Of a stretch of 64,000 bases of DNA, positions 1 to 64,000 are shown one piece after another. Under the pieces are notes generated by a model. It saw nothing but the letters and a program-made list of their open reading frames with translations, did no database searches and was not told the DNA's origin. The position numbers and the translations under genes were made by a program. The DNA is from Membranipora membranacea. Lineage: Eukaryota; Bryozoa; Gymnolaemata; Cheilostomatida; Membraniporidae. The stretch lies in assembly GCA_914767715.1 (NCBI GenBank), contig OU612073.1, forward strand, positions 7,936,001 to 8,000,000, given 5' to 3'. Each line of letters starts with the position of its first letter. Position 1 is the first letter of the stretch.

Positions 1-2466
1 TGTTAGATATGAACCCTGCTAGTGGTGCTACAGACCCTATTTAATGGCTGATCAACACAATGCTGCTATGATCAGGTTGCGAGAACAGCACTCTATTTGA
101 AATAACAGTTTTGTCAGGCTGAATGGATAGTGCACGCACACACATGAAATATGAGCAGTTTGTCACCCTTGGGGATCCTTAATTAGTTCTAAATGCAATG
201 CCTTTTGAGCCAAATCATCTTAGTCTTACAGCTCTTTTGGTCTTCCAATTGAGCTATTTGATTCCATATTGTTATATATATTGTTCTTTTAGGCAGCCAG
301 AGATAAGGGAACGAGGCTACCTCTAGCACGCCTCACTACCGCATGGCACGCCTCATCCAAGAGCAATCAGATAGTGATTAGTACAGAGTATAATTGACAG
401 ACCCGCTGGCTCACTTAACATAAGCGACATGTGGATCTCTGTTTCAATTACTCTGTCACTACTTTCATCAACACAGCATAGCAAATGAATTGAAACTGGT
501 ACATCACTCTCACTGTATCACTTACTGGATTGACCAACAGAAATGTTGGAACTGGGTGCCTGCTAGTGCTTGAGCTAGGGCTTGCATTACCTTTTATTTT
601 TTATAGAATTATTGCAGCAGTAGGAAGCAAACAAACAGTTTCTAGCTCACTCACGTTGAGTAACTAAAATTGGCTATCCATGGCCATGTGTGTGAGTTCA
701 TTAATAATAATACAGCTACAAAATCATCATGGTTGTTACTCACCTTATTCTTTGCGTACTCTCTAGGAGATCAAAAGTTCCTCCCAAGAGCAAAATGACA
801 TGAAACTATTCACTTGCAGCAACAAATAAATTAGACTTCTATGAGATAAACTATAATTATATCAATTCAGTGAGTGTGAATGCGCTGTGGAGACTAATTG
901 AAGGTTGCTGTAGGATAATTATCATACTACTATACACATTCATGTTATTTACATGGGAGTCATAGCAACCACATGTAATGTGCCCAGTTTCGTAAACTAA
1001 ATATATATGAACTCCTAAAATATCATAAAATGTCACCGAATAAGGGTAAATTATTCTAAAACAGGTAAATTTTATTTACAAGCTCAAAATAACCACAAAT
1101 CAGCTCTTAAATAGCAACATTATTTTCGAATAAGTACCTTGAATGTCTAGCTTTTGTTTTAACAAAGAGGACAACTCCAAAGCAAAGTTGCTTTAGATAT
1201 TAATGCAGAGAGCACAGGTGGGATCAGATAGAGTGGGTGGGATTGGGATATTTGACTCCCCAAACCTCCTCCCTGTTCATGGTTGTGGGCTTGTCATGGT
1301 TCATTGCAGTAGCTTTCACAGAATACGAAGATATTGACAAGTCCTTTTAATAAATATGGCACATATTTTTTTTGAAAACATGGTTGTCAAATTCTGAACG
1401 GCGAGTGTAGTAACCTTCTAGAGATCAGTTCATAGTTATACCCATATCAGTGAATGACTAGAATTTCCCCAGTCTTTGTACAATTAAATTACGTGTGAAT
1501 TCAATCAATTGTCATATCTGGGCTGACAATGGACCAAATAAGTTCCGTAATCATATTTGTTTCACCATGAAATAATTAATGAATTATCAATCCAGGTAAA
1601 CAATACTTTATAAGGTTTTCCATGGGTGAATTGACACAATCTTGAATACGGAACTGTTTTTAGATCGAGAAAGAATCATACGCTTCACAAGTAGAGACAA
1701 AATTAAGCAACAGCAGTCGTCAATGGATGATAGAGAATGGAGTTGTTGAATATCATAATAATATGATCTAAACAATTACTCTCCATGACATATGCTTCTT
1801 CAAAATAATGTCAGCAGCAAAAACTCTCATAAATACAGGTCAAGAGTACTGATGATCTCCCATTTCATTGTGCAAACAAACTCGTAAAATTTAAAGGGTT
1901 AATCAAAAAAAAAACCAGTCCATTTCCGGTCGTAGCGTTCTGCAGAAAAATTGCCCTGCATGCATAATATAAATATCAAAAAGTGAGCACCAACATGTTT
2001 CGTCACGTCGCTATGGAAGGACCAGAGTAATCGCCTTCCTCACTGAAATTATTACCTCTATTACTTGAAATATCCATCTCATGGATGAAAATACTTTTGG
2101 AAGATATGAACCAGTAATCCCATCTATATCACCATAATTTAAATGTTAATCATCAAGGGGCATCGATTTTAGAAGTTTACTTGGCATATGGTGAAGAACT
2201 TTCCTCTAAACGGACAGAACTGGCTTCACCTGAGTCACAACTCACCACATACACTTTTGGTTAAAATTAGACTTACTTAGAAAATAAGTGGGAGGGTCAA
2301 AGGCATAAAAGAGGCCTGTCCGGATACATGCAATACAAACTGGCAATCTCTCGAATACTTAAAGAGATTTTAGAGCAGCTACGATAAGTGAAATACAAAC
2401 TTTCCCTCATAGCATATGGCAAACTCCCGACCGCTGGGTAGGGCGCTTTCTGTCTAGTAGCTTATC
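1..2466. other. Intergenic / cullin-5 3' flank, no gene recognised
   Basis: This AT-rich stretch lies beyond the cullin-5 stop codon, and part of it is probably the cullin-5 3' untranslated region. I found no open frame with a recognisable protein, no RNA gene and no clear inverted-repeat element here. No convincing poly(A) signal was pinned down for cullin-5. Confidence 0.5.
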
Positions 2467-5400
2467 CTATGCCATGTAGATGAATGTGTTAATGTCTTTG
2501 TCATCTCTCTGAATATATTTATTTTCTATGAGCCATTCTATTTGCTCCTTGATAAGTTTCTTAGAAGGTAAGAACATGTTTTTGAGCATTTCCACTAGTT
2601 CAGTCAGCAGGGCGGCGTTTGATAGACGCTTTCTCATTTTCATTATTGTTACTATGGCCTCCTGTGAAAAAAGCAACAAAAGCATTGTCTTCTACACTAT
2701 TGAGGAGTAAATATTAGCGAGTTTGAGGGTGACTTAATAATAGCTAGAACAAATTTTATTTAGCAGTGGTCGGAGCTTATATAAAAGAGGGGGATTCTCA
2801 GAATATGATTGATGACGAAATGCATTACCAACAACCCAAGGAGTCTTTAATCAACCTGGGCATCTTTTGAGCAATTTAACTAGGGATAGTAAATGTTAGC
2901 TATCCGTAAATTTCACTATTTCAAGCCTGCGTAAAAGCAAACCTTTCTTCCTGCGAAAACTTTACTCCTTTAAGGTAGAAGTACTAATGAGTGCCCTAAA
3001 TCATCACTCTGGATTGGATTTTTTAAGATAAATTTGTGAGAAATAGACTTTAATTTCTAGTTAGGCTGAGTTTCTAATTATCATTCTGCCATGTGGGCCG
3101 TGTGCTGAACGAACCTGTACTCTGAGTATACGTAGGTGTATGATAGCCTCACTATCCTCTTCACTTGATCTCTCTGTAGATAATTGTAATCGACCAATCA
3201 GACTCATCCTACCTCTCTTCTGTTGTTTCCCATTTTTACTGAAAAACACAAAAGGCAAAACTGTCTGGGTGGTCTCTCATGAGCGTCGATTTTTAAAGCA
3301 AATTAATAAACAGAAAATATATTGCTCATTAGATAATCTCTCAATTAGACATATTCATTACCAAATCATTCACTTAGAATGTATATATATATATATAAAT
3401 GAGTGTTCAACTTCGAAATGAGACCACTAGCAGGTTTCTCCCACTTAGCGAGTGAGCGATCAGTTATTGATATAGGATCTTTTAAATTGAAGGACTCTCT
3501 GGGCTTTTGAAAATTTTGTAATTATTCAAAGGTGTCAGAGAGAAAAGTTCAGACTAGATCGAGGACTATATACCAGACATGTCTCAGGGAAGTAGGCACG
3601 TTTAAATCAAAGGGTTGAAGCATTTTTCGTCCAGCAACAGCAGAATGAATCGCTTGGCCAACCCACAGAATTTCCTATTGAGTTACTTCTAGTAAAAAAC
3701 TGCGCCTGCACGACTTACATAAGACAAAACTGCTGATTGACAGAGAAGAGTGTAGTATCTACAAAATCTTTAGGAGTCGTAACTGATGGATGATAATTGA
3801 GTATCTGCCTCTTCAGTTTAGGAAAAGAAACCAAACTCTAAAACAATATATAAACAGGTAAAATATGACATGGGGCTTTTGATTCATTCATTTGCATTTA
3901 AAAAATTGAGCTGAATAAGTTGACCAATAGCAAATGATGAAAGTTCACTGGGCCTCAGGTGAGGTTGGATGACAATCAGCTGTAACTAAACCCAATGATC
4001 ATAGATCTAACAGCATCTCAGAGTGTGTGAAGACACTGTTGGCTTTCCCATGATGCAGATTAACTAACAAGCATGCAAACTCCAAGGGGAGAACTCTTAA
4101 AAGCTATCGAAATTGGGATAATTCAATCAAGCTTTACGGGTTGACATTTAATCCCAACACTGACATCAAACTTACATTATTAGGATGTGTTTCTCAGATC
4201 ATAATTGCCAATTTAATCTGAGTACCAAACATATGCCTGCTCCTTATTCTAGATATTTTGATGTCGGATCATCACATCAAATTGCTTCAGAGGATACTTA
4301 CACGTGAGTATCAGTTTGAACTTAAATCAAGTTTGATCCAGATCGTCTGTGGATAGGAGCAATTCCAAAAGCAGACAAACTGGATCAAACTTGATCTAGT
4401 TTGTACTCTATCTCTTGAATACTAGACTAAGCCTGTCCCAATTTGCCTGCATTCGGAGGTGCTCCCCTCCACTGATAAGCCACAGCGGAGGGGGAGGGGG
4501 CACCTGGAATGCAGGCAAATTGGATCAAATTTGTTCTACTCGAAGACACACATGCAATCATAATTCACATGATCAGTGTAAGCTTACCCATAATGTCCGC
4601 CGTAGTTCAGTATCCGGAAGCTGTGTGGATAGTCTGATACTCTCGAGGGACATTTCCTCGCCGGGTCGATCGTTCCATGCATAGAGAACAGACATCTGAA
4701 ATGTGGTAACCTCCAGCTCAAATTTCCCACACTCATTACTAAATGTGATCACACCTAAATATGAACAGAAGACAGTAATAAGTTGTTTTTTTTATACAAA
4801 ATATGGTCTATGATGTACAGTAGCTGTCAGGGTAGTAAAAACCTGAATGTAGGGGAGATGAGCCAAATATGTACATGCTTGATGGTATGTATATGTTAGA
4901 TAGTGCTGCTGGAAGGGAGTGCATGTGTCAAGCACTACCAAAACTAAAAATATGCCATAGATTACAAAATGTGATTTATCACAGTGATCATTAACAGAAT
5001 CAGGTTTTTGGTATCAATCTAGAGTTCTCAGTCTAATTTAGAATACTGTTCTAATCTCATAACCACCCTTGAGTTAGTTTCAACCGAGATAAGAAGATGC
5101 TAAAAAAGGTAGGCATTACTACTTTAAAAACACCGTCATGAAAATAGTACCTTTTCAGTACCTTCTCATTCCAACTATGAGTGCAAGTCAGTTGAAAATG
5201 GGTTACAGTTTTTTTATGAAATGAGAGCAGACTGTGAACTCTGAATGATACCAAAAACTGTCACAGTCATTTTTTACAAAATGAACATTTCACAACTATA
5301 GTGAGATATATCATTATTCAACCATTTATTAAATTATCATTATCCTACCGTTGGACATGAGGTTATTCCATTGTAGTTTCCTGCCGTTGTGTTTCCGCCT

Positions 5401-6747
5401 ATAGAACTCCTCCACACTTGGTACGAGGTCCTCAAGCTCTGTCGGTAAGGTCACAGATATTCTCTCACTGGCTCGAGCCCAGGCTCCAGCGTTCAATATC
5501 TTAATGTTCACGTCTGAAATACAATCGCATAACTACAATGTAATAATCGTTTATCGGTGGGCCAGATTTATATAATATTACTACACTTAATTCAGCTTAT
5601 GATGATATTCAAATCAAGATGAAAAAAGTTCCCCTTCTACTAGTAAGCCACCGGTGGCGGAAGGGGAGCAACTCCAAATTTGATTGATCTATGTGGAAAA
5701 GTGTAAACACTGATTTCTTATAGGGTATCTCCATCAGTGCAACAGATACATCCATTTGAGTGGGCCTACTCAACTCTAAAGGACTTGTATGTGATAACCT
5801 GAACTGTGGTTGGCTTTTGGGAAACAAACAGCACATTATTTACCTGTGTCCGGTGTAGTTACAGTGTTATATTTATTTGTGTCCGGTGAAGTTTCAGTGT
5901 TATATTTACCTGCATTAAGTGTAGATACAGTGTTATATTAACCTGTGTCCGGTGTAGTTTCACTGTTATATTTACCTGTGTCCGGTGTAGTTTCAGTGTT
6001 ATATTTACCTGTGTCCGGTGTAGTTTCAGTGTTATATTTACCTGTGTCCGGTGTAGTTTCAGTGTTATATTTACCTGTGTCCGGTGTAGTTTCACTGTTA
6101 TATTTATCTGTGTCCGGTGAAGTTTCAGTGTTATATTTACCTGTGTCCGGTGAAGTTTCAGTGTTATATTTACCTGTGTCCGGTGAAGTTTCAGTGTTAT
6201 ATTTACCTGCATTAAGTGTAGTTACAGTGTTATATTTACCTGTGTCCGGTGAAGTCTCAGTGTTATATTTACCTGTGTCCCATGTAGTTTCAGTGTTATA
6301 TTTACCTGTGCCCAGTGTAGTTTCAGTGTTATATTTACATGTGTCCCGTGTAGTTTCAGTGTTATATTTACCTGTGTCCCGTGTAGTTTCAGTGTTATAT
6401 TTACCTGTGTCTGGTGTAGTTTCAGTATTATATTTACCTGTGTCCCATGTAGTTTCAGTGTTATATTTACCTGTGTCCGGTGTAGTTTCAGTGTTATATT
6501 TACCTGTGTCCTGTGTAGTTTCATTGTTATATTTACCTGTGCCCAGTGTAGTTTCAGTGTTATATTTACCTGCGTTGGGTAGAGATTCAGTGTTATATTT
6601 ACCTGCGTTGGGTAGAGATTCAGTGTTATTCCTCGCAAGCTCCTTGAACTCAGTATTCAGATCCTCACTGACTTGTATATCTTGGAACATACGAGCTAGT
6701 TTATTCACATATTCAGCCGGCATTCCTATCTCCTGTTATAATATAGC

Positions 6748-6789
<42 letters not shown>

Positions 6790-9700
6790 TAATATACAGG
6801 CCTTATTATAATATAATAATAATGTAATATAAGGGAAAACTCAACAGTGAAAAAGACGCAAACCTCATATCATCAGTAGTAATGTTTTCACAAAATTTGA
6901 TGCAATAAATATCTTAGAAAAATGCTGCAAGTGGAATTTTCAGGAACTCTTCTATGGAGCCCCTTGGTTTGATTAAAATAGAAAAGTCACAACTTCCTTC
7001 CTGAATTTACTTGAGCCCTCAAGCTACTGAGAGAGAGTACAAGTTTAAAATGGCTCCTCAGGCCACACAAAGGGTTTAACGGTAATTTGTAATTATATTA
7101 AACATCTTCTTTTTTTTTTTTCTTTTTTTTACACTTTTATTGGCAGTCTATTTCATTCCAGTAGCGGAATGTTTTCCGAATAGTGCCGAAAAAAAAAGGA
7201 AAAGGAAAAGAGAAAAAAAGGAAAGCTTGAGACTGGAGATGAGTTAAAATGTTTCAGCAGTGAGGTGGAAATAGATAGGATGTCTTTGAGAAGAGAGAAA
7301 ATAAAAAAGTTAAGATATTTTCATTATAGTATTGTGCAGAGGCAAAACTTGTTGCAGAGATAAAAAGATAATGTTATAATTGAAACAAAAGATATTTGAA
7401 TACGCCAGATTTAAATGATGTTACTTTGCTCAGTAAGCGTATTGACAAAGGAAGATTATTAAAAGATGAAGCAATTGCAATGTTTAGTTTATCATTAGGA
7501 GGTAAAATAAGAAAATTATCGCGCTTGGGGTATCCTCGATTTCTAGAAAGAAAAAGATCATTAATATAGCTAGGTGTGATGTTATACATTATTCTTAGGC
7601 ATAGAGAGAACTAAAATATATAAGAAGACTAGGAAGTGGCAATATTTTTAAAGTACGACATAAGAAAAACGTATTTGATAATTGAACTGGATTGTAATGA
7701 ATATTTGCAATAATTCTTAGCGCAGCTTTCTGATAAACATAAAGTGAATCTAGCTGATATTTTGGACTGATATTCAAGAAAAATTGTATTCCATTTATGA
7801 TGTGGCAATGTATGAATTGAAAGTAAAACTGTCTGGCTGATTGTGTGGTCAAAAATGTTCTGCATAATTGTAACAAATTGGTATTTTTTTGTATATTAGT
7901 TTTTATGTATCCAATATGATTATCAAATGACATCGAATCACTAATTGTAAATCCGAGTAGTTTAGTGGTAGATGATTGTAACAGGGTGGTATTGGAGAAT
8001 TTCAAATCAAATTTATGTTTTACGTTGCCAAAAACAAGGTAATGGGATTTTTTTATATTTATGGTCATCCGATTATTATAGCACCATTCTTGGATGACAC
8101 CCAAGTCACCCCTACAATGTTGCTCCAGAGACTGTGGATCTTTCTGATGGCATATAAATACAGTATCGTCTGCGTATGCATAAGCAGTTGAGGACAAGGG
8201 TAAATTTAACATATCATTTATGAACACAAGAAATAAAGTTGGAGCTAAAATTGAACCCTGTGGGACACCTATGTTAATTGGTTTTTTTTCTGAAGCAATT
8301 TGATTATGAAATACATATTGTTGCCGGTCATCAAGAAATGATTTTATCAAGTTCAATGAGGGGCCAATTATTTTACAGGAAGCGAGTTTATTAAACAAGA
8401 TATCATGGTTTACACAGTCGAAAGCCTTACAGAAGTCCAAGAACATTCCTATAACACACCTATTTTTTTGCTTTTGGTGGAGCACATCTGACACCACTTT
8501 ATGTACAGCATCAGAGCAAGAGTAATTACTTCTGAATCCTGATTGAAGAGGGTGAATAGCTTTTATGTCAGTCAGGAAAGTCATTAAACATTTATTTATA
8601 TGTTTTTCAAAAATCTTTGACAATATAGGCAGAATCGATATAGGTCTGTAATTCGATGGATCATTCGGATCTCCACCCTTAAAAACAGGGGTTACTCTAG
8701 CTGTCTTCCAACATTCGAGGAAATCACCCTCAATAAGAATCTGATTGAAGATGTCGGTCAATATATTAACGACAAAAGGGAGCGTCTTTTTAAGCATCAT
8801 AACTGAGATACCATCAGGACCAGTCGATTTCTTATCAGAAAAAGATTTGAGATATAGGCAAATTGATGCAGGAGTAAATCTTTTAAAGTTAGACAAGAAT
8901 TTTTCCTGAGAGTTTGTAGGTTATATATTATCTCTGATTTCAGGGGTGTTTTTTGATTGATTTTCCTTTCTAAACCCATGACCTAGTATATCAGCGATTG
9001 TTGAGAAATGATTGTTCAGGTCTTTGCTGGTAAGAGTTGAAGAAGAACTAGAAGACTTTTTCTTTGTCTTTCCGATGTTGAGGGCGTCCCAAATTGGTTT
9101 TGTATTATTATTTGCTGAGTTTTTAACCAAACCAGAAAAATACGTCTTCTTTTTTTTGGTAATAAGATTTGTAACTAAATTTCTCTGCTTTTTGTAATCA
9201 TCCCAGTTTTGAGAGTGTTTTAGTGAATTCCTTATTTTCATTTGTCTAGAGACTTCAATATCAAGCCATGGTGGTGAAACTTCTGTCTTTACAAAACGAA
9301 CTTTCCTCCTAACATTTAGACTAATTTTCTCCAAAAACAACTGATTGAAACTTTCTATCATCTCACTAGATGACCTGAGATATCGAATGATATCCCAATT
9401 AACATCTGAAAAAGATCTGCGTAAATTTTCTGGGGTCGTTCTAGAAAAGTCATTGAAGCTTATTTTGAATTTTTTTACACTTGGGACAACACCTATTTTT
9501 CTCATGCTATATGTGAGATAGTGATCACTTACAGCTGTTTTTAATACTGAGGTATGTCGTAAGTTACAATCCTTATTTGTGTAAATATGATCAAGCAGGC
9601 TAGATAAATTTTCGCTGACACGTGCTGGCTCATTCACCATTTGTTTGAAAGAGAATCTGGAGAAAATTGGTAGCCATTTTTTCTTTCTGCTATTTTCCAA

Positions 9701-12700
9701 GAGATTTACATTAAAGTCACCAAGAATGATGACTTCTTCTGTGTGCTTGGTGCAACAATCTAGGTAGAGTCTCAAAGAGTCATTCCAAGAAATTAACGAG
9801 TTCGGAGGACGATAAATGAAGGAAATTAAGAAAGCATGAGAAGCTTTATGGCAAATTTTGATGGTAATAGATTCATCAATTATGTGATTGAAATCATTGA
9901 TTAATTCATACTGAATACCCTGCTTTATATAACATATTATACCACCTCCAGGTCGAGGTTTCCTATCTCTTCTTAACATATCCAAGCAGATATACGCACA
10001 TATAAATTAGGGTACTGGTTCGGGGAAAGGATTGTATATTATGGTACAAAAGTTGTGAATGGTAAATTTAGCGTTTAATACGCGTTATCCGATCCGAGGT
10101 TGAATTTATGAACCGATCCGATATCCGATCCGAGGTTGCCTAACCCCGATCCGTTCCACTCCTATACACTACACATAATGTAACCGTAGACAGAGATTAT
10201 TGTTCTATTAATCATGGATTTCTAACCATCACAATGTAGTAAATGGGAAACTCATACCTATAATAGCGAACAATAATCTCTGTCTACGGTTACATTATGT
10301 GTAGTGTATAGGGGTGGAACGGATCGGGGTTAGGCAACCTCGGATCCGATATCGGTCCATAAATTCAACCTCGGATCGGATTCGGATAACGCGTAAAAAC
10401 GCTAAATTTACCATTCACAACTTTTGCACCATAATATACAATCCTTTCCCCGAACCATTACCCTAATTTATATGTGCGTATATCTGCTTGGATATAATAC
10501 TTGACAAGGAGCAACCTATTCACTCAAACAGCGCAAGGATCACAGAAGCAGATTATTTGAAAAGGTCATCTAATGAGTGCAAAGGTCTCTTGACTACTAG
10601 CATCTGTGCATAGAGCCACTCAATTTGACAAGATCACTCAAACCCTGATGTTGAACAAACCTCCTGCTCCAATGTCACAAACTCTCTGTTGTGATTAGAA
10701 TAGGAATTGTCCTCCTACTCAAAAGAAGAAGATAACCTTGCTCATCACAAACCAGACACTTTGTTACAAAGAACATCATTGGGCAAACTTATTCACAACG
10801 ATCTGAGTAAAGATGCTTCTATCATTTTCAGCAGAAAAAAAAACACATCCATCAAACTTAATCAGCAATGATAGATAGCAATGAAAATGAGATAGGTATT
10901 GAATGCCTACTGATCACCACTGAGTGGTTTTAGCCAAACTCAATTATCTTATCTGAACCCGAGACTATAGATATAGAGACCTTCCACTTGCGCATAAAAT
11001 GCGAATAGCCAATCAGCGTTATTTAGCGGTCACGCCCACTTCTGGTTGTATAGTAAGCGCTGCTGCCTTAGACAGCAATGGCTTTCTCAATAAAATTTCA
11101 GGTTTTTCACCTGAGTTATTTGAGGCAAAATAACCACAATCTTGATGACAAAACCAGATCAGACAGCAACAAAGTCACTATCAACTTGTTGTTGTATTCT
11201 TAGCCAGAGATTTATATTATACAGGCCTTTATTTTTGTAAGAAAGTAAGGGGGCTGTGCAGTATAATCCATCATTGTTGCCCACTGCGATGTAATGATGG
11301 CCTGCCATAGGTTAGCTGTTGTAATGAGTTTCACGGACAAAGTTTTCATGTGTGAGGACAAGAGGAAGAGGGCTTCTTTTTGTTTGTTAATATATGCTCT
11401 AAGATTAATATAAAAAAATTTAATCATGGTGACTAGTACCAACCATACACACACATTCAAAACTGAAGTAAGAATGGCATCAGAGTAAAGTGCATCGTCA
11501 GCAGATTCATACTGACAATTCAATGCTGACAAATGTAAAGAATTTACTGCATTGAGATATAGAAGACCTCCCTCTCTGCCTCAAAGTTATTGTGGGATGG
11601 TTGGGGCTATGGAAAGCTTATTTTTACAAATCGCCTTGAAAACTTGTTTGGGCTTCATAGACATATTCAGAGCAGTTCAAAGCACATATCTTCAGGCAAC
11701 AATCAGCAGTATGCTGACTTAAAACGGGAAAACTTAGACTTTTTGAGGATGATACTTTTCTCAGACCTATGCTATAGAAAGTTTCTGTGCTGACCTAACT
11801 GATGAATTAAATTCAGTCACCGGAACTGGAGAATATAACATCAGTGCTTGTTCACATTTAACTATTTTCACATTGAATATTCAATTTTCTATACATATGG
11901 GGGCTACATTACCAAAAGGTCATCCACCAAGTATTTTGTTTCCTTGATGCCTATATTTTATATAAAAGTCGCACATCTTAGATTTCATTTGTCCCAGTTG
12001 ATATTATTGAGAGTTTTGTGTGAATGTACTTATAAAATAAACAGCTAAATCATTCACCTTGTCAATTTTTGATAGCAAATTCATAGCACTGGGTACGCTT
12101 ACCTCCAAGCAATTACCACCAGAAAGGGGCGGAGCCTAATTTTCAATGTGTTCGCATCGGTTATATACGTTATCATGGCAAGTGGAAGGTCTCTATATCT
12201 ATAGTCTCTGTCTGAACTACAAATTAATGACTATCACACTTCCTTCCTTGTCAGTTTTAGTGAGATAAATATGATGCTAAGTAAGTGTTGATTAAAAACG
12301 TATCATCTCGGATCAGACAAAACACATATCCGATCCGGTTTGTGGTTGGATCCGAGGTCAAATATCCGAAATTCAACTCCAACCTCAAGAGGTCGTTCCA
12401 CCCCTAGTAGTGTACATCAACATTTATATTATGTGGTGTATTGTATACCTATGATTATGATTATGAAAACATTATAAAATATAGATATTGTTTTATGATG
12501 CTATTTACATAACATTGAATTTCATATATATATCCACAATTATTTACTACCATAAACATATATAATATATATATAATTATTATGTATATCACATATGTTT
12601 ATGGTAGCTTATTATTGTGGAAGAATAACTCACCCTAAGCCAGTCGACCATATTCTCTTCGATCTCATTATCTACTGATGTCTCTAGTATTAACCTTCTG

Positions 12701-15700
12701 GTCAGATGAGCTTTGTGAAATCTCATAAACACATCTTTATTCTGTACATACTTGAGCACCAACAACTGCAAACAATAAAAAAAAACAAAAAAACTACCAA
12801 CTAGTTAACAACCTAAAACAATCTTAAAAAACAATAAACATTAATAATATATATATATATATATATATATAGTTATATATAATATGTAAAAAATCTTGTT
12901 ATGACATTATTACCTCATCCATGCACATCTTCAATTAATTATGTCAAACTCTGCCCTAGTTAGTGGTAGTGGCATTCCATAGTCAAACACATCTGGCAAG
13001 GATATCATCTGATCATCTGATCATGGCTTTTGCTACCACAACTCTACAGAGTTTGAGCATTAAAACTAAGGTAGGGTCAATAACCGGAGTGCATTATATA
13101 ATAGTGTCTTAGCTTATTTCCTTACGAAATAACATTTAGGGGCATGTTCCACATCCCCATAATGTTATATTAGAACCATTTTAGAACTTACCAAGTCTCT
13201 GAGTTTCTTTTCAATCTCATCCGAAGTTAATTTTTTACTGAGCGCTGTTTTCCTGAGAAGCATATCAGAGTAATTAGCCAGTAGCTCCGGACATTTGGAT
13301 TCTGGTTGACTTTTACTGGCTCTGAAACACAGAATAGAATTGATACAGGGCACTAAATTCATAAAATTCTCTATTTTACCTTTGAAAATCCACTTTATAA
13401 AAAGAAGTGCATCTAAAACTTCAAAGTTCCAAAATTCGATTATATTGTAATCCACAAATTCAACAACTCTTGGACAAGTCACCAAATTTAACTCTGTTAA
13501 TGTCGGTTTGTTTATAATGCATAGCAATTGAATTGAAATAACGCAAAAGATCATTTGGCTACTACTATCTCTAGACTTATAGATATGTTATATACATATT
13601 AATTACTAAATATGTGCACTGTAGTTGAGGCTTAAAATTGGTCCGCATAGATCAAGTTTGGTCCACCTGGCCTGCAATTCAAGTTGAATCAATTTTGAGG
13701 GGGTGCAACTTCAAATTCAAGCAAATTGGATAAAACATGAGCTAGATCCTCATGACAAGGTTACCTACATACCCTTTAGCTTTAGTAGGTAGGTCCAGTT
13801 TGAATACTGATGTATCATTGACAAGACTCTTATAAGCCATATCACGGGCTGTAAGAAATCTAGCGTCCATCATAAAAGCTTTGGATACGAGCTCTGTGAA
13901 CCGCCTAAACAGCCCTAATAACTTCTCAACGTACTGCTCGGAATCCTACAATCAATTATAGCATCACTTGACCTTACAAATAATATGCACCCAATCAAAC
14001 ACAATTTCTTTTCATTCTGCTAAAATGATGAAATGTGATGACATGAAATAAAATATATAGGATAAAAAGCAAGGTAACAGCTATATAGTCCAGGGACTAG
14101 AGAAACAAATGTCCCAACTTTCCTGCCTAAAAGCCCCAGGACGCACCAATGAGCCGCAATCTGGAGTCGCTGCCCTTACCAAATACTGGGGCACACAGTC
14201 GCTCCATCAGGCCATTCATGGGATTGGACTAAAACCTCCACTGCCATCAGGTATCTGTTAGCTGGTCCGGTTACTGGTAGTGGCATTCAAAGATCACCCA
14301 CAGACTAATAACAATCGCTGGTTGATGTGTGGTTATTAATGGAATGTCACAACCACACACCCAATGAGAGTTTAAGCATTTCAAGGACTGTTTGTGAAAA
14401 AAAGATATGTATGGTGGTTGTATGAAACACATAATATCTCATACCGATGTTATGAGGTCAGCACATGCATGCATGTCTGACAGGCCGGCTTCTTTAATAT
14501 GATGCTGTAGGTCATGTAACATCGGTAACACTCCGTCATCAACTCGATCCATCAACTTAAACATCATCTCCAATTCTGTAAACAAATACAACAGAAAAAT
14601 TAAGGGTGATTTTGGACATTTCTGCACTTTTTCGATACACTTATTTTCTTACACTTCATGAAAGAATAGACATTGTACCATATTGATTCAGGTAATGTTA
14701 ATCTCTCTTCTATTCTATTATTTTTGTTGAAACTCATTGCTCTAATCTGAATGAGTTTAGTTCTTCAATGCATTTTTTGTGCTTTGCTATTTATATATTG
14801 GAATGCGGAGAGCCACATGCTAAGAAATATTTGTCAACAAAAAAGGCTTACAGAGATTATGTACAAGGGACAAGACTGTTAATCGCACTTGTCATACTAG
14901 TGGTGGAGTTGTACTTACTTTGCGTTTCGTTTGCTTTGATCATATTCGCACATTCTGCTAGAATTGTATCCTTGAACTTCACAACCAGTACTTTTACACA
15001 ACAGTCTATCAGCTAGAATAAAAATCAATCACATCATCATGATGGCAGACCAGACAAAAATTATTTTGGAGTTGTCTCCTCTTCCCCTAAGACGTCGCAG
15101 CCCCAATGTCATAATAATGTGATGTTAGACTGAAGAGTAAGAGTGGTTTACCTCCACTCCTGCATGCTGAATATCAAAGTTCTTTTTATAGTTTTTTCAT
15201 CATGTATTTTTTCTAATACTTGGTCATTTTTCTTATGAATTAATACTTATATGTAACAGAATTTCAAACCACTCCAATTTGAATCATCGTTTCAATGCTT
15301 TGTGTGAGAGTTTAATTTTATAGTGTAGGGGTATTCGATGAGAAGAGATTGTTACCTCAGCACACCTGATTAATTTAGAACCAGAAGGTAATCTCTAGAA
15401 AACGAGTTCTATAAGAGTTCTATATGAGTTCTACAAGAGTTACTATATGATTACCATGAAATAACCACTTGTGACTCTTAGGAACTTACTTTAGTTACAG
15501 AAACGCATCCTTGACTTGTCTCTAGATACCTCTTAGCCCGGTCCTCTTCCTCTGTCAGCTTGGTTTGGGCGTACACCATGTACTCCTTCACTCCATACTG
15601 AGCCAGAAACTCTGAGGCTTTACTCATATAAAACTGAACTGTCGTGTCGATGTAGGCCTTCTCAAAATTCTCTTTGTATATTGCTAACTTATCCTCCTGT

Positions 15701-16438
15701 CCGATGCCGAGGTTCACTGAAAAATAATTTAGTCATCTTGATATATCCAGCACATTGGCTTACAGTGTGGGGTTTGATACAGATCATCAACTTGAAGGGT
15801 ACCCTATTATTGACAGTTTTGAAGGACCTAGTAGTTCAGATCCTTCCACATTATCCTGCCTAACACTGCTGTCCTCAAGATTTTCAAGAGAAAAGGTGTA
15901 CCACCAAAATTTTCAAACGAGATCTACCATAGAAGAGTAAAAATTAGCTAGAGTTAAGCTTAGCTATTTCGGAGGTGACTCAATGAGAGATAGCAGCAAT
16001 TTACAGTGGTCAGGTAGGAAGATTAAATTTAGTAATGAATATGGGTAAATATGAGCTAGCCATGAACTTCACCATTTCAAGCCTGGCTGAAATGGCAAAC
16101 CATCATCCTGCGAATACTTTTCCCTCTAGGGTATTATAACCTTCTCTGCAATTCAAGAGATATAGAAGTGATAAAATAGATAAAAACTTAAGTAAAATGT
16201 AAAAATGTGTACCATATGATTCCCGGACTCCAATGACTAGCTGTGAATCAAAAGCCTCTCCGCATCTCTCCTGCTGTATGAGAAGCATAGCTCCTTCCTG
16301 AAGGCGGAGCTTAATCTCCGAAAATATACTCTCATTCCAGCTCTTCAGCATCAACTGTGGCAATCACAATAGGTAAATTACTTATATAATGATCACAGGT
16401 AATGGCACCACACATCATTATACGCATAACCATATGTA

Positions 16439-16479
<41 letters not shown>

Positions 16480-18357
16480 GCAAGTATTTACATGTTCATG
16501 ATTACAAGGTTGTCCTAGGGCAATCACTATGGATGCCAGTACTGGTGATATGCAACTTAACCTGATACAGGTATATGTAACAAAGATATCGGATTTAATA
16601 AGTCCATAGGCTGTCAGCGGGTTTCAAATATGCTAACATGAAAATACAATAATAGGTTAAAGCAGAAGGTAGTGTTAGTGCTTAAACTCTGTTCAGATCG
16701 CTAATAGTGGCATTCAATATCCAACCAACTCTGTAGTGGCATTTGGATATTAAAGGAATGCCACTACCACCAACTCACGATGAGTTTGAGCAATAAAACT
16801 AGTATGAGGATGATGTTGCATTTGTTGAACATTCATTAGCATCATAAAGACATTGATAATTGCTTACATCTTTGACTATTTGTTCTTCTTTCTTCTTGAG
16901 TGAGTTTTGAGTTGTTTTGCCCCTTAGCCCGGTTTCTAAGCTCTGAAAGGGTAGGGGGAGGTAACCACACTGAGCGAAGAACTTCTCCCACTCATGGCAG
17001 TAAGCCTTCAGTAATACTGAGCTATCAAGGTGCTGTAATACTCTCTACAATAAGGAGGTAAGATTGGATTAATCGAATCGTCACATCCTAGAGATTCAAC
17101 AGCAAAATATCTGTTGCCTGTAAGATGAGGCTCCATTCATAGCACCATTCTCTCGGTATACAGCGAGCTCTAAACACACCAGGGACAACAAAAAAGCCCT
17201 GTAGAATTTCAATATGGTTCAAACTAGAAATCAAACCCTATATGTAATCACAATGTCTTTATAATACATTGCAATTAAAACAAATGATTGCCCAACCATA
17301 TTAAAAGAACATAGTGAATTGATGAAGACGCCCAGGTGGCTTAGTCAAATTTAGGGAGTTTGAAGATTAAAAAGGAACAAAGGAAAATTTAATAGCTACT
17401 AAATGGTTCAGTTTCACTTACTGCCTGAGCTTGGTTAATAAAATGTCTGATATCATCATGTAATGCTTTGTGGATCTTCTTTGGACTGCTGTCATCCCAA
17501 GAGCAAATAGTGGAAACTTTCCTAAAACAGAAACAGTACATGGCTAAATAGGCATCCTTTATTACGGTTCATACAGTTCTTGGTGTGATGGGCCTGTACC
17601 TGAAAAAAAACATCAACGAGATTGAAACACAATAGGGTTACACAGGTGTCCCACATTCAAACAAACTGGTCAAGGTCGGTGATAATGTGTCAACGATTAT
17701 GTATCCAATTGATAATTTCTATCATTTTGCTGAATAATTGGAAGAAGGCCTCCATCTTCGTTTCAGTTAACACTGTCTCTAAAATTGTTTGAAGGTAGTC
17801 TGGCATTACTGTCTATCTTCCATCCAACCGATTTGGCGGGTACTCCATAAATGTAGTGTAACAATAACCATCAAACGACCGAAAACTATCACAGTAACAA
17901 CCGGTAGTTAACTTACCAGAACAGATCTTGCCACTCGTTCCTAGACACATCATCCTGTCTGAGTAGTTTGAGTAGAGTAGGTCTGACTGCCGGCCATTCC
18001 TCCTCAAATGTCAGGGTGTTGTTAGCCTAAAAGTTATAGAAATGCATGTATCAATTTATTACATCACCTGCTTATATAGATTAGTAAGAATCTCATAAAT
18101 CATTATCTTGATCTGCTGGGATCTAAATCCAAAATTGATCTCTAATTGACAGAACCGTAAATATTTTGGCTAATTTGTGATTGAATCTATCTAGTTGTAA
18201 GACCAAATGAGCGATAATTTTGAGCGAAGGGTTGGGGATAATTTATTTTGAAGAGCATCGTTCACTCTTATTGAAAGACCCCCAGGTTTGCGTACAACTG
18301 ACACACCGTTGGCCATCTTTATAGGTCAACCCGAGCCTTATAACTTACCCTCAGCAT
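2467..18357 (-). CDS. CUL5: Cullin-5, scaffold of CRL5 ubiquitin ligases (17 exons, complete)
   Basis: Cullin-5 is the scaffold of SOCS-box/Elongin BC/RBX2 ubiquitin ligases. Coding exons on the minus strand, all with AG/GT boundaries: 18349-18357, 17917-18026, 17422-17521, 16868-17044, 16213-16354, 15490-15716, 14919-15012, 14445-14575, 13773-13945, 13192-13321, 12634-12765, 6603-6732, 5349-5513, 4588-4754, 3719-3837, 3115-3238, 2467-2661. They sum to 2325 nt, or 774 residues, against 780 in human CUL5, and align along the whole protein. The three-codon first exon (MLR) is the least certain part. Diagnostic stretches include GEAFDSQLVIGVRESY, the cullin-homology segment KYVQNKDVFMRFHKAHLTRR, and the C-terminal winged helix ending INTFIYMA. 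The NEDD8 acceptor lysine is K718 in IMKMRK, equivalent to human K724. Intron 11 (6733-12633) is swollen by transposons. Exon 12 adjoins a 33-bp repeat that multiplies its splice donor, so longer in-frame isoforms are possible. Confidence 0.95.
3270..3512. mobile_element. MITE family C copy, degenerate
   Basis: Outer ends resemble GGTGGTCTCTCA and AATTGAAGGACTCTCTGGG, with a subterminal GCGAGTGAGCGATCAG box. Copies with the same GTCTTTCAATTAGA ends and GAGTGAGCGAT boxes lie at about 18.2 kb and 25.7-25.9 kb. The left part borders a cullin-5 exon. Confidence 0.5.
4434..4535. mobile_element. MITE family A copy
   Basis: A palindrome with TTTGCCTGCATTCGGAGG on the left and CACCTGGAATGCAGGCAAA on the right, followed by the family end TTGGATCAAATTTG. 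The centre is C-rich then G-rich. It lies in the cullin-5 intron between the exons at 4588 and 3837. Confidence 0.75.
5842..6629 (-). repeat. 33-bp minisatellite made of the exon-12 tail plus its splice donor, 24 copies
   Basis: On the plus strand the motif TTACCTG and its variants recur every 33 bp from 5842 to 6601 without one indel (24 sites). Read on the minus strand, each unit is about 25 nt of exon tail ending in CAG plus about 8 nt of intron start GTAAATAT. The first copy inside the intron repeats the authentic exon end; later copies drift towards GAAACTACACCGGACACAG. GT is kept in 22 of 24 copies, lost only at 5875 and 6106; the copy at 6337 has CAT before GT. The exon frame stays open through the copy at 5941, where GGT-TAA closes it. 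Each extra unit would add 11 residues of the type KYNTETTPDTG. Confidence 0.95.
6603..6732 (-). CDS. CUL5: Cullin-5 exon 12, the exon whose 3' end was amplified
   Basis: This 130-nt exon encodes EIGMPAEYVNKLARMF and continues to NNTESLPNA, matching the same region of human CUL5 (EVGMPADYVNKLARMF to NNKLALPAD). The donor at 6602-6601 (CAG/GTAAAT) gives a phase-1 junction to exon 13 that restores an aspartate (residue 519) followed by VNIKILNAGAW, exactly as expected from the family. The first donor therefore gives the ancestral protein. The acceptor is preceded, on the minus strand, by an (ATT)n microsatellite that may stand in for the pyrimidine tract. Confidence 0.9.
6748..6789. repeat. (AAT)n microsatellite next to the exon-12 acceptor
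   Basis: An uninterrupted AAT run on the plus strand lies about 16 nt upstream of the cullin-5 exon-12 acceptor as transcribed. In the transcript it reads as U-rich (ATT)n, so length changes could affect acceptor strength. Confidence 0.85.
7110..9980 (-). mobile_element. 5'-truncated non-LTR retrotransposon (LINE), endonuclease and reverse transcriptase
   Basis: A minus-strand copy inside cullin-5 intron 11. The upstream part (9985-8921) is an exonuclease-endonuclease-phosphatase domain lacking its start, with SFIYRPPNS, ILGDFNVN and SDHYLTYSM. A single TAA at 8923-8921 separates it, in the same frame, from the reverse transcriptase (8896-7595, 433 residues). That part has LDFCKAFD at 153-160, GVPQG at 210-214 and the catalytic YADD at 241-244. 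The C-terminal tail continues in another frame at 7589-7374, so there is also a frameshift near 7590. An A-rich tail on the minus strand (plus-strand T run near 7110-7130) marks the 3' end. The organisation fits the Jockey/CR1 group; the clade is not certain. It is probably immobile. Confidence 0.9.
9978..10495. mobile_element. Foldback element with about 230-bp arms
   Basis: Left arm 9978-10206 and right arm 10268-10495 are near-perfect reverse complements around a loop of about 60 bp. The arms contain repeated GGATCGG/CCGATCC-type words. The left tip abuts the 5' end of the LINE at about 9980. Related degenerate sequence with the same GATCCGA words occurs at about 12300-12412. No coding capacity is seen. 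I infer a non-autonomous DNA element; no target duplication could be fixed. Confidence 0.85.
10959..12210. mobile_element. Non-autonomous TIR DNA transposon, hAT-like, 7-bp target duplication
   Basis: The terminal inverted repeats begin CMGAGACTATAGATATAG. They are identical over about 31 bp after the second base, and similarity continues further in, including CGCCC near TTCTGG at both ends. The element is flanked by an exact TCTGAAC duplication at 10952-10958 and 12211-12217. The CAGAGAC terminus and 7-8 bp target site suggest a hAT relative. The interior shows no transposase; short open frames at 11212-11532 and 11590-11793 look random. It lies in cullin-5 intron 11. Confidence 0.8.
12300..12412. 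repeat. Degenerate relative of the 10-kb foldback element
   Basis: It contains GGATCAGAC, ATCCGATCCGG, TGGATCCGAGG and TTCCACCCCTA words in the same style as the arms at 9978-10495, but it is short and unpaired. Confidence 0.5.
12847..12871. repeat. (TA)n microsatellite
   Basis: A perfect TA run inside cullin-5 intron 10. Longer relatives lie at 16443-16477 and 52119-52139. Confidence 0.9.
12943..13069. mobile_element. MITE family B copy
   Basis: Ends resemble CAAACTCTG and CAGAGTTTGAGCATTAAAACT, with a subterminal GTGGTAGTGGCATTCC-type box shared with copies at 14.3, 16.7, 24.1 and 39.1 kb. It sits in a cullin-5 intron and has no coding capacity. Confidence 0.6.
13649..13749. mobile_element. 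MITE family A copy, degenerate
   Basis: It starts AGATCAAGTTTGGTCCA and ends GGATAAAACATGAGCTAGATC with CCTGCAATTC in between. It is the same element class as those at 4.4, 24.0, 44.2, 51.1 and 57.3 kb. Confidence 0.65.
14262..14380. mobile_element. MITE family B copy, degenerate
   Basis: It shares the GGTAGTGGCATTC box and a GAGTTTAAGCATT end with the other family B copies. Internal palindrome around GGTTGATGTGTGGTTATTAA. Located in a cullin-5 intron. Confidence 0.55.
16443..16477. repeat. (TA)n microsatellite
   Basis: A perfect TA run inside cullin-5 intron 4, able to form a cruciform. Confidence 0.9.
16677..16802. mobile_element. MITE family B copy
   Basis: Terminal TAGTGCTTAAACT pairs with AGTTTGAGCAATAAAACTA. 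Inside, GTGGCATT and AATGCCACTACCACC form a second inverted pair. Located in a cullin-5 intron. Confidence 0.65.
18165..18292. mobile_element. MITE family C copy, degenerate
   Basis: It contains GAGCGATAATTTTGAGCGA and ends with TTATTGAAAGACCCCCAGG, the same terminus as the element ending at 25932. It lies in the first cullin-5 intron. Confidence 0.5.
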
Positions 18358-21300
18358 AATGATATTGTAAGGTATTTTCAACTCTCCTCTGATTCCCAGC
18401 TACATGAGTATCATCTGCGAGGATTGACAAGCAGAAAAATGTCTTATCAGTCAAGGAGATGTTATCCTCAATAACTTCGAGATTCTAATACATTAAAAAT
18501 TCTATGAATATAATCAGGAACAGCTCGGCTTACAACCAGCTTAATGTGAATTATTGACAAGGTAGCCGGAATCTTTATCGGCAGCGGGGAGCTCCATAGG
18601 GATGCTGAACCCCTGTATCTCCTAGCTGAGGAAAGAAAATTAGATATCTTTGAAAATGTATGATTGTAGGTAATACCTGCATGTACTTTCTAGAAAGAAA
18701 AGTGGCCACTCACAATCAATCAATTACAAGGCCCTCTGATGAATACCTATATACAATTTTCCCAGAATTTTCGGACACTCTTATTATTCAGGGAAGGCAT
18801 GTAGAGTCTCCACTCAATGTAAACAAGCAACAAAAAGCCAGTCACAAAACAAGCAGACAGCTAGTAAAGTATAGTAAAGTAGACTGAAGTAAGTTAAGTT
18901 ATACTGCTGAATTGATTAAACACCAGGTTTGTTTTCTCTTCAATCCATAGATCTTGTACATATAGGTTAAACTCACCTCTGAATATGGATTAAAAAGTTG
19001 TAAAATATGGAGTTGGTATAGGCTGAAAACAAATTAAGAAACCCTCGGTTGAGGAGGAGCAAGTCAAACTCAGAGAGCACCTTCCAAAAATCAGGATTTA
19101 TCTTCAAACAAAAATCTAAGTATAGGCTTATTTTTTGACCCATTAACTCAGAGGTATTGGGACACCCCTCAGCTGTTTAAAGTGTAGGACTGAGGCTTCT
19201 TTGTTACGGTGCTTATGATTGGCTTATAAGCCAGCTTTGTCTGGATTACATATTGACCACTAAAAGAGTACTATTGAGTGTGAATCATAATGAATGCAGG
19301 TAAACATTTGTGGTTATAATTATCTTAAACTTATAGTGCCTAATGCCTTTGTATCTTGAACTTTGCTAACTGCAGGGATTTTGCAAAATTCACAGGGAAA
19401 GTTAGACCAAGGAGTACTACTTGGTTGGACAGTCACAAAATTCCTTGCATGGAGCTAGTTAAACCAAGAAGAAAGTGAAATCCGATGCCTTGGTTAACAA
19501 AATGTTAAGATATTACAAAAAAGTATTAACTTAAGAGAGACATTCTAGCATTCTCCCTGATTCTAATTACAAGGATTTTAATAATGATATCACAACAGCG
19601 ATTAAAAAGAGTGATAAATCTAAAATTGACTTGTCATCATACATGACAAGTTGGTAGATCCAGAAATCAGGAGGTCTCCGCGGACAAACTCCCGACCCAG
19701 AGTACCACCCTGCGTATCCCGCAGTGAAGGTGTAATTTTGCCCTTGTTGTTATTTACTTACATTTTACTTTAAGCCAAAACTGGAGCGTTCATATTATGA
19801 AATGCGTAATTTTACCTGATTTTACAAACTATATTGTTGCACTTTATCCGAACGAGGAGAGATAGTATGTTAATAGGCAATTATATATAGGTATATATAC
19901 TATGGGGGTAGGAAAATATAGTTTTTCTTGCAACGAGAAGCTTGCAAAGTGTTCTGGGTGAAAAAAGGGAGATATGGAGGAGGTGGAAACTACCCCTAAA
20001 AACTGGGAGGCTCCCTACCAAAAATGGGGACTTGTCGGGTATGCTTGTCATTCAAATCAAATTTTCTGGTAGACTTACTGTATGTGTGTGCTTGTGAAAG
20101 GAGTAAGCACCTTGATCTGTATATGGTGGTCCAGGTCCAGCAACTACAGAAGGCCTGTGAATCATGCCCTGTGAATCATGACTTGGACTCCAGGTCATGA
20201 TCCACAAACATAATATACTTATCAAAGACAGACTATTTGGTGGTATTGGTGTTAGACCACTGCTTACTTATCTTCCTAAACTACCAGAAGACCTGTCAAT
20301 CACCCACTTAAAATCTGTGGGACATTTGGAGACGCCGGGGCGCACAAGGCCAGTCTTAAACAGCTGGGGATTTGGGAGTGCTGTCAGCCCCTTTACGGGA
20401 CCCGTGCAAAGCTCCATTTGTTGGAGAAAATATGAGCACCTCGCATCATTCTGTACGTCATTTTTAATTCAGTAATTAATGCAACCCACTCAGTCACTTT
20501 GATAATAAATGCATGTATTTGAAGAAGAACAGAAGTCCCTACAGTTAAAGTTTAAAAGTTATTGCAAAAATCCCGAGAATGCAACGACAATGTAATTTCC
20601 TGGACATTTGAGGGACACCTCTATGTTGTCGAACAATTCGCATAATCCTTGGACAATTGACACATATGCCTTCCTGTCTCATCTCAAAAGCTTGCTGATA
20701 TATACAAATTACCAACGCTACAAGTGAGATAGATGTAAATTGTGGTTTCTGATGTGATTTCTGAGACCTGTCCTCTGGCGTGCGGTGCACTGGCTAGGCT
20801 TCCTGGAAAGTACAATCCATCACCGTAATATAAACTTACCTATGGGGTTTTGGAAATACAACATACAGTGGTGCGCGTACCACTGCACAACACACAGGTC
20901 TTCAGCTAGAAACCACGAGTCAAGCGCTGTTTCGAGCCTTCTCTAGTACAACTTCCTCATGGCCGGCCCCAGTAGCATAAAGCCACCCCTGTGTGTTGAT
21001 GAGCATCTCATTCAATCTCATCGAGCCCTCAGTGCATATTGTCAGTTTCAGTATTTTGACATAATCGGTGTATTAATGCTGTTGAACAACCAGGGTTGCT
21101 GCCAACTCTTCATTGTTTCAGTGCAACAATGTTTGCCCCATCTTTCTCATGCTTGTACTCTAAGCCAAACCAGTGCAGGGAATTTGCGTCCCATCAACGG
21201 AAAGCCGCTATCATCAAGGCACCCGCCCCTCGTGCCATAGTCAACTACTCAGATTTGCCACATTGAGCATCGTACAACTCATACACAAGTCAGGGAGTTG

Positions 21301-21746
21301 ACTTGTTTGCGCTACAGCCAGTAGGCTGACTATGATCTCCTATCTCACTCTGTCTGCCTTTTATGCGAGGGCAAAGCTTTTAATCCTATGTTTGCAATAC
21401 CTCAGATCTAACTCAGACTCACTTTGATATTTCACCCTGCAGAGATTAAACTACTTTCATTTGAGTATTAAAGTGTATAGAAACTTACTGCAGGTATGGT
21501 TGTTGATTGACCAGCATGTGTACTAGTTAAGTGTGTGAACTTCGCCAGTTTTTCTTCTTTAGAAAAAAATAAGGGCCGAGTTCACATCCTGAACCAGATG
21601 TGTAAATTTTCAATGATTTTACCAGTCATTTCATAAATAGTTTATTACCAAATAAGGTTAAGCTGCTCCATTTCCATTTTTAGGACATTTGAAGAAATTT
21701 TTAGCTGTAGAGTGAGGGCTTATCCTGCCCTTTACCAGTCAACAAT
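18358..21746. other. Divergent intergenic region between cullin-5 and IBA57
   Basis: The two genes point away from each other, so both promoters should lie here, but I can point to no core promoter motif. A dispersed repeat fills 20870-21240. The open frame at 20197-20475 (92 codons) resembles nothing I know and has no splice context that convinces me. The remainder is unique AT-rich sequence. Confidence 0.55.
20870..21240. repeat. Dispersed repeat, copy 1 of 2
   Basis: About 370 bp closely similar, in the same orientation, to 53986-54377. It starts with the near-palindrome GTGGTGCGCGTACCAC and ends GCCCCTCGTGCCATAG. Open frames exist on either strand but differ between copies and are not recognisable. 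Probably an old transposon fragment. Confidence 0.85.
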
Positions 21747-24700
21747 ATGCACTCCCTCCGGCAATGCTTGAGGCAGATAGTGGTCACAAGAGAGATGAGG
21801 ACTGTTATGCAAGGTGACTAACCCTTATGAAAACTTTGAATTCGTTAGCAAAGCAAACAATTACCGATGAGATGCTTTACCGAGATGCTCAGTTTTATCA
21901 AGGCAACGTTTTTTCCGATTGATTTTGGGTCTAGTCTGTGTTTACATTGAAATCCTATTAGGCCCAAAATTGATGGATGTGATATTGATGAAAGATGTGC
22001 ATCTATCATGGACTAGACAGAATGTATGGAATTTATGACCCAAACTGACTTGACTTTTGTACCTAAGATTGTGAACTCTGCTGTTGACTAAATTAATGTC
22101 TAAATTCCACCCAGACTTGATTGTGAGCCCATGGTTCCTTACACTAGAATGTAACTGACATCACTTTAGATGTTCTGTATCAAATGATTACACACTTGCA
22201 TGTCGACCACCTGTATCATGAGGGATAATGATTTGAAGTTTGTGTTTCAGGCTATCGCAAATCATCTATACAAGTTGAGGGGTCATCAATAGCTGAAAAG
22301 CCTCTTTCTGATTTCACTGTGGTGAAACTTGAAAACAAATCTCTGCTAAAGGTCACTGGTCGGGACGCTCATCCGTTCTTACAAGGGCTGATAACTAACG
22401 ATGTTACCTGTCTGGAACATGATTGTACTGCTTTGTATGCTCAGCTTTTGAATATAAAGGTAGGGTCACTATTTATCAGATTAAACGTTTTTTCAGGCAA
22501 TTGAAAAGTGTTTGTATTTGTTGTCAGTTCTGAGCTCACCAGAAAAATGTATCCCAGTGTATTATGGCTGTGGGATTATATTCATTGAAAACTGCGAGAG
22601 AAAGAAACATAATACTCACCTACTGAGCGAAACAACAAAACAAAAATTTGTGCGATGTAACCATAGACTTAATAATAAGTCTATGTATGTGACTCTCAAT
22701 ATGCAGCATAAAACTAATCAGCTATGTTCATGATTTCAATGTGGTTATATATTTCAAGGGTCGAGCATTGTGCGACTTGATTTTGTACAAAATCAATGAA
22801 GACGATCTGCTCATTGAGGTCGATTATACGCAGAAAACATTACTACAAAGTGTGCTCAAGAAGTATAAGATACGCAAAAAGGTCAGTCACCCTCCCCACC
22901 CCCTTATAAAGAGTCATTCATGCAAATAAGAAGGTCAAATCCGCATCTTCGTCTTTACAAAAATCTGGTCCTACAAACTCTCAAATTCATGTTTATGTCG
23001 GGGACAAAACTTGTTATTGTCACCAACATATATATAAGTATGGAAGTTTGTAGACATTGATAAGCTTGGATTACTGCAGGTTATGTTCAATGTGCCATGA
23101 TGCTGTCATTTGACCTGCATGAAGTCTTCCTTTGCAGGGATACGTCTGTCACTGCAGCTGGGGTTTCGAATTAATTCACCTAGGATAAGTTCCTGAATTG
23201 AAAAACCATGAACCCCATCATTGATAAGTATAAGGACCGTAGTGGACCACTTGCTTTGGTATCTCATAAACTTTAACTATAGGGAGACCAGGTCATTCAA
23301 CATGAGTTTTACGTCATCTCCAATGAGAAATTCATCAACACCTGTTGGGGATCCCTGACAGCTACCACCACAACAATAAATCTATAATGTTGGTTATTTG
23401 AAATGAAATAGTTGCCATTCAAAAGTACAGAAAGGAATTGTGGCCTTTAGAACAGAGTTATTCTCCCATTCGGAGTTACCTTTACCAGCTTGCAGGTACA
23501 CATGCTATCAAAACTCTAATCTCAAATATATTATTATATCTAAAATATATGCTGATAGGTCAAGATTGAAGATGTATCGGATTCCATAAGTGCTTACGCA
23601 GCTTTCGGCTGTGTGCAAGAATGTCCCACAAACGAAACTGATCTGTATACAGTTTATAGGGACCCAAGGCTACAAGAACTAGGATGGAGATTGACAGCTC
23701 CCAGTGGTTCAGATCTAGGTAAGTAAGTTTGCCTTTCCAATAGAGCGAGATCTTCTCTGTTCCCACAGGCTCACCAGGTCAAGTTTGACCCATTTTCCAG
23801 CAATGGAGTTAAAGAGGAGGGCAACTCAAGCGCTGTCAAAATGGATCAAACCCGACCGACAGGCTCACCATGTCCTGAAACAGAAAAGTTGTCATATCAG
23901 AGTTACAATTGCATCTCTATTCCAAACCGCAGAGTGATCAATTTCGATTATTTAAGATCCACTGTAAAGAAAGAAGAAAGTTGTAAATACGATCAGGTCA
24001 GACCAAGTTTAATCCAATTGCCTGCTTCCAGTTTCTCCCTTCCACTAACTAGTGGTTCCGGAGCAACTCTGAATGCAGGCTAGTTTAAGTGCTCAAACGG
24101 TGCAAGATGCTGGTAGAGGCATTTCATTATCAAGTGGTTGATAATGAAATGCCTCTACCAGCATCTTGCACCGTTTGACACTTAAACTAAATGCAGGCAA
24201 ATGGATTAAACTGGGTCTAGGTCAGTGCTTGTGTTGCAAGGTCCACAATTCAAGCCCAAACATATTACATTACATACAATTACATGTTACAATGTTGTTT
24301 CTATAGCCATTACACTACACTATGTATGCGATCTTCATCTTTCATTTCGATCAGGCGAAAATTCAGCCAACCTCTCTGCCCAGACAGTTGATAGACAGCG
24401 TCAAGGAGCTCTCTTGGAGCCATGTCCGTGATATCTTGTCAATCAAATGCCTCAATCGTTTGGTTTTTCAATTAGTCAGATCCTTCACTGAGACTCTATT
24501 CAGCTTCTTCAATCAGTGAATGACTTGAAACCATAAAATATGACAGGACTTATTTTTTCAGCAAAGATGGATCAGACAAATATTATGGCAGATTTATCTC
24601 CTAGGTTCAAACTATATTAGTGGCAAAAAATTGATATATATTTATAATTCAAATAATATAAACAGCAATAATACAATCACAACACAACAATCTTTAACTT

Positions 24701-27132
24701 GTTTCACAGGTAGTGGATCAGATATTGAGTTGTACAATCAGCACAGATATAGATTAGGAGTTGGTGAGGGGCCTGTGGATCATATACCGGAGAAGGCTCT
24801 ACCACTGGAGTGTAATCTCGTACTACTAAACGGAGGTGAGACTAACCCTAATGCTGCTACCATCCACGATCAGAGGGAGTATTTCAATTAAAAACAGCTG
24901 AAATCACTATCTGATCATTTCAGTGACCAAGCGAGACGTACGGTCTCGGGCACAATTCGCTCACTCATTGATGGAACTTTTTACATCCTGTTTCTGGGTG
25001 AGCTGTTTGTTATGAGTCAGGTGATCGCTTTAAAAAAACATCGCTCATTCAAAATACAATTATTACGTCAATATTATAAAGACATAATAGAGAGAGATTG
25101 TTTCATTGCTTGTCATCAATGATGAAGCAAAATTATAGTTACTGTAAGAAGTCGTTATCATTTAGGAGTCTGATACTAAAAGGTATGAAACTGTTTTTAA
25201 AAAAAAATTGAGTTGTGCGGCACTTAGCTGATAAAAATGTTTTCCTACCTGGAACATAACGTTTGTTAAAACTATGGTCTTCGTCATTAATAAAATTTAC
25301 TGCAGTACTAAGAGTTCGGTCTGAGATCAGATTAGGAATGTCACAGCTGTATGAGGTAGAACAAGGAGATAATAACCGAGATCTCTCCTTTGCCGTGCAA
25401 GAGTTAAACCAAACTTCTGAATTATATAATAAAATCGGTAATATAAGAGATTGCACAAAATACTCACATTGAGTATTGGACGGATAAAAAGATTTGTTCA
25501 TAGACAATGCATAAAATCTGCTTTTCAATCTGCGAAAAGACTTATTACTATTATTAACGTATTTCACGCATTTGTTTATCGTTATTATTTTGAGCCTGCA
25601 TTTAGTTATTATTTTGAGCCAGTGTCGTACGTACTCCTCATTATAACCTTCTTTCATTGTGGTCGGTAATCCAGGGGGGTCTTTCAATTAGAAAGAGTGA
25701 TCCTTTACTAAAGCAAGTTATCACTATCACATCACTATCACATCGCTCAAAATTATCACTCACTTGGTGTTTCAATTAGAGGAAATCGCTCCCAAATCGC
25801 TCACTCAGAATGTATACAGTTCCATCAAGTGACTGAGCGATCTGAAAGCGAGACCCCTAGCAGGTATCGCTCACTCAGTGAGTGAGCGATAATATTGCTA
25901 TTCTAGCTGTTTCTAATTGAAAGACCCCCAGGCTGGTATCTTTTGTTGTTGTAGTAAGCTTTGAGAAGGGATGTTATATTGGTCAAGAGCTGACGTCTAG
26001 AAGTCATCACACAGGTGTCATCAGGAAGAGGGTTATGCCTATAGAACTAGAACAACATGCGTGAGTTTGATACTCCTCAACGACAAGGTGTTGGTTAAAA
26101 AAACGCAAGGTTAAGTCACGCACCGCATTCCAAAGAATGTGTGGCGAAATAGCGGGTGCCTTAAGGGCGAGGCCTTAATGTCTGCGCCAATTTGCTCTCA
26201 GTTTTAAGGCAGGTAGGAGCACATCTGGGGGGTCCAACAAATCCCAGTAGTCAGTGGATGCAGTGAGAACCGAACCCATGACCATCAACACTTGCATGCA
26301 CATCATTGAGGATCTTTAATATAGATATCTAGTGCACGAACCACTGAATGCACCATGCTACACTACTCTCATAACTGTGGAGGGGCTAAACACCCTACAA
26401 CTACCGAAAACCAACACTTACTACAGAGTGGCAATCTAAGTTTTATCTCGCCAATTTTTTGTTAAAACTTGTGTGACAAATAAATAATCAATCAATCAAA
26501 AATTTATATTAATTACAATTCCCAGAAAGTCTAGAATTTAATGTCAATCAAGTTATCGATTATATTATCACTTAATTCTCTTCAGAGGAATTAAACAAGC
26601 TAAGTTCAGTTTCAGTTATTGCTTGGTAGAGAAGTTTTATGTATCCATGTTCGTCTTTCGCACTCACTTGAAATATGGAAATTTGACTAAGCGACATTAA
26701 TTTATATTATGATCTCCAACTTAGCTAGCTTTTTATAAGTAACCCCCAAACTAGCACAACTATACTCTAGCTAATTCTCATTGCTCTGAGGTATATCAAC
26801 GGTTGATTATTACCATTAAACAGAGCGACTAACTTGGCGCTGTTCACCCATCAAACGTGTTTCACGGAAATTTCAGTGGTCCAGATCTATACAATCTTTC
26901 TCTGTTTGTTTACAGCGATATCCCACAGTATACAGACGTTAAGCTGACGACCACAGATAAGACAATAGGGGTGACGAGGGGTCTATCACAACGACACGGC
27001 TTAGCTTTACTTAGAGTAAACGATGTGCTGAAACAACCTTCTGAGTTGTACACCACTGACAGTGATGGTAATAAAGTGGGTGTAAAAACTCACAGGCCCA
27101 AATGGTGGCCGGACGGAGTTGGTGTCTTGTGA
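21747..27132 (+). CDS. IBA57: IBA57, mitochondrial Fe-S cluster assembly factor (7 exons)
   Basis: IBA57 is a folate-binding (GcvT-like) mitochondrial protein needed, with ISCA1/ISCA2, to make [4Fe-4S] clusters. Exons: 21747-21813, 22251-22459, 22759-22881, 23559-23718, 24710-24835, 25955-26060, 26916-27132. They total 1008 nt, or 335 residues (human 356). The signature KGCYIGQEL in exon 6 is the family hallmark. Other matches are [20 protein letters not shown] near the N-terminus, [13 protein letters not shown] in exon 5, and [11 protein letters not shown] at the end. Exon 1 was chosen because it supplies an ATG, an arginine-rich start ([13 protein letters not shown]) like a mitochondrial presequence, and the right phase and donor. 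It is the least certain exon. Introns carry several MITEs and a LINE remnant. No poly(A) signal was identified. Confidence 0.9.
23775..23857. mobile_element. MITE family A copy, degenerate
   Basis: It begins CAGGTCAAGTTTGACCCA and ends AAAATGGATCAAACCCGACC, an inverted pair of the family A ends, within an IBA57 intron. Confidence 0.65.
23991..24225. mobile_element. MITE family A copy interrupted by another MITE
   Basis: Outer ends GATCAGGTCAGACC and GGATTAAACTGGGTC, with TTGCCTGCTTCCAG and AATGCAGGCAAATGG as the inner inverted pair. The right half of the family A core is split by the family B element at 24081-24189. Confidence 0.8.
24081..24189. mobile_element. MITE family B copy nested in family A, with 9-bp target duplication
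   Basis: A 109-bp nearly perfect hairpin: TAGTTTAAGTG at the left pairs with CACTTAAACTA at the right, and almost the whole element is self-complementary around TATCAAGTGGTTGATA. Direct 9-bp repeats AATGCAGGC flank it at 24072-24080 and 24190-24198, derived from the family A host. A 9-bp target duplication is typical of Mutator-like elements. Confidence 0.9.
24925..25932. mobile_element. Foldback family C element holding a LINE remnant
   Basis: The right part (25676-25932) starts GGGGTCTTTCAATTAGAAA and ends TTTCTAATTGAAAGACCCC, an exact inverted pair. It contains several GCTCACTCAGTGAGTGAGCG-type palindromes. The left part (24925-25060) is similar in reverse complement to the right (GGTCTC near CGCTCACTCATTGATGGAAC). 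The LINE fragment at 25139-25687 lies between. All of it is in the IBA57 intron just before the exon at 25955; the element's edge is only 22 nt upstream of that acceptor. Confidence 0.65.
25139..25687 (-). mobile_element. LINE reverse-transcriptase C-terminal fragment
   Basis: A 182-codon open frame on the minus strand resembles the C-terminal, post-catalytic part of a Jockey/CR1-type reverse transcriptase. It has [16 protein letters not shown], the [14 protein letters not shown] segment typical of the thumb region, and an LLNDN ending. The catalytic YADD region is absent, so this is a severe 5' truncation. It is a different subfamily from the elements at 7-10 kb and 58-60 kb. Confidence 0.75.
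26110..26480 (-). mobile_element. Probable tRNA-derived SINE
   Basis: On the minus strand, GGTGCATTCAGTGGTTCG resembles an A box and GGGTTCGGTTCTCAC a B box, followed by a conserved body and a 3' part with CCTTAAAACTGAGAGC. Related body sequence occurs at 29380-29510, 48585-48825 and 54945-55125. It lies in the last IBA57 intron. Boundaries are approximate. Confidence 0.5.
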
Positions 27133-29650
27133 TGGGAGAACGCGTCTCTCAAATTGTCATCAAAGTTTATATTTCCTTCATTTCCTGTATCACTGCAAAG
27201 CTTGTGTTGAAATTAAATTTTATTTATTGTTGCACTGAAACTTTATAGATGGTATTCATATTGCTTAGCTCTGAATGATTTAAAAAGAAACTTACCAAAA
27301 TGAATTCTCAGTATCCCCTAAGCAAGCTAACGGGATGAAGGAAGAATGGCGCATGTTCTGGAATTATCAACAGTCAAACTGACAGGAAAACATTCTTCCA
27401 AAAACTATCTCTGATCTGTATTGTACATTCATACTAGCTAGTGTATGATTGATGGGCTGTCTTAGAACCAGTTCATTGCTTAGAGTCTATGATGATAATT
27501 TATGACTGGACCATAATAGGCTTGTCTCATAAAATTGTAATCCATTTGTCAACGTCATCACACAAAACTGCTGCCATCATGCTTTTATATAAATAACACT
27601 ATGATGACTAGGCAATAGGTATAGAGTCGATCTGGTTGTAATAGTCTCATTGCCATTTCCGGGTCTAATTATTGGCCAATATTACGTGAAGAAATTGCCA
27701 GTCATAATGATTTTATACAATATTGATATCCCCATTTTTATCAAGTATGATTAATTCTTGTTTTGTGGCTGATTGGTGAGAGGTCTTGGGTGCAACAATG
27801 ATTCACCACAGCTCATGATAATAACTCACTCCATCTGTGTTCATATCATTTTTTTGATCAGATTTCTGTCACATATTTTGTTCAAGGAGCTGACAACATA
27901 TTAATGGTTGCCTCAAGGGCACTATTGAAATCCCCTCTCAAAGTAGCTCTCACTAATCCTCAATTGAGATATCCTAAGTAATAAAGGCATAGAGGGCCCA
28001 ATTTGAAAATAGTACTTTTGGCCCCAAAATGCACTTTCAGAGGTCCCTGCGACTTGGTGTAAAATATTCAAGAGGTCTGAACAGGGAAAATAACTATTAG
28101 ACAAGATTACCAATACAATGTTAGAAAGTTTAAAAAAACCGATGTATCACATTTATTGCCATACAAAACTCACGTTGATATTACGTGGTTTTCTGTATCA
28201 CGCCATCAGTACAGGTATGCGGGCTGTATACTGTTGTAGCACAGGAGCATTTGATGATGAGCATCCCTGATACCACCCTGACCCATACATGACAAGTTGG
28301 CTGGGCTCTATATCTGGTTGTGCATCACCTAGCGCGCTGGATTGGTCTGGGGGGACCCTTAAATACTCCCTCCGGCGGCCTAGGGCAACACCCCAGCTGC
28401 CCAAGCTCTTAAAACATCTGTTTCTTTTGTTTTATTGTTAGATAACTATAGTTTACCAAATTCTAGCAAGCATTAGAAAGAATTTTACTATCTATTAATG
28501 TTTAAACTAATACAATTTGTTATATTATGTTGACAATAGACCTCATGACAGCAAAATAAGCAAATGAAACTTCACTAAGCTCTTAGGTGCAAAAGTGGGG
28601 TGGTTATAGGGTCATCTGGTCTCATAGGGTAATCAGTCCAAATATCTGGTGTTACCCTACCAAATAGGGTAACTTTGTCATGTATGCCCTGACCCGCTTG
28701 GAATTGAACGCATGACATCTTGTTTGAAAGACCCAGGCCCTACCCATTGCACGACGACCATACGCAATAACACAGGAAATTCCATCATAAGAGAGACATC
28801 AGTCAGATAAGTGGTATTTGAGGTATTCAGTATTGTTTCATCAGTTCAATGGTCAATACTACCAACCAAACAGGTCATGGTTTTCAAATGAATTGGAATT
28901 TTAATATACATTATTACAGTGATGTTGCGTAATGACCTTGCGCAATATTGTCTCTTAGAAAACCCAAAAAACAGTTCATTGAAACAAATGTCTTAAAAGA
29001 TCTTTCCAGACCTTCCAGGAGCATAAGATTTTCTGCTGAATCATAAAAGGGAAATTATGTATAAAAGCCTTTCAACTGACCTGAGAGGTGCCATTAACGA
29101 TTGCATCCTGTATCCATAGGAAGAGAGTACGGTTTGTGTTCTGTGAGTGAAGTGAGTGATGTGATTGGTCCACATTTGTTTTATGCGGTTTTTGCATGCG
29201 GTTTCCAGGGTGAATAACTCCATACCATATTATATAGTATATATAATATAGTATATTATGTCTATGCTCAACACTAACATTACCCTTCCTTTACTCACTT
29301 CTTGTCCTGCATTGTGATGTCAGCTTATGTCAAGTTATTTTTCTCAAATATTGGTTAAATAAAATTGCATATTCTGTCCCTGTAAGAACGCTGAGAAATA
29401 GGTCAGGTCGACAGAGCCCAGAAGTCAGTGGAATGCACCAGAATTTGAAACTGGTTTGAGTGCAGTCTATGAAGCCAACAGAGCCACTACTAACTTCTCC
29501 AAATCACGCCATAATCATTGTATTATCTAATATAAAACAATGCATCATATAATATAACATATAAAATAATATATTGGAACATTATATATTGTATATACAC
29601 CTGCATTACAATTGACAGGCTGCTCAATCTTTATTTTTTAGAAAAAAGTT
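27133..29650. other. Intergenic region between IBA57 and the ankyrin-like gene
   Basis: Contains SINE sequence at 28590-28775 and 29380-29510. A GC-richer patch at 28195-28410 includes CCTAGGCCGCCGGAGGG (minus strand) and an unrecognised 68-codon open frame. No gene is recognised. Confidence 0.5.
28590..28775 (-). mobile_element. tRNA-derived SINE
   Basis: On the minus strand the 5' head is tRNA-like. The A-box-like TCGTGCAATGGGTAGGGC is followed about 35 nt later by the B-box-like GCGTTCAATTCC (28711-28700), then a body with repeated TAGGGTAAC words. These are the internal RNA polymerase III promoter elements of tRNA genes. The fold is too degenerate for a functional tRNA. Confidence 0.65.
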
Positions 29651-31799
29651 ATGGCTGGTGGCAATTTCAACCATCTTAACAGAGAAGCATTTGAGCATGA
29701 GTTTCAGCAGGCTTGTGTTGTGAGTCATAAAAGGAAATAGATAAAAAGTGCCTCTTGTTGAAAACTTGCCAAATCATGTTGAAAACCACATCGAAATGGT
29801 TGACCTGGAAAATAAATTTTCTTTTTGTATCAAGGAGCACCTAAACATTAAAACTGAATTAATTTATGACATTGATGACCTTGGCACATTTTTTATTACA
29901 TATTTATCTATTTATACCGCTTGCCATTGTCAGATGTTGCCAAGATATTCCATTGTACGAGGAAGTACCATGCAACGTCTCCACTTCTTAACCAAACACA
30001 TTTCAGGGCCGTAGTTTAGAAAAAATGGTTGGGGAGGCAAAAGTCTGAGGCGAGTTCGCAGCAGCACCAGGAAGGGTGCTATAAGCTTCTTCCCAAGCAA
30101 TTTAAGGAAAATCTTTAGCAAATGGAAATCCCAGAGGTGCTGATTCTGACATGTATTATTCAATTATAGTGTTTTTAGGCCACTTTATTAAGCTTTTCTA
30201 GGGGAGGCAGTGCCTCCCTGCCTCCCTGCCTCCCCTAGAACTACGGGCCTGCGTCTAATTGTTGTTGTTGATTTATATGTCATTATCATTTCCTCAATAA
30301 TTTTATAACAACTAGCAAAATTTGGTCATTGCCACTAGCACATACCTTCTATTGAAATACCTCTGGAGCAGGGTGAAAATATGTAAAGATCGGTAGATGC
30401 ATGAATACAGATTTGAGACATAAGTAATAAATTCAGCTCAAACAATCCCCAACACCCTCAGACATGCTAGAGATAAAAAATATCAATCAGCCTCCCTGAG
30501 TTGGAAGTTTCTGTAATACAAAACCAACCATCCAAAAAAAAACATCTGGAGATCATTGATTTTATCAACCGATTTTGTGATTAAACTCATAAACTCATAA
30601 CTTTGCGTTCCAATTTTGTGTTTTGTAGTTGGGGAATTTAGAACTTGTCAAGGCTTTAGCAGAGGAGTTTTCTGTCCAAGGACCCATCTCACTTTTGAGC
30701 CATTTCTTATTCGATGTGATCGATAATGGCCATGAGGACATAGCGATCTATCTCATTCAAGAAGGATGCGACACCGACATTTATAAACAGGTACAATAAA
30801 AAAATATGTTATGTATCAACTTTATTTCATATAAAAACTCCGGAGAGACATAAGATCATGTTTACAGTATTATAGGAGATGCATAAGGTTGATGATTATA
30901 AGGTATACAATATTTGAATATGTGATACATTGATAAATGTAAATGAGTAAAACTGTGTACTCAAAATAATGGTGAAAGAATATTACTATAAAGACAACGA
31001 CTCTAGAGATTTAAAATTGGAAAACCTTACCATTGATATATCTGCTGACTATGACTGACTGTAATATTTTCAACCAATTATTTGTATACCCATCACACAT
31101 AAGAAAATATTGATAAGCCTAATTTTTGAACAGTTGCTAGCCCCCCTCATGGAATGCAAAAAATTGAGAGACTGCTGGCTAAATAGAGGGTAATGAGTAT
31201 TGACAGTACCATCCATCCATATACCACCCATATGATAACCCTGGCATGTATATATATATATATACACGTAGCGATTGGTATGATTGGTATATGTACAATT
31301 TATCTAGATGTTGACAAGTGCCATGTGACTTATGTATTTTTTATTACCGATTTTTCTCAACTCTCAAGGCTGTTGACAAAGACAATTTATTGTGATTGAT
31401 ATTTTTTTGAATATGATTTTAGTATTCAAATAAGCTATTTGGTTTTCTTCTTATCATGGTATAATAGAGGGTAATCAATTTTGACATTGCCAACATTTAT
31501 CTGAATAATTTTAGTATGAGATGTGTTCACCGGAAAACGAGCTGTGCGCTATGCTGGAATGTCTACATCCTTCGATTTCCTTACTAGAGCGAGCCCTGGT
31601 GCTTCAGCTTGATAGAGTGGTCAGCCTAATCAGTCACCAACAAAGAAACGCAGCAGCCAATCAACAATCCAATCAACCTGGCCGAGCAGGCAGAAGGGTG
31701 ACTGATGCTCAGGACAATGTGCAGAATGCAGAGGATAGTAATAATAATGGAGGTATTAGTACTGTTGTCGAAGACCTTGGTCCTTTGTTGCCACACTGA
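29651..31799 (+). CDS. Small acidic protein with a weak ankyrin-like segment (3 exons)
   Basis: Exons 29651-29719, 30629-30790 and 31515-31799, each phase 0 with good GT/AG sites, give 171 residues. Residues 12-35 (FEHEFQQAC to GNLELVKALAEE) and the following ISLLSHFLFDVIDNGHEDIAIYLI resemble one and a half ankyrin repeats, which would make it a protein-binding module. The C-terminal third is low-complexity, rich in Q, N, D and R. An AATAAA lies at 32088-32093. Exon 3 has two broken relatives at 49026 and 55342, and exon 1 has one at 52737, so this is a small multicopy family. I do not recognise an orthologue; the ankyrin reading is an inference. Confidence 0.6.
30004..30251. mobile_element. 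Short TIR element in an intron
   Basis: The ends CAGGGCCGTAGTTTAG and CTAGAACTACGGGCCTG are an imperfect inverted pair, and both ends contain GGGGAGGCA. The CAGGGCCG terminus is common in hAT-type MITEs. No target duplication is visible, so the classification is tentative. Confidence 0.6.
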
Positions 31800-34700
31800 T
31801 CACGTGATACACTATTGATCAATAGAGAGTGAATTAATTCACTTAGTAGTTGTACTATCACAAGGAATTCGGTCTGACTCTAACGATCAGAGATACACAT
31901 GTTAATAGTGTAGTCTCGATGGCAGTGTGCTAGCGTGGCGCTAGCCACAAGCCCATAAAATTCAGCAGAAACAAAGTCAGCTATTTTTATTCAGCTGTCA
32001 TCATACATACTTATATGATTGGTATTCATCAGCTATGTACATATCTAAGTAATGTCAGTTTTTTTAAAAAGCAGTTCAAAATTAGACAATAAAGGTATAA
32101 CATCTGTCTCATCTTAACACAGGGATGATGCTTTCCCTAATACAAAACTTTTGAAATATGGCTCTCTTATGAGTATGATAAAGCTTGCAGCAAAATGTAA
32201 CAGCAACTGACGAACCTTACCTAATGTAATGGACAAAATGAGAAAGACTAATAATTGATAATAATGATGATTGAGTTGTCTACGTTAACACGTGGACATG
32301 ACTCCCTTAGCCCTTTAAACAAGTCATAGGTTTGTGTTGCGGCGTCTTTCGCTTTCCGAGGAACGATCAGATCACAGCTTCACAGCTTCTAAGGTCATAC
32401 ATTAGATGTATGTATCTCAATCCCATAATTCCAAAATTGATAAGGTCCTTTGGTTATGTATTTCACAATCAAATCAAAACCAAGATTTTCGGCAAGAGGC
32501 AACATCGAGTTGACAAAGAGTTCAACAATGAATTGTGGTCCTATAATTCATCGTAATTCTGGGTAAAAATTATGTGTAGTATTAGAAACTATCCCCCATG
32601 CTCATCTATGAGGTATTTGGGCTTGTACAGTACATATCTATGAATGCCTCAAAGTAGATGAGCAGGGGACAATTTCCAAGACTATAGCAGCCTTCAATAT
32701 GGGAGTAGTAACCAGCATGTAGCTTCATAGTTTTGTTGATATTCTAGATTATTGCGTCTGATACAGATAACACCATTGCAAGAAAATCAACCACATTCTA
32801 GATCTCTGAAGTGATAAAGTAGGTTATAGGCCAGAAGCAGCTATAGCATAAGTTGTTATGGCACGGACAATATTTGATGGCAGGATATTGATCATGTTTA
32901 ATACTTCATTGGTGTATGATCTGTAAAACTCACTGGGTGTACCTGTGAGAAACGGACTGGGCCGTGTACACAACAAGGTGTAGTTAGCTTGCTCCGAGTC
33001 TACTCTGATGAGCGAGAGGGCTTTTATATTTAGTTTAGGGTTCTATTTAGTTTAGCACTGAAAGCCATCGCTTGAATTATGAATAATTATATATGACCCA
33101 CAGAAGGGTCTCAAAGATAGGCTGATACACAATACACTGATCTACTATAGGCTGATACACAATACACTGTTGCGATAAATTCTGATGGTCATCAATGAAC
33201 GATATCAATTAATCTCCTGACAAAATGTAATACACGCACTGTTTATCTACTCATGAACTTAATGCACTAGACCTCGTCACGAGTGTTAACTTAAATTTAA
33301 TTCAAGATTATCATAATACACAGTCTATTTAATTCCTCACAAGTTATATATATTGCAACTTTTGATATCCATTTATGATCTATTACATGAAAGCGCCGTC
33401 AAGGCCGTCCACAAGTGCGTGAGGTTTTGGATTGCCTTTGAATACACAATTGTGACAACTAAAGAGTCAAGTGGCTGTGATTACCAATTATTTGTGTCAA
33501 CCAGACAGGCATAAAACTAATCTGTTTAGACTAAGACTATTTATTTAATTACCCTGACCATTTAATTCAATTGAGACAAAATACACATATAAAATATTTA
33601 TATAAGGTTAAAAATATTAAAAGGCGTTCTGAATAATATAATAATTATGAGCATAGGTGACTAGTCCTGTGTACATCAACTGTAAATAATAATTGATTAT
33701 GAGGACATATTTATACATTGACAAGTTGCACACTACACATGAACGAATGAATGTAAGGGATAACAATTCAATAACATGAGAAATATGAGATTTGTGTTGT
33801 GTGTATGCACTGTAAAAAGAGTTGTAGAAAAATACACTTACAGGTTAACTGAGTGCTCTTAGCTGTGATGTAAACAGTACGCAAACTCGATGACTAGTGA
33901 ATATTATGATTTCTGTCACAGATAGGTTTGGTCTGCGTGACAAGATAAGAGGACTGCATTCTATTGTTAGAAATGTCAGATCAAAGGCTTATAGTCCATT
34001 TATGGAGTATTTAAATTGTATTATCTGCTAAAAATAGCAACAGAAATGTCCCTTGCACAAACTACAACACCGTTTACCGACCCCTAACGCCAGCGCTATC
34101 TAACATCGTTACAAATACAATATATTATATGATACAATCAATTATTTTACTTCACAATCTAAGACACTGCTAAAATAGGACAACGGTCCTGTTGCTTTGC
34201 TGTCTTAATACTAACTGCTCTCTATACGTATTGTTGTGCCACTCAAAATTCAACTATAATGTAAAATCATTAATATTTATAAGATTATGGATTTATGGAT
34301 TTAGATATGGATATGGATTTATGGACTTATGGATTGTACCATCACCTCTTGTTCAAAATGAGGTTTGAAGGAAGATGATGTTGTGTGTCTCATTTTTTTG
34401 TCACGTTTAAAAACGTCAGCAACTTTCACCACCCTAGCTTCTTTTCCATGTTTCAAGCCCAGTTACTTGCATGCAGTTGGAAGCGTTCGCTTAGATCTCT
34501 CAAAAAAAAACTTTAGTAATACTAAGATCTCTGTATATGCTTTTATCATGGTAGCGACTACCCTCAGAGATGGTGATGCAAACATTTTCTCTTGTTGAGC
34601 TATCACCGCAGAAAGTTGCTATTGTTGGTTTTTTTTTGCCATTCCTTCGGTACAGTAATTCTGTCTGGTATTTATCCTGTCTGATAACGAATCTCAAGAA

Positions 34701-35861
34701 ATATATCAATTTGTTTATAGTACTGGTGCATGCTTTAAAAATTGTCACCCTGACATAATATATCAATTTGTTTATAGTACTGGTGCATGCTTTAAAAATG
34801 GTCACCCTGACATACCCAGTTGTAGTGGTCATATTTAGAAATTAAAAGGTGTTTTGTTTTGGCACTAAATGTGTGGGGAAATAACTCCTATTCTGTGTAG
34901 TCTAACTAATCTAATCATCAGGGAATTCCAGGTTGAAATTGCATTGTGGGATTTGTTGACATAGCAATTAATTCACGAAGTAGAGAAGTCTGCTCGTATC
35001 AGACCAGCACAAATTGAAAAATTTCAATTGAATTATGTCTAACTTCATATGGGACCAGTATGATATTGTATAATTATATAATTTCTAGAGAACTTAACCA
35101 TTTAAATCTATTTTCAGAAAATACCAAGTAAAATATTATTATATAATTTTCACCGGTTACCAACGGTGCTGGAAAACATGCAATCTACTCTGCAACGGTT
35201 TGCAAGTGTATGCCAGACTGTCCATAAACAATTTCACTCTAATGTATGTTTGCCTCATTTGCCATCTATGAAAATGACTTGTTCTGTTGCCCTGTCCCCG
35301 TATTATATGCCCGGTCTGACTGATGTACCGCCCTCGGCATTAGTTAGGATATATATATTATACTCTTTATATGTTAATCATGCTGTATATAAACGGATGC
35401 ACGTACTGTTTGAGAGGACTCCGGAGTGCCCAAGATTTAAATTCACACTGATATGGATTAAAAATGGGGATCCACTATTTTGAGAGAACGGTTATCCATA
35501 TTGTAAAGGAATTTTTTTCCGTAATCCAAGTACAAAGCTTTCTATCTGTTGTCCATCGGTTTCAGCAAAATCCACATAACCACAAGTTTTGACACAGGAA
35601 GGGTGGGCTATCCACATTTGAAGCATTTGATTTTGCCTTGATTTCATAACCATCTGAGCTATACAGTCTAAATATTGTGGCTATTCCAGCTGTTAAGTAC
35701 CTCTCAACAGCCATTTATTAATAAAGTCTAGGGGGGGGGCAGTCTTGTTCCCCACCGATGAATGTAGCTTGTCAATATAATAAAACGAGGCAACACTTCA
35801 ATTTTCAGTCTGAATCACTGCAAGATTGTATTATCTCCCCATACTGTACGACTAAGAGGAA
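31800..35861. other. Intergenic region before the acyl-CoA synthetase
   Basis: Holds the 3' flank of the ankyrin-like gene (AATAAA at 32088), a direct duplication of AGGCTGATACACAATACACT at about 33119-33170, and a 57-bp tandem duplication at 34701-34814. The open frame at 35166-35483 (105 codons) is unrecognised and could be an upstream exon of the synthetase, but no splice evidence supports this. Confidence 0.5.
34701..34814. repeat. 57-bp tandem duplication
   Basis: Two adjacent nearly identical units beginning ATATATCAATTTGTTTATAG and ending CACCCTGACAT. They differ by about one base, so the duplication is recent. Confidence 0.9.
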
Positions 35862-38800
35862 ATGGCGAAACAACTCGTAAAAAGCTATGTGAACAACTAC
35901 AGCGAGGAGCACCCTGTGCAGGAGAATCTGGTCATGTACAGCCTATTTCAGCAGGCCAGAGACGAGGGCCATATAGGAGAGGTTGTCAATCTAGAGACTG
36001 ATGAAACTATATCCACCATTGACCTTTTAGATCAAGTATGTATTTATAATGGCGTGACATTGTCCATTTCATATTTTTTATTGATTGATTCAAGTTATGG
36101 AACCAACATTGACCGCTTTGGACATTTTATATATCGTTTGAAAGCTAATCGAACACTTATTCCAAAAATATTGGTTTCAATATGACATCATCTCATGGCG
36201 TTGTGCTATTTTGATGAAAAGTAGGATAAGCACCTTTGAGGAGGATGTGGTGCAAATATAATGGTTCATATTGGACTTTCAACTGAATACTGCTTACAAG
36301 ACCTAAAATGTGCACTGTGTCATGATTTATGGGACATAGATATGAAATCACTGTTTCAAACATTATGCAGTTGAATGTCCGATAAAAACCATAGTATCTG
36401 CACCGCATCGTCCTAAAAACTCCTCCTCAAAGACGATTTTCCTGCCTTTTATCAAAATAGCACAGCACCATGAAATGACGTCATGCTGAAACCAATATTT
36501 TCAGAATCAGTGTTCGATTAGCTTTCCAACGATATATAAAATATCAAAATTGGACAACGCTGGTATCATAACCTTAAAATGACGCTTTTGTTGAATGGTA
36601 ACTACAAATGCTTGGGGTTCTTTTCTGCTCCAGTATCAAGTCTATTCACTTAGTTTTTAGAAATAAGTGATGTTATTTTTTCTAGGCGGATGGTATGGCT
36701 AAAGGTTTACTAGCTTTAGGACTAGTACCAGGTGAAGATGTAATAGTTGCTTTTGGAAACCCAGGTAACAGTGCTGCAGCGTTGTTTGTGGCAGGCTGCT
36801 CAATTGGAATCGGCTTTGCTGTGAGTGTCTTCTGTCCATAGGTTCTTGCTCTCAAGATAGCCTGATTTTTTTTCAATTGGATATATGAGACCCATATCAA
36901 CTTGTAGATAGTCTCAGTAAAAAGTTAGTTAATTTAATGGATGAGAACCTCTCAACCCCGCTACAGAAGATTCATCCCGATGAGAAATTGATTTAGAATT
37001 TGGTCTCGATTTCTATATATATTTTATCATTATTTTCATGTTGCCTAAAATCTTGACCAAATATCGGGTAGTTTGACCTATGTTTTATGTCAAAGTCCCA
37101 TCCACTCCTTAGTGACATGAGAAAGCTCAATGATTGAGGTGAAGTGCATACTGTTGCAAGAGCACATTTATTTTCGCTCAACTTTGTTTCAGCATCCATA
37201 TATTTATTCACCATTGGAGCCTTGTATAGTTAACTTACTCTCGCTTATCCAACCAAAACTGCTACTGGCCGGAGAGGGAGGTAACGGAAAAACTTTTGAT
37301 GCACTTGTGTCTCTATTTGATGACCCAGATGGAGTTTCACCTGTCTCTAGCAGGTAATGATTCTTTATACAAGGTTGGCCCAATGTTTAACTTCAACAAA
37401 AAAAATTTAGCCGCATTTTCGTGTCTGGTAGAGATGAGGTGAAGGCCAAGAGTAAGCTTTCATACATAAGTGCATCCAGTTTTATGCTGGTTATATATTC
37501 TTTTCCTTGGTGAAAGAACAGTACGATAACCTATAAACATATAAATACTCTAGACTAGAAACTATTGGCTATTTGATAAAGGCTCAGTGTCTTCTCTAAT
37601 TCAGTGGCGCGACGTCACTGCGCTATTCACTTTTTCTCTGTAGTGCATAGGTCAGAATAGGAGTTATCTCCACACAAATGTAATGTATGAATATGTATTT
37701 GCTGTTTGATACAGGCTCAGGTGTCTAGATTGAATCTCTCTCGCAGAGAGAGTGTCCGACTGTAATCTATTTGGATGGATGGGGTAGGAAAATTTTGGGC
37801 GGATAGTCTTGAATTTGTAGGCATAGTCAAGTTATGATCAAGTAGAAAAAAACTTTCTGCCCGCTAAATTACTGACGGACAAATGTAGACCAATAACATC
37901 CAAAGCTAAACTGTAACGAGTATGTAAATTTGCCCAATGTTGTCTGAGGGTCGAACACTATCCGCAAAATACCTCTGCTATCTAGATTAAGTTCACAATG
38001 TCTTGATGAACAGCCTACAACCTTAGATTTGCTCAATGTACACTTTCCTATATCGACAATTTTATACTTTTACTTGACCTTTCAAACACCCACCGTATGT
38101 TTCTTTTGGCACTTTCTTTAATCATCATGCTGTCTAAATTGTCAGTCAGAGAGAATCTCCATTCACTTGCTGATAAAATTACTGTATTCATATACTAAGT
38201 GGATAGCACAGTGTCGTTGCATCGTGAGAAACGCACTGAATAAGGAAGGACACTTTCAAGTCTGTAGTTTTCAGTCTGTAGTACTTATACTTTTATGGTA
38301 TCAGAAGTTTTTGAACCTGACCTGTAACATTGTTGTAACAGGTCATTGAACTGTGGATGACTGGGTCATTTTTTCTACTCATTAAAAAACATCCAACTTC
38401 TTGATTTTATTCAGATTGTCGTTTGTCAAAAACATATTTTATGACCCAACCTACAATGGACGTGACATATCCGAGTTAAAATATGTAAAGTTAATGGATG
38501 CCCTGACTGAACTAGGAAAGTCGGTATCTGATGAAGAGCTACAGAGGGCAAAACAGAATGTCAAGCCAGACTTCACCCTCCACCATCTCTTCACATCGGT
38601 AAATCTAAAAACAAGCCACTTTCCAGTAATTATACTTGGTCATAATATGATATTTATTACCAGCGTCAACCTGTCTTTGGAGTTGTGTGTGGGTGACATT
38701 GGGAGGACAATACCCTTGACTGGAAAAGTTTTTTATCATTATTCCTAATTCCACATGACTCAGTCACACTTCCTCATACCATTCTGTCCGCAGGACAGTC

Positions 38801-41800
38801 TTGTGACATGGACGCTTTAGCAGCACTGCCATAGTTCAAGGTCATGAGATGCCATAACCAGGGTGCGACCTATTGATGAGTTTCTATCCCATTCATTTCC
38901 TAGTTCAGGCACTTAGGCTAGGTGAAATAAATCACAATCTGTTCCGCAGAGACAGATGTATGCATCAACAGTTAGTGCCTGCGCAGAGAGGTAACAAATC
39001 ATTTGCAAGTGCATGTTCCACTATTTCATAAAACAGACAGCTCTCAGCTTAAGTGTTCAAATGTTGCCCGTGTTTCATTATCAGTGACATTCTCATGCTG
39101 ATGGGGATGTGGTTGATGATGAAATGCCAATACCACCAACCCCTGCCAACATTTGAGCACTTTTACTGCTTTGGTGGGTGAATTGTAGGGTGGAAGAAGG
39201 AAAGTTATCTATACCTGTATTAAAGTATAGTTCCTCTCTCAGTCGCTAATGATTTGCAAAATTATACTCATCAGAGATGTATTACATTATCACATACAAC
39301 AGCATGTTCTTATTTGACTGCATAGGGGAGTACTGGTAAACCCAAATGTGTGGTTCACAGTCATAGAGGATTAGCTAATGAACTCTTACAGCTACGAGCC
39401 AAAAGTCTCACAGTAAGCAACATATAGATATATCATAAAATAGTTAGCACTCATCTATGGACTATCTTTGTTTGAAGATATCACATGGTAGGGATACAAC
39501 CTTGCTCGGTGAATATACTGATGCTCACATGTTCTGAAATAAAACATGTTCAACATAGCTCAGCTGGTATTGTCGACGTTACTGTCTATTGGGTATTGTC
39601 AATGGTATTATCAACTACAGTACTGGGTATATTACCAGTCTGTTTAACACTTAATACATTGAGGTATCCTTGTATATAACATCTGTATCGCTCTCATATT
39701 TCTCCCATGTACCACAGCCTTGCCTGACGATGAACCCTAATGTGGATGAGATGATCAGCTATGCAAACTTAGCATGGACACTGGCAGGCAGGTTTAGTAA
39801 AGTGCTCCTAGCTCCAGATGTCATTCAAGGTCTGACAGCTGAGGATTTTGCGAAGAAGTGTACTGATGGAATTCTGGAACACAAGTGAGTTCAGGCTGTT
39901 AATTTCTGAACATTTTTCATTAATTTTAATTTAAAAGATATGAGTGTGTGTGTGTAGTTGCTTTCTGGTGATTCAGCCAGATCGTTTGAAATACTAAAAT
40001 GACTGCAGCTGCCTAGTTATAAAGCTAGAATGGCGCACAGCACCTATCAAGCAGGGTCCTCTTATCCAAAATAGAGTCGGATCCAATAATTCTGAATTTG
40101 TATTAATATCCTTATGATAGTGATTTGTTTTGCTAAATTCTCTCTGTTTGCATTTTTTTCAACAGTATTTTCATAATTCCATACCAATAACCATTTCTTT
40201 GGGTTTCACCGTTCTCCCTGATTTCACATATCCACTTATCTTATCAGTTTGCTAAAATTACACAGTTAATAGACTATTTTGAAGTGTTGACGATTAAAGT
40301 CAGGACTGTGTCAGTGGCGGGAGTAACCTCTCACCTCTCATCAGACAACCCTACCTTTCAAAAATCTGCTCACAGACGATGAATTATTGTTACGTATATT
40401 AGGCAATGACAACTCTGCCCATTGAAATAGATGCCTCTACCTCTACCAACTTCCTTCATAAATGGTCAAGGTTTTGTGGCATCATTCTAATTTCCTGAAG
40501 AGATAATCGCCATGTAATGCTTATATCCACAAGAGCTCATGGCTTGCTGCGAGTTCCAGTAGTGAATAATAGTGCATTATGATGTTAGGTATTTATTTCT
40601 CTTTACCACCTTCCATGTTCCTCACAGTTATCTTGAGGACTAGGAGTAAGTTTAGCCAGCCAACATTGAAATCACTTATTTGTTGATGTAATTCAGGAGG
40701 GGAGGGGCTTGTCCATAGATAACCTCTTACAGTTTTATAATCTTATTTTAGAGTAGAATATCTCCTGTTACCTGGCGTTATCCAGACAAAAATAGCGACT
40801 CACATACAAGAAGCTCATATTACAGTTCATCCTATGAAGCTTTTCCTGAATGGCGCACAAGTTGTATCCAGAGGATACAAGGAGAATTTGAAATCTGTGT
40901 TTAAAGGCATTGCATTTGTAAGTTATAGTGATTGTGATGGTGTCCTAAGTCTTGATGTTATTTTGTCTCCAGCCTCTAGCTATCCCGCACCACGTTGCAT
41001 GTTGTTAAACTTGTGAAGAAAATAGATAAACGAGTATGCCAAAGCAGAGATCATTTCTGAATTTAAGCATAAGGCCCATAGAATGTATGCTAAGGAAATT
41101 ATTACGTCTTAAGGTGTGGCTACATGTCACGATGTAATCACAGGCCGATGGCATGTCTAGACATGCTAGGCCGATCTCACACTGCTACACAGGCCTATGA
41201 GTTAGTACTCGATGGTTTAGTGAGTTATAGTGGGGTAATAAATCAGGTGCCTAGATTGACCAATTAACTCCCTCAGTTCAATCGATTGACCAATGATATT
41301 TAATGGGCGTGTTAACAAATGACCGGATATGTCATATTAAATCCGGGTCTTTGTCACTTAGAATCTTCACCAAATAAAATTTCATTCTTCTGTAAAATCG
41401 ATTTTCCTATGCCATACTATGGATGTCATGTCAGGACAGCTTCCATTTCCAAGTGATACAGCTATTACCTTCCATATTTTCACTACAGCACCACTCCTAT
41501 CTTTGTAGTTATGGTCTTTTTTATCATAAATAGGAGGATGTGATTTAACTACAGATATTATCAACTCCTCCATTTTTGATAGCCTGTCACGATTTGATAG
41601 ATGACGTGTTTAACCGCGTAATTATTTAAGCAAGCAATCAACAACCAATCAGCATAGAGGATCGTCTAGATCACTCGGGCAAAAGACCAACAAGTTCGAT
41701 GTCCACTTAACACGAGTAATCACTCGTGCAGATCCACCGATTAACCACTCGTGACCCCAAATCGATGTAAAAATCGTGACATGTAGCCACACCTTTAAGT

Positions 41801-44684
41801 GGTACATGATTTCTAACAATTCAGAACGATCATTTCACATCTTTATTTTGAAAACAATCAAAGATGCTACGATGCATTCCTCTTATTGTTTGAAGACTGC
41901 CTATGGGATGTGTGAGACCTTCATTCAAGCAGTTACAACTCTAGGCACAACACCAGCAGATGAAGAAGCAGCGCTTGATGCCAAACTTTACCCAAAACTA
42001 AACTCAGAGGTAACATATATTTAGTATATTTTCATCCTTACAATATTGTATATATCCTTATATATTTAGTAATATCATAGTTTTCTGATTTACAATTCAT
42101 CACAGTTTAATCACGATTGAAATATTGATCGATACTGTTTTGAATAGGATAGTATTGTACAGTTGCTTGTGATATCTCCCTAAAAAAGCTTATATATTTG
42201 GTAATTCAGTTAGTGTAGCATTTTTAATGTTAACAAGTTGCAAGTTGCCTTCTTTTTGATACAAAGGAACAATTTGAGAGTTATAATCATGCAAAAGCTT
42301 ACTTTGGGACTGCATGATAACAACAGGGCTTGTATTTTATGCAATTTTAGATGAGGCTTGTAGATGAAAATAATGAGGTGGTGGATATTGGGAAATGTGG
42401 AGAGATACAGGTTAGGACTTACAGCTTACTAAAAGAGTATAAAACTGAGGAGGTAAAGACCAGAGAGCTTTTTACCAAGGATGGCTTCCTTAGGACCGGG
42501 TAGGAATGACTAGTTAGAATATTAATCCCTCAAACTGTAATTGCTTGAATTGGCAGCCGAATGTGCGAATGAAATGTGTAACCTTGTGCAGTATGCAGAG
42601 CATTAAATGTCCTATAAAAAGTGGCTAAGAACAATTATTTGTGGAGATTTGTTGGTCACTGGACTGGTCTAGGATATCAAATGATTGCTCGCAGGGGATT
42701 TTTTAACTTTCTTTTTGCAGGAATATAATCAATTTATGGAAACTTGGCTATTAACAACAACAGGACGACACAAAGAAGAAAAAAATTACCCTCTTTGCAA
42801 ATTTTTGAGCATTTATTTCATCTTTGCAAAGAGACTGTCATTGTTAACTTTTCATCTTTTATTTTCAAATTTTTCTTTCTCAGGGAATATTACGTCATCA
42901 TAGTGGTCTTTATCACTTTTTGTGTATATATTCCTGGTTTAGAACTTGTAAATGTTCATACACTCACTCACTAATACATAAATATATATATATATATCTG
43001 GGGGGTTCTTGTGCATATTATGGGCAAGTACCTTTTTCTAAGCTCTAGTCTTTTATTGAATCGTTTCAGTGATATGGCTGTCATGGACTCAGATGGAACA
43101 TATATCATAAAGGGACGGGTATCAGATGCGCTGAGGTTTAAATGTTTTGGGGATGTCATCTATCCTGCACCAATTGAAAATGCACTAAGTAAACATCCGG
43201 ACATCAAAGACTGCGCAGTAAGTCAGAATTAATGACAATCTTGATTATATATATCCGAGTCATCAGATTTATTGAAATGCTTCTTTGATAAGTCCTTCCT
43301 TCCTTCCTAAGCATTATTCCCCTACAATCACATTTTTTATTATATATGAATGCTGCTGCTTATAGGTGATATCCAGTAATTGTAATGACTGGTTTGGGGA
43401 TGAACTGACATTCTGCATCAGGTTTGTTATATATTTAAAAGCTACTTCAGGGGGTTGGATCAATTAAAAACAGGTGATAATGTCATGTATTTGTTCCTTG
43501 TCGAGGGAGAGAGCTCTGACAGTGGACTCATTCCCAAATCATTCACTGCTCAATGGAACTGTTTATCTTCTCAGTGAGCAATTTGGAAGGGCAAGGGAAT
43601 TGAGCAAAGCAATATTAAGTATTTGACCTCACTCTTTCTATTTTTTTTTTGTACAAATAGAAATTAAATCCTGGGATATATAAGCCCACAAGGTCTTGAT
43701 ACGCATGACTGGAGAAGATTTAATTCTGATTCTCATGTTTCATAATCAACACTTCACATTTGGGTCAAGCTTTCAGTTGCTGCATGCAAAAAAATTACCA
43801 TTAGATAATGCTCCAAATATTTTTGCAGTCTCAAATCCGGTTTAAAAGAAATAGGGGAAAATGAGCTATTAGATTTCTGCTACAAGAATGGAGTAAGTAT
43901 ATAACATGTAAAACCATAGATGAAAAACTATAATGAAACAGAAAAAAGATTCTGCTAGTCAGGTCAAAGCACTCAGAATTGTTGTCTGTCTAGCTGAGTG
44001 TCCACAACTCCTGATACTATTTGAACCTATGAGTTCATTGGTCAAATGTTTCTCTCCTTGGTTGACTTATATTAAGCTGTATTTCTGTTTTTGTGAGCTA
44101 AACACGAGTCACGCGCAAAACCAAACATGTCAAAAACCATAATATATCTTGCAGCTAGATGTCTCACATACCCCATGTCGGATAATATATTTTGATCAGT
44201 TACCCACGACAGGAAATTCAAGAAAGGTCAGTTCCAGCCTCCCTGGTTCCAGTTTGCCTGCATTTGGAGCGCCCCCCCCCCACTCGCAAAGGACCACTCG
44301 GAATGCAGGCAGACTGGATCAAACTTGATCTATGTGAAAGGGATGGAGTCACAGAAAGTTAGAGAAATACCCATGTGGATGAAAATGACTCAACCTAGTT
44401 TGTTTTAGGATTAATCAAGCAATTGGATCAAGTGGCGAAAGTTTTGATTGTCCTAACAATAGTTACACTGTAAATATCTTACTGGATTGCATGCTCAATG
44501 CCTCAGAATATTACGTGACAATTATGAGTACCTACCTACAACAGCTAACAGTTCTTTTTACGATAAATAGGTTAGCAAGCCTCTTCTGAAGAAACAAGTA
44601 AAGATGATGTTGGATGAGAATGCTAGCCTCGGACAGACAGACGCTTTTGTCGAACTGATGGATGAGATACATGACAAAAAGTAA
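35862..44684 (+). CDS. AMP-binding acyl-CoA synthetase, distant from ACSF2 (14 exons)
   Basis: An adenylate-forming enzyme that would activate a carboxylic acid with ATP and join it to CoA. Exons: 35862-36035, 36686-36820, 37193-37353, 38415-38598, 39326-39412, 39718-39884, 40752-40917, 41896-42009, 42351-42499, 43070-43217, 43366-43421, 43829-43892, 44155-44226, 44571-44684. They sum to 1791 nt, or 596 residues. Core motifs: TSGSTGKPK (217-225, P-loop), TAYGMCET (359-366), TGD (445-447), GRVSDALRFKCFGDVIYP (461-478), and a C-terminal catalytic-lysine motif SRKVSK with K559. The substrate is not predictable. There is no obvious mitochondrial presequence at the chosen ATG, so an upstream exon may be missing. 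The acceptor at 41895/41896 was chosen for phase; see findings. An AATAAA lies at 44894-44899. Confidence 0.85.
36088..36586. mobile_element. Foldback element in intron 1 of the acyl-CoA synthetase
   Basis: Arms of about 130 bp (about 36088-36219 and 36452-36586) are inverted copies sharing AGCTAATCGAACACTTATTC against its reverse complement, and ATATTGGTTTCA against TGAAACCAATAT. The centre is unique. No coding capacity. Confidence 0.8.
39048..39168. mobile_element. MITE family B copy
   Basis: Ends TTAAGTGTTCAAATGTT and AACATTTGAGCACTTTT are an inverted pair, with GTTTCATTATCAGTG and GATGATGAAATGCC inside. It lies in the intron before the P-loop exon of the acyl-CoA synthetase. Confidence 0.7.
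41108..41799. mobile_element. 692-bp TIR DNA transposon in the acyl-CoA synthetase gene
   Basis: The ends are CTTAAGGTGTGGCTACATGT and its reverse complement with one extra base, about 26 bp in all. TTAA lies at both tips, which may be part of the TIR or a TTAA target duplication. No transposase frame inside. Its right tip lies about 97 bp upstream of the exon starting at 41896, so it is part of the upstream intron. Confidence 0.8.
44233..44330. mobile_element. MITE family A copy
   Basis: CCAGTTTGCCTGCATTTGGA pairs with CGGAATGCAGGCAGACTGG, ending in GGATCAAACTTGATC, with a C homopolymer near the centre. It lies just after the exon ending at 44226. Confidence 0.75.
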
Positions 44685-44893
44685 AGTCATCGCAGACCAA
44701 ATAAGGAGAAATCAAATCATAGGCAGGACTCTAGTCATAAATAATGATTATTGTCATAACAATTATACTATGCTATAGTTTTTATGACTAATAATCCCAT
44801 CTGCAACCAAATCATTATTGAAAATTTGTGTCAGCATTTATAAGCTACTCTCAATTGATCTGTGTGTTTTTCACTTCATGAAAAATATGATGG

Positions 44894-44899
44894 AATAAA
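44894..44899 (+). terminator. Poly(A) signal of the acyl-CoA synthetase gene
   Basis: A canonical AATAAA 210 nt after the TAA stop. Confidence 0.6.
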
Positions 44900-44998
44900 G
44901 GATATATGTAATATATATGAGACTGCAATGATTCTGAAGCTATCGTCAGCAGTTAAATTGAGGGATGTGTGTCAGGATGCTTGATACAATCAGTTTTT

Positions 44999-45110
44999 TT
45001 CAGATTAGATTCAGTTTGCCGCCTTCAAAACTGCTCTTTTTCCCTCCTACTGATAAGCCTATTTGGCCAGCAGCTTATCGGTAGAAGGTACATCGCATAA
45101 TCATACAGTT
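44999..45110. mobile_element. Possible degenerate MITE family A copy
   Basis: CAGTTTGCCGCCTTC at the left, with an internal CTACTGATAAGC and GCTTATCGGTAG inverted pair. The family A ends are too worn for certainty. Confidence 0.4.
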
Positions 45111-47069
45111 TATTTCATCCCCTAAAAGCTGGTGTATCACATTTATTGCAAGACCCTTAACATGCTCTCAGATTATGGAATGGCTGACCTTAATCAGTTT
45201 GAACGTATGCCGCCATCATACTTGTCTTCTTCAGACTTAGTATTACAATCAAAACGCAAAAAGAGTACATGTGTAAGGTGTACTTTACTCATCAATGGAT
45301 ATGGGCGCAAGATTCACATGTTAACAGATATGTAGGGTGATTGTTTGGTTAAATTGGTAGATCAAAATGGCACAATGGAGTTATATTTTGACATCATAAC
45401 GGGGAAAAGAAAACAATTGCAGCTCCTAGAATAGTAACAATGGAGAGGCAGGGTACCAGCTCGTTGAAGGGCACAAATTTTCACTTATACAGCACCGGAA
45501 CAATACTTACTGTAAAGCACCAGATTTACTATAAAAAGTCGACACCTGTAACCAAGGAGTTAAAGACACTCTAACTGACCTTCTCACATCTGTTTGGAGT
45601 ATTGAGACCTTTTGCTGGGTTACACTCATAAGGTAAGTCATACTTGCCAACCTGTACGCATAAAGCGTTTATGAACGCTTATTTGACACTAATTGAGTTT
45701 TAAATGCAAAAAAACGCTAGCTGTACGCATTTATGGTTTTTCAAACACCTGTTCATCTAATTAGGTAATCAAATACGCATCTTTAGTGTTTGCTTCAGTT
45801 TACTTGCATAATCTTGTCATTGTTGATTGATAGTCTAAACGATGAGTAACTCCTTGGTCTAAAACTCTGGTCTTGCCTTCAGAAAACCATTGTGTTGATT
45901 TTATATGGACTTTTTACCTGTTCAAGTCTTAAATGAGTCAACTTACAACTTTTATTTAACGAGAGTAACAAAGTTACACATGTCCAACACCTCTATTTAT
46001 TTCCCCATTGCTTTACATGCAAACTATGTTGACTTGTCACCCCAATAGGCCTGCTTCAGGTTCTTTCAATTCTTTAACCATACCACTCAAAATGATGGTA
46101 TACTTCTGCTCTTCCATATTGGTGACTATGGGTTGAAAATTCGTTGTCAGAATTTTTCAGTGGCCCCATATGTAAGACCATTGCATTTATCACACATTTC
46201 CGGTCTAATTTTCATTAGCCAAACCGTATGCATTGATCTTCCTAAAATGATTTTGCAAAAAGAAATTTCATAATTTAATTCAATAAATTTCCATTGCAAA
46301 TACACCTGAAAATATTAACAGGGTTCAATATCACTGATAGCAGTGCTTTTGAATTGGCTACACCCTCATTTGTCATCAGCATACTAATCATTTTATTTTG
46401 GAGGATGGGTGCAACAAGTTGACCTTCACCCAATTACAGGTGTATTACCTAATAGTGACCGGACTGATGGTAACGGGTCTTCAAAGTTGGTCATATAAGA
46501 TCTCTGCTGGTACGCTAGCATGGCGCGAAGTTCGGAGGCGATCCATCCATAGCGTGACTGGCCACGGCCATTTGACCATAAGACCGTTGTCCTCATATCT
46601 CACCTTGTCAGGCTTTGCTCCCTTATTGGTCTCTAAATTGGTATCTTGCTTAGGTTGCAGCTTACAGATATACAATGTTCATGACCATCATCGGCAAAGT
46701 CTGCAGCGACGGCTCAGGTTGTATACAGGCATAAGACAGAAGAGATGTTAAGCTAAAGTGTGAGGTATACATGTCATTTGGAAGTAACTTTTCCTTGTCA
46801 AGCGGGGAGATAACTTCAAATAATGACCCATTGACTGAAGATATAGGTGTTTATTGAGTAATGGGGTGGGGTTTTGACCTGCAAAAATGCACTCAAAGAG
46901 ACACTCATTAATTCAACACACTTAAATCTAGTTAAAGTCTTATAAAGAAGAAGAGAGAACAAGTCCGGACTTGCCCGACAGGTACAAATTCATGTGCTGT
47001 AAGCGCCAAACGAAGTGTTTTATGAGGTTAAGAGATGTATAGTCATATTGATTGAGGATTGAGGTGTAA

Positions 47070-47470
47070 TATTGGGGTTTGGGGTTGGCAGCCTGAGGTA
47101 TGTGAGCCAAATTTGGGGTCAGCTTTTGGGGTTTAGGGGTCAGGTTCGGGGTCAATATTTGGGGTTTGCAGTTCGCAGTTTGGGGTTTGCAGCCTACACT
47201 TTGGGGTTCACGGCCTACTTTCTGGGGTTTGGGGGTCATAAACGAGGGTTTGGGGTTTAGGGGTCATTTTTTGGGGTTTGAGGGTCAATATTTGGGGTTT
47301 GCAATTCGCACTTTGGGGTTTGCAGCTCACAGTTTGGGGTTTGCACCATGAATGAAGTTTGGGGTTTGCAGCTCGCATTTTGGGGTTTGTAGCTTGAAGT
47401 TTTGGGTTAAGAGCTGGCAATGTGGGGTTTTTGGGGTCAAAAGCGGATTCAGGGTTCAACAGTTGGGGTT
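47070..47470 (+). repeat. Degenerate TTTGGGG-type tandem array, G-quadruplex prone
   Basis: About twenty TTTGGGGTTT or GGGGTT cores recur every 15-30 bp, joined by TGCAGCTCGCA- or TAGGGGTCA-like links. A partial higher-order period of about 133 bp is visible: GGGTCAATATTTGGGG occurs at about 47148 and 47282. The strand asymmetry is strong, with G on the plus strand only. Open frames across it on both strands are by-products of the repeat. Confidence 0.9.
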
Positions 47471-48047
47471 CAACACGACGACATGTTGCTCAACTAACCC
47501 AGCTCTCTTATCCAACACATATCTTCTTAGCACCAATATGATTATGTTATTTCATACAGAACAAGCCACCAGCCACCCCCCCCCCCTACCCAACCCTACC
47601 TGAGCCCACCAGTGTCACTAACCTTTAAATGTTCCATAACCTACCCAGCCAAGTCACTGAATAATTTTTTTCCTTTGAAGTTGCTATATTTACTGCAATC
47701 AGCTGATTGTGCAATTTGTCTGCTAGTGCTACTATTAGCGTAGCGCGAAAAAAATTTTGGGGCAATTTCTGGTCATTTAAGGCACCCTGGAGTTTTGTAA
47801 GCATTTTCAAGCATCCAAATCCATGCTGTCATCTTGCAGATCATTTACTATATAACACCTCTGCAAACATTTATCTGTAAAGTGACCTCAGAGTGAATAC
47901 AAGGAGTAAGTGGAATCTATCCTGTTAGCTGGTCAATCATTTTTCCTGTTTCTGCTACAGTTCAAACTCTCACACCCTCTCATCCTCGCTGTCGCATTGG
48001 TTAACTTGATTATTTGTATATAGCCATAGCTGTTAAATCCATATTCT

Positions 48048-48275
48048 CGACAGAGTGATGTAGTGGTTAGAATTTTAGAACTGCAGGTTCGAATCCCAGT
48101 CACTACTCATGCTGCTAAAGGAGGTGAGCTCTCCGGACAATATCCAAGCTTGCCCACCCTAACTTTGTACAAGTGTGCTGTGCGCTGATTAAATGAGTTG
48201 GATCATTGATCTTATGTAAGCATATTCTCATTGGCCCCAAAAGGGGCAATGAATTGCAAATAAAGTTTCCAGTAA
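48048..48275 (+). mobile_element. tRNA-derived SINE
   Basis: A near-perfect B box GGTTCGAATCC at 48086-48096 and an A box around GTGATGTAGTGGTTAG (about 48055-48070), at tRNA spacing. A body follows, and the element ends AATTGCAAATAAAG. The tRNA head lacks a complete fold, so this is a SINE rather than a tRNA gene. Confidence 0.75.
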
Positions 48276-49025
48276 CCAAAGCAACCTCAAATTGAGCACT
48301 CAAACTAGTGTGTACTGTATCCTGACTACCTTTTGTCACCATCATATGAACTGCTACAGCCGGCCCCTTGTAGACATTTGTCGAGTCACTTGCCTGAGTT
48401 TTTAAAGCTCGTTACTGGGACGTCAGCCAATGCAAGCGATAAAGCTGCCAGAATTTTGGCTAGATCCAATTACTGAAACAAAGTTATATACTGATGATAT
48501 TTCTCCACAAATAGCCATACTGTGTATTTTACAACCAATCCATAAATTCATATCAATGACAGTTGACATTTAATACTTGTTAAAATGTTGGTTGAAATCA
48601 CAAGGTTATGCCTCAGTCTGAAGACTGAGAAATTAAGGACTCATAAGTGAGTGGCCGTTATATTCAGCGCCATCTTTCTCTCAGTTTGCAGGCAGTCTAG
48701 AGCACACCTGAGCTTCAGAGCCCAATAGTCAGTCGACTGCAGAAGGATTTGGACTTAGCACATGTAACACTCATATGTCACTGGTCATGCGCTTAAGCCA
48801 ACTGACCAACTGAAAAATTCAACCTGTCATTGCCATATTTGAGAGGATGAGATTTGATGATAATGACTGTTCCAGCTTTAACTTGTCAACATTTCCCCAT
48901 CTGTGGCAGACTTGGAGGTTGACACAGCTAATGAATCTGATGGTATATTTTATATGGTGATTGAGTTTTAGTCTGATCGTCTCTTTAATATAAATAATTG
49001 ACTGACTGTATTTTTATAATTTTAG

Positions 49026-49178
49026 TACGACTTGTGTTCACCCGATAACAAGCTATGCATGATGAGGGCATGCTTTCATCCTCCAACATCCTTAGTAGAG
49101 CAAGCTAGGATGCGTCAGCTGAAAAGAGTGGTTAGCTTTATACAACAACAGCATCAGCAACAACTACAACAACTGTGA
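49026..49178 (+). pseudogene. Orphan exon 3 of the ankyrin-like family, copy A
   Basis: A preserved acceptor (ATTTTAG/TACGAC) starts a 50-residue frame. YDLCSPDNKLCMMRACFHPP matches YEMCSPENELCAMLECLHPS of the gene at 31515. It ends in a glutamine run and a stop, and lacks the C-terminal third. No exon 1 or 2 lies upstream. Confidence 0.7.
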
Positions 49179-50087
49179 CATCAACAGCAGTTAAAACCAC
49201 AGCAGTCACAGCAACAACAGTTACAGCAACAGCAGCAAATCGTCCATCCAATCAGATGGGCATGAAAATACGATGTTCAGGACACAGGGTTGAATGCAGA
49301 GTATGGTGGTAGGGCTTTTGTCTCTCGTCCTACTTATATTATAATACACTACACATATTATACTTATGTGATTGTAATAGTTTATTCATACCTAGATATG
49401 ACACTTGCTGTAGACGTTGCTATATTAACCAGATCACTTCCCTCTCACTCTAGTGCAGGGACAGTAACTTCTCTGATTTCAATATTCTTAAATATGGCTC
49501 CTTTATGACAGGGGAACAAAACTTATGATAAATTGGAAAAAAAATTGAAAACAATAATGAATGAGTTGCCCACTCTTTCAACAGGTAGACATTACTCCCT
49601 AAAACCCTTAACAAGCTTCTGATGCAGCTAATCTCGTCTTCTCGGAAAAGATCACAGATGATCTTAAATTGTTACCTGTTTTTTTTATTGATGCACGCAT
49701 TCCAATACTTATCTTTCTAACTGTGCAGTTTTTTAATACTCATAATATTGTTTTCGAAATTAAATATTAGTCTATTCTTGCAACATAACAGAAAAGTTTA
49801 TAGTGGCTTCTTGAATAGACCGTCTGAAGAGCTTTGCTTTTCGAGTGGATGATTCCTGACCATAACCAAACGAATCAACTAGTCAAGACAGGCCAGCGTT
49901 AGTTATGGATGGTCCATTCCTTTGATAAAAATTGTATGGTTTTATAGCGCATGTCTCTGGATCACCACATAGACTTAATAATACAACTATAATAAATAAT
50001 TATAATAAATTATTCAGTATACTGATCACCATCATTATTATGACATATGAATGTAGGAATCCTACAGTGCCACAGGTGCTCACTTCT

Positions 50088-51958
50088 TTATTGGTCTTGG
50101 TTGCCTTGAGGTTTATTCCTCTTCCAGCCATACAGGGTACCCTTCCTGTTCTTAGTGTCAAACACCTCACTGGCCGTTACTCTCTTCTCAGTAACCTTCA
50201 AGTGTTTGCGCATAGCCTCAAATCTCTTCATCCCCTCCAGAAACTTTGCTTCTTCTTCCTGATTCTGAGGCTATAAAAGATATCAAATAAATTTGAAATT
50301 GAACCCACAATGCTTGGAATTCAAGTCATCAGCAAACATGCATATACTGATATTCATGATGCATTTAAAAATTGCAACACCAGTGTTAATATTAAGGTGA
50401 GTACAAAGAACTATACTGGGCGTGATTCACATCCATGGGAAAAGCAGAGTTATGAACTCAAGCACAAGGAATGGTAAAATTGAAGGCTTGTTATTCTTGA
50501 CCATCAAATATTTTGGTTTAAAAAAAGCTCCAAAAGGAAACGTGGAAGGGGATGACAGTGTCTCTGGTCTTAGTGTGAAGAGTATCAAGTTTGTTAGTTG
50601 CATTGTGGTCCTTCTATCTAAGAAAGCCCTCTGGGATCGTCTCACCTTTATTTGTGCTACAGGAACGATCCTATGCTCGTTGTTGAGCGACAGGAAGCAG
50701 AAGTAACCCGCAGCCACTCGTTTAGTCTCCAGCTGTTGATCTAGTAACAGTTCGATGTCAGCTAATACTTCGACCTCTGCAACACGCTTAGACGTGAACG
50801 AGAGACACGCATAGAATATCATCAGAGAACCTGGGAAGTAATAATCACATTCTAAACGCTGAAGACAGACATAACAAAATGATAATTTTTTTCTTAGTAG
50901 TATGGGGAGTATCGGTTACATAGAGATGTAAAATGTAAGAATAGATCATAACATACTCAACTGACAGTGCGAATGTCCCTCTCGATTATTGCCTAATGAA
51001 ACCACTCAGCGTCAAGAGAATCTGTGTTCAAAAATTTTAATTTTTGATTTTGAACACGCGATTGTTTGATGGGGATAATAACTAGATCAAGTTTGGTCCA
51101 TTTGCCTGTATTTAGAGTTGCTTCCCCTCCACTGGTGATGCCGCTGGCCCTTTTGCCTGCGACGTGACCAGTGGCAGGGGAGCAACTGGAATGCAGGAAG
51201 ACCGGATAAAACTTGATATGAATATAAACTGCCATTGTGTATTGTCGGGATCTCAATTAATCCCAAAATAACCTACTAATCCATTGGATTAATTTCACTA
51301 ATGACAAAATGATATTGTCTGCACATTTTGCCTTATCATGGCCGATGAGGTCATGCAGTGAGATAAAAACAAATTCCAGCTATTGGTGTAGTATAGCCTG
51401 AAAGAGTCCATCATTCTTAGAAAATACCAGATGTCACAATGATGAGTTCTAAGGACCCGTCCATCAGATAGGTCGAACTTATAGGAAATCCGAGGATTGA
51501 GATAGATGACAGTTCAATGAAGATCAAGTCAAAACAGTGGAAAAGGCCTAGGTCTTCTTTGACGGCCATAAATTAACAAGGTGATGGGTTAGAAATTGCC
51601 ACATATCAATGCAGTTTAAGCGCTCTAGCTTGGCTATGCATTGCTACTTCCAGCTATCCCGGCACAGTTTGAGTTCTTAAACTAATATCAATGCAACCTA
51701 TAGGCTAGATTAAAGGGAAAGGAAGCAAAGTTTCACCTCTAGGAACGAGCTCAAGAAAGTTGAAATGATATCCGGAAGATGTCTGTACTTCGTTTCCTCT
51801 TGAGTGTTTGGATGCTACTAGATTAGCGCATTCCTCCATCATGCTGATAACAGCTCCGCAGTGCATGTATGTGTGAGTGCCACAATCGTGTATGTCTGCT
51901 ATATGGGTGAGCACACTCTCAGAGAAACGCCTGCTCGACTGTAAAATCTTACTACCAC
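50088..51958 (-). CDS. Acyl-CoA thioesterase (hotdog fold), last three exons, copy A
   Basis: Exons 51737-51958, 50646-50830 and 50088-50270 join in phase (1/1/0) and read through to TAA. The protein has the ACOT7/ACOT11/12-type hotdog layout: THTYMHCGAVISMMEECANL (the long helix), then a basic-residue SKHSRG, LELVPRGSLMIFYACLSFTS, KRVAEVEVLADI, and a GYFCFLSL strand. A charged tail with PQNQEEEAKFLEG follows, as at the end of ACOT hotdog domains. Such enzymes hydrolyse acyl-CoA to free acid and CoA. The 5' exons are not adjacent; they may lie beyond 61 kb or be missing. The stop codon overlaps an AATAAA. A frame preserved through three exons argues this copy is used. Confidence 0.8.
51083..51217. 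mobile_element. MITE family A copy in the thioesterase intron, copy A
   Basis: TAGATCAAGTTTGGTCCA at the left and CCGGATAAAACTTGAT at the right, with a CCCCTCCACTGG / CCAGTGGCAGGGG core palindrome. The same insertion is present at 57303-57438, so it predates the duplication. Confidence 0.75.
51612..51684. mobile_element. MITE family B copy, copy A (also at 57832 and 60813)
   Basis: AGTTTAAGCGCTCTAGCTT and CAGTTTGAGTTCTTAAACT are the inverted ends. The copies at about 57832-57902 and 60813-60883 came with the segmental duplication, not by independent insertion. Confidence 0.65.
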
Positions 51959-52736
51959 CTGCAGAGAAGACAGGGTGTGTTTAAATCTGCACATCTTGAT
52001 TTCAAAAGAATTTAGAGATAGTCGTGTCTAAACGGCTGGACAAGTTTTGTTTCATATAATATTACCCTAAATAAATAAATATTAGCTAGTGATAAGTAAG
52101 TAGAGCAGCTAAGTAATTTATATATATATATATATATATTATATATACATAATATATTATATAATTGGTTAGTTTGAGGGCGAAGAAAACAAATCTGGAA
52201 TTTGTAGTGTCAGAGACACATAGTCTCTTTTTCCATGTCTGGCATGATTAAAACAATTAGCTTTGCATCTGCCTCTGTCATAGACAATGGTAACCATAGA
52301 CATGTAATTTATATGTTTATGACTATAACAATCATCAAGGCACGGCTTGTTGTGTCAATCGCAGTATTTTCATGACAGCGATAGAAATTGGGAAATACAG
52401 CAAGTTTTTATCAGCGAAAAATGTCGCATCACTGCGCTCCTAAGTCATTTGACCTTGACACGGAAGATATTCAAAAGGCAAAGAATAATTAGCTTAGAAG
52501 CAAAAAATTGTATTCCCGACATGAGCCATAAAAAAACTCATTATTATTATTCTACACTTTTATATCATCCTGGCTTTACACACAAATAATCTTTTTTTTT
52601 GCTTTTTGTTTCGCTGAATCACGGTAGAGCAAGAACAGAAGAAACGCCCATTTTAGTGTCTGTCCAGCCTTCAACCTGTCAGCGACACAATAAATAATCG
52701 ATCAATTTAACATTCCAGTTTAGTAAGAGCAGAGAA

Positions 52737-52859
52737 ATGGATGATAGTGTATTCTTCTCCCTGGAAAGCTCAATAACTTGGAAAAATATCTGCTACGTTC
52801 CTCTCAAGGATCCATTTGAAGAGGAGTTTCATCAAGCTTGTGTGGAAGACATAAAGTAG
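52737..52859 (+). pseudogene. Exon-1 relic of the ankyrin-like family
   Basis: A 40-residue frame ending DPFEEEFHQACV matches REAFEHEFQQACV of the gene at 29651. At the equivalent of that gene's donor (GTGAGT) this copy reads GTGGAA, so the splice site is lost and the frame runs to a nearby stop. Confidence 0.6.
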
Positions 52860-52906
52860 CACAGATCTCTGTTAGTGTATATAATATCACAGACTGAGGC
52901 TTCCCT

Positions 52907-53003
52907 AGTCTAGGTGCTCAGACAGCTCCAATGCGAGTTAGTGGCAGTACATTTGATAATGTAATACCACTAACTCGCATTGGAGCCATCTTAGCACTAA
53001 GAC
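52907..53003. mobile_element. MITE hairpin, family B-like
   Basis: GGTGCTCAGACAGCTCCAAT pairs with the reverse complement ending AGCAC, and GCGAGTTAGTGG pairs with CCACTAACTCGC. Almost fully self-complementary over about 95 bp. Confidence 0.7.
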
Positions 53004-53070
53004 CAAGGATTTCCTTACTTTTGTGATGTTATGTTGTAATTTGGTGAGCCTTGTTTATGACAAAACAGAG

Positions 53071-53172
53071 GGTGGGCTGCCCCTAAAGAGGGACGCAAGT
53101 TGCCCGAAATCCTCGTGCTAAGAGTGTGATACATCCTAGAAAACTAGAATGCATCCTAGGCCATCGAGGACC
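53071..53172. repeat. Dispersed inverted repeat, arm 1
   Basis: GGGCTGCCCCTAAAGAGGGA through GCATCCTAGGCC is found in reverse complement at about 63365-63470, 10 kb away. Probably two copies of one element in opposite orientation. Confidence 0.75.
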
Positions 53173-53985
53173 TCTGAATCTTAAGAAAATGAAACAGGCA
53201 CTAATCGCCCATTGGCAGTGACACTTTGATCTTAGCCAATAGTCCGAGAAGTGTTTTGGTGAGCATTTGAGTTATGTCATGTGCTCAGTCACATCAATAA
53301 ATCTATCTGCTTGATATGAGGAAAAGTTTCCCATTTTGTACATGCTGCTAAATGACAAGTGCAGGGCCACCATATATCATTCAAAAACGCTCAAAAAGGT
53401 ACACAACCTCATAGGTTCCTCAAGATGCTGACAAATTCTCTGTAATTTTAGGAATTTTTAAAAAAAAATTGATTTTTTTATTTTGAAGCTGCCGCTCAAC
53501 CATAGGCTCCAAGTATGCAGGGACGGCAGTAAGCTTAGAAATCATATCCAATAGCAGGTGATCTAGTATTATATGGCATTTTTGAATGATAGCTCTCTTT
53601 ATTTGTTGCGCATGCCTCATAACCATATCTCCTCTGCTTCCGCTTACTACAGGGGAGAAAAACACCTTGGTCATCCCACAAACTCTAGAATTTATGTAAC
53701 TCTTTAGTTTATGGCAGGTTTGGTTCACACAACGTCCCTAGTCTGATAGAGCTATACAATGGTGTAAGAAAATGTATAGGTGTCATATATCCTTTATGAC
53801 GAGCTAACATTAACTCACCCTGTTCAGTTTATATAGACTCCCGCCTCAGCTAGCCAAAATGTAGGACTAGCTAAAATTAGGTCACTCCCAAACTGGATAA
53901 AATAAACTGTAGCTAGCGTTTACTCCTGTCACAGTGAATTTCTCATTTTTGCCAACTTTCCAAAATGATTATAAGATAAAGATAC

Positions 53986-54377
53986 AACATGCAGTGGTGC
54001 GCGTACCACTGCACAAAACACAGGTCTTCAGCTAGAAACCATGAGTCAAGCGCTGTTTTGAGGCCTTCTCTAGTACAACCTCCTCATGGCCGGCCCCAGC
54101 AGCATGAAGCCACCCCTGTGTGTTGATGAGCATCTCAATCAATCTCATCGATCCCTCAGTGCATTTTGTCAGTTTCGGTGGTTTGACATAATTGGTGTGT
54201 TTACGCTGTTGCGCAACCAGGGAGGCTGCCAACTCGTCATTGTTTCAGTGTAACAATGTTCGCCCCATCACTCTCATGCTTAAACTCTAAGCCAAACCAG
54301 TGCAGGGAGGTTTGCTTTCCTCCAACTCATCGGCGCAACATTGCTAATCGTCAAGGCAACCGCCCCTCGTGCCATAG
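53986..54377. repeat. Dispersed repeat, copy 2 of 2
   Basis: Direct copy of 20870-21240, with point differences and a small insertion near AACTCATCGGCGCAACATT. Confidence 0.85.
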
Positions 54378-55341
54378 TTCATGATTTATCCATGATTAAT
54401 AATACTATCTTTGTCCTTGAAGTCTTTGGTGTTAATTATATTTCGATCAATCTCATCAATTCCATGAATCCTTCCTGTTATGAAGCTTTCTCTGTCTCTC
54501 CCCTATGTTGTAGTGTAAGGATGACATCAGATGTGACTAGACAAATTCATATCATCATCATTAATATGTCAACATGTTTAAGAATGTGCCAAGATTCATG
54601 ACTGATTGTACTGTCATCGAAATTAATTGATTGAATATTCATTTGATCGCTGTATCCTGACTATCTTTTGTTACCATCATATGAACTGCTACAGCCGGCC
54701 CCTTGTAGATATTTGTCGAGTCACTTGCCTGAGTTTTTAAAGCTTGTTACTGGGACGTCAGCCAATGCGAACGATAAAGCTGCCAGAATTTTGGCTAGAT
54801 CCAATTACTGAAACAAAGTTATATACTGATGTTATTTCTCCACAAATAGCCAAACTGTGTATTTTACCACCAATCCATAAATTCATATCAATGACAGTTG
54901 ACATTTAATACTGGTTAAAATGTTGGTTGAAATCACAAGGTTATGTCTCAGTCTGAAGACTGAGAAATTAAGGTCTCATAAGTGAGTGGCCGTTATATCC
55001 CGCGCCATGTTTCTCTCAGTTTGCAGGCTGTCAGTAGACTGCAGAAGGATTTGGACTTAGCACATGTAACTCTCATATGTCACTGGTGATGTGCTTAAGC
55101 CAACTGACCAACTGAAAAATTCAACCTGTCATTGCCATATTTGAGAGGATGAGATTTGATGATAAACACTGTTCCAGCTTTAAGTTGTCCACATTTCCCC
55201 ATCTGTTGTTGGGTGTGTGTGTCAGACTTGGAGGTTGACACAGCTAATGAATCTGATGGTATATTTTATATGGTGATTGTCTTTTAGTCTGATCGTCTCT
55301 TAAATATAAATAATTGACTGACTGTATTTTTATAATTTTAG

Positions 55342-55494
55342 TACGACTTGTGTTCACCCGATAACAAGCTATGCATGAGGAGGGCATGCTTTCATCCTCC
55401 AACATCCTTAGTAGAGCGAGCTAGGATGCGTCAGCTGAAAAGAGTGGTCAGCTTTATACAACAACAGCATCAGCAACAACTACAACAACTGTGA
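55342..55494 (+). pseudogene. Orphan exon 3 of the ankyrin-like family, copy B
   Basis: Same frame and stop as the copy at 49026, with two residue differences (MRRACFHPP and VERARMRQ). Its acceptor (TTTTAG/TACGAC) is intact. No matching exon 2 was found between this and the relic at 52737. Confidence 0.7.
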
Positions 55495-56335
55495 CATCAA
55501 CAGCAGTTAAAACAACAGCAGTTACAGCAACAGCAGCTAATCGTCCATCCAATCAGAAGGGCATGAAAATACGATGTTCAGGACACAGGGTTGAATGCAG
55601 AGTATGGTGATAGGGCTGTTGGCTCTCATCCTACTTATATTATCATACACTAATGACACTTGCTGTAGACGTTGCTATGTTAACCAGATCACTTCCCTCT
55701 CACTCTAGTGCAGGGACAGTAACTTCTCTGATTTCAATATTCTTAACTAATGGCTCCTTTATGACAGGGGAACAAAACATATGATAAATGGGAAAAAAAT
55801 TGAAAACAATAATGAATGAGTTGCCCACTCTTTCAACAGGTAGACATTACTCCCTAAAACAAGCTTCTGATGCAGCTAATCTCGTCTTCTCGGAAAAGAT
55901 CACAGATGATTTTAAATTGTTACCTGTTTTTTTTATTGATGCACGCATTCCAATACTTATCTTTCTAACTGTGCAGTTTTTTAATACTCATAATTTTGTT
56001 TTCGAAATTAAATATTAGTTTATTCTTGCAACATAACAGAAAAGTTTATAGTGGTTTCTTGAATAGACCGTCTGAAGAGCTTTGCTTTTCGAGTGGATGA
56101 TTCCCGACCATAACCAAACGAATCAACTAGTCAAGACAGGCCAGCGTTAGTTATGGATGGTCCATTCCTTTGATGAAAATTGTATGGTTTTATAGCGCAT
56201 GTCTCTGGATCACCACATAGACTTAATAATACAACTATAATAAATAAATATTATAAATCATTCAGTATACTGATCACCATCATTATTATGACTTATGAAT
56301 GTAGGAATCCTCCAGTGCCACAGGTGCTCACTTCT

Positions 56336-58176
56336 TTATTGGTCTTGGTTGCCTTGAGGTTTATTCCTCTTCCAGCCATACAGGGTACCCTTCCTGTTCT
56401 TAGTGTCAAACACCTCACTGGCCGTTACTCTCTTCTCAGTAACCTTCAAGTGTTTGCGCATAGACTCAAATCTCTTCATCCCCTCCAGAAACTTTGCTTC
56501 TTCTTCCTGATTCTGAGGCTATAAAAGATATCAAATAAATTTGAAATTGAACCCACAATGCTTGGAATTCAAGTCATCAGCAAACATGCATATACTGATA
56601 TTCATGATGCATTTAAAAATTGCAACACCAGTGTTAATATTAAGGTGAGTACAAAGAACTAAACTGGGCGTGATTCACATCCATGGGAAAAGCAGAGTTA
56701 TGAACTCAAGCACAAGGAATGGTAAAATTGAAGGCTTGTTATTCTTGACCATCAAAAGGAAACGTGGAAGGGGATGACAGTGTCTCTGGTCTTAGTGTGA
56801 AGAGTATCAAGTTTGTTAGTTGCATTGTGGTCCTTCTATCTAAGAAAGCACTCTGGGATCGTCTCACCTTTATTTGTGCTACAGGAACGATCCTATGCTC
56901 GTTGTTGAGCGAAGGAAGCAGAAGTAACCCGCAGCCACTCGTTTAGTCTCCAGCTGTTGATCTAGTAACAGTTCGATGTCAGCTAATACTTCGACCTCCA
57001 CATCACGCTTAGACGTGAACGAGAGACACGCATAGAATATCATCAGAGAACCTGGGAAGTAATAATCACATTCTAAACGCTGAAGACAGACATAACAAAA
57101 TGATAACTTTTTTCTTAGTAGTATGGGGAGTATCGGTTACATAGAGATGTAAAATGTAAGAATAGATCATAACATACTCAACTGACAGTGCGAATGTCCC
57201 TCTCGATTATTGCCTAATGAAACCACTCAGCGTCAAGAGAATCTGTGTTCAAAAATTTTATTTTTGATTTTGAACACGCGATTGTTTGATGGGGATAATA
57301 ACTAGATCAAGTTTGGTCCATTTGCCTGTATTTAGAGTTGCTTCCCCTCCACTGGTCATGCCGCTGGCCCTTTTGCCTGCAACGTGACCAGTGGCAGGGG
57401 AGCAACTGGAATGCAGGAAGACCCGGATAAAACTTGATATGAATATAAACTGCCATTGTGTATTGTAGGGATGTCAATTAATCACAAAATAACCTACTAA
57501 TCCATTGGATTAATTTCATTAATGACAAGATGATATTGTCTGCACATTTTGCCTTATCATGGTCGATGAGGTCATGCAGTGAGATAAAAACAAATTCCAG
57601 CTATTGGTGTAGTATAGCTTGAAAGAGTCCATCATTCTTAGAAAACACCAGATGTCACAATGATGAGTTCTAAGGACCCGTCCATCAGATAGGTCAAACT
57701 TATAGGAAATCCGAGGATTGAGATAGATGACAGTTCAATGAAGATCAAGTCAAAACAGTGGAAAAGACCTAGGTCTTCTTTGACGGCCATAAATTAACAA
57801 GGGGATGGGTTAGAAATTGTCACATATCAATGCAGTTTAAGCTCTAGCTTGGCTATGCATTGCTACTTCCAGCTATCCCGGCACAGTTTGAGTTCTTAAA
57901 CTAATATCAATGCAACCTATAGGCTAGATTAAAGGGAAAGGAAGCAAAGTTTCACCTCTAGGAACGAGCTCAAGAAAGTTGAAATGATATCCGGAAGATG
58001 TCTGTACTTCGTTTCCTCTTGAGTGTTTGGATGCTACTAGATTAGCGCATTCCTCCATCATGCTGATAACAGCTCCGCAGTGCATGTATGTGTGAGTGCC
58101 ACAATCGTGTATGTCTGCTATATGGGTGAGCACACTCTCAGAGAAACGCCTGCTCGACTGTAAAATCTTACTACCA
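56336..58176 (-). pseudogene. Acyl-CoA thioesterase last three exons, copy B, frameshifted
   Basis: Exon counterparts are 57956-58176, 56868-57051 and 56336-56518. The first is one base short at its acceptor because the duplication breakpoint falls there. The second has lost one base after GYFCF (GAGCGAAGG against GAGCGACAGG of copy A on the plus strand). Each change shifts the frame, so a normal hotdog domain cannot be made from this set. The last exon is intact. Confidence 0.75.
57303..57438. mobile_element. MITE family A copy in the thioesterase intron, copy B
   Basis: Duplicate of the insertion at 51083-51217, differing at only a few positions. Confidence 0.75.
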
Positions 58177-58254
58177 CTGCCATTGTGTATTGTAGGGATG
58201 TCAATTAATCCCAAAATAACCTACTAATCCATTGGATTAATTTCACTAATGACA

Positions 58255-60512
58255 TCCAGATTCCTGCATCATCGTGATGGATGATTTCAATCAGCTACCC
58301 TTCAAGCTTGCTGGATATTACCAATCAGTGAAAACACCCACACGTAAAAACAGAATTCTAGATAAATGCTACATTAGGATTAAAGATGCGTTCAAACAAT
58401 GTTGTCAACTAGCTAAGCTTGGTGAATCTGACCATTATATAACACATCTCATTCCTACCTACACTCCGTCATCCAAATGCAAACCCACTAGAATAACTCG
58501 TCGTACCTATTCTGAAGAAAACTGTGAAAATCTGCAAGCTGCTCTTGACATCACTATTTGGGACAATTTAATTTCTGACAATGATGACCTTGATGAACAA
58601 ACGGATATTATCACTGACTATATTAACTTTTGTACCGATCTGTGTATACCAGAGAAGAGCGTCAGAGTTTGCACAAATCAAAAACCATGGATCAATAAAC
58701 AAATATCGGAGATGATCGATGAGAAACAACAAGCCCACAAAACTGGTAACCGTAAACTCTTCAACAAACTCAAACGCGACATCACTAAATCTATTAAACA
58801 AGCCAAACAAGAATACTCTCGGAAAATACAGCATAACCTAGCGAAAGAACCTGCTAAAGCCTGGGCTGACATTAAAAAGATTAGCGGATTACCTACTAAT
58901 AGCCCAAAACCAACTCAACAAAATCCATTCAACTCAGATGACCTCAACACCTTCTTCACAAGATTTGAGAAGCCTCTCGCTGACCGTCCTGACATCAATA
59001 ACAACGCCACCATAACACCACCTTTAGAAATAGAAGAGGCTACTGTCTTAAAGCAGTTGAAATCGTTGAACTCGAGGAAAGATGCCCTGATGGCCTCATC
59101 CCCAAAGTACTTAAGCTATGTGCCAATCAACTGGCGCCTGTCATAACGAAACTGTTCAATTTATCTATCACGCCTAAGTCAACCCCTACTTCCTGGAAAT
59201 CGGCCATTATCAAACCCCTACCCAAAGTTAAGAATCCCAATCAACTTAAACAATACAGACCAATAGCGCTCACCAGTTGCCTGTGCAAAGTGATGGAGAG
59301 ACTTGTTAAACATTACATTATTACTCATACAGCTATGGACCACCTTCAGTTTGCTTATCGTGCAAACCACTCAACTCAAGATGCTCTTTTATGCCTCACT
59401 ACTACCATCACAGATTTCATTGACAAGAAAGCTTCAAATTATGCCAGGTGTCTGTTCCTTGACTTTTCTTCTGCATTCAACACAATACATTTTCCAGACT
59501 TAATCTCGCAACTATCACATCTCGACTCCAAAGTCACTGAATGGATATACAGCTTCCTAACGAATCGCACCCAAAGAACAATAGTAGATGGCAATATCTC
59601 AAAACCCATCATAACCAACACTGGCACTCCCCAGGGTTGCTGTTTATCTCCACTTTTGTTTTCAATATGTACCAATAGGATTACCTCAGACTTGAGCAAT
59701 ATAACTGTGATTAAATACGCAGACGACACCTGTATAATTGGATGCATATCAAATCAATCAGATCTTAGTGCCTATCTTGATGAGATTAGTAGAATTTCAA
59801 AGCAATGCTGTGATTTAAACCTATTGTTAAACGCCTCCAAGACTCAAGAAATGATGTTTTCTACTCAGCTTGTTAGGCCCATTACCCCTAATCTTATCCT
59901 TAACGGCACGGAAGTTGATTTTTGTGACAAAGTAAAATACCTTGGTGTTACTGTTGACTATAAACTCCGCTATCATGATCATGTGCAATCCATAGTGACT
60001 ACTGCATCTCAACGCATGTATATTATGAAAAATTTGGTATACTATAGCTCAAAGCCCCTTTCTCATATGTTATTCAAGAGTTTTATTGTATCCCTCATCA
60101 CTTACTGTCTCCCCATACTTTTTACAAGCATCCATGCAATCGACAAGGAGTCCTTACGCAAAATATTTAAAGATGCCGCCAAGTTAGGGATTGAGCACCC
60201 CGGTATAGATGATCTGGTGACCAACCAGATCAAGACACTTGGACTACGGTACATACACGATGAAGAGCACTTTATCAATGACTTTCTAACTAAATGCCCC
60301 TCAGGTCGCTACCGCACCGTTAAATATCGGGGTACATGGGGTAGAGACAGCTTTTTAAGACATCTCATACATACACTTAATAATATACTATTCTAAAAAA
60401 CTTTTTATACAACAGAGATCTGTTTTTTCCATGTTTTTCTTTCTTGTCAGTATTAACAACGTATTTCGTGACAAATTTTTGTCTATGATAGTAATAAATC
60501 CATCCATCCAAA
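58255..60512 (+). mobile_element. 5'-truncated non-LTR retrotransposon splitting the duplication
   Basis: It begins inside the endonuclease domain (SDHYITHLIP around residue 52 of the first frame, 58274-59146) and continues into reverse transcriptase. One frame change near 59080 joins the second frame (59290-60396, 368 residues). That frame has LDFSSAF at 57-63, GTPQG at 112-116 and YADD at 143-146. The 3' tail ends in ATCC repeats, AATAAATCCATCCATCC, at about 60495-60511, as in several CR1/Jockey-like LINEs. A single frame lesion in about 2 kb suggests a fairly recent insertion. It sits between AATGACA (left) and AAATGACATTG (right) of the duplicated unit. Confidence 0.9.
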
Positions 60513-61298
60513 ATGACATTGTCTGCACATTTTGCCTTATCATGGCCGATGAGGTCATGCAGTGAGATAAAAACAAATTCCAGCTATTGGTGTAGTATGG
60601 CTTGAAAGAGTCCATCATTCTTAGAAAAACCAGATGTCACAATGATGAGTTCTAAGGACCCGTCCATCAGATAGGTCAAACTTTAGGAAATCGGACGATT
60701 GAGATAGATGAGAGTTCAATGAAGATCAAGTCAAAACAGTGGAAAAGGCCTAGGTCTTCTTTGACGGTCATAAATTAACAAGGGGATGGGTTAGAAATTG
60801 TCACATATCAATGCAGTTTAAGCGCTCTAGCTTGGCTATGCATTGCTACTTCCAGCTATCCCGGCACAGTTTGAGTTCTTAAACTAATATCAATGCAACC
60901 TATAGGCTAGATTAAAGGGAAAGGAAGCAAAGTTTCACCTCTAGGAACAAGCTCAAGAAAGCTGAAATGATATCCGGAAGATGTCTGTACTTTGTTTCCT
61001 CTTGAGTGTTTGGATGCTACTAGATTAGCGCATTCCTCCATCATGCTGATAACAGCTCCGCAGTGCATGTATGTGTGAGTGCCACAATCGTGTATGTCTG
61101 CTATATGGGTGAGCACACTCTCAGAGAAACGCCTGCTCGACTGTAAAATCTTACTACCACCTGCAGAGAAGACAGGGTGTGTTTAAATCTGCACATCTTG
61201 ATTTCAAAAGAATTTAGAGATAGTCGTGTCTAAACGGCTGGACAAGTTTTGTTTCATATAATATTACCCTAAATGAATAAATATTAGCTAGTGATAAG
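60513..61298. repeat. Segmental duplication, copy C (right of the LINE)
   Basis: Continuation of the unit begun at 58177-58254. It corresponds to 51305-52096 of copy A and contains one intact thioesterase exon and a family B MITE. Confidence 0.9.
60939..61160 (-). CDS. Acyl-CoA thioesterase hotdog exon, copy C
   Basis: A 222-nt exon with intact acceptor (CTGCAG/GTGGTAG) and donor (AGAG/GTGAAA), encoding the same hotdog helix as 51737-51958 with a few changes (NKVQTSS, HFSFLEL). It is the copy nearest any upstream exons. The exon that should follow exists only as the damaged copy B at 56868 or the intact copy A at 50646, both across the LINE. Confidence 0.65.
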
Positions 61299-62402
61299 TT
61301 TAGGAGTGACTGAATGTTGCCAGCGCTTATTTTTGGATAGCTGTGTTGGGAGTCTATGTAAAGTAATGAGTAAAGGTTAACTAGTCTCAAATTTAGTTAT
61401 TTAAAGTGTGTGCAAAATGGCAAACTTTTCATATTGTCAATTCTTTACTCCTCTAGTCTTGGGTTTGGTCAAACTTGAATCCGGGCTGTATGTCATAGCG
61501 GCTGAGCTATATGACGCTTCTCGATTGAAAATATGCTTGATCATAAGAGATGACAGTTTGTACCGGTTACATTCATCAATATCGATGTGGTGGGGGAAGT
61601 GTAGCCTTCCCAATGCCAACAAAGCACCAGCTCCAGCTCCATGTTGGAGGAAATGCTTCCTCTAGCTTATCCAAATCCATCAAACTTTCTTCTTAGTGTC
61701 ATGGTCAAGTGTGCAAATCAGTACCCCATATTTGATTTGGAACAGATGCAGCCCTCAATAGGTATTATGATTGTCAACTAGTTTGCTTTTTTTGAGAAAT
61801 TGCAGAGAGAAGGGGAAAATGAAGTAAATCTCTACACATTTTGGAGAAGCTTTATTGCAGCGGCAGTGGTGGTCATTAAAAACCTTAACCAGACATGGCA
61901 TACTTATTTGAGGAAAACAGGATCTGATTTATTTTAATGTAAATATGTTGCCGTCGTGTTTATAACAATTATTATTCAAAATGTCCAATAATATTAATTT
62001 TTTTTAAGGTCAAGACTTAGATAAGGTCACAATTTAGGCCGTTGACGATAGTTTAAGGATCTGGCACCAAATATTGAACCTTATCAGAGCACCAACGCTC
62101 TCAAGGTTAAAACGAGGATAAGCCAAAAATTGGGCTTGTATGATTGGCTGTCTGATGGCTGTCATAATTTTACCGATTCTAGGATGACGATGACAATGAC
62201 GTATCCTTTACGAAAAAGATATTGTCTCTTTTAACTTCATCAATTTGCTTGGCGTCATTTTAAATGTATTTATGACAAGTAATGAAATTCTCAAAATCTT
62301 CTGCGGTCGACCATTTTTTTTCCAAACTACTTACAGGGTCAAGAATTTTCAAAAATATGATGAGACGGCTAATTTTGACGGCAGCTTTATCTGCTGACTC
62401 AC
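61299..62402. other. Unassigned region
   Basis: No gene recognised. The frames at 61408-61665 (plus) and 61437-61622 (minus) overlap and neither is recognisable. A missing thioesterase exon with compatible phase could lie here. Confidence 0.4.
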
Positions 62403-62562
62403 CGGCTTTGAGTCACTACACGATTGCTGCTGTTGATATCAGAAAACTCATCAGAAGTTAGTACTCCATGATTCATTCCAAAAGCATCGTCCAGATCGTT
62501 TCCATGTTTCCGCTCTCCCTCCACGGCTGAGCCTTCCTTCTGATTATGCAAGATACCACCTC
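62403..62562 (-). CDS. Candidate coding exon of unknown gene
   Basis: 160 nt open on the minus strand, bounded by ATTCCAG and CAAAGCCG/GTGAGT, encoding a polar segment with KEGSAVEGERKHGNDLDDAF and DEFSDINSSNR. The consensus splice sites and residue composition suggest a real exon, perhaps upstream in the thioesterase gene, but its end phase (2) does not fit the exon at 61160 (needs 1), so at least one exon would lie between. Function unknown. Confidence 0.45.
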
Positions 62563-64000
62563 CTGGAATATCACATCTACTGTAACTTAGTCTAGGTAGG
62601 TAGTTAGGTAGACAGGATGACAGTGATGCTACCCCTTGATGTGAGCTTGCATGATGAGATTAAATAAGCACTTGGTACATGTTCCAACAAGTGTTGGCAA
62701 AAATATAATATCATTTGAAAATATAATTTAGTGACATTTTACTATGGATTAATGCAGTCTTGCAAGGTGAGCACAGACTTCCAACAGAAAAGTGGTTAAC
62801 GCAAGATTGCAATTGTCCTAAAAAGTTGTAAATTTGAGTGTATTTTTGGACCTGCACCCTATTTCACAAAAATATTTGGGAGCAGCTCAGTCCTTGTTTG
62901 GACTTGGACATCATGATGCATTATGGTTAAAAACACTCTTGTAGTGCCTAGTTTTGGGGATAATGCAGACCAACCCTCTTTCTCCAAAATAGTGCTAAAT
63001 CGGCTAATGAATATTCAGGGTTAGCCGCTAACAATGGTTATAGCTTTAATGTTATCACCCACGTTAAAGGCATACAGTCTTGCTTAGCACTGATAAATGA
63101 CTTGAGCAGGTAAAACCGACATAAATCAATATCAAAATTTATGGGTAATTGGAAATTTCCCAGATGACCTTGGAGATATAACACATTTTCGAGCATGTAC
63201 CACCATCAATTCAAAGCATTAACTTTTGGACACCTTTTTTAGTTGTTTCAGAGCTCAGATGTAATTGTATAAAGATTAGCTAACCATTACCTTGCTGGTC
63301 ATTTGGAAAGTGATCAAGTTGGTGACAGCTCAGTTTTGGCAGCTTGCTGCACACTTATGATTAGGAGGTCCTCTATGGCCTCACCTCTAGGATGCATTCT
63401 AGTTTTTTAGAATGTATCACATTCTCAGTATGAGGATTGGGGCACTTTGCGTCCCTCTTTAGGGGCAGCCCAATCTTCTGTTTCTTAGCAAACAGCAATC
63501 AAGTTGGTGACATGACAGTTTTGGTGTCAGATATGGTTTAGCGTATTCATTATTACTGCATCTTTTAGCCAAACAAGAGCCCACTATCCATTGACAGGCT
63601 GACCAAAGAGTATTGCAGGGGGATTGGGTCTTGATACTAAATCAGCTCTCATGTCAAAGACTTGGCATGAAATAGCACAATCGATTTCTGGTGAGTGAAT
63701 GGTATTGGTTACAATTAAACATAGACAATGTGCGGTGACCATCTGCAAGATTGATTTTTTTTGCCAAAAAGTATTTGTGGAAGGTTTTGGAAGGTTACCA
63801 AGGTTGAACTTGTATTGTTTATTTGTAAATTAAACACTGGGAAGGCTATATAAAATACTCTAATAAATGTTATTTGAGGACACAGGGTAATAAGGTAATT
63901 TTGGAAATAGGTTGGTTTATTATAATATATAGGTCATCAGAGAACAATGCAGAATAGTTCATCATTCTGTAGGATGATGAAACAGTGGCATATGACCTGA
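62563..64000. other. Right-edge region, no gene recognised
   Basis: AT-rich, without long frames. The second arm of the dispersed inverted repeat is at about 63365-63470. Confidence 0.45.
63365..63470. repeat. Dispersed inverted repeat, arm 2
   Basis: Reverse complement of 53071-53172 with scattered differences: AGGTCCTCTATGGCC, GGATGCATTCTAG and TCCCTCTTTAGGGGCAGCCC. Confidence 0.75.

Follow-up and report, generated by a model that had tools for sequence, protein, structure and literature searches.

A 64-kb window of the Membranipora membranacea genome (the window being the whole stretch of DNA that was analysed) contains a cullin-5 (CUL5) gene in which a 33-bp minisatellite spans an exon-intron junction and has amplified the native 5' splice site (donor). 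Because the true donor lies inside the repeat unit, 20 of the 24 copies bring with them a donor of equal local strength, and because the 33-bp unit inherited the open exon frame, growth of the array costs little at any of the first 20 donors. The explanation that we favor, at a probability of about 0.65, is that of a neutral junction-spanning minisatellite in which the first donor dominates and a low, unselected in-frame leak reaches the donors that follow it.

The array itself is real and unusually regular. TRF reports one strong array at positions 5837-6629 (minus strand), with a period of 33, 24.0 copies, 89% matches, 0% indels and a score of 1215. Registered on the splice junction and read on the minus strand, the unit is ATAACACTGAAACTACACCGGACACAG/GTAAAT or a variant thereof, in other words 27 exon-side bases followed by GTAAAT, and the G of donor k is found at 6602 - 33k for k = 0 to 23. 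As expected for a variable number of tandem repeats (VNTR) that contains a donor, an authentic 5' splice site lies inside the unit and recurs once per unit, and, counting from 6602 in steps of 33 bp, GT is retained in 22 of the 24 copies; copies k = 15 and k = 22 have AT. The complete motif CAG/GTAAAT is present in 20 of 24 copies, the exceptions being k = 8 (CAT), k = 15, k = 20 (GTTAAT) and k = 22, and AGGT is present in 21 of 24 units (absent from k = 8, 15 and 22). A donor-centered pattern of 18 bases, with up to 3 mismatches allowed, matches 23 times in the window as compared with a mean of 0.05 in 100 shuffles, so that chance does not account for the donor array. In a 200-kb sample drawn from 20 stretches, three minisatellites of at least 5 copies were found, the longest with 15.3 copies, and the three-donor pattern was absent from the same sample; viral contigs contain no exact match to a 24-base segment of the unit.

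The exon frame continues open through successive units until a TAA at 5938-5940 (ORF 5938-6735, minus strand). The GTTAAT of copy 20 supplies this stop. The 21 donors from k = 0 to k = 20 share the reading frame of the exon; GT is present in 20 of them and the full CAG/GTAAAT in 18. On the minus strand they extend from k = 0 (GT at 6601-6602), which gives the protein its usual loop length of 27 residues (discussed below), through k = 1 (6568-6569), situated in an exact copy of unit 0, to k = 20 (GTTAAT at 5941-5942), the last in-frame donor. Spliced translations gain 11 residues with each donor, to a maximum of +220, and the full models are 771 aa (k = 0) and 991 aa in length. The in-frame stop is followed by two further donors with GT, k = 21 (5909) and k = 23 (5843), whose use would yield an mRNA with a premature stop. 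These counts bear out a preliminary description of the locus, made from the sequence alone, which had proposed a 24-copy minisatellite without indels formed from the end of a cullin-5 exon and the first bases of its intron, with GT in 22 copies, mostly as CAG/GTAAAT, and a frame open over 21 copies (20 with GT) that could add 0-220 residues. The same description had extended the donor series to 5513, however, where the next exon begins; donor-like sites go no further than 5843.

The located part of the host gene is intact. The minus strand was translated with stops as X and compared exon by exon with PDB cullin-5 sequences, by which 16 coding exons were located at 2467-18026 (minus strand); the alignments, the splice joins, the resulting 771-aa translation and Pfam together define the gene, and separate comparisons bear out the two exons that flank the array. 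Beginning near the N terminus, the reading frame is unbroken as far as the stop, and all 15 placed splice joins keep it. The exon with the start codon was not found in the search of the locus, and the numbering used here, in which the array exon is exon 12, presumes one undetected 5' exon carrying the ATG. Pfam scores for the 771-aa protein are 513 bits for Cullin and 68 bits for Cullin_Nedd8, and its best match is cullin-5 across both the cullin and the Nedd8 domains. The exon that holds the first copy of the array (6603-6732, minus strand) is 130 nt long when measured from the first donor and is bounded by the acceptor AACAG/GAG and the donor CAG/GTAAAT. The next exon (5349-5513, minus strand; acceptor GTATTTCAG/ACG) is 165 nt long, and its skipping would keep the frame. 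From k = 0 the array intron measures 1089 nt; among the other 14 cullin-5 introns, 13 measure 343-750 nt and one measures 5901 nt.

This 5.9-kb intron, upstream of the array exon, contains LINE-like ORFs at 7595-10495 (minus strand). One is a reverse transcriptase ORF that matches LINE-1 and R2 proteins, a second is endonuclease-like by eye, and a self-inverted match at 9978-10495 adjoins them. In a tree of 39 cullin-5 rows, the terminal branch of the cullin-5 in the window is 0.94 changes per column, as compared with a median of 0.088, and its placement is unsure; the protein may be fast-evolving or may be without close relatives among the 39 rows.

The position of the array within the protein provides a first indication of which donor is ancestral. 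The junction falls between the conserved motifs RMFQD and NIKILNAGAW, in a loop that we take to link the four-helix bundle to the alpha/beta subdomain within the C-terminal part of cullins. Loop length was surveyed in 240 matches from two protein searches (the best 120 of 803 and the best 120 of 347) and could be measured in the 223 of these in which both motifs were found, with the 17 that the expression did not match excluded. Across these 223 of 240 listed matches, the gap between the motifs is 20-40 residues, the commonest values being 26 (n = 105) and 27 (n = 57), and none of the 223 has a loop longer than 40. In Membranipora the loop would be 27 residues from donor 0 and, in steps of 11 residues, 38 from the second donor, 49 from the third and 247 from donor 20; one extra unit is within the range of the measured homologues and more units are outside it. 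The k = 0 loop of 27, which matches the homologue mode of 26-27 (223 of 240 listed matches), supports the first donor as the probable source of the ancestral protein, as the preliminary description had held. Extra residues at this place are seen in the Owenia fusiformis cullin-5 (P0015), where nine of them (GTQFKSFMR) fall precisely at the array junction; they perhaps reflect a downstream in-frame donor or intron read-in, and may be an error in the gene model. The best-scoring homologue (P0001, 934 aa) was considered as a carrier of the repeat and rejected, its duplicated stretch being its own sequence and other than the array repeat.

How a splicing apparatus would choose among so many similar sites is less readily predicted. 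The 20 CAG/GTAAAT donors pair equally with the 5' end of U1, at -8.3 kcal/mol for a human-type U1 sequence, and the other 14 located cullin-5 donors span -4.1 to -10.1 kcal/mol against the same human-type end. Folding of the array RNA gave no structure that would hide or expose donors, as 20 of 20 shuffles fold at least as well (z +1.5), and the donors are probably accessible for that reason. Given equal pairing with U1 and no special RNA structure, therefore, sequence alone does not indicate the winning donor.

Published cases, taken as analogies, lean to the first donor, ABCA7 (described below) among them. In Caenorhabditis elegans unc-73, a copy of a donor doublet situated 18 nt downstream is chosen less often than the original doublet (PMC8865678). 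In DOK7, by contrast, the choice between two donors that lie 11 nt apart favors the intron-proximal one, which is also the stronger, and the repression of the upstream site by SRSF1 was weaker once the two had been given the same sequence (PMC5585400). Several U1 may bind alternative sites, with the surplus then purged (PMC8283771), and the available portions of two other papers (PMC8724738, PMC6660495) contain nothing that alters this picture of donor choice. Mini-introns were also considered, as each 33-nt unit runs from GT to AG, and were thought unlikely, no pyrimidine tract being seen by eye.

Comparison of the copies with one another illustrates how the array has changed since it formed. 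All 33 bases agree between copies 0 and 1, and each of the other 22 copies differs from them at 6-8 of 33. Copies 2-23, which stand at this distance from copy 0, show only 0-2 differences from their nearest copy; being far from copy 0 and near each other, they indicate that the array has followed an evolutionary course separate from that of the coding copy. Several copies recur as groups (2 = 9, 5 = 10, 13 = 14 and 4 = 17 = 18 = 19, with 12 near 21), which points to duplication of units and blocks.

Read in the exon frame, copies 1-23 contain 24 distinct variants, comprising 17 nonsynonymous, 6 synonymous and 1 stop. As copy 1 carries the exon's own state, a recount was made without it, and copies 2-23 then contain 21 distinct variants (15 nonsynonymous, 5 synonymous and 1 stop), to be compared with 72 nonsynonymous, 23 synonymous and 4 stop among the possible single changes in the unit. 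Omega is about 0.9-1.2 depending on the transition bias assumed, and one stop equals the chance expectation. Variation in the array thus looks near-neutral in the exon frame, with counts small enough that weak constraint is still compatible, and it gives no sign of coding constraint on the array peptide. Selection to retain the GTs is likewise unsupported, conservation being unexceptional both for GT (P = 0.57 for copies 1-23, 0.63 for copies 2-23) and for the donor 9-mer (P = 0.18 and 0.28, respectively).

Two features of the copies are less even and were weighed as signs of constraint on the rest of the unit, a reading that was set aside. The 15 middle bases of the unit, a block picked after inspection and containing a CpG, hold 17 of the 24 distinct variants in copies 1-23 (P = 0.011) and 14 of the 21 in copies 2-23 (P = 0.04). 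Moreover, all 6 differences between copy 0 and the consensus fall within 13 adjacent positions (0.0015, or about 0.05 when corrected for the choice of window), a clustering that is no more than suggestive. The multiple-of-3 unit and the 24 copies without an indel mildly favor donor use, as both would be more expected if downstream donors were used, about 3-fold for the register by our own estimate.

Under the explanation that we favor, the array would have started when a single exon-intron junction was duplicated, and would have expanded within the intron, to judge from the copies, through slippage or unequal exchange. Cullin-5 would be made chiefly from the first donor, and a small unselected leak to the next donors would give some +11 and, rarely, +22 or longer protein, much as one unit is retained in ABCA7. 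Counted against this explanation are the intron-proximal preference in DOK7, where that site is the stronger, and the genuine ladder in UBC.

An isoform ladder, in which many of the 20 in-frame donors would be used to a sizeable extent and a Thr/Asn-rich linker of 0, 11, 22 or more residues would follow a spectrum set by copy number, is unlikely, yet a serious alternative. Eighteen identical full-strength in-frame donors, a frame open over 20 further units, an array RNA whose lack of special folding probably leaves the donors accessible, and a loop that already varies between 20 and 40 residues among the 223 measured homologues (of 240 listed matches) would all suit such a system, and UBC does yield an in-frame ladder of units (PMC10809524). 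The near-neutral ratio of nonsynonymous to synonymous variants nevertheless lends the ladder no evolutionary support. None of the 223 measured homologues (of 240 listed matches) has a loop above 40, and the repeat peptide is in none of 7,991 candidate proteins scored, a set from which records near this genome may be omitted. For ABCA7, moreover, the sole donor rung described in the available part of the report is one unit, at about 2%, and does not grow with array length (PMC5954066). That such a ladder is also graded, with the loop between the two cullin subdomains lengthened by 11 residues per donor over a range set by minisatellite copy number, making the array an in-frame heritable length dial, is a shade more doubtful than the ladder itself.

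A quite different possibility is that choice is intron-proximal, so that the last donors (5909 and 5843) often win and the array adjusts or reduces the amount of cullin-5 made. Because TAA precedes these two donors, mRNAs spliced from them would be unproductive. Such a preference has been reported for the competing DOK7 pair (PMC5585400), longer ABCA7 arrays accompany lower mRNA (PMC5954066), and use of k = 23 would leave an intron of 330 nt, near the 343-750 nt usual in this gene, as compared with 1089 nt from k = 0. The gene is intact across all located exons, however, which argues that productive splicing has been kept, and both the duplicated C. elegans doublet and ABCA7 favor the upstream donor (PMC8865678, PMC5954066); we regard this possibility as improbable.

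Still less probable is that splicing relies mainly on the second donor (k = 1), which would make both copy 0 and copy 1 coding. The identity of these copies over 33 bases, when the other 22 copies differ by 6-8, might indicate that the second is the true donor, and its loop of 38 is within the measured range (223 of 240 listed matches), but recent duplication accounts for the identity equally well and a 27-residue loop is one of the most frequent lengths in the measured homologues (223 of 240 listed matches). Finally, tandem arrays are prone to mis-collapse or mis-expansion in assembly, and an artefact might be proposed on this general ground. The private variants of the copies in ordered groups, together with the length of the array (about 0.8 kb) in an assembly, tzMemMemb1.1, made from 66-fold HiFi reads (PMC10290214), render an artefact scarcely credible, although the copy number could be off by a few.

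Other repeats are found elsewhere in the window. A segmental duplication joins 48315-51962 and 54650-58180, in pieces 92-97% identical over about 3.5 kb; it carries matching ORFs at 49929-50276 and 56177-56524, and a further partial copy lies at 60509-61299. ORFs overlapping in two frames occupy 58253-60396 (plus strand), between two of the duplicated segments, and presumably encode a LINE-like reverse transcriptase. At 47158-47408 there are arrays of a 21-bp TTTGGGGTTTG-type unit.

The statement in the preliminary description that no such case was known does not stand, as the unit of the human ABCA7 VNTR includes the exon 18 donor GT (PMC5954066) and UBC forms an AGGT ladder (PMC10809524); through ABCA7, the donor-containing VNTR is already known as a kind. 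As far as the literature matches listed show, drawn mostly from open-access papers, what is new is the in-frame register, the presence of 18 in-frame donors at full strength and the occurrence in cullin-5. Eighteen donors of equal local sequence and spacing in a native gene amount to a natural experiment on how a choice is made among identical 5' splice sites. Because their register is in frame, unlike that of ABCA7, nonsense-mediated decay (NMD) would not necessarily mask the use of donors 1-20, and junction counts would be directly readable. Use of downstream donors would show how change in copy number can convert the beginning of an intron into a coding linker; if they are unused, the first donor would be strongly dominant among near-equals.

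Among known systems, ABCA7 is the closest. The human reference carries 23.7 copies of a 25-bp unit that starts with the exon 18 donor GT, and the first GT is the canonical donor (PMC5954066). The ABCA7 intron 18 VNTR and the cullin-5 array have in common an authentic donor inside a minisatellite, a site at an exon-intron junction and about 24 units. They differ in that the ABCA7 unit is 25 bp, is out of frame and starts at the intron's GT, whereas the cullin-5 unit is 33 bp, includes 27 exon bases and is in frame. Two ABCA7 frameshift isoforms are given as "14 +/- 6 and 2 +/- 1%, respectively," the second of which is taken here as one-unit retention; frameshift transcripts rise with cycloheximide, and their share is independent of VNTR size (PMC5954066). 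Skipping of the next exon does depend on VNTR size and is commoner than unit retention, at 12-45% by tissue (PMC5954066). As retention of the ABCA7 unit shifts the frame and exposes the transcript to NMD, the 2% may understate use of the second donor; rungs in cullin-5, being in frame, would escape such clearance. The ABCA7 VNTR is also polymorphic in length, longer alleles having less mRNA and more next-exon skipping, while the cullin-5 array is known from the sequence of one haplotype; the genome paper also lists an accession for the alternate haplotype (GCA_914767555.1; PMC10290214).

The human polyubiquitin gene UBC represents another paradigm, a tandem array of dual-specific AGGT splice sites that gives a ladder in RT-PCR (PMC10809524). 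Like the cullin-5 array, with AGGT in 21 of its 24 units, it has AGGT at a fixed multiple-of-3 spacing, and retention or removal of units leaves the frame intact. The UBC unit, however, is a 228-nt coding monomer whose amino-acid sequence is highly conserved, whereas that of cullin-5 is 33 nt long, near-neutral and located at an intron start; conserved coding modules of the UBC type are not seen in copies 2-23, where the 15/5/1 variants, in small numbers, compare with 72/23/4 possible. Moreover, AGGT serves in UBC as both donor and acceptor, and the cullin-5 unit has no pyrimidine tract before CAG by eye. Proposed intron gain through repeat growth likewise places splice sites within tandem repeats, but in cullin-5 the amplification has affected one donor side, at the beginning of an intron that we infer to be older than the array.
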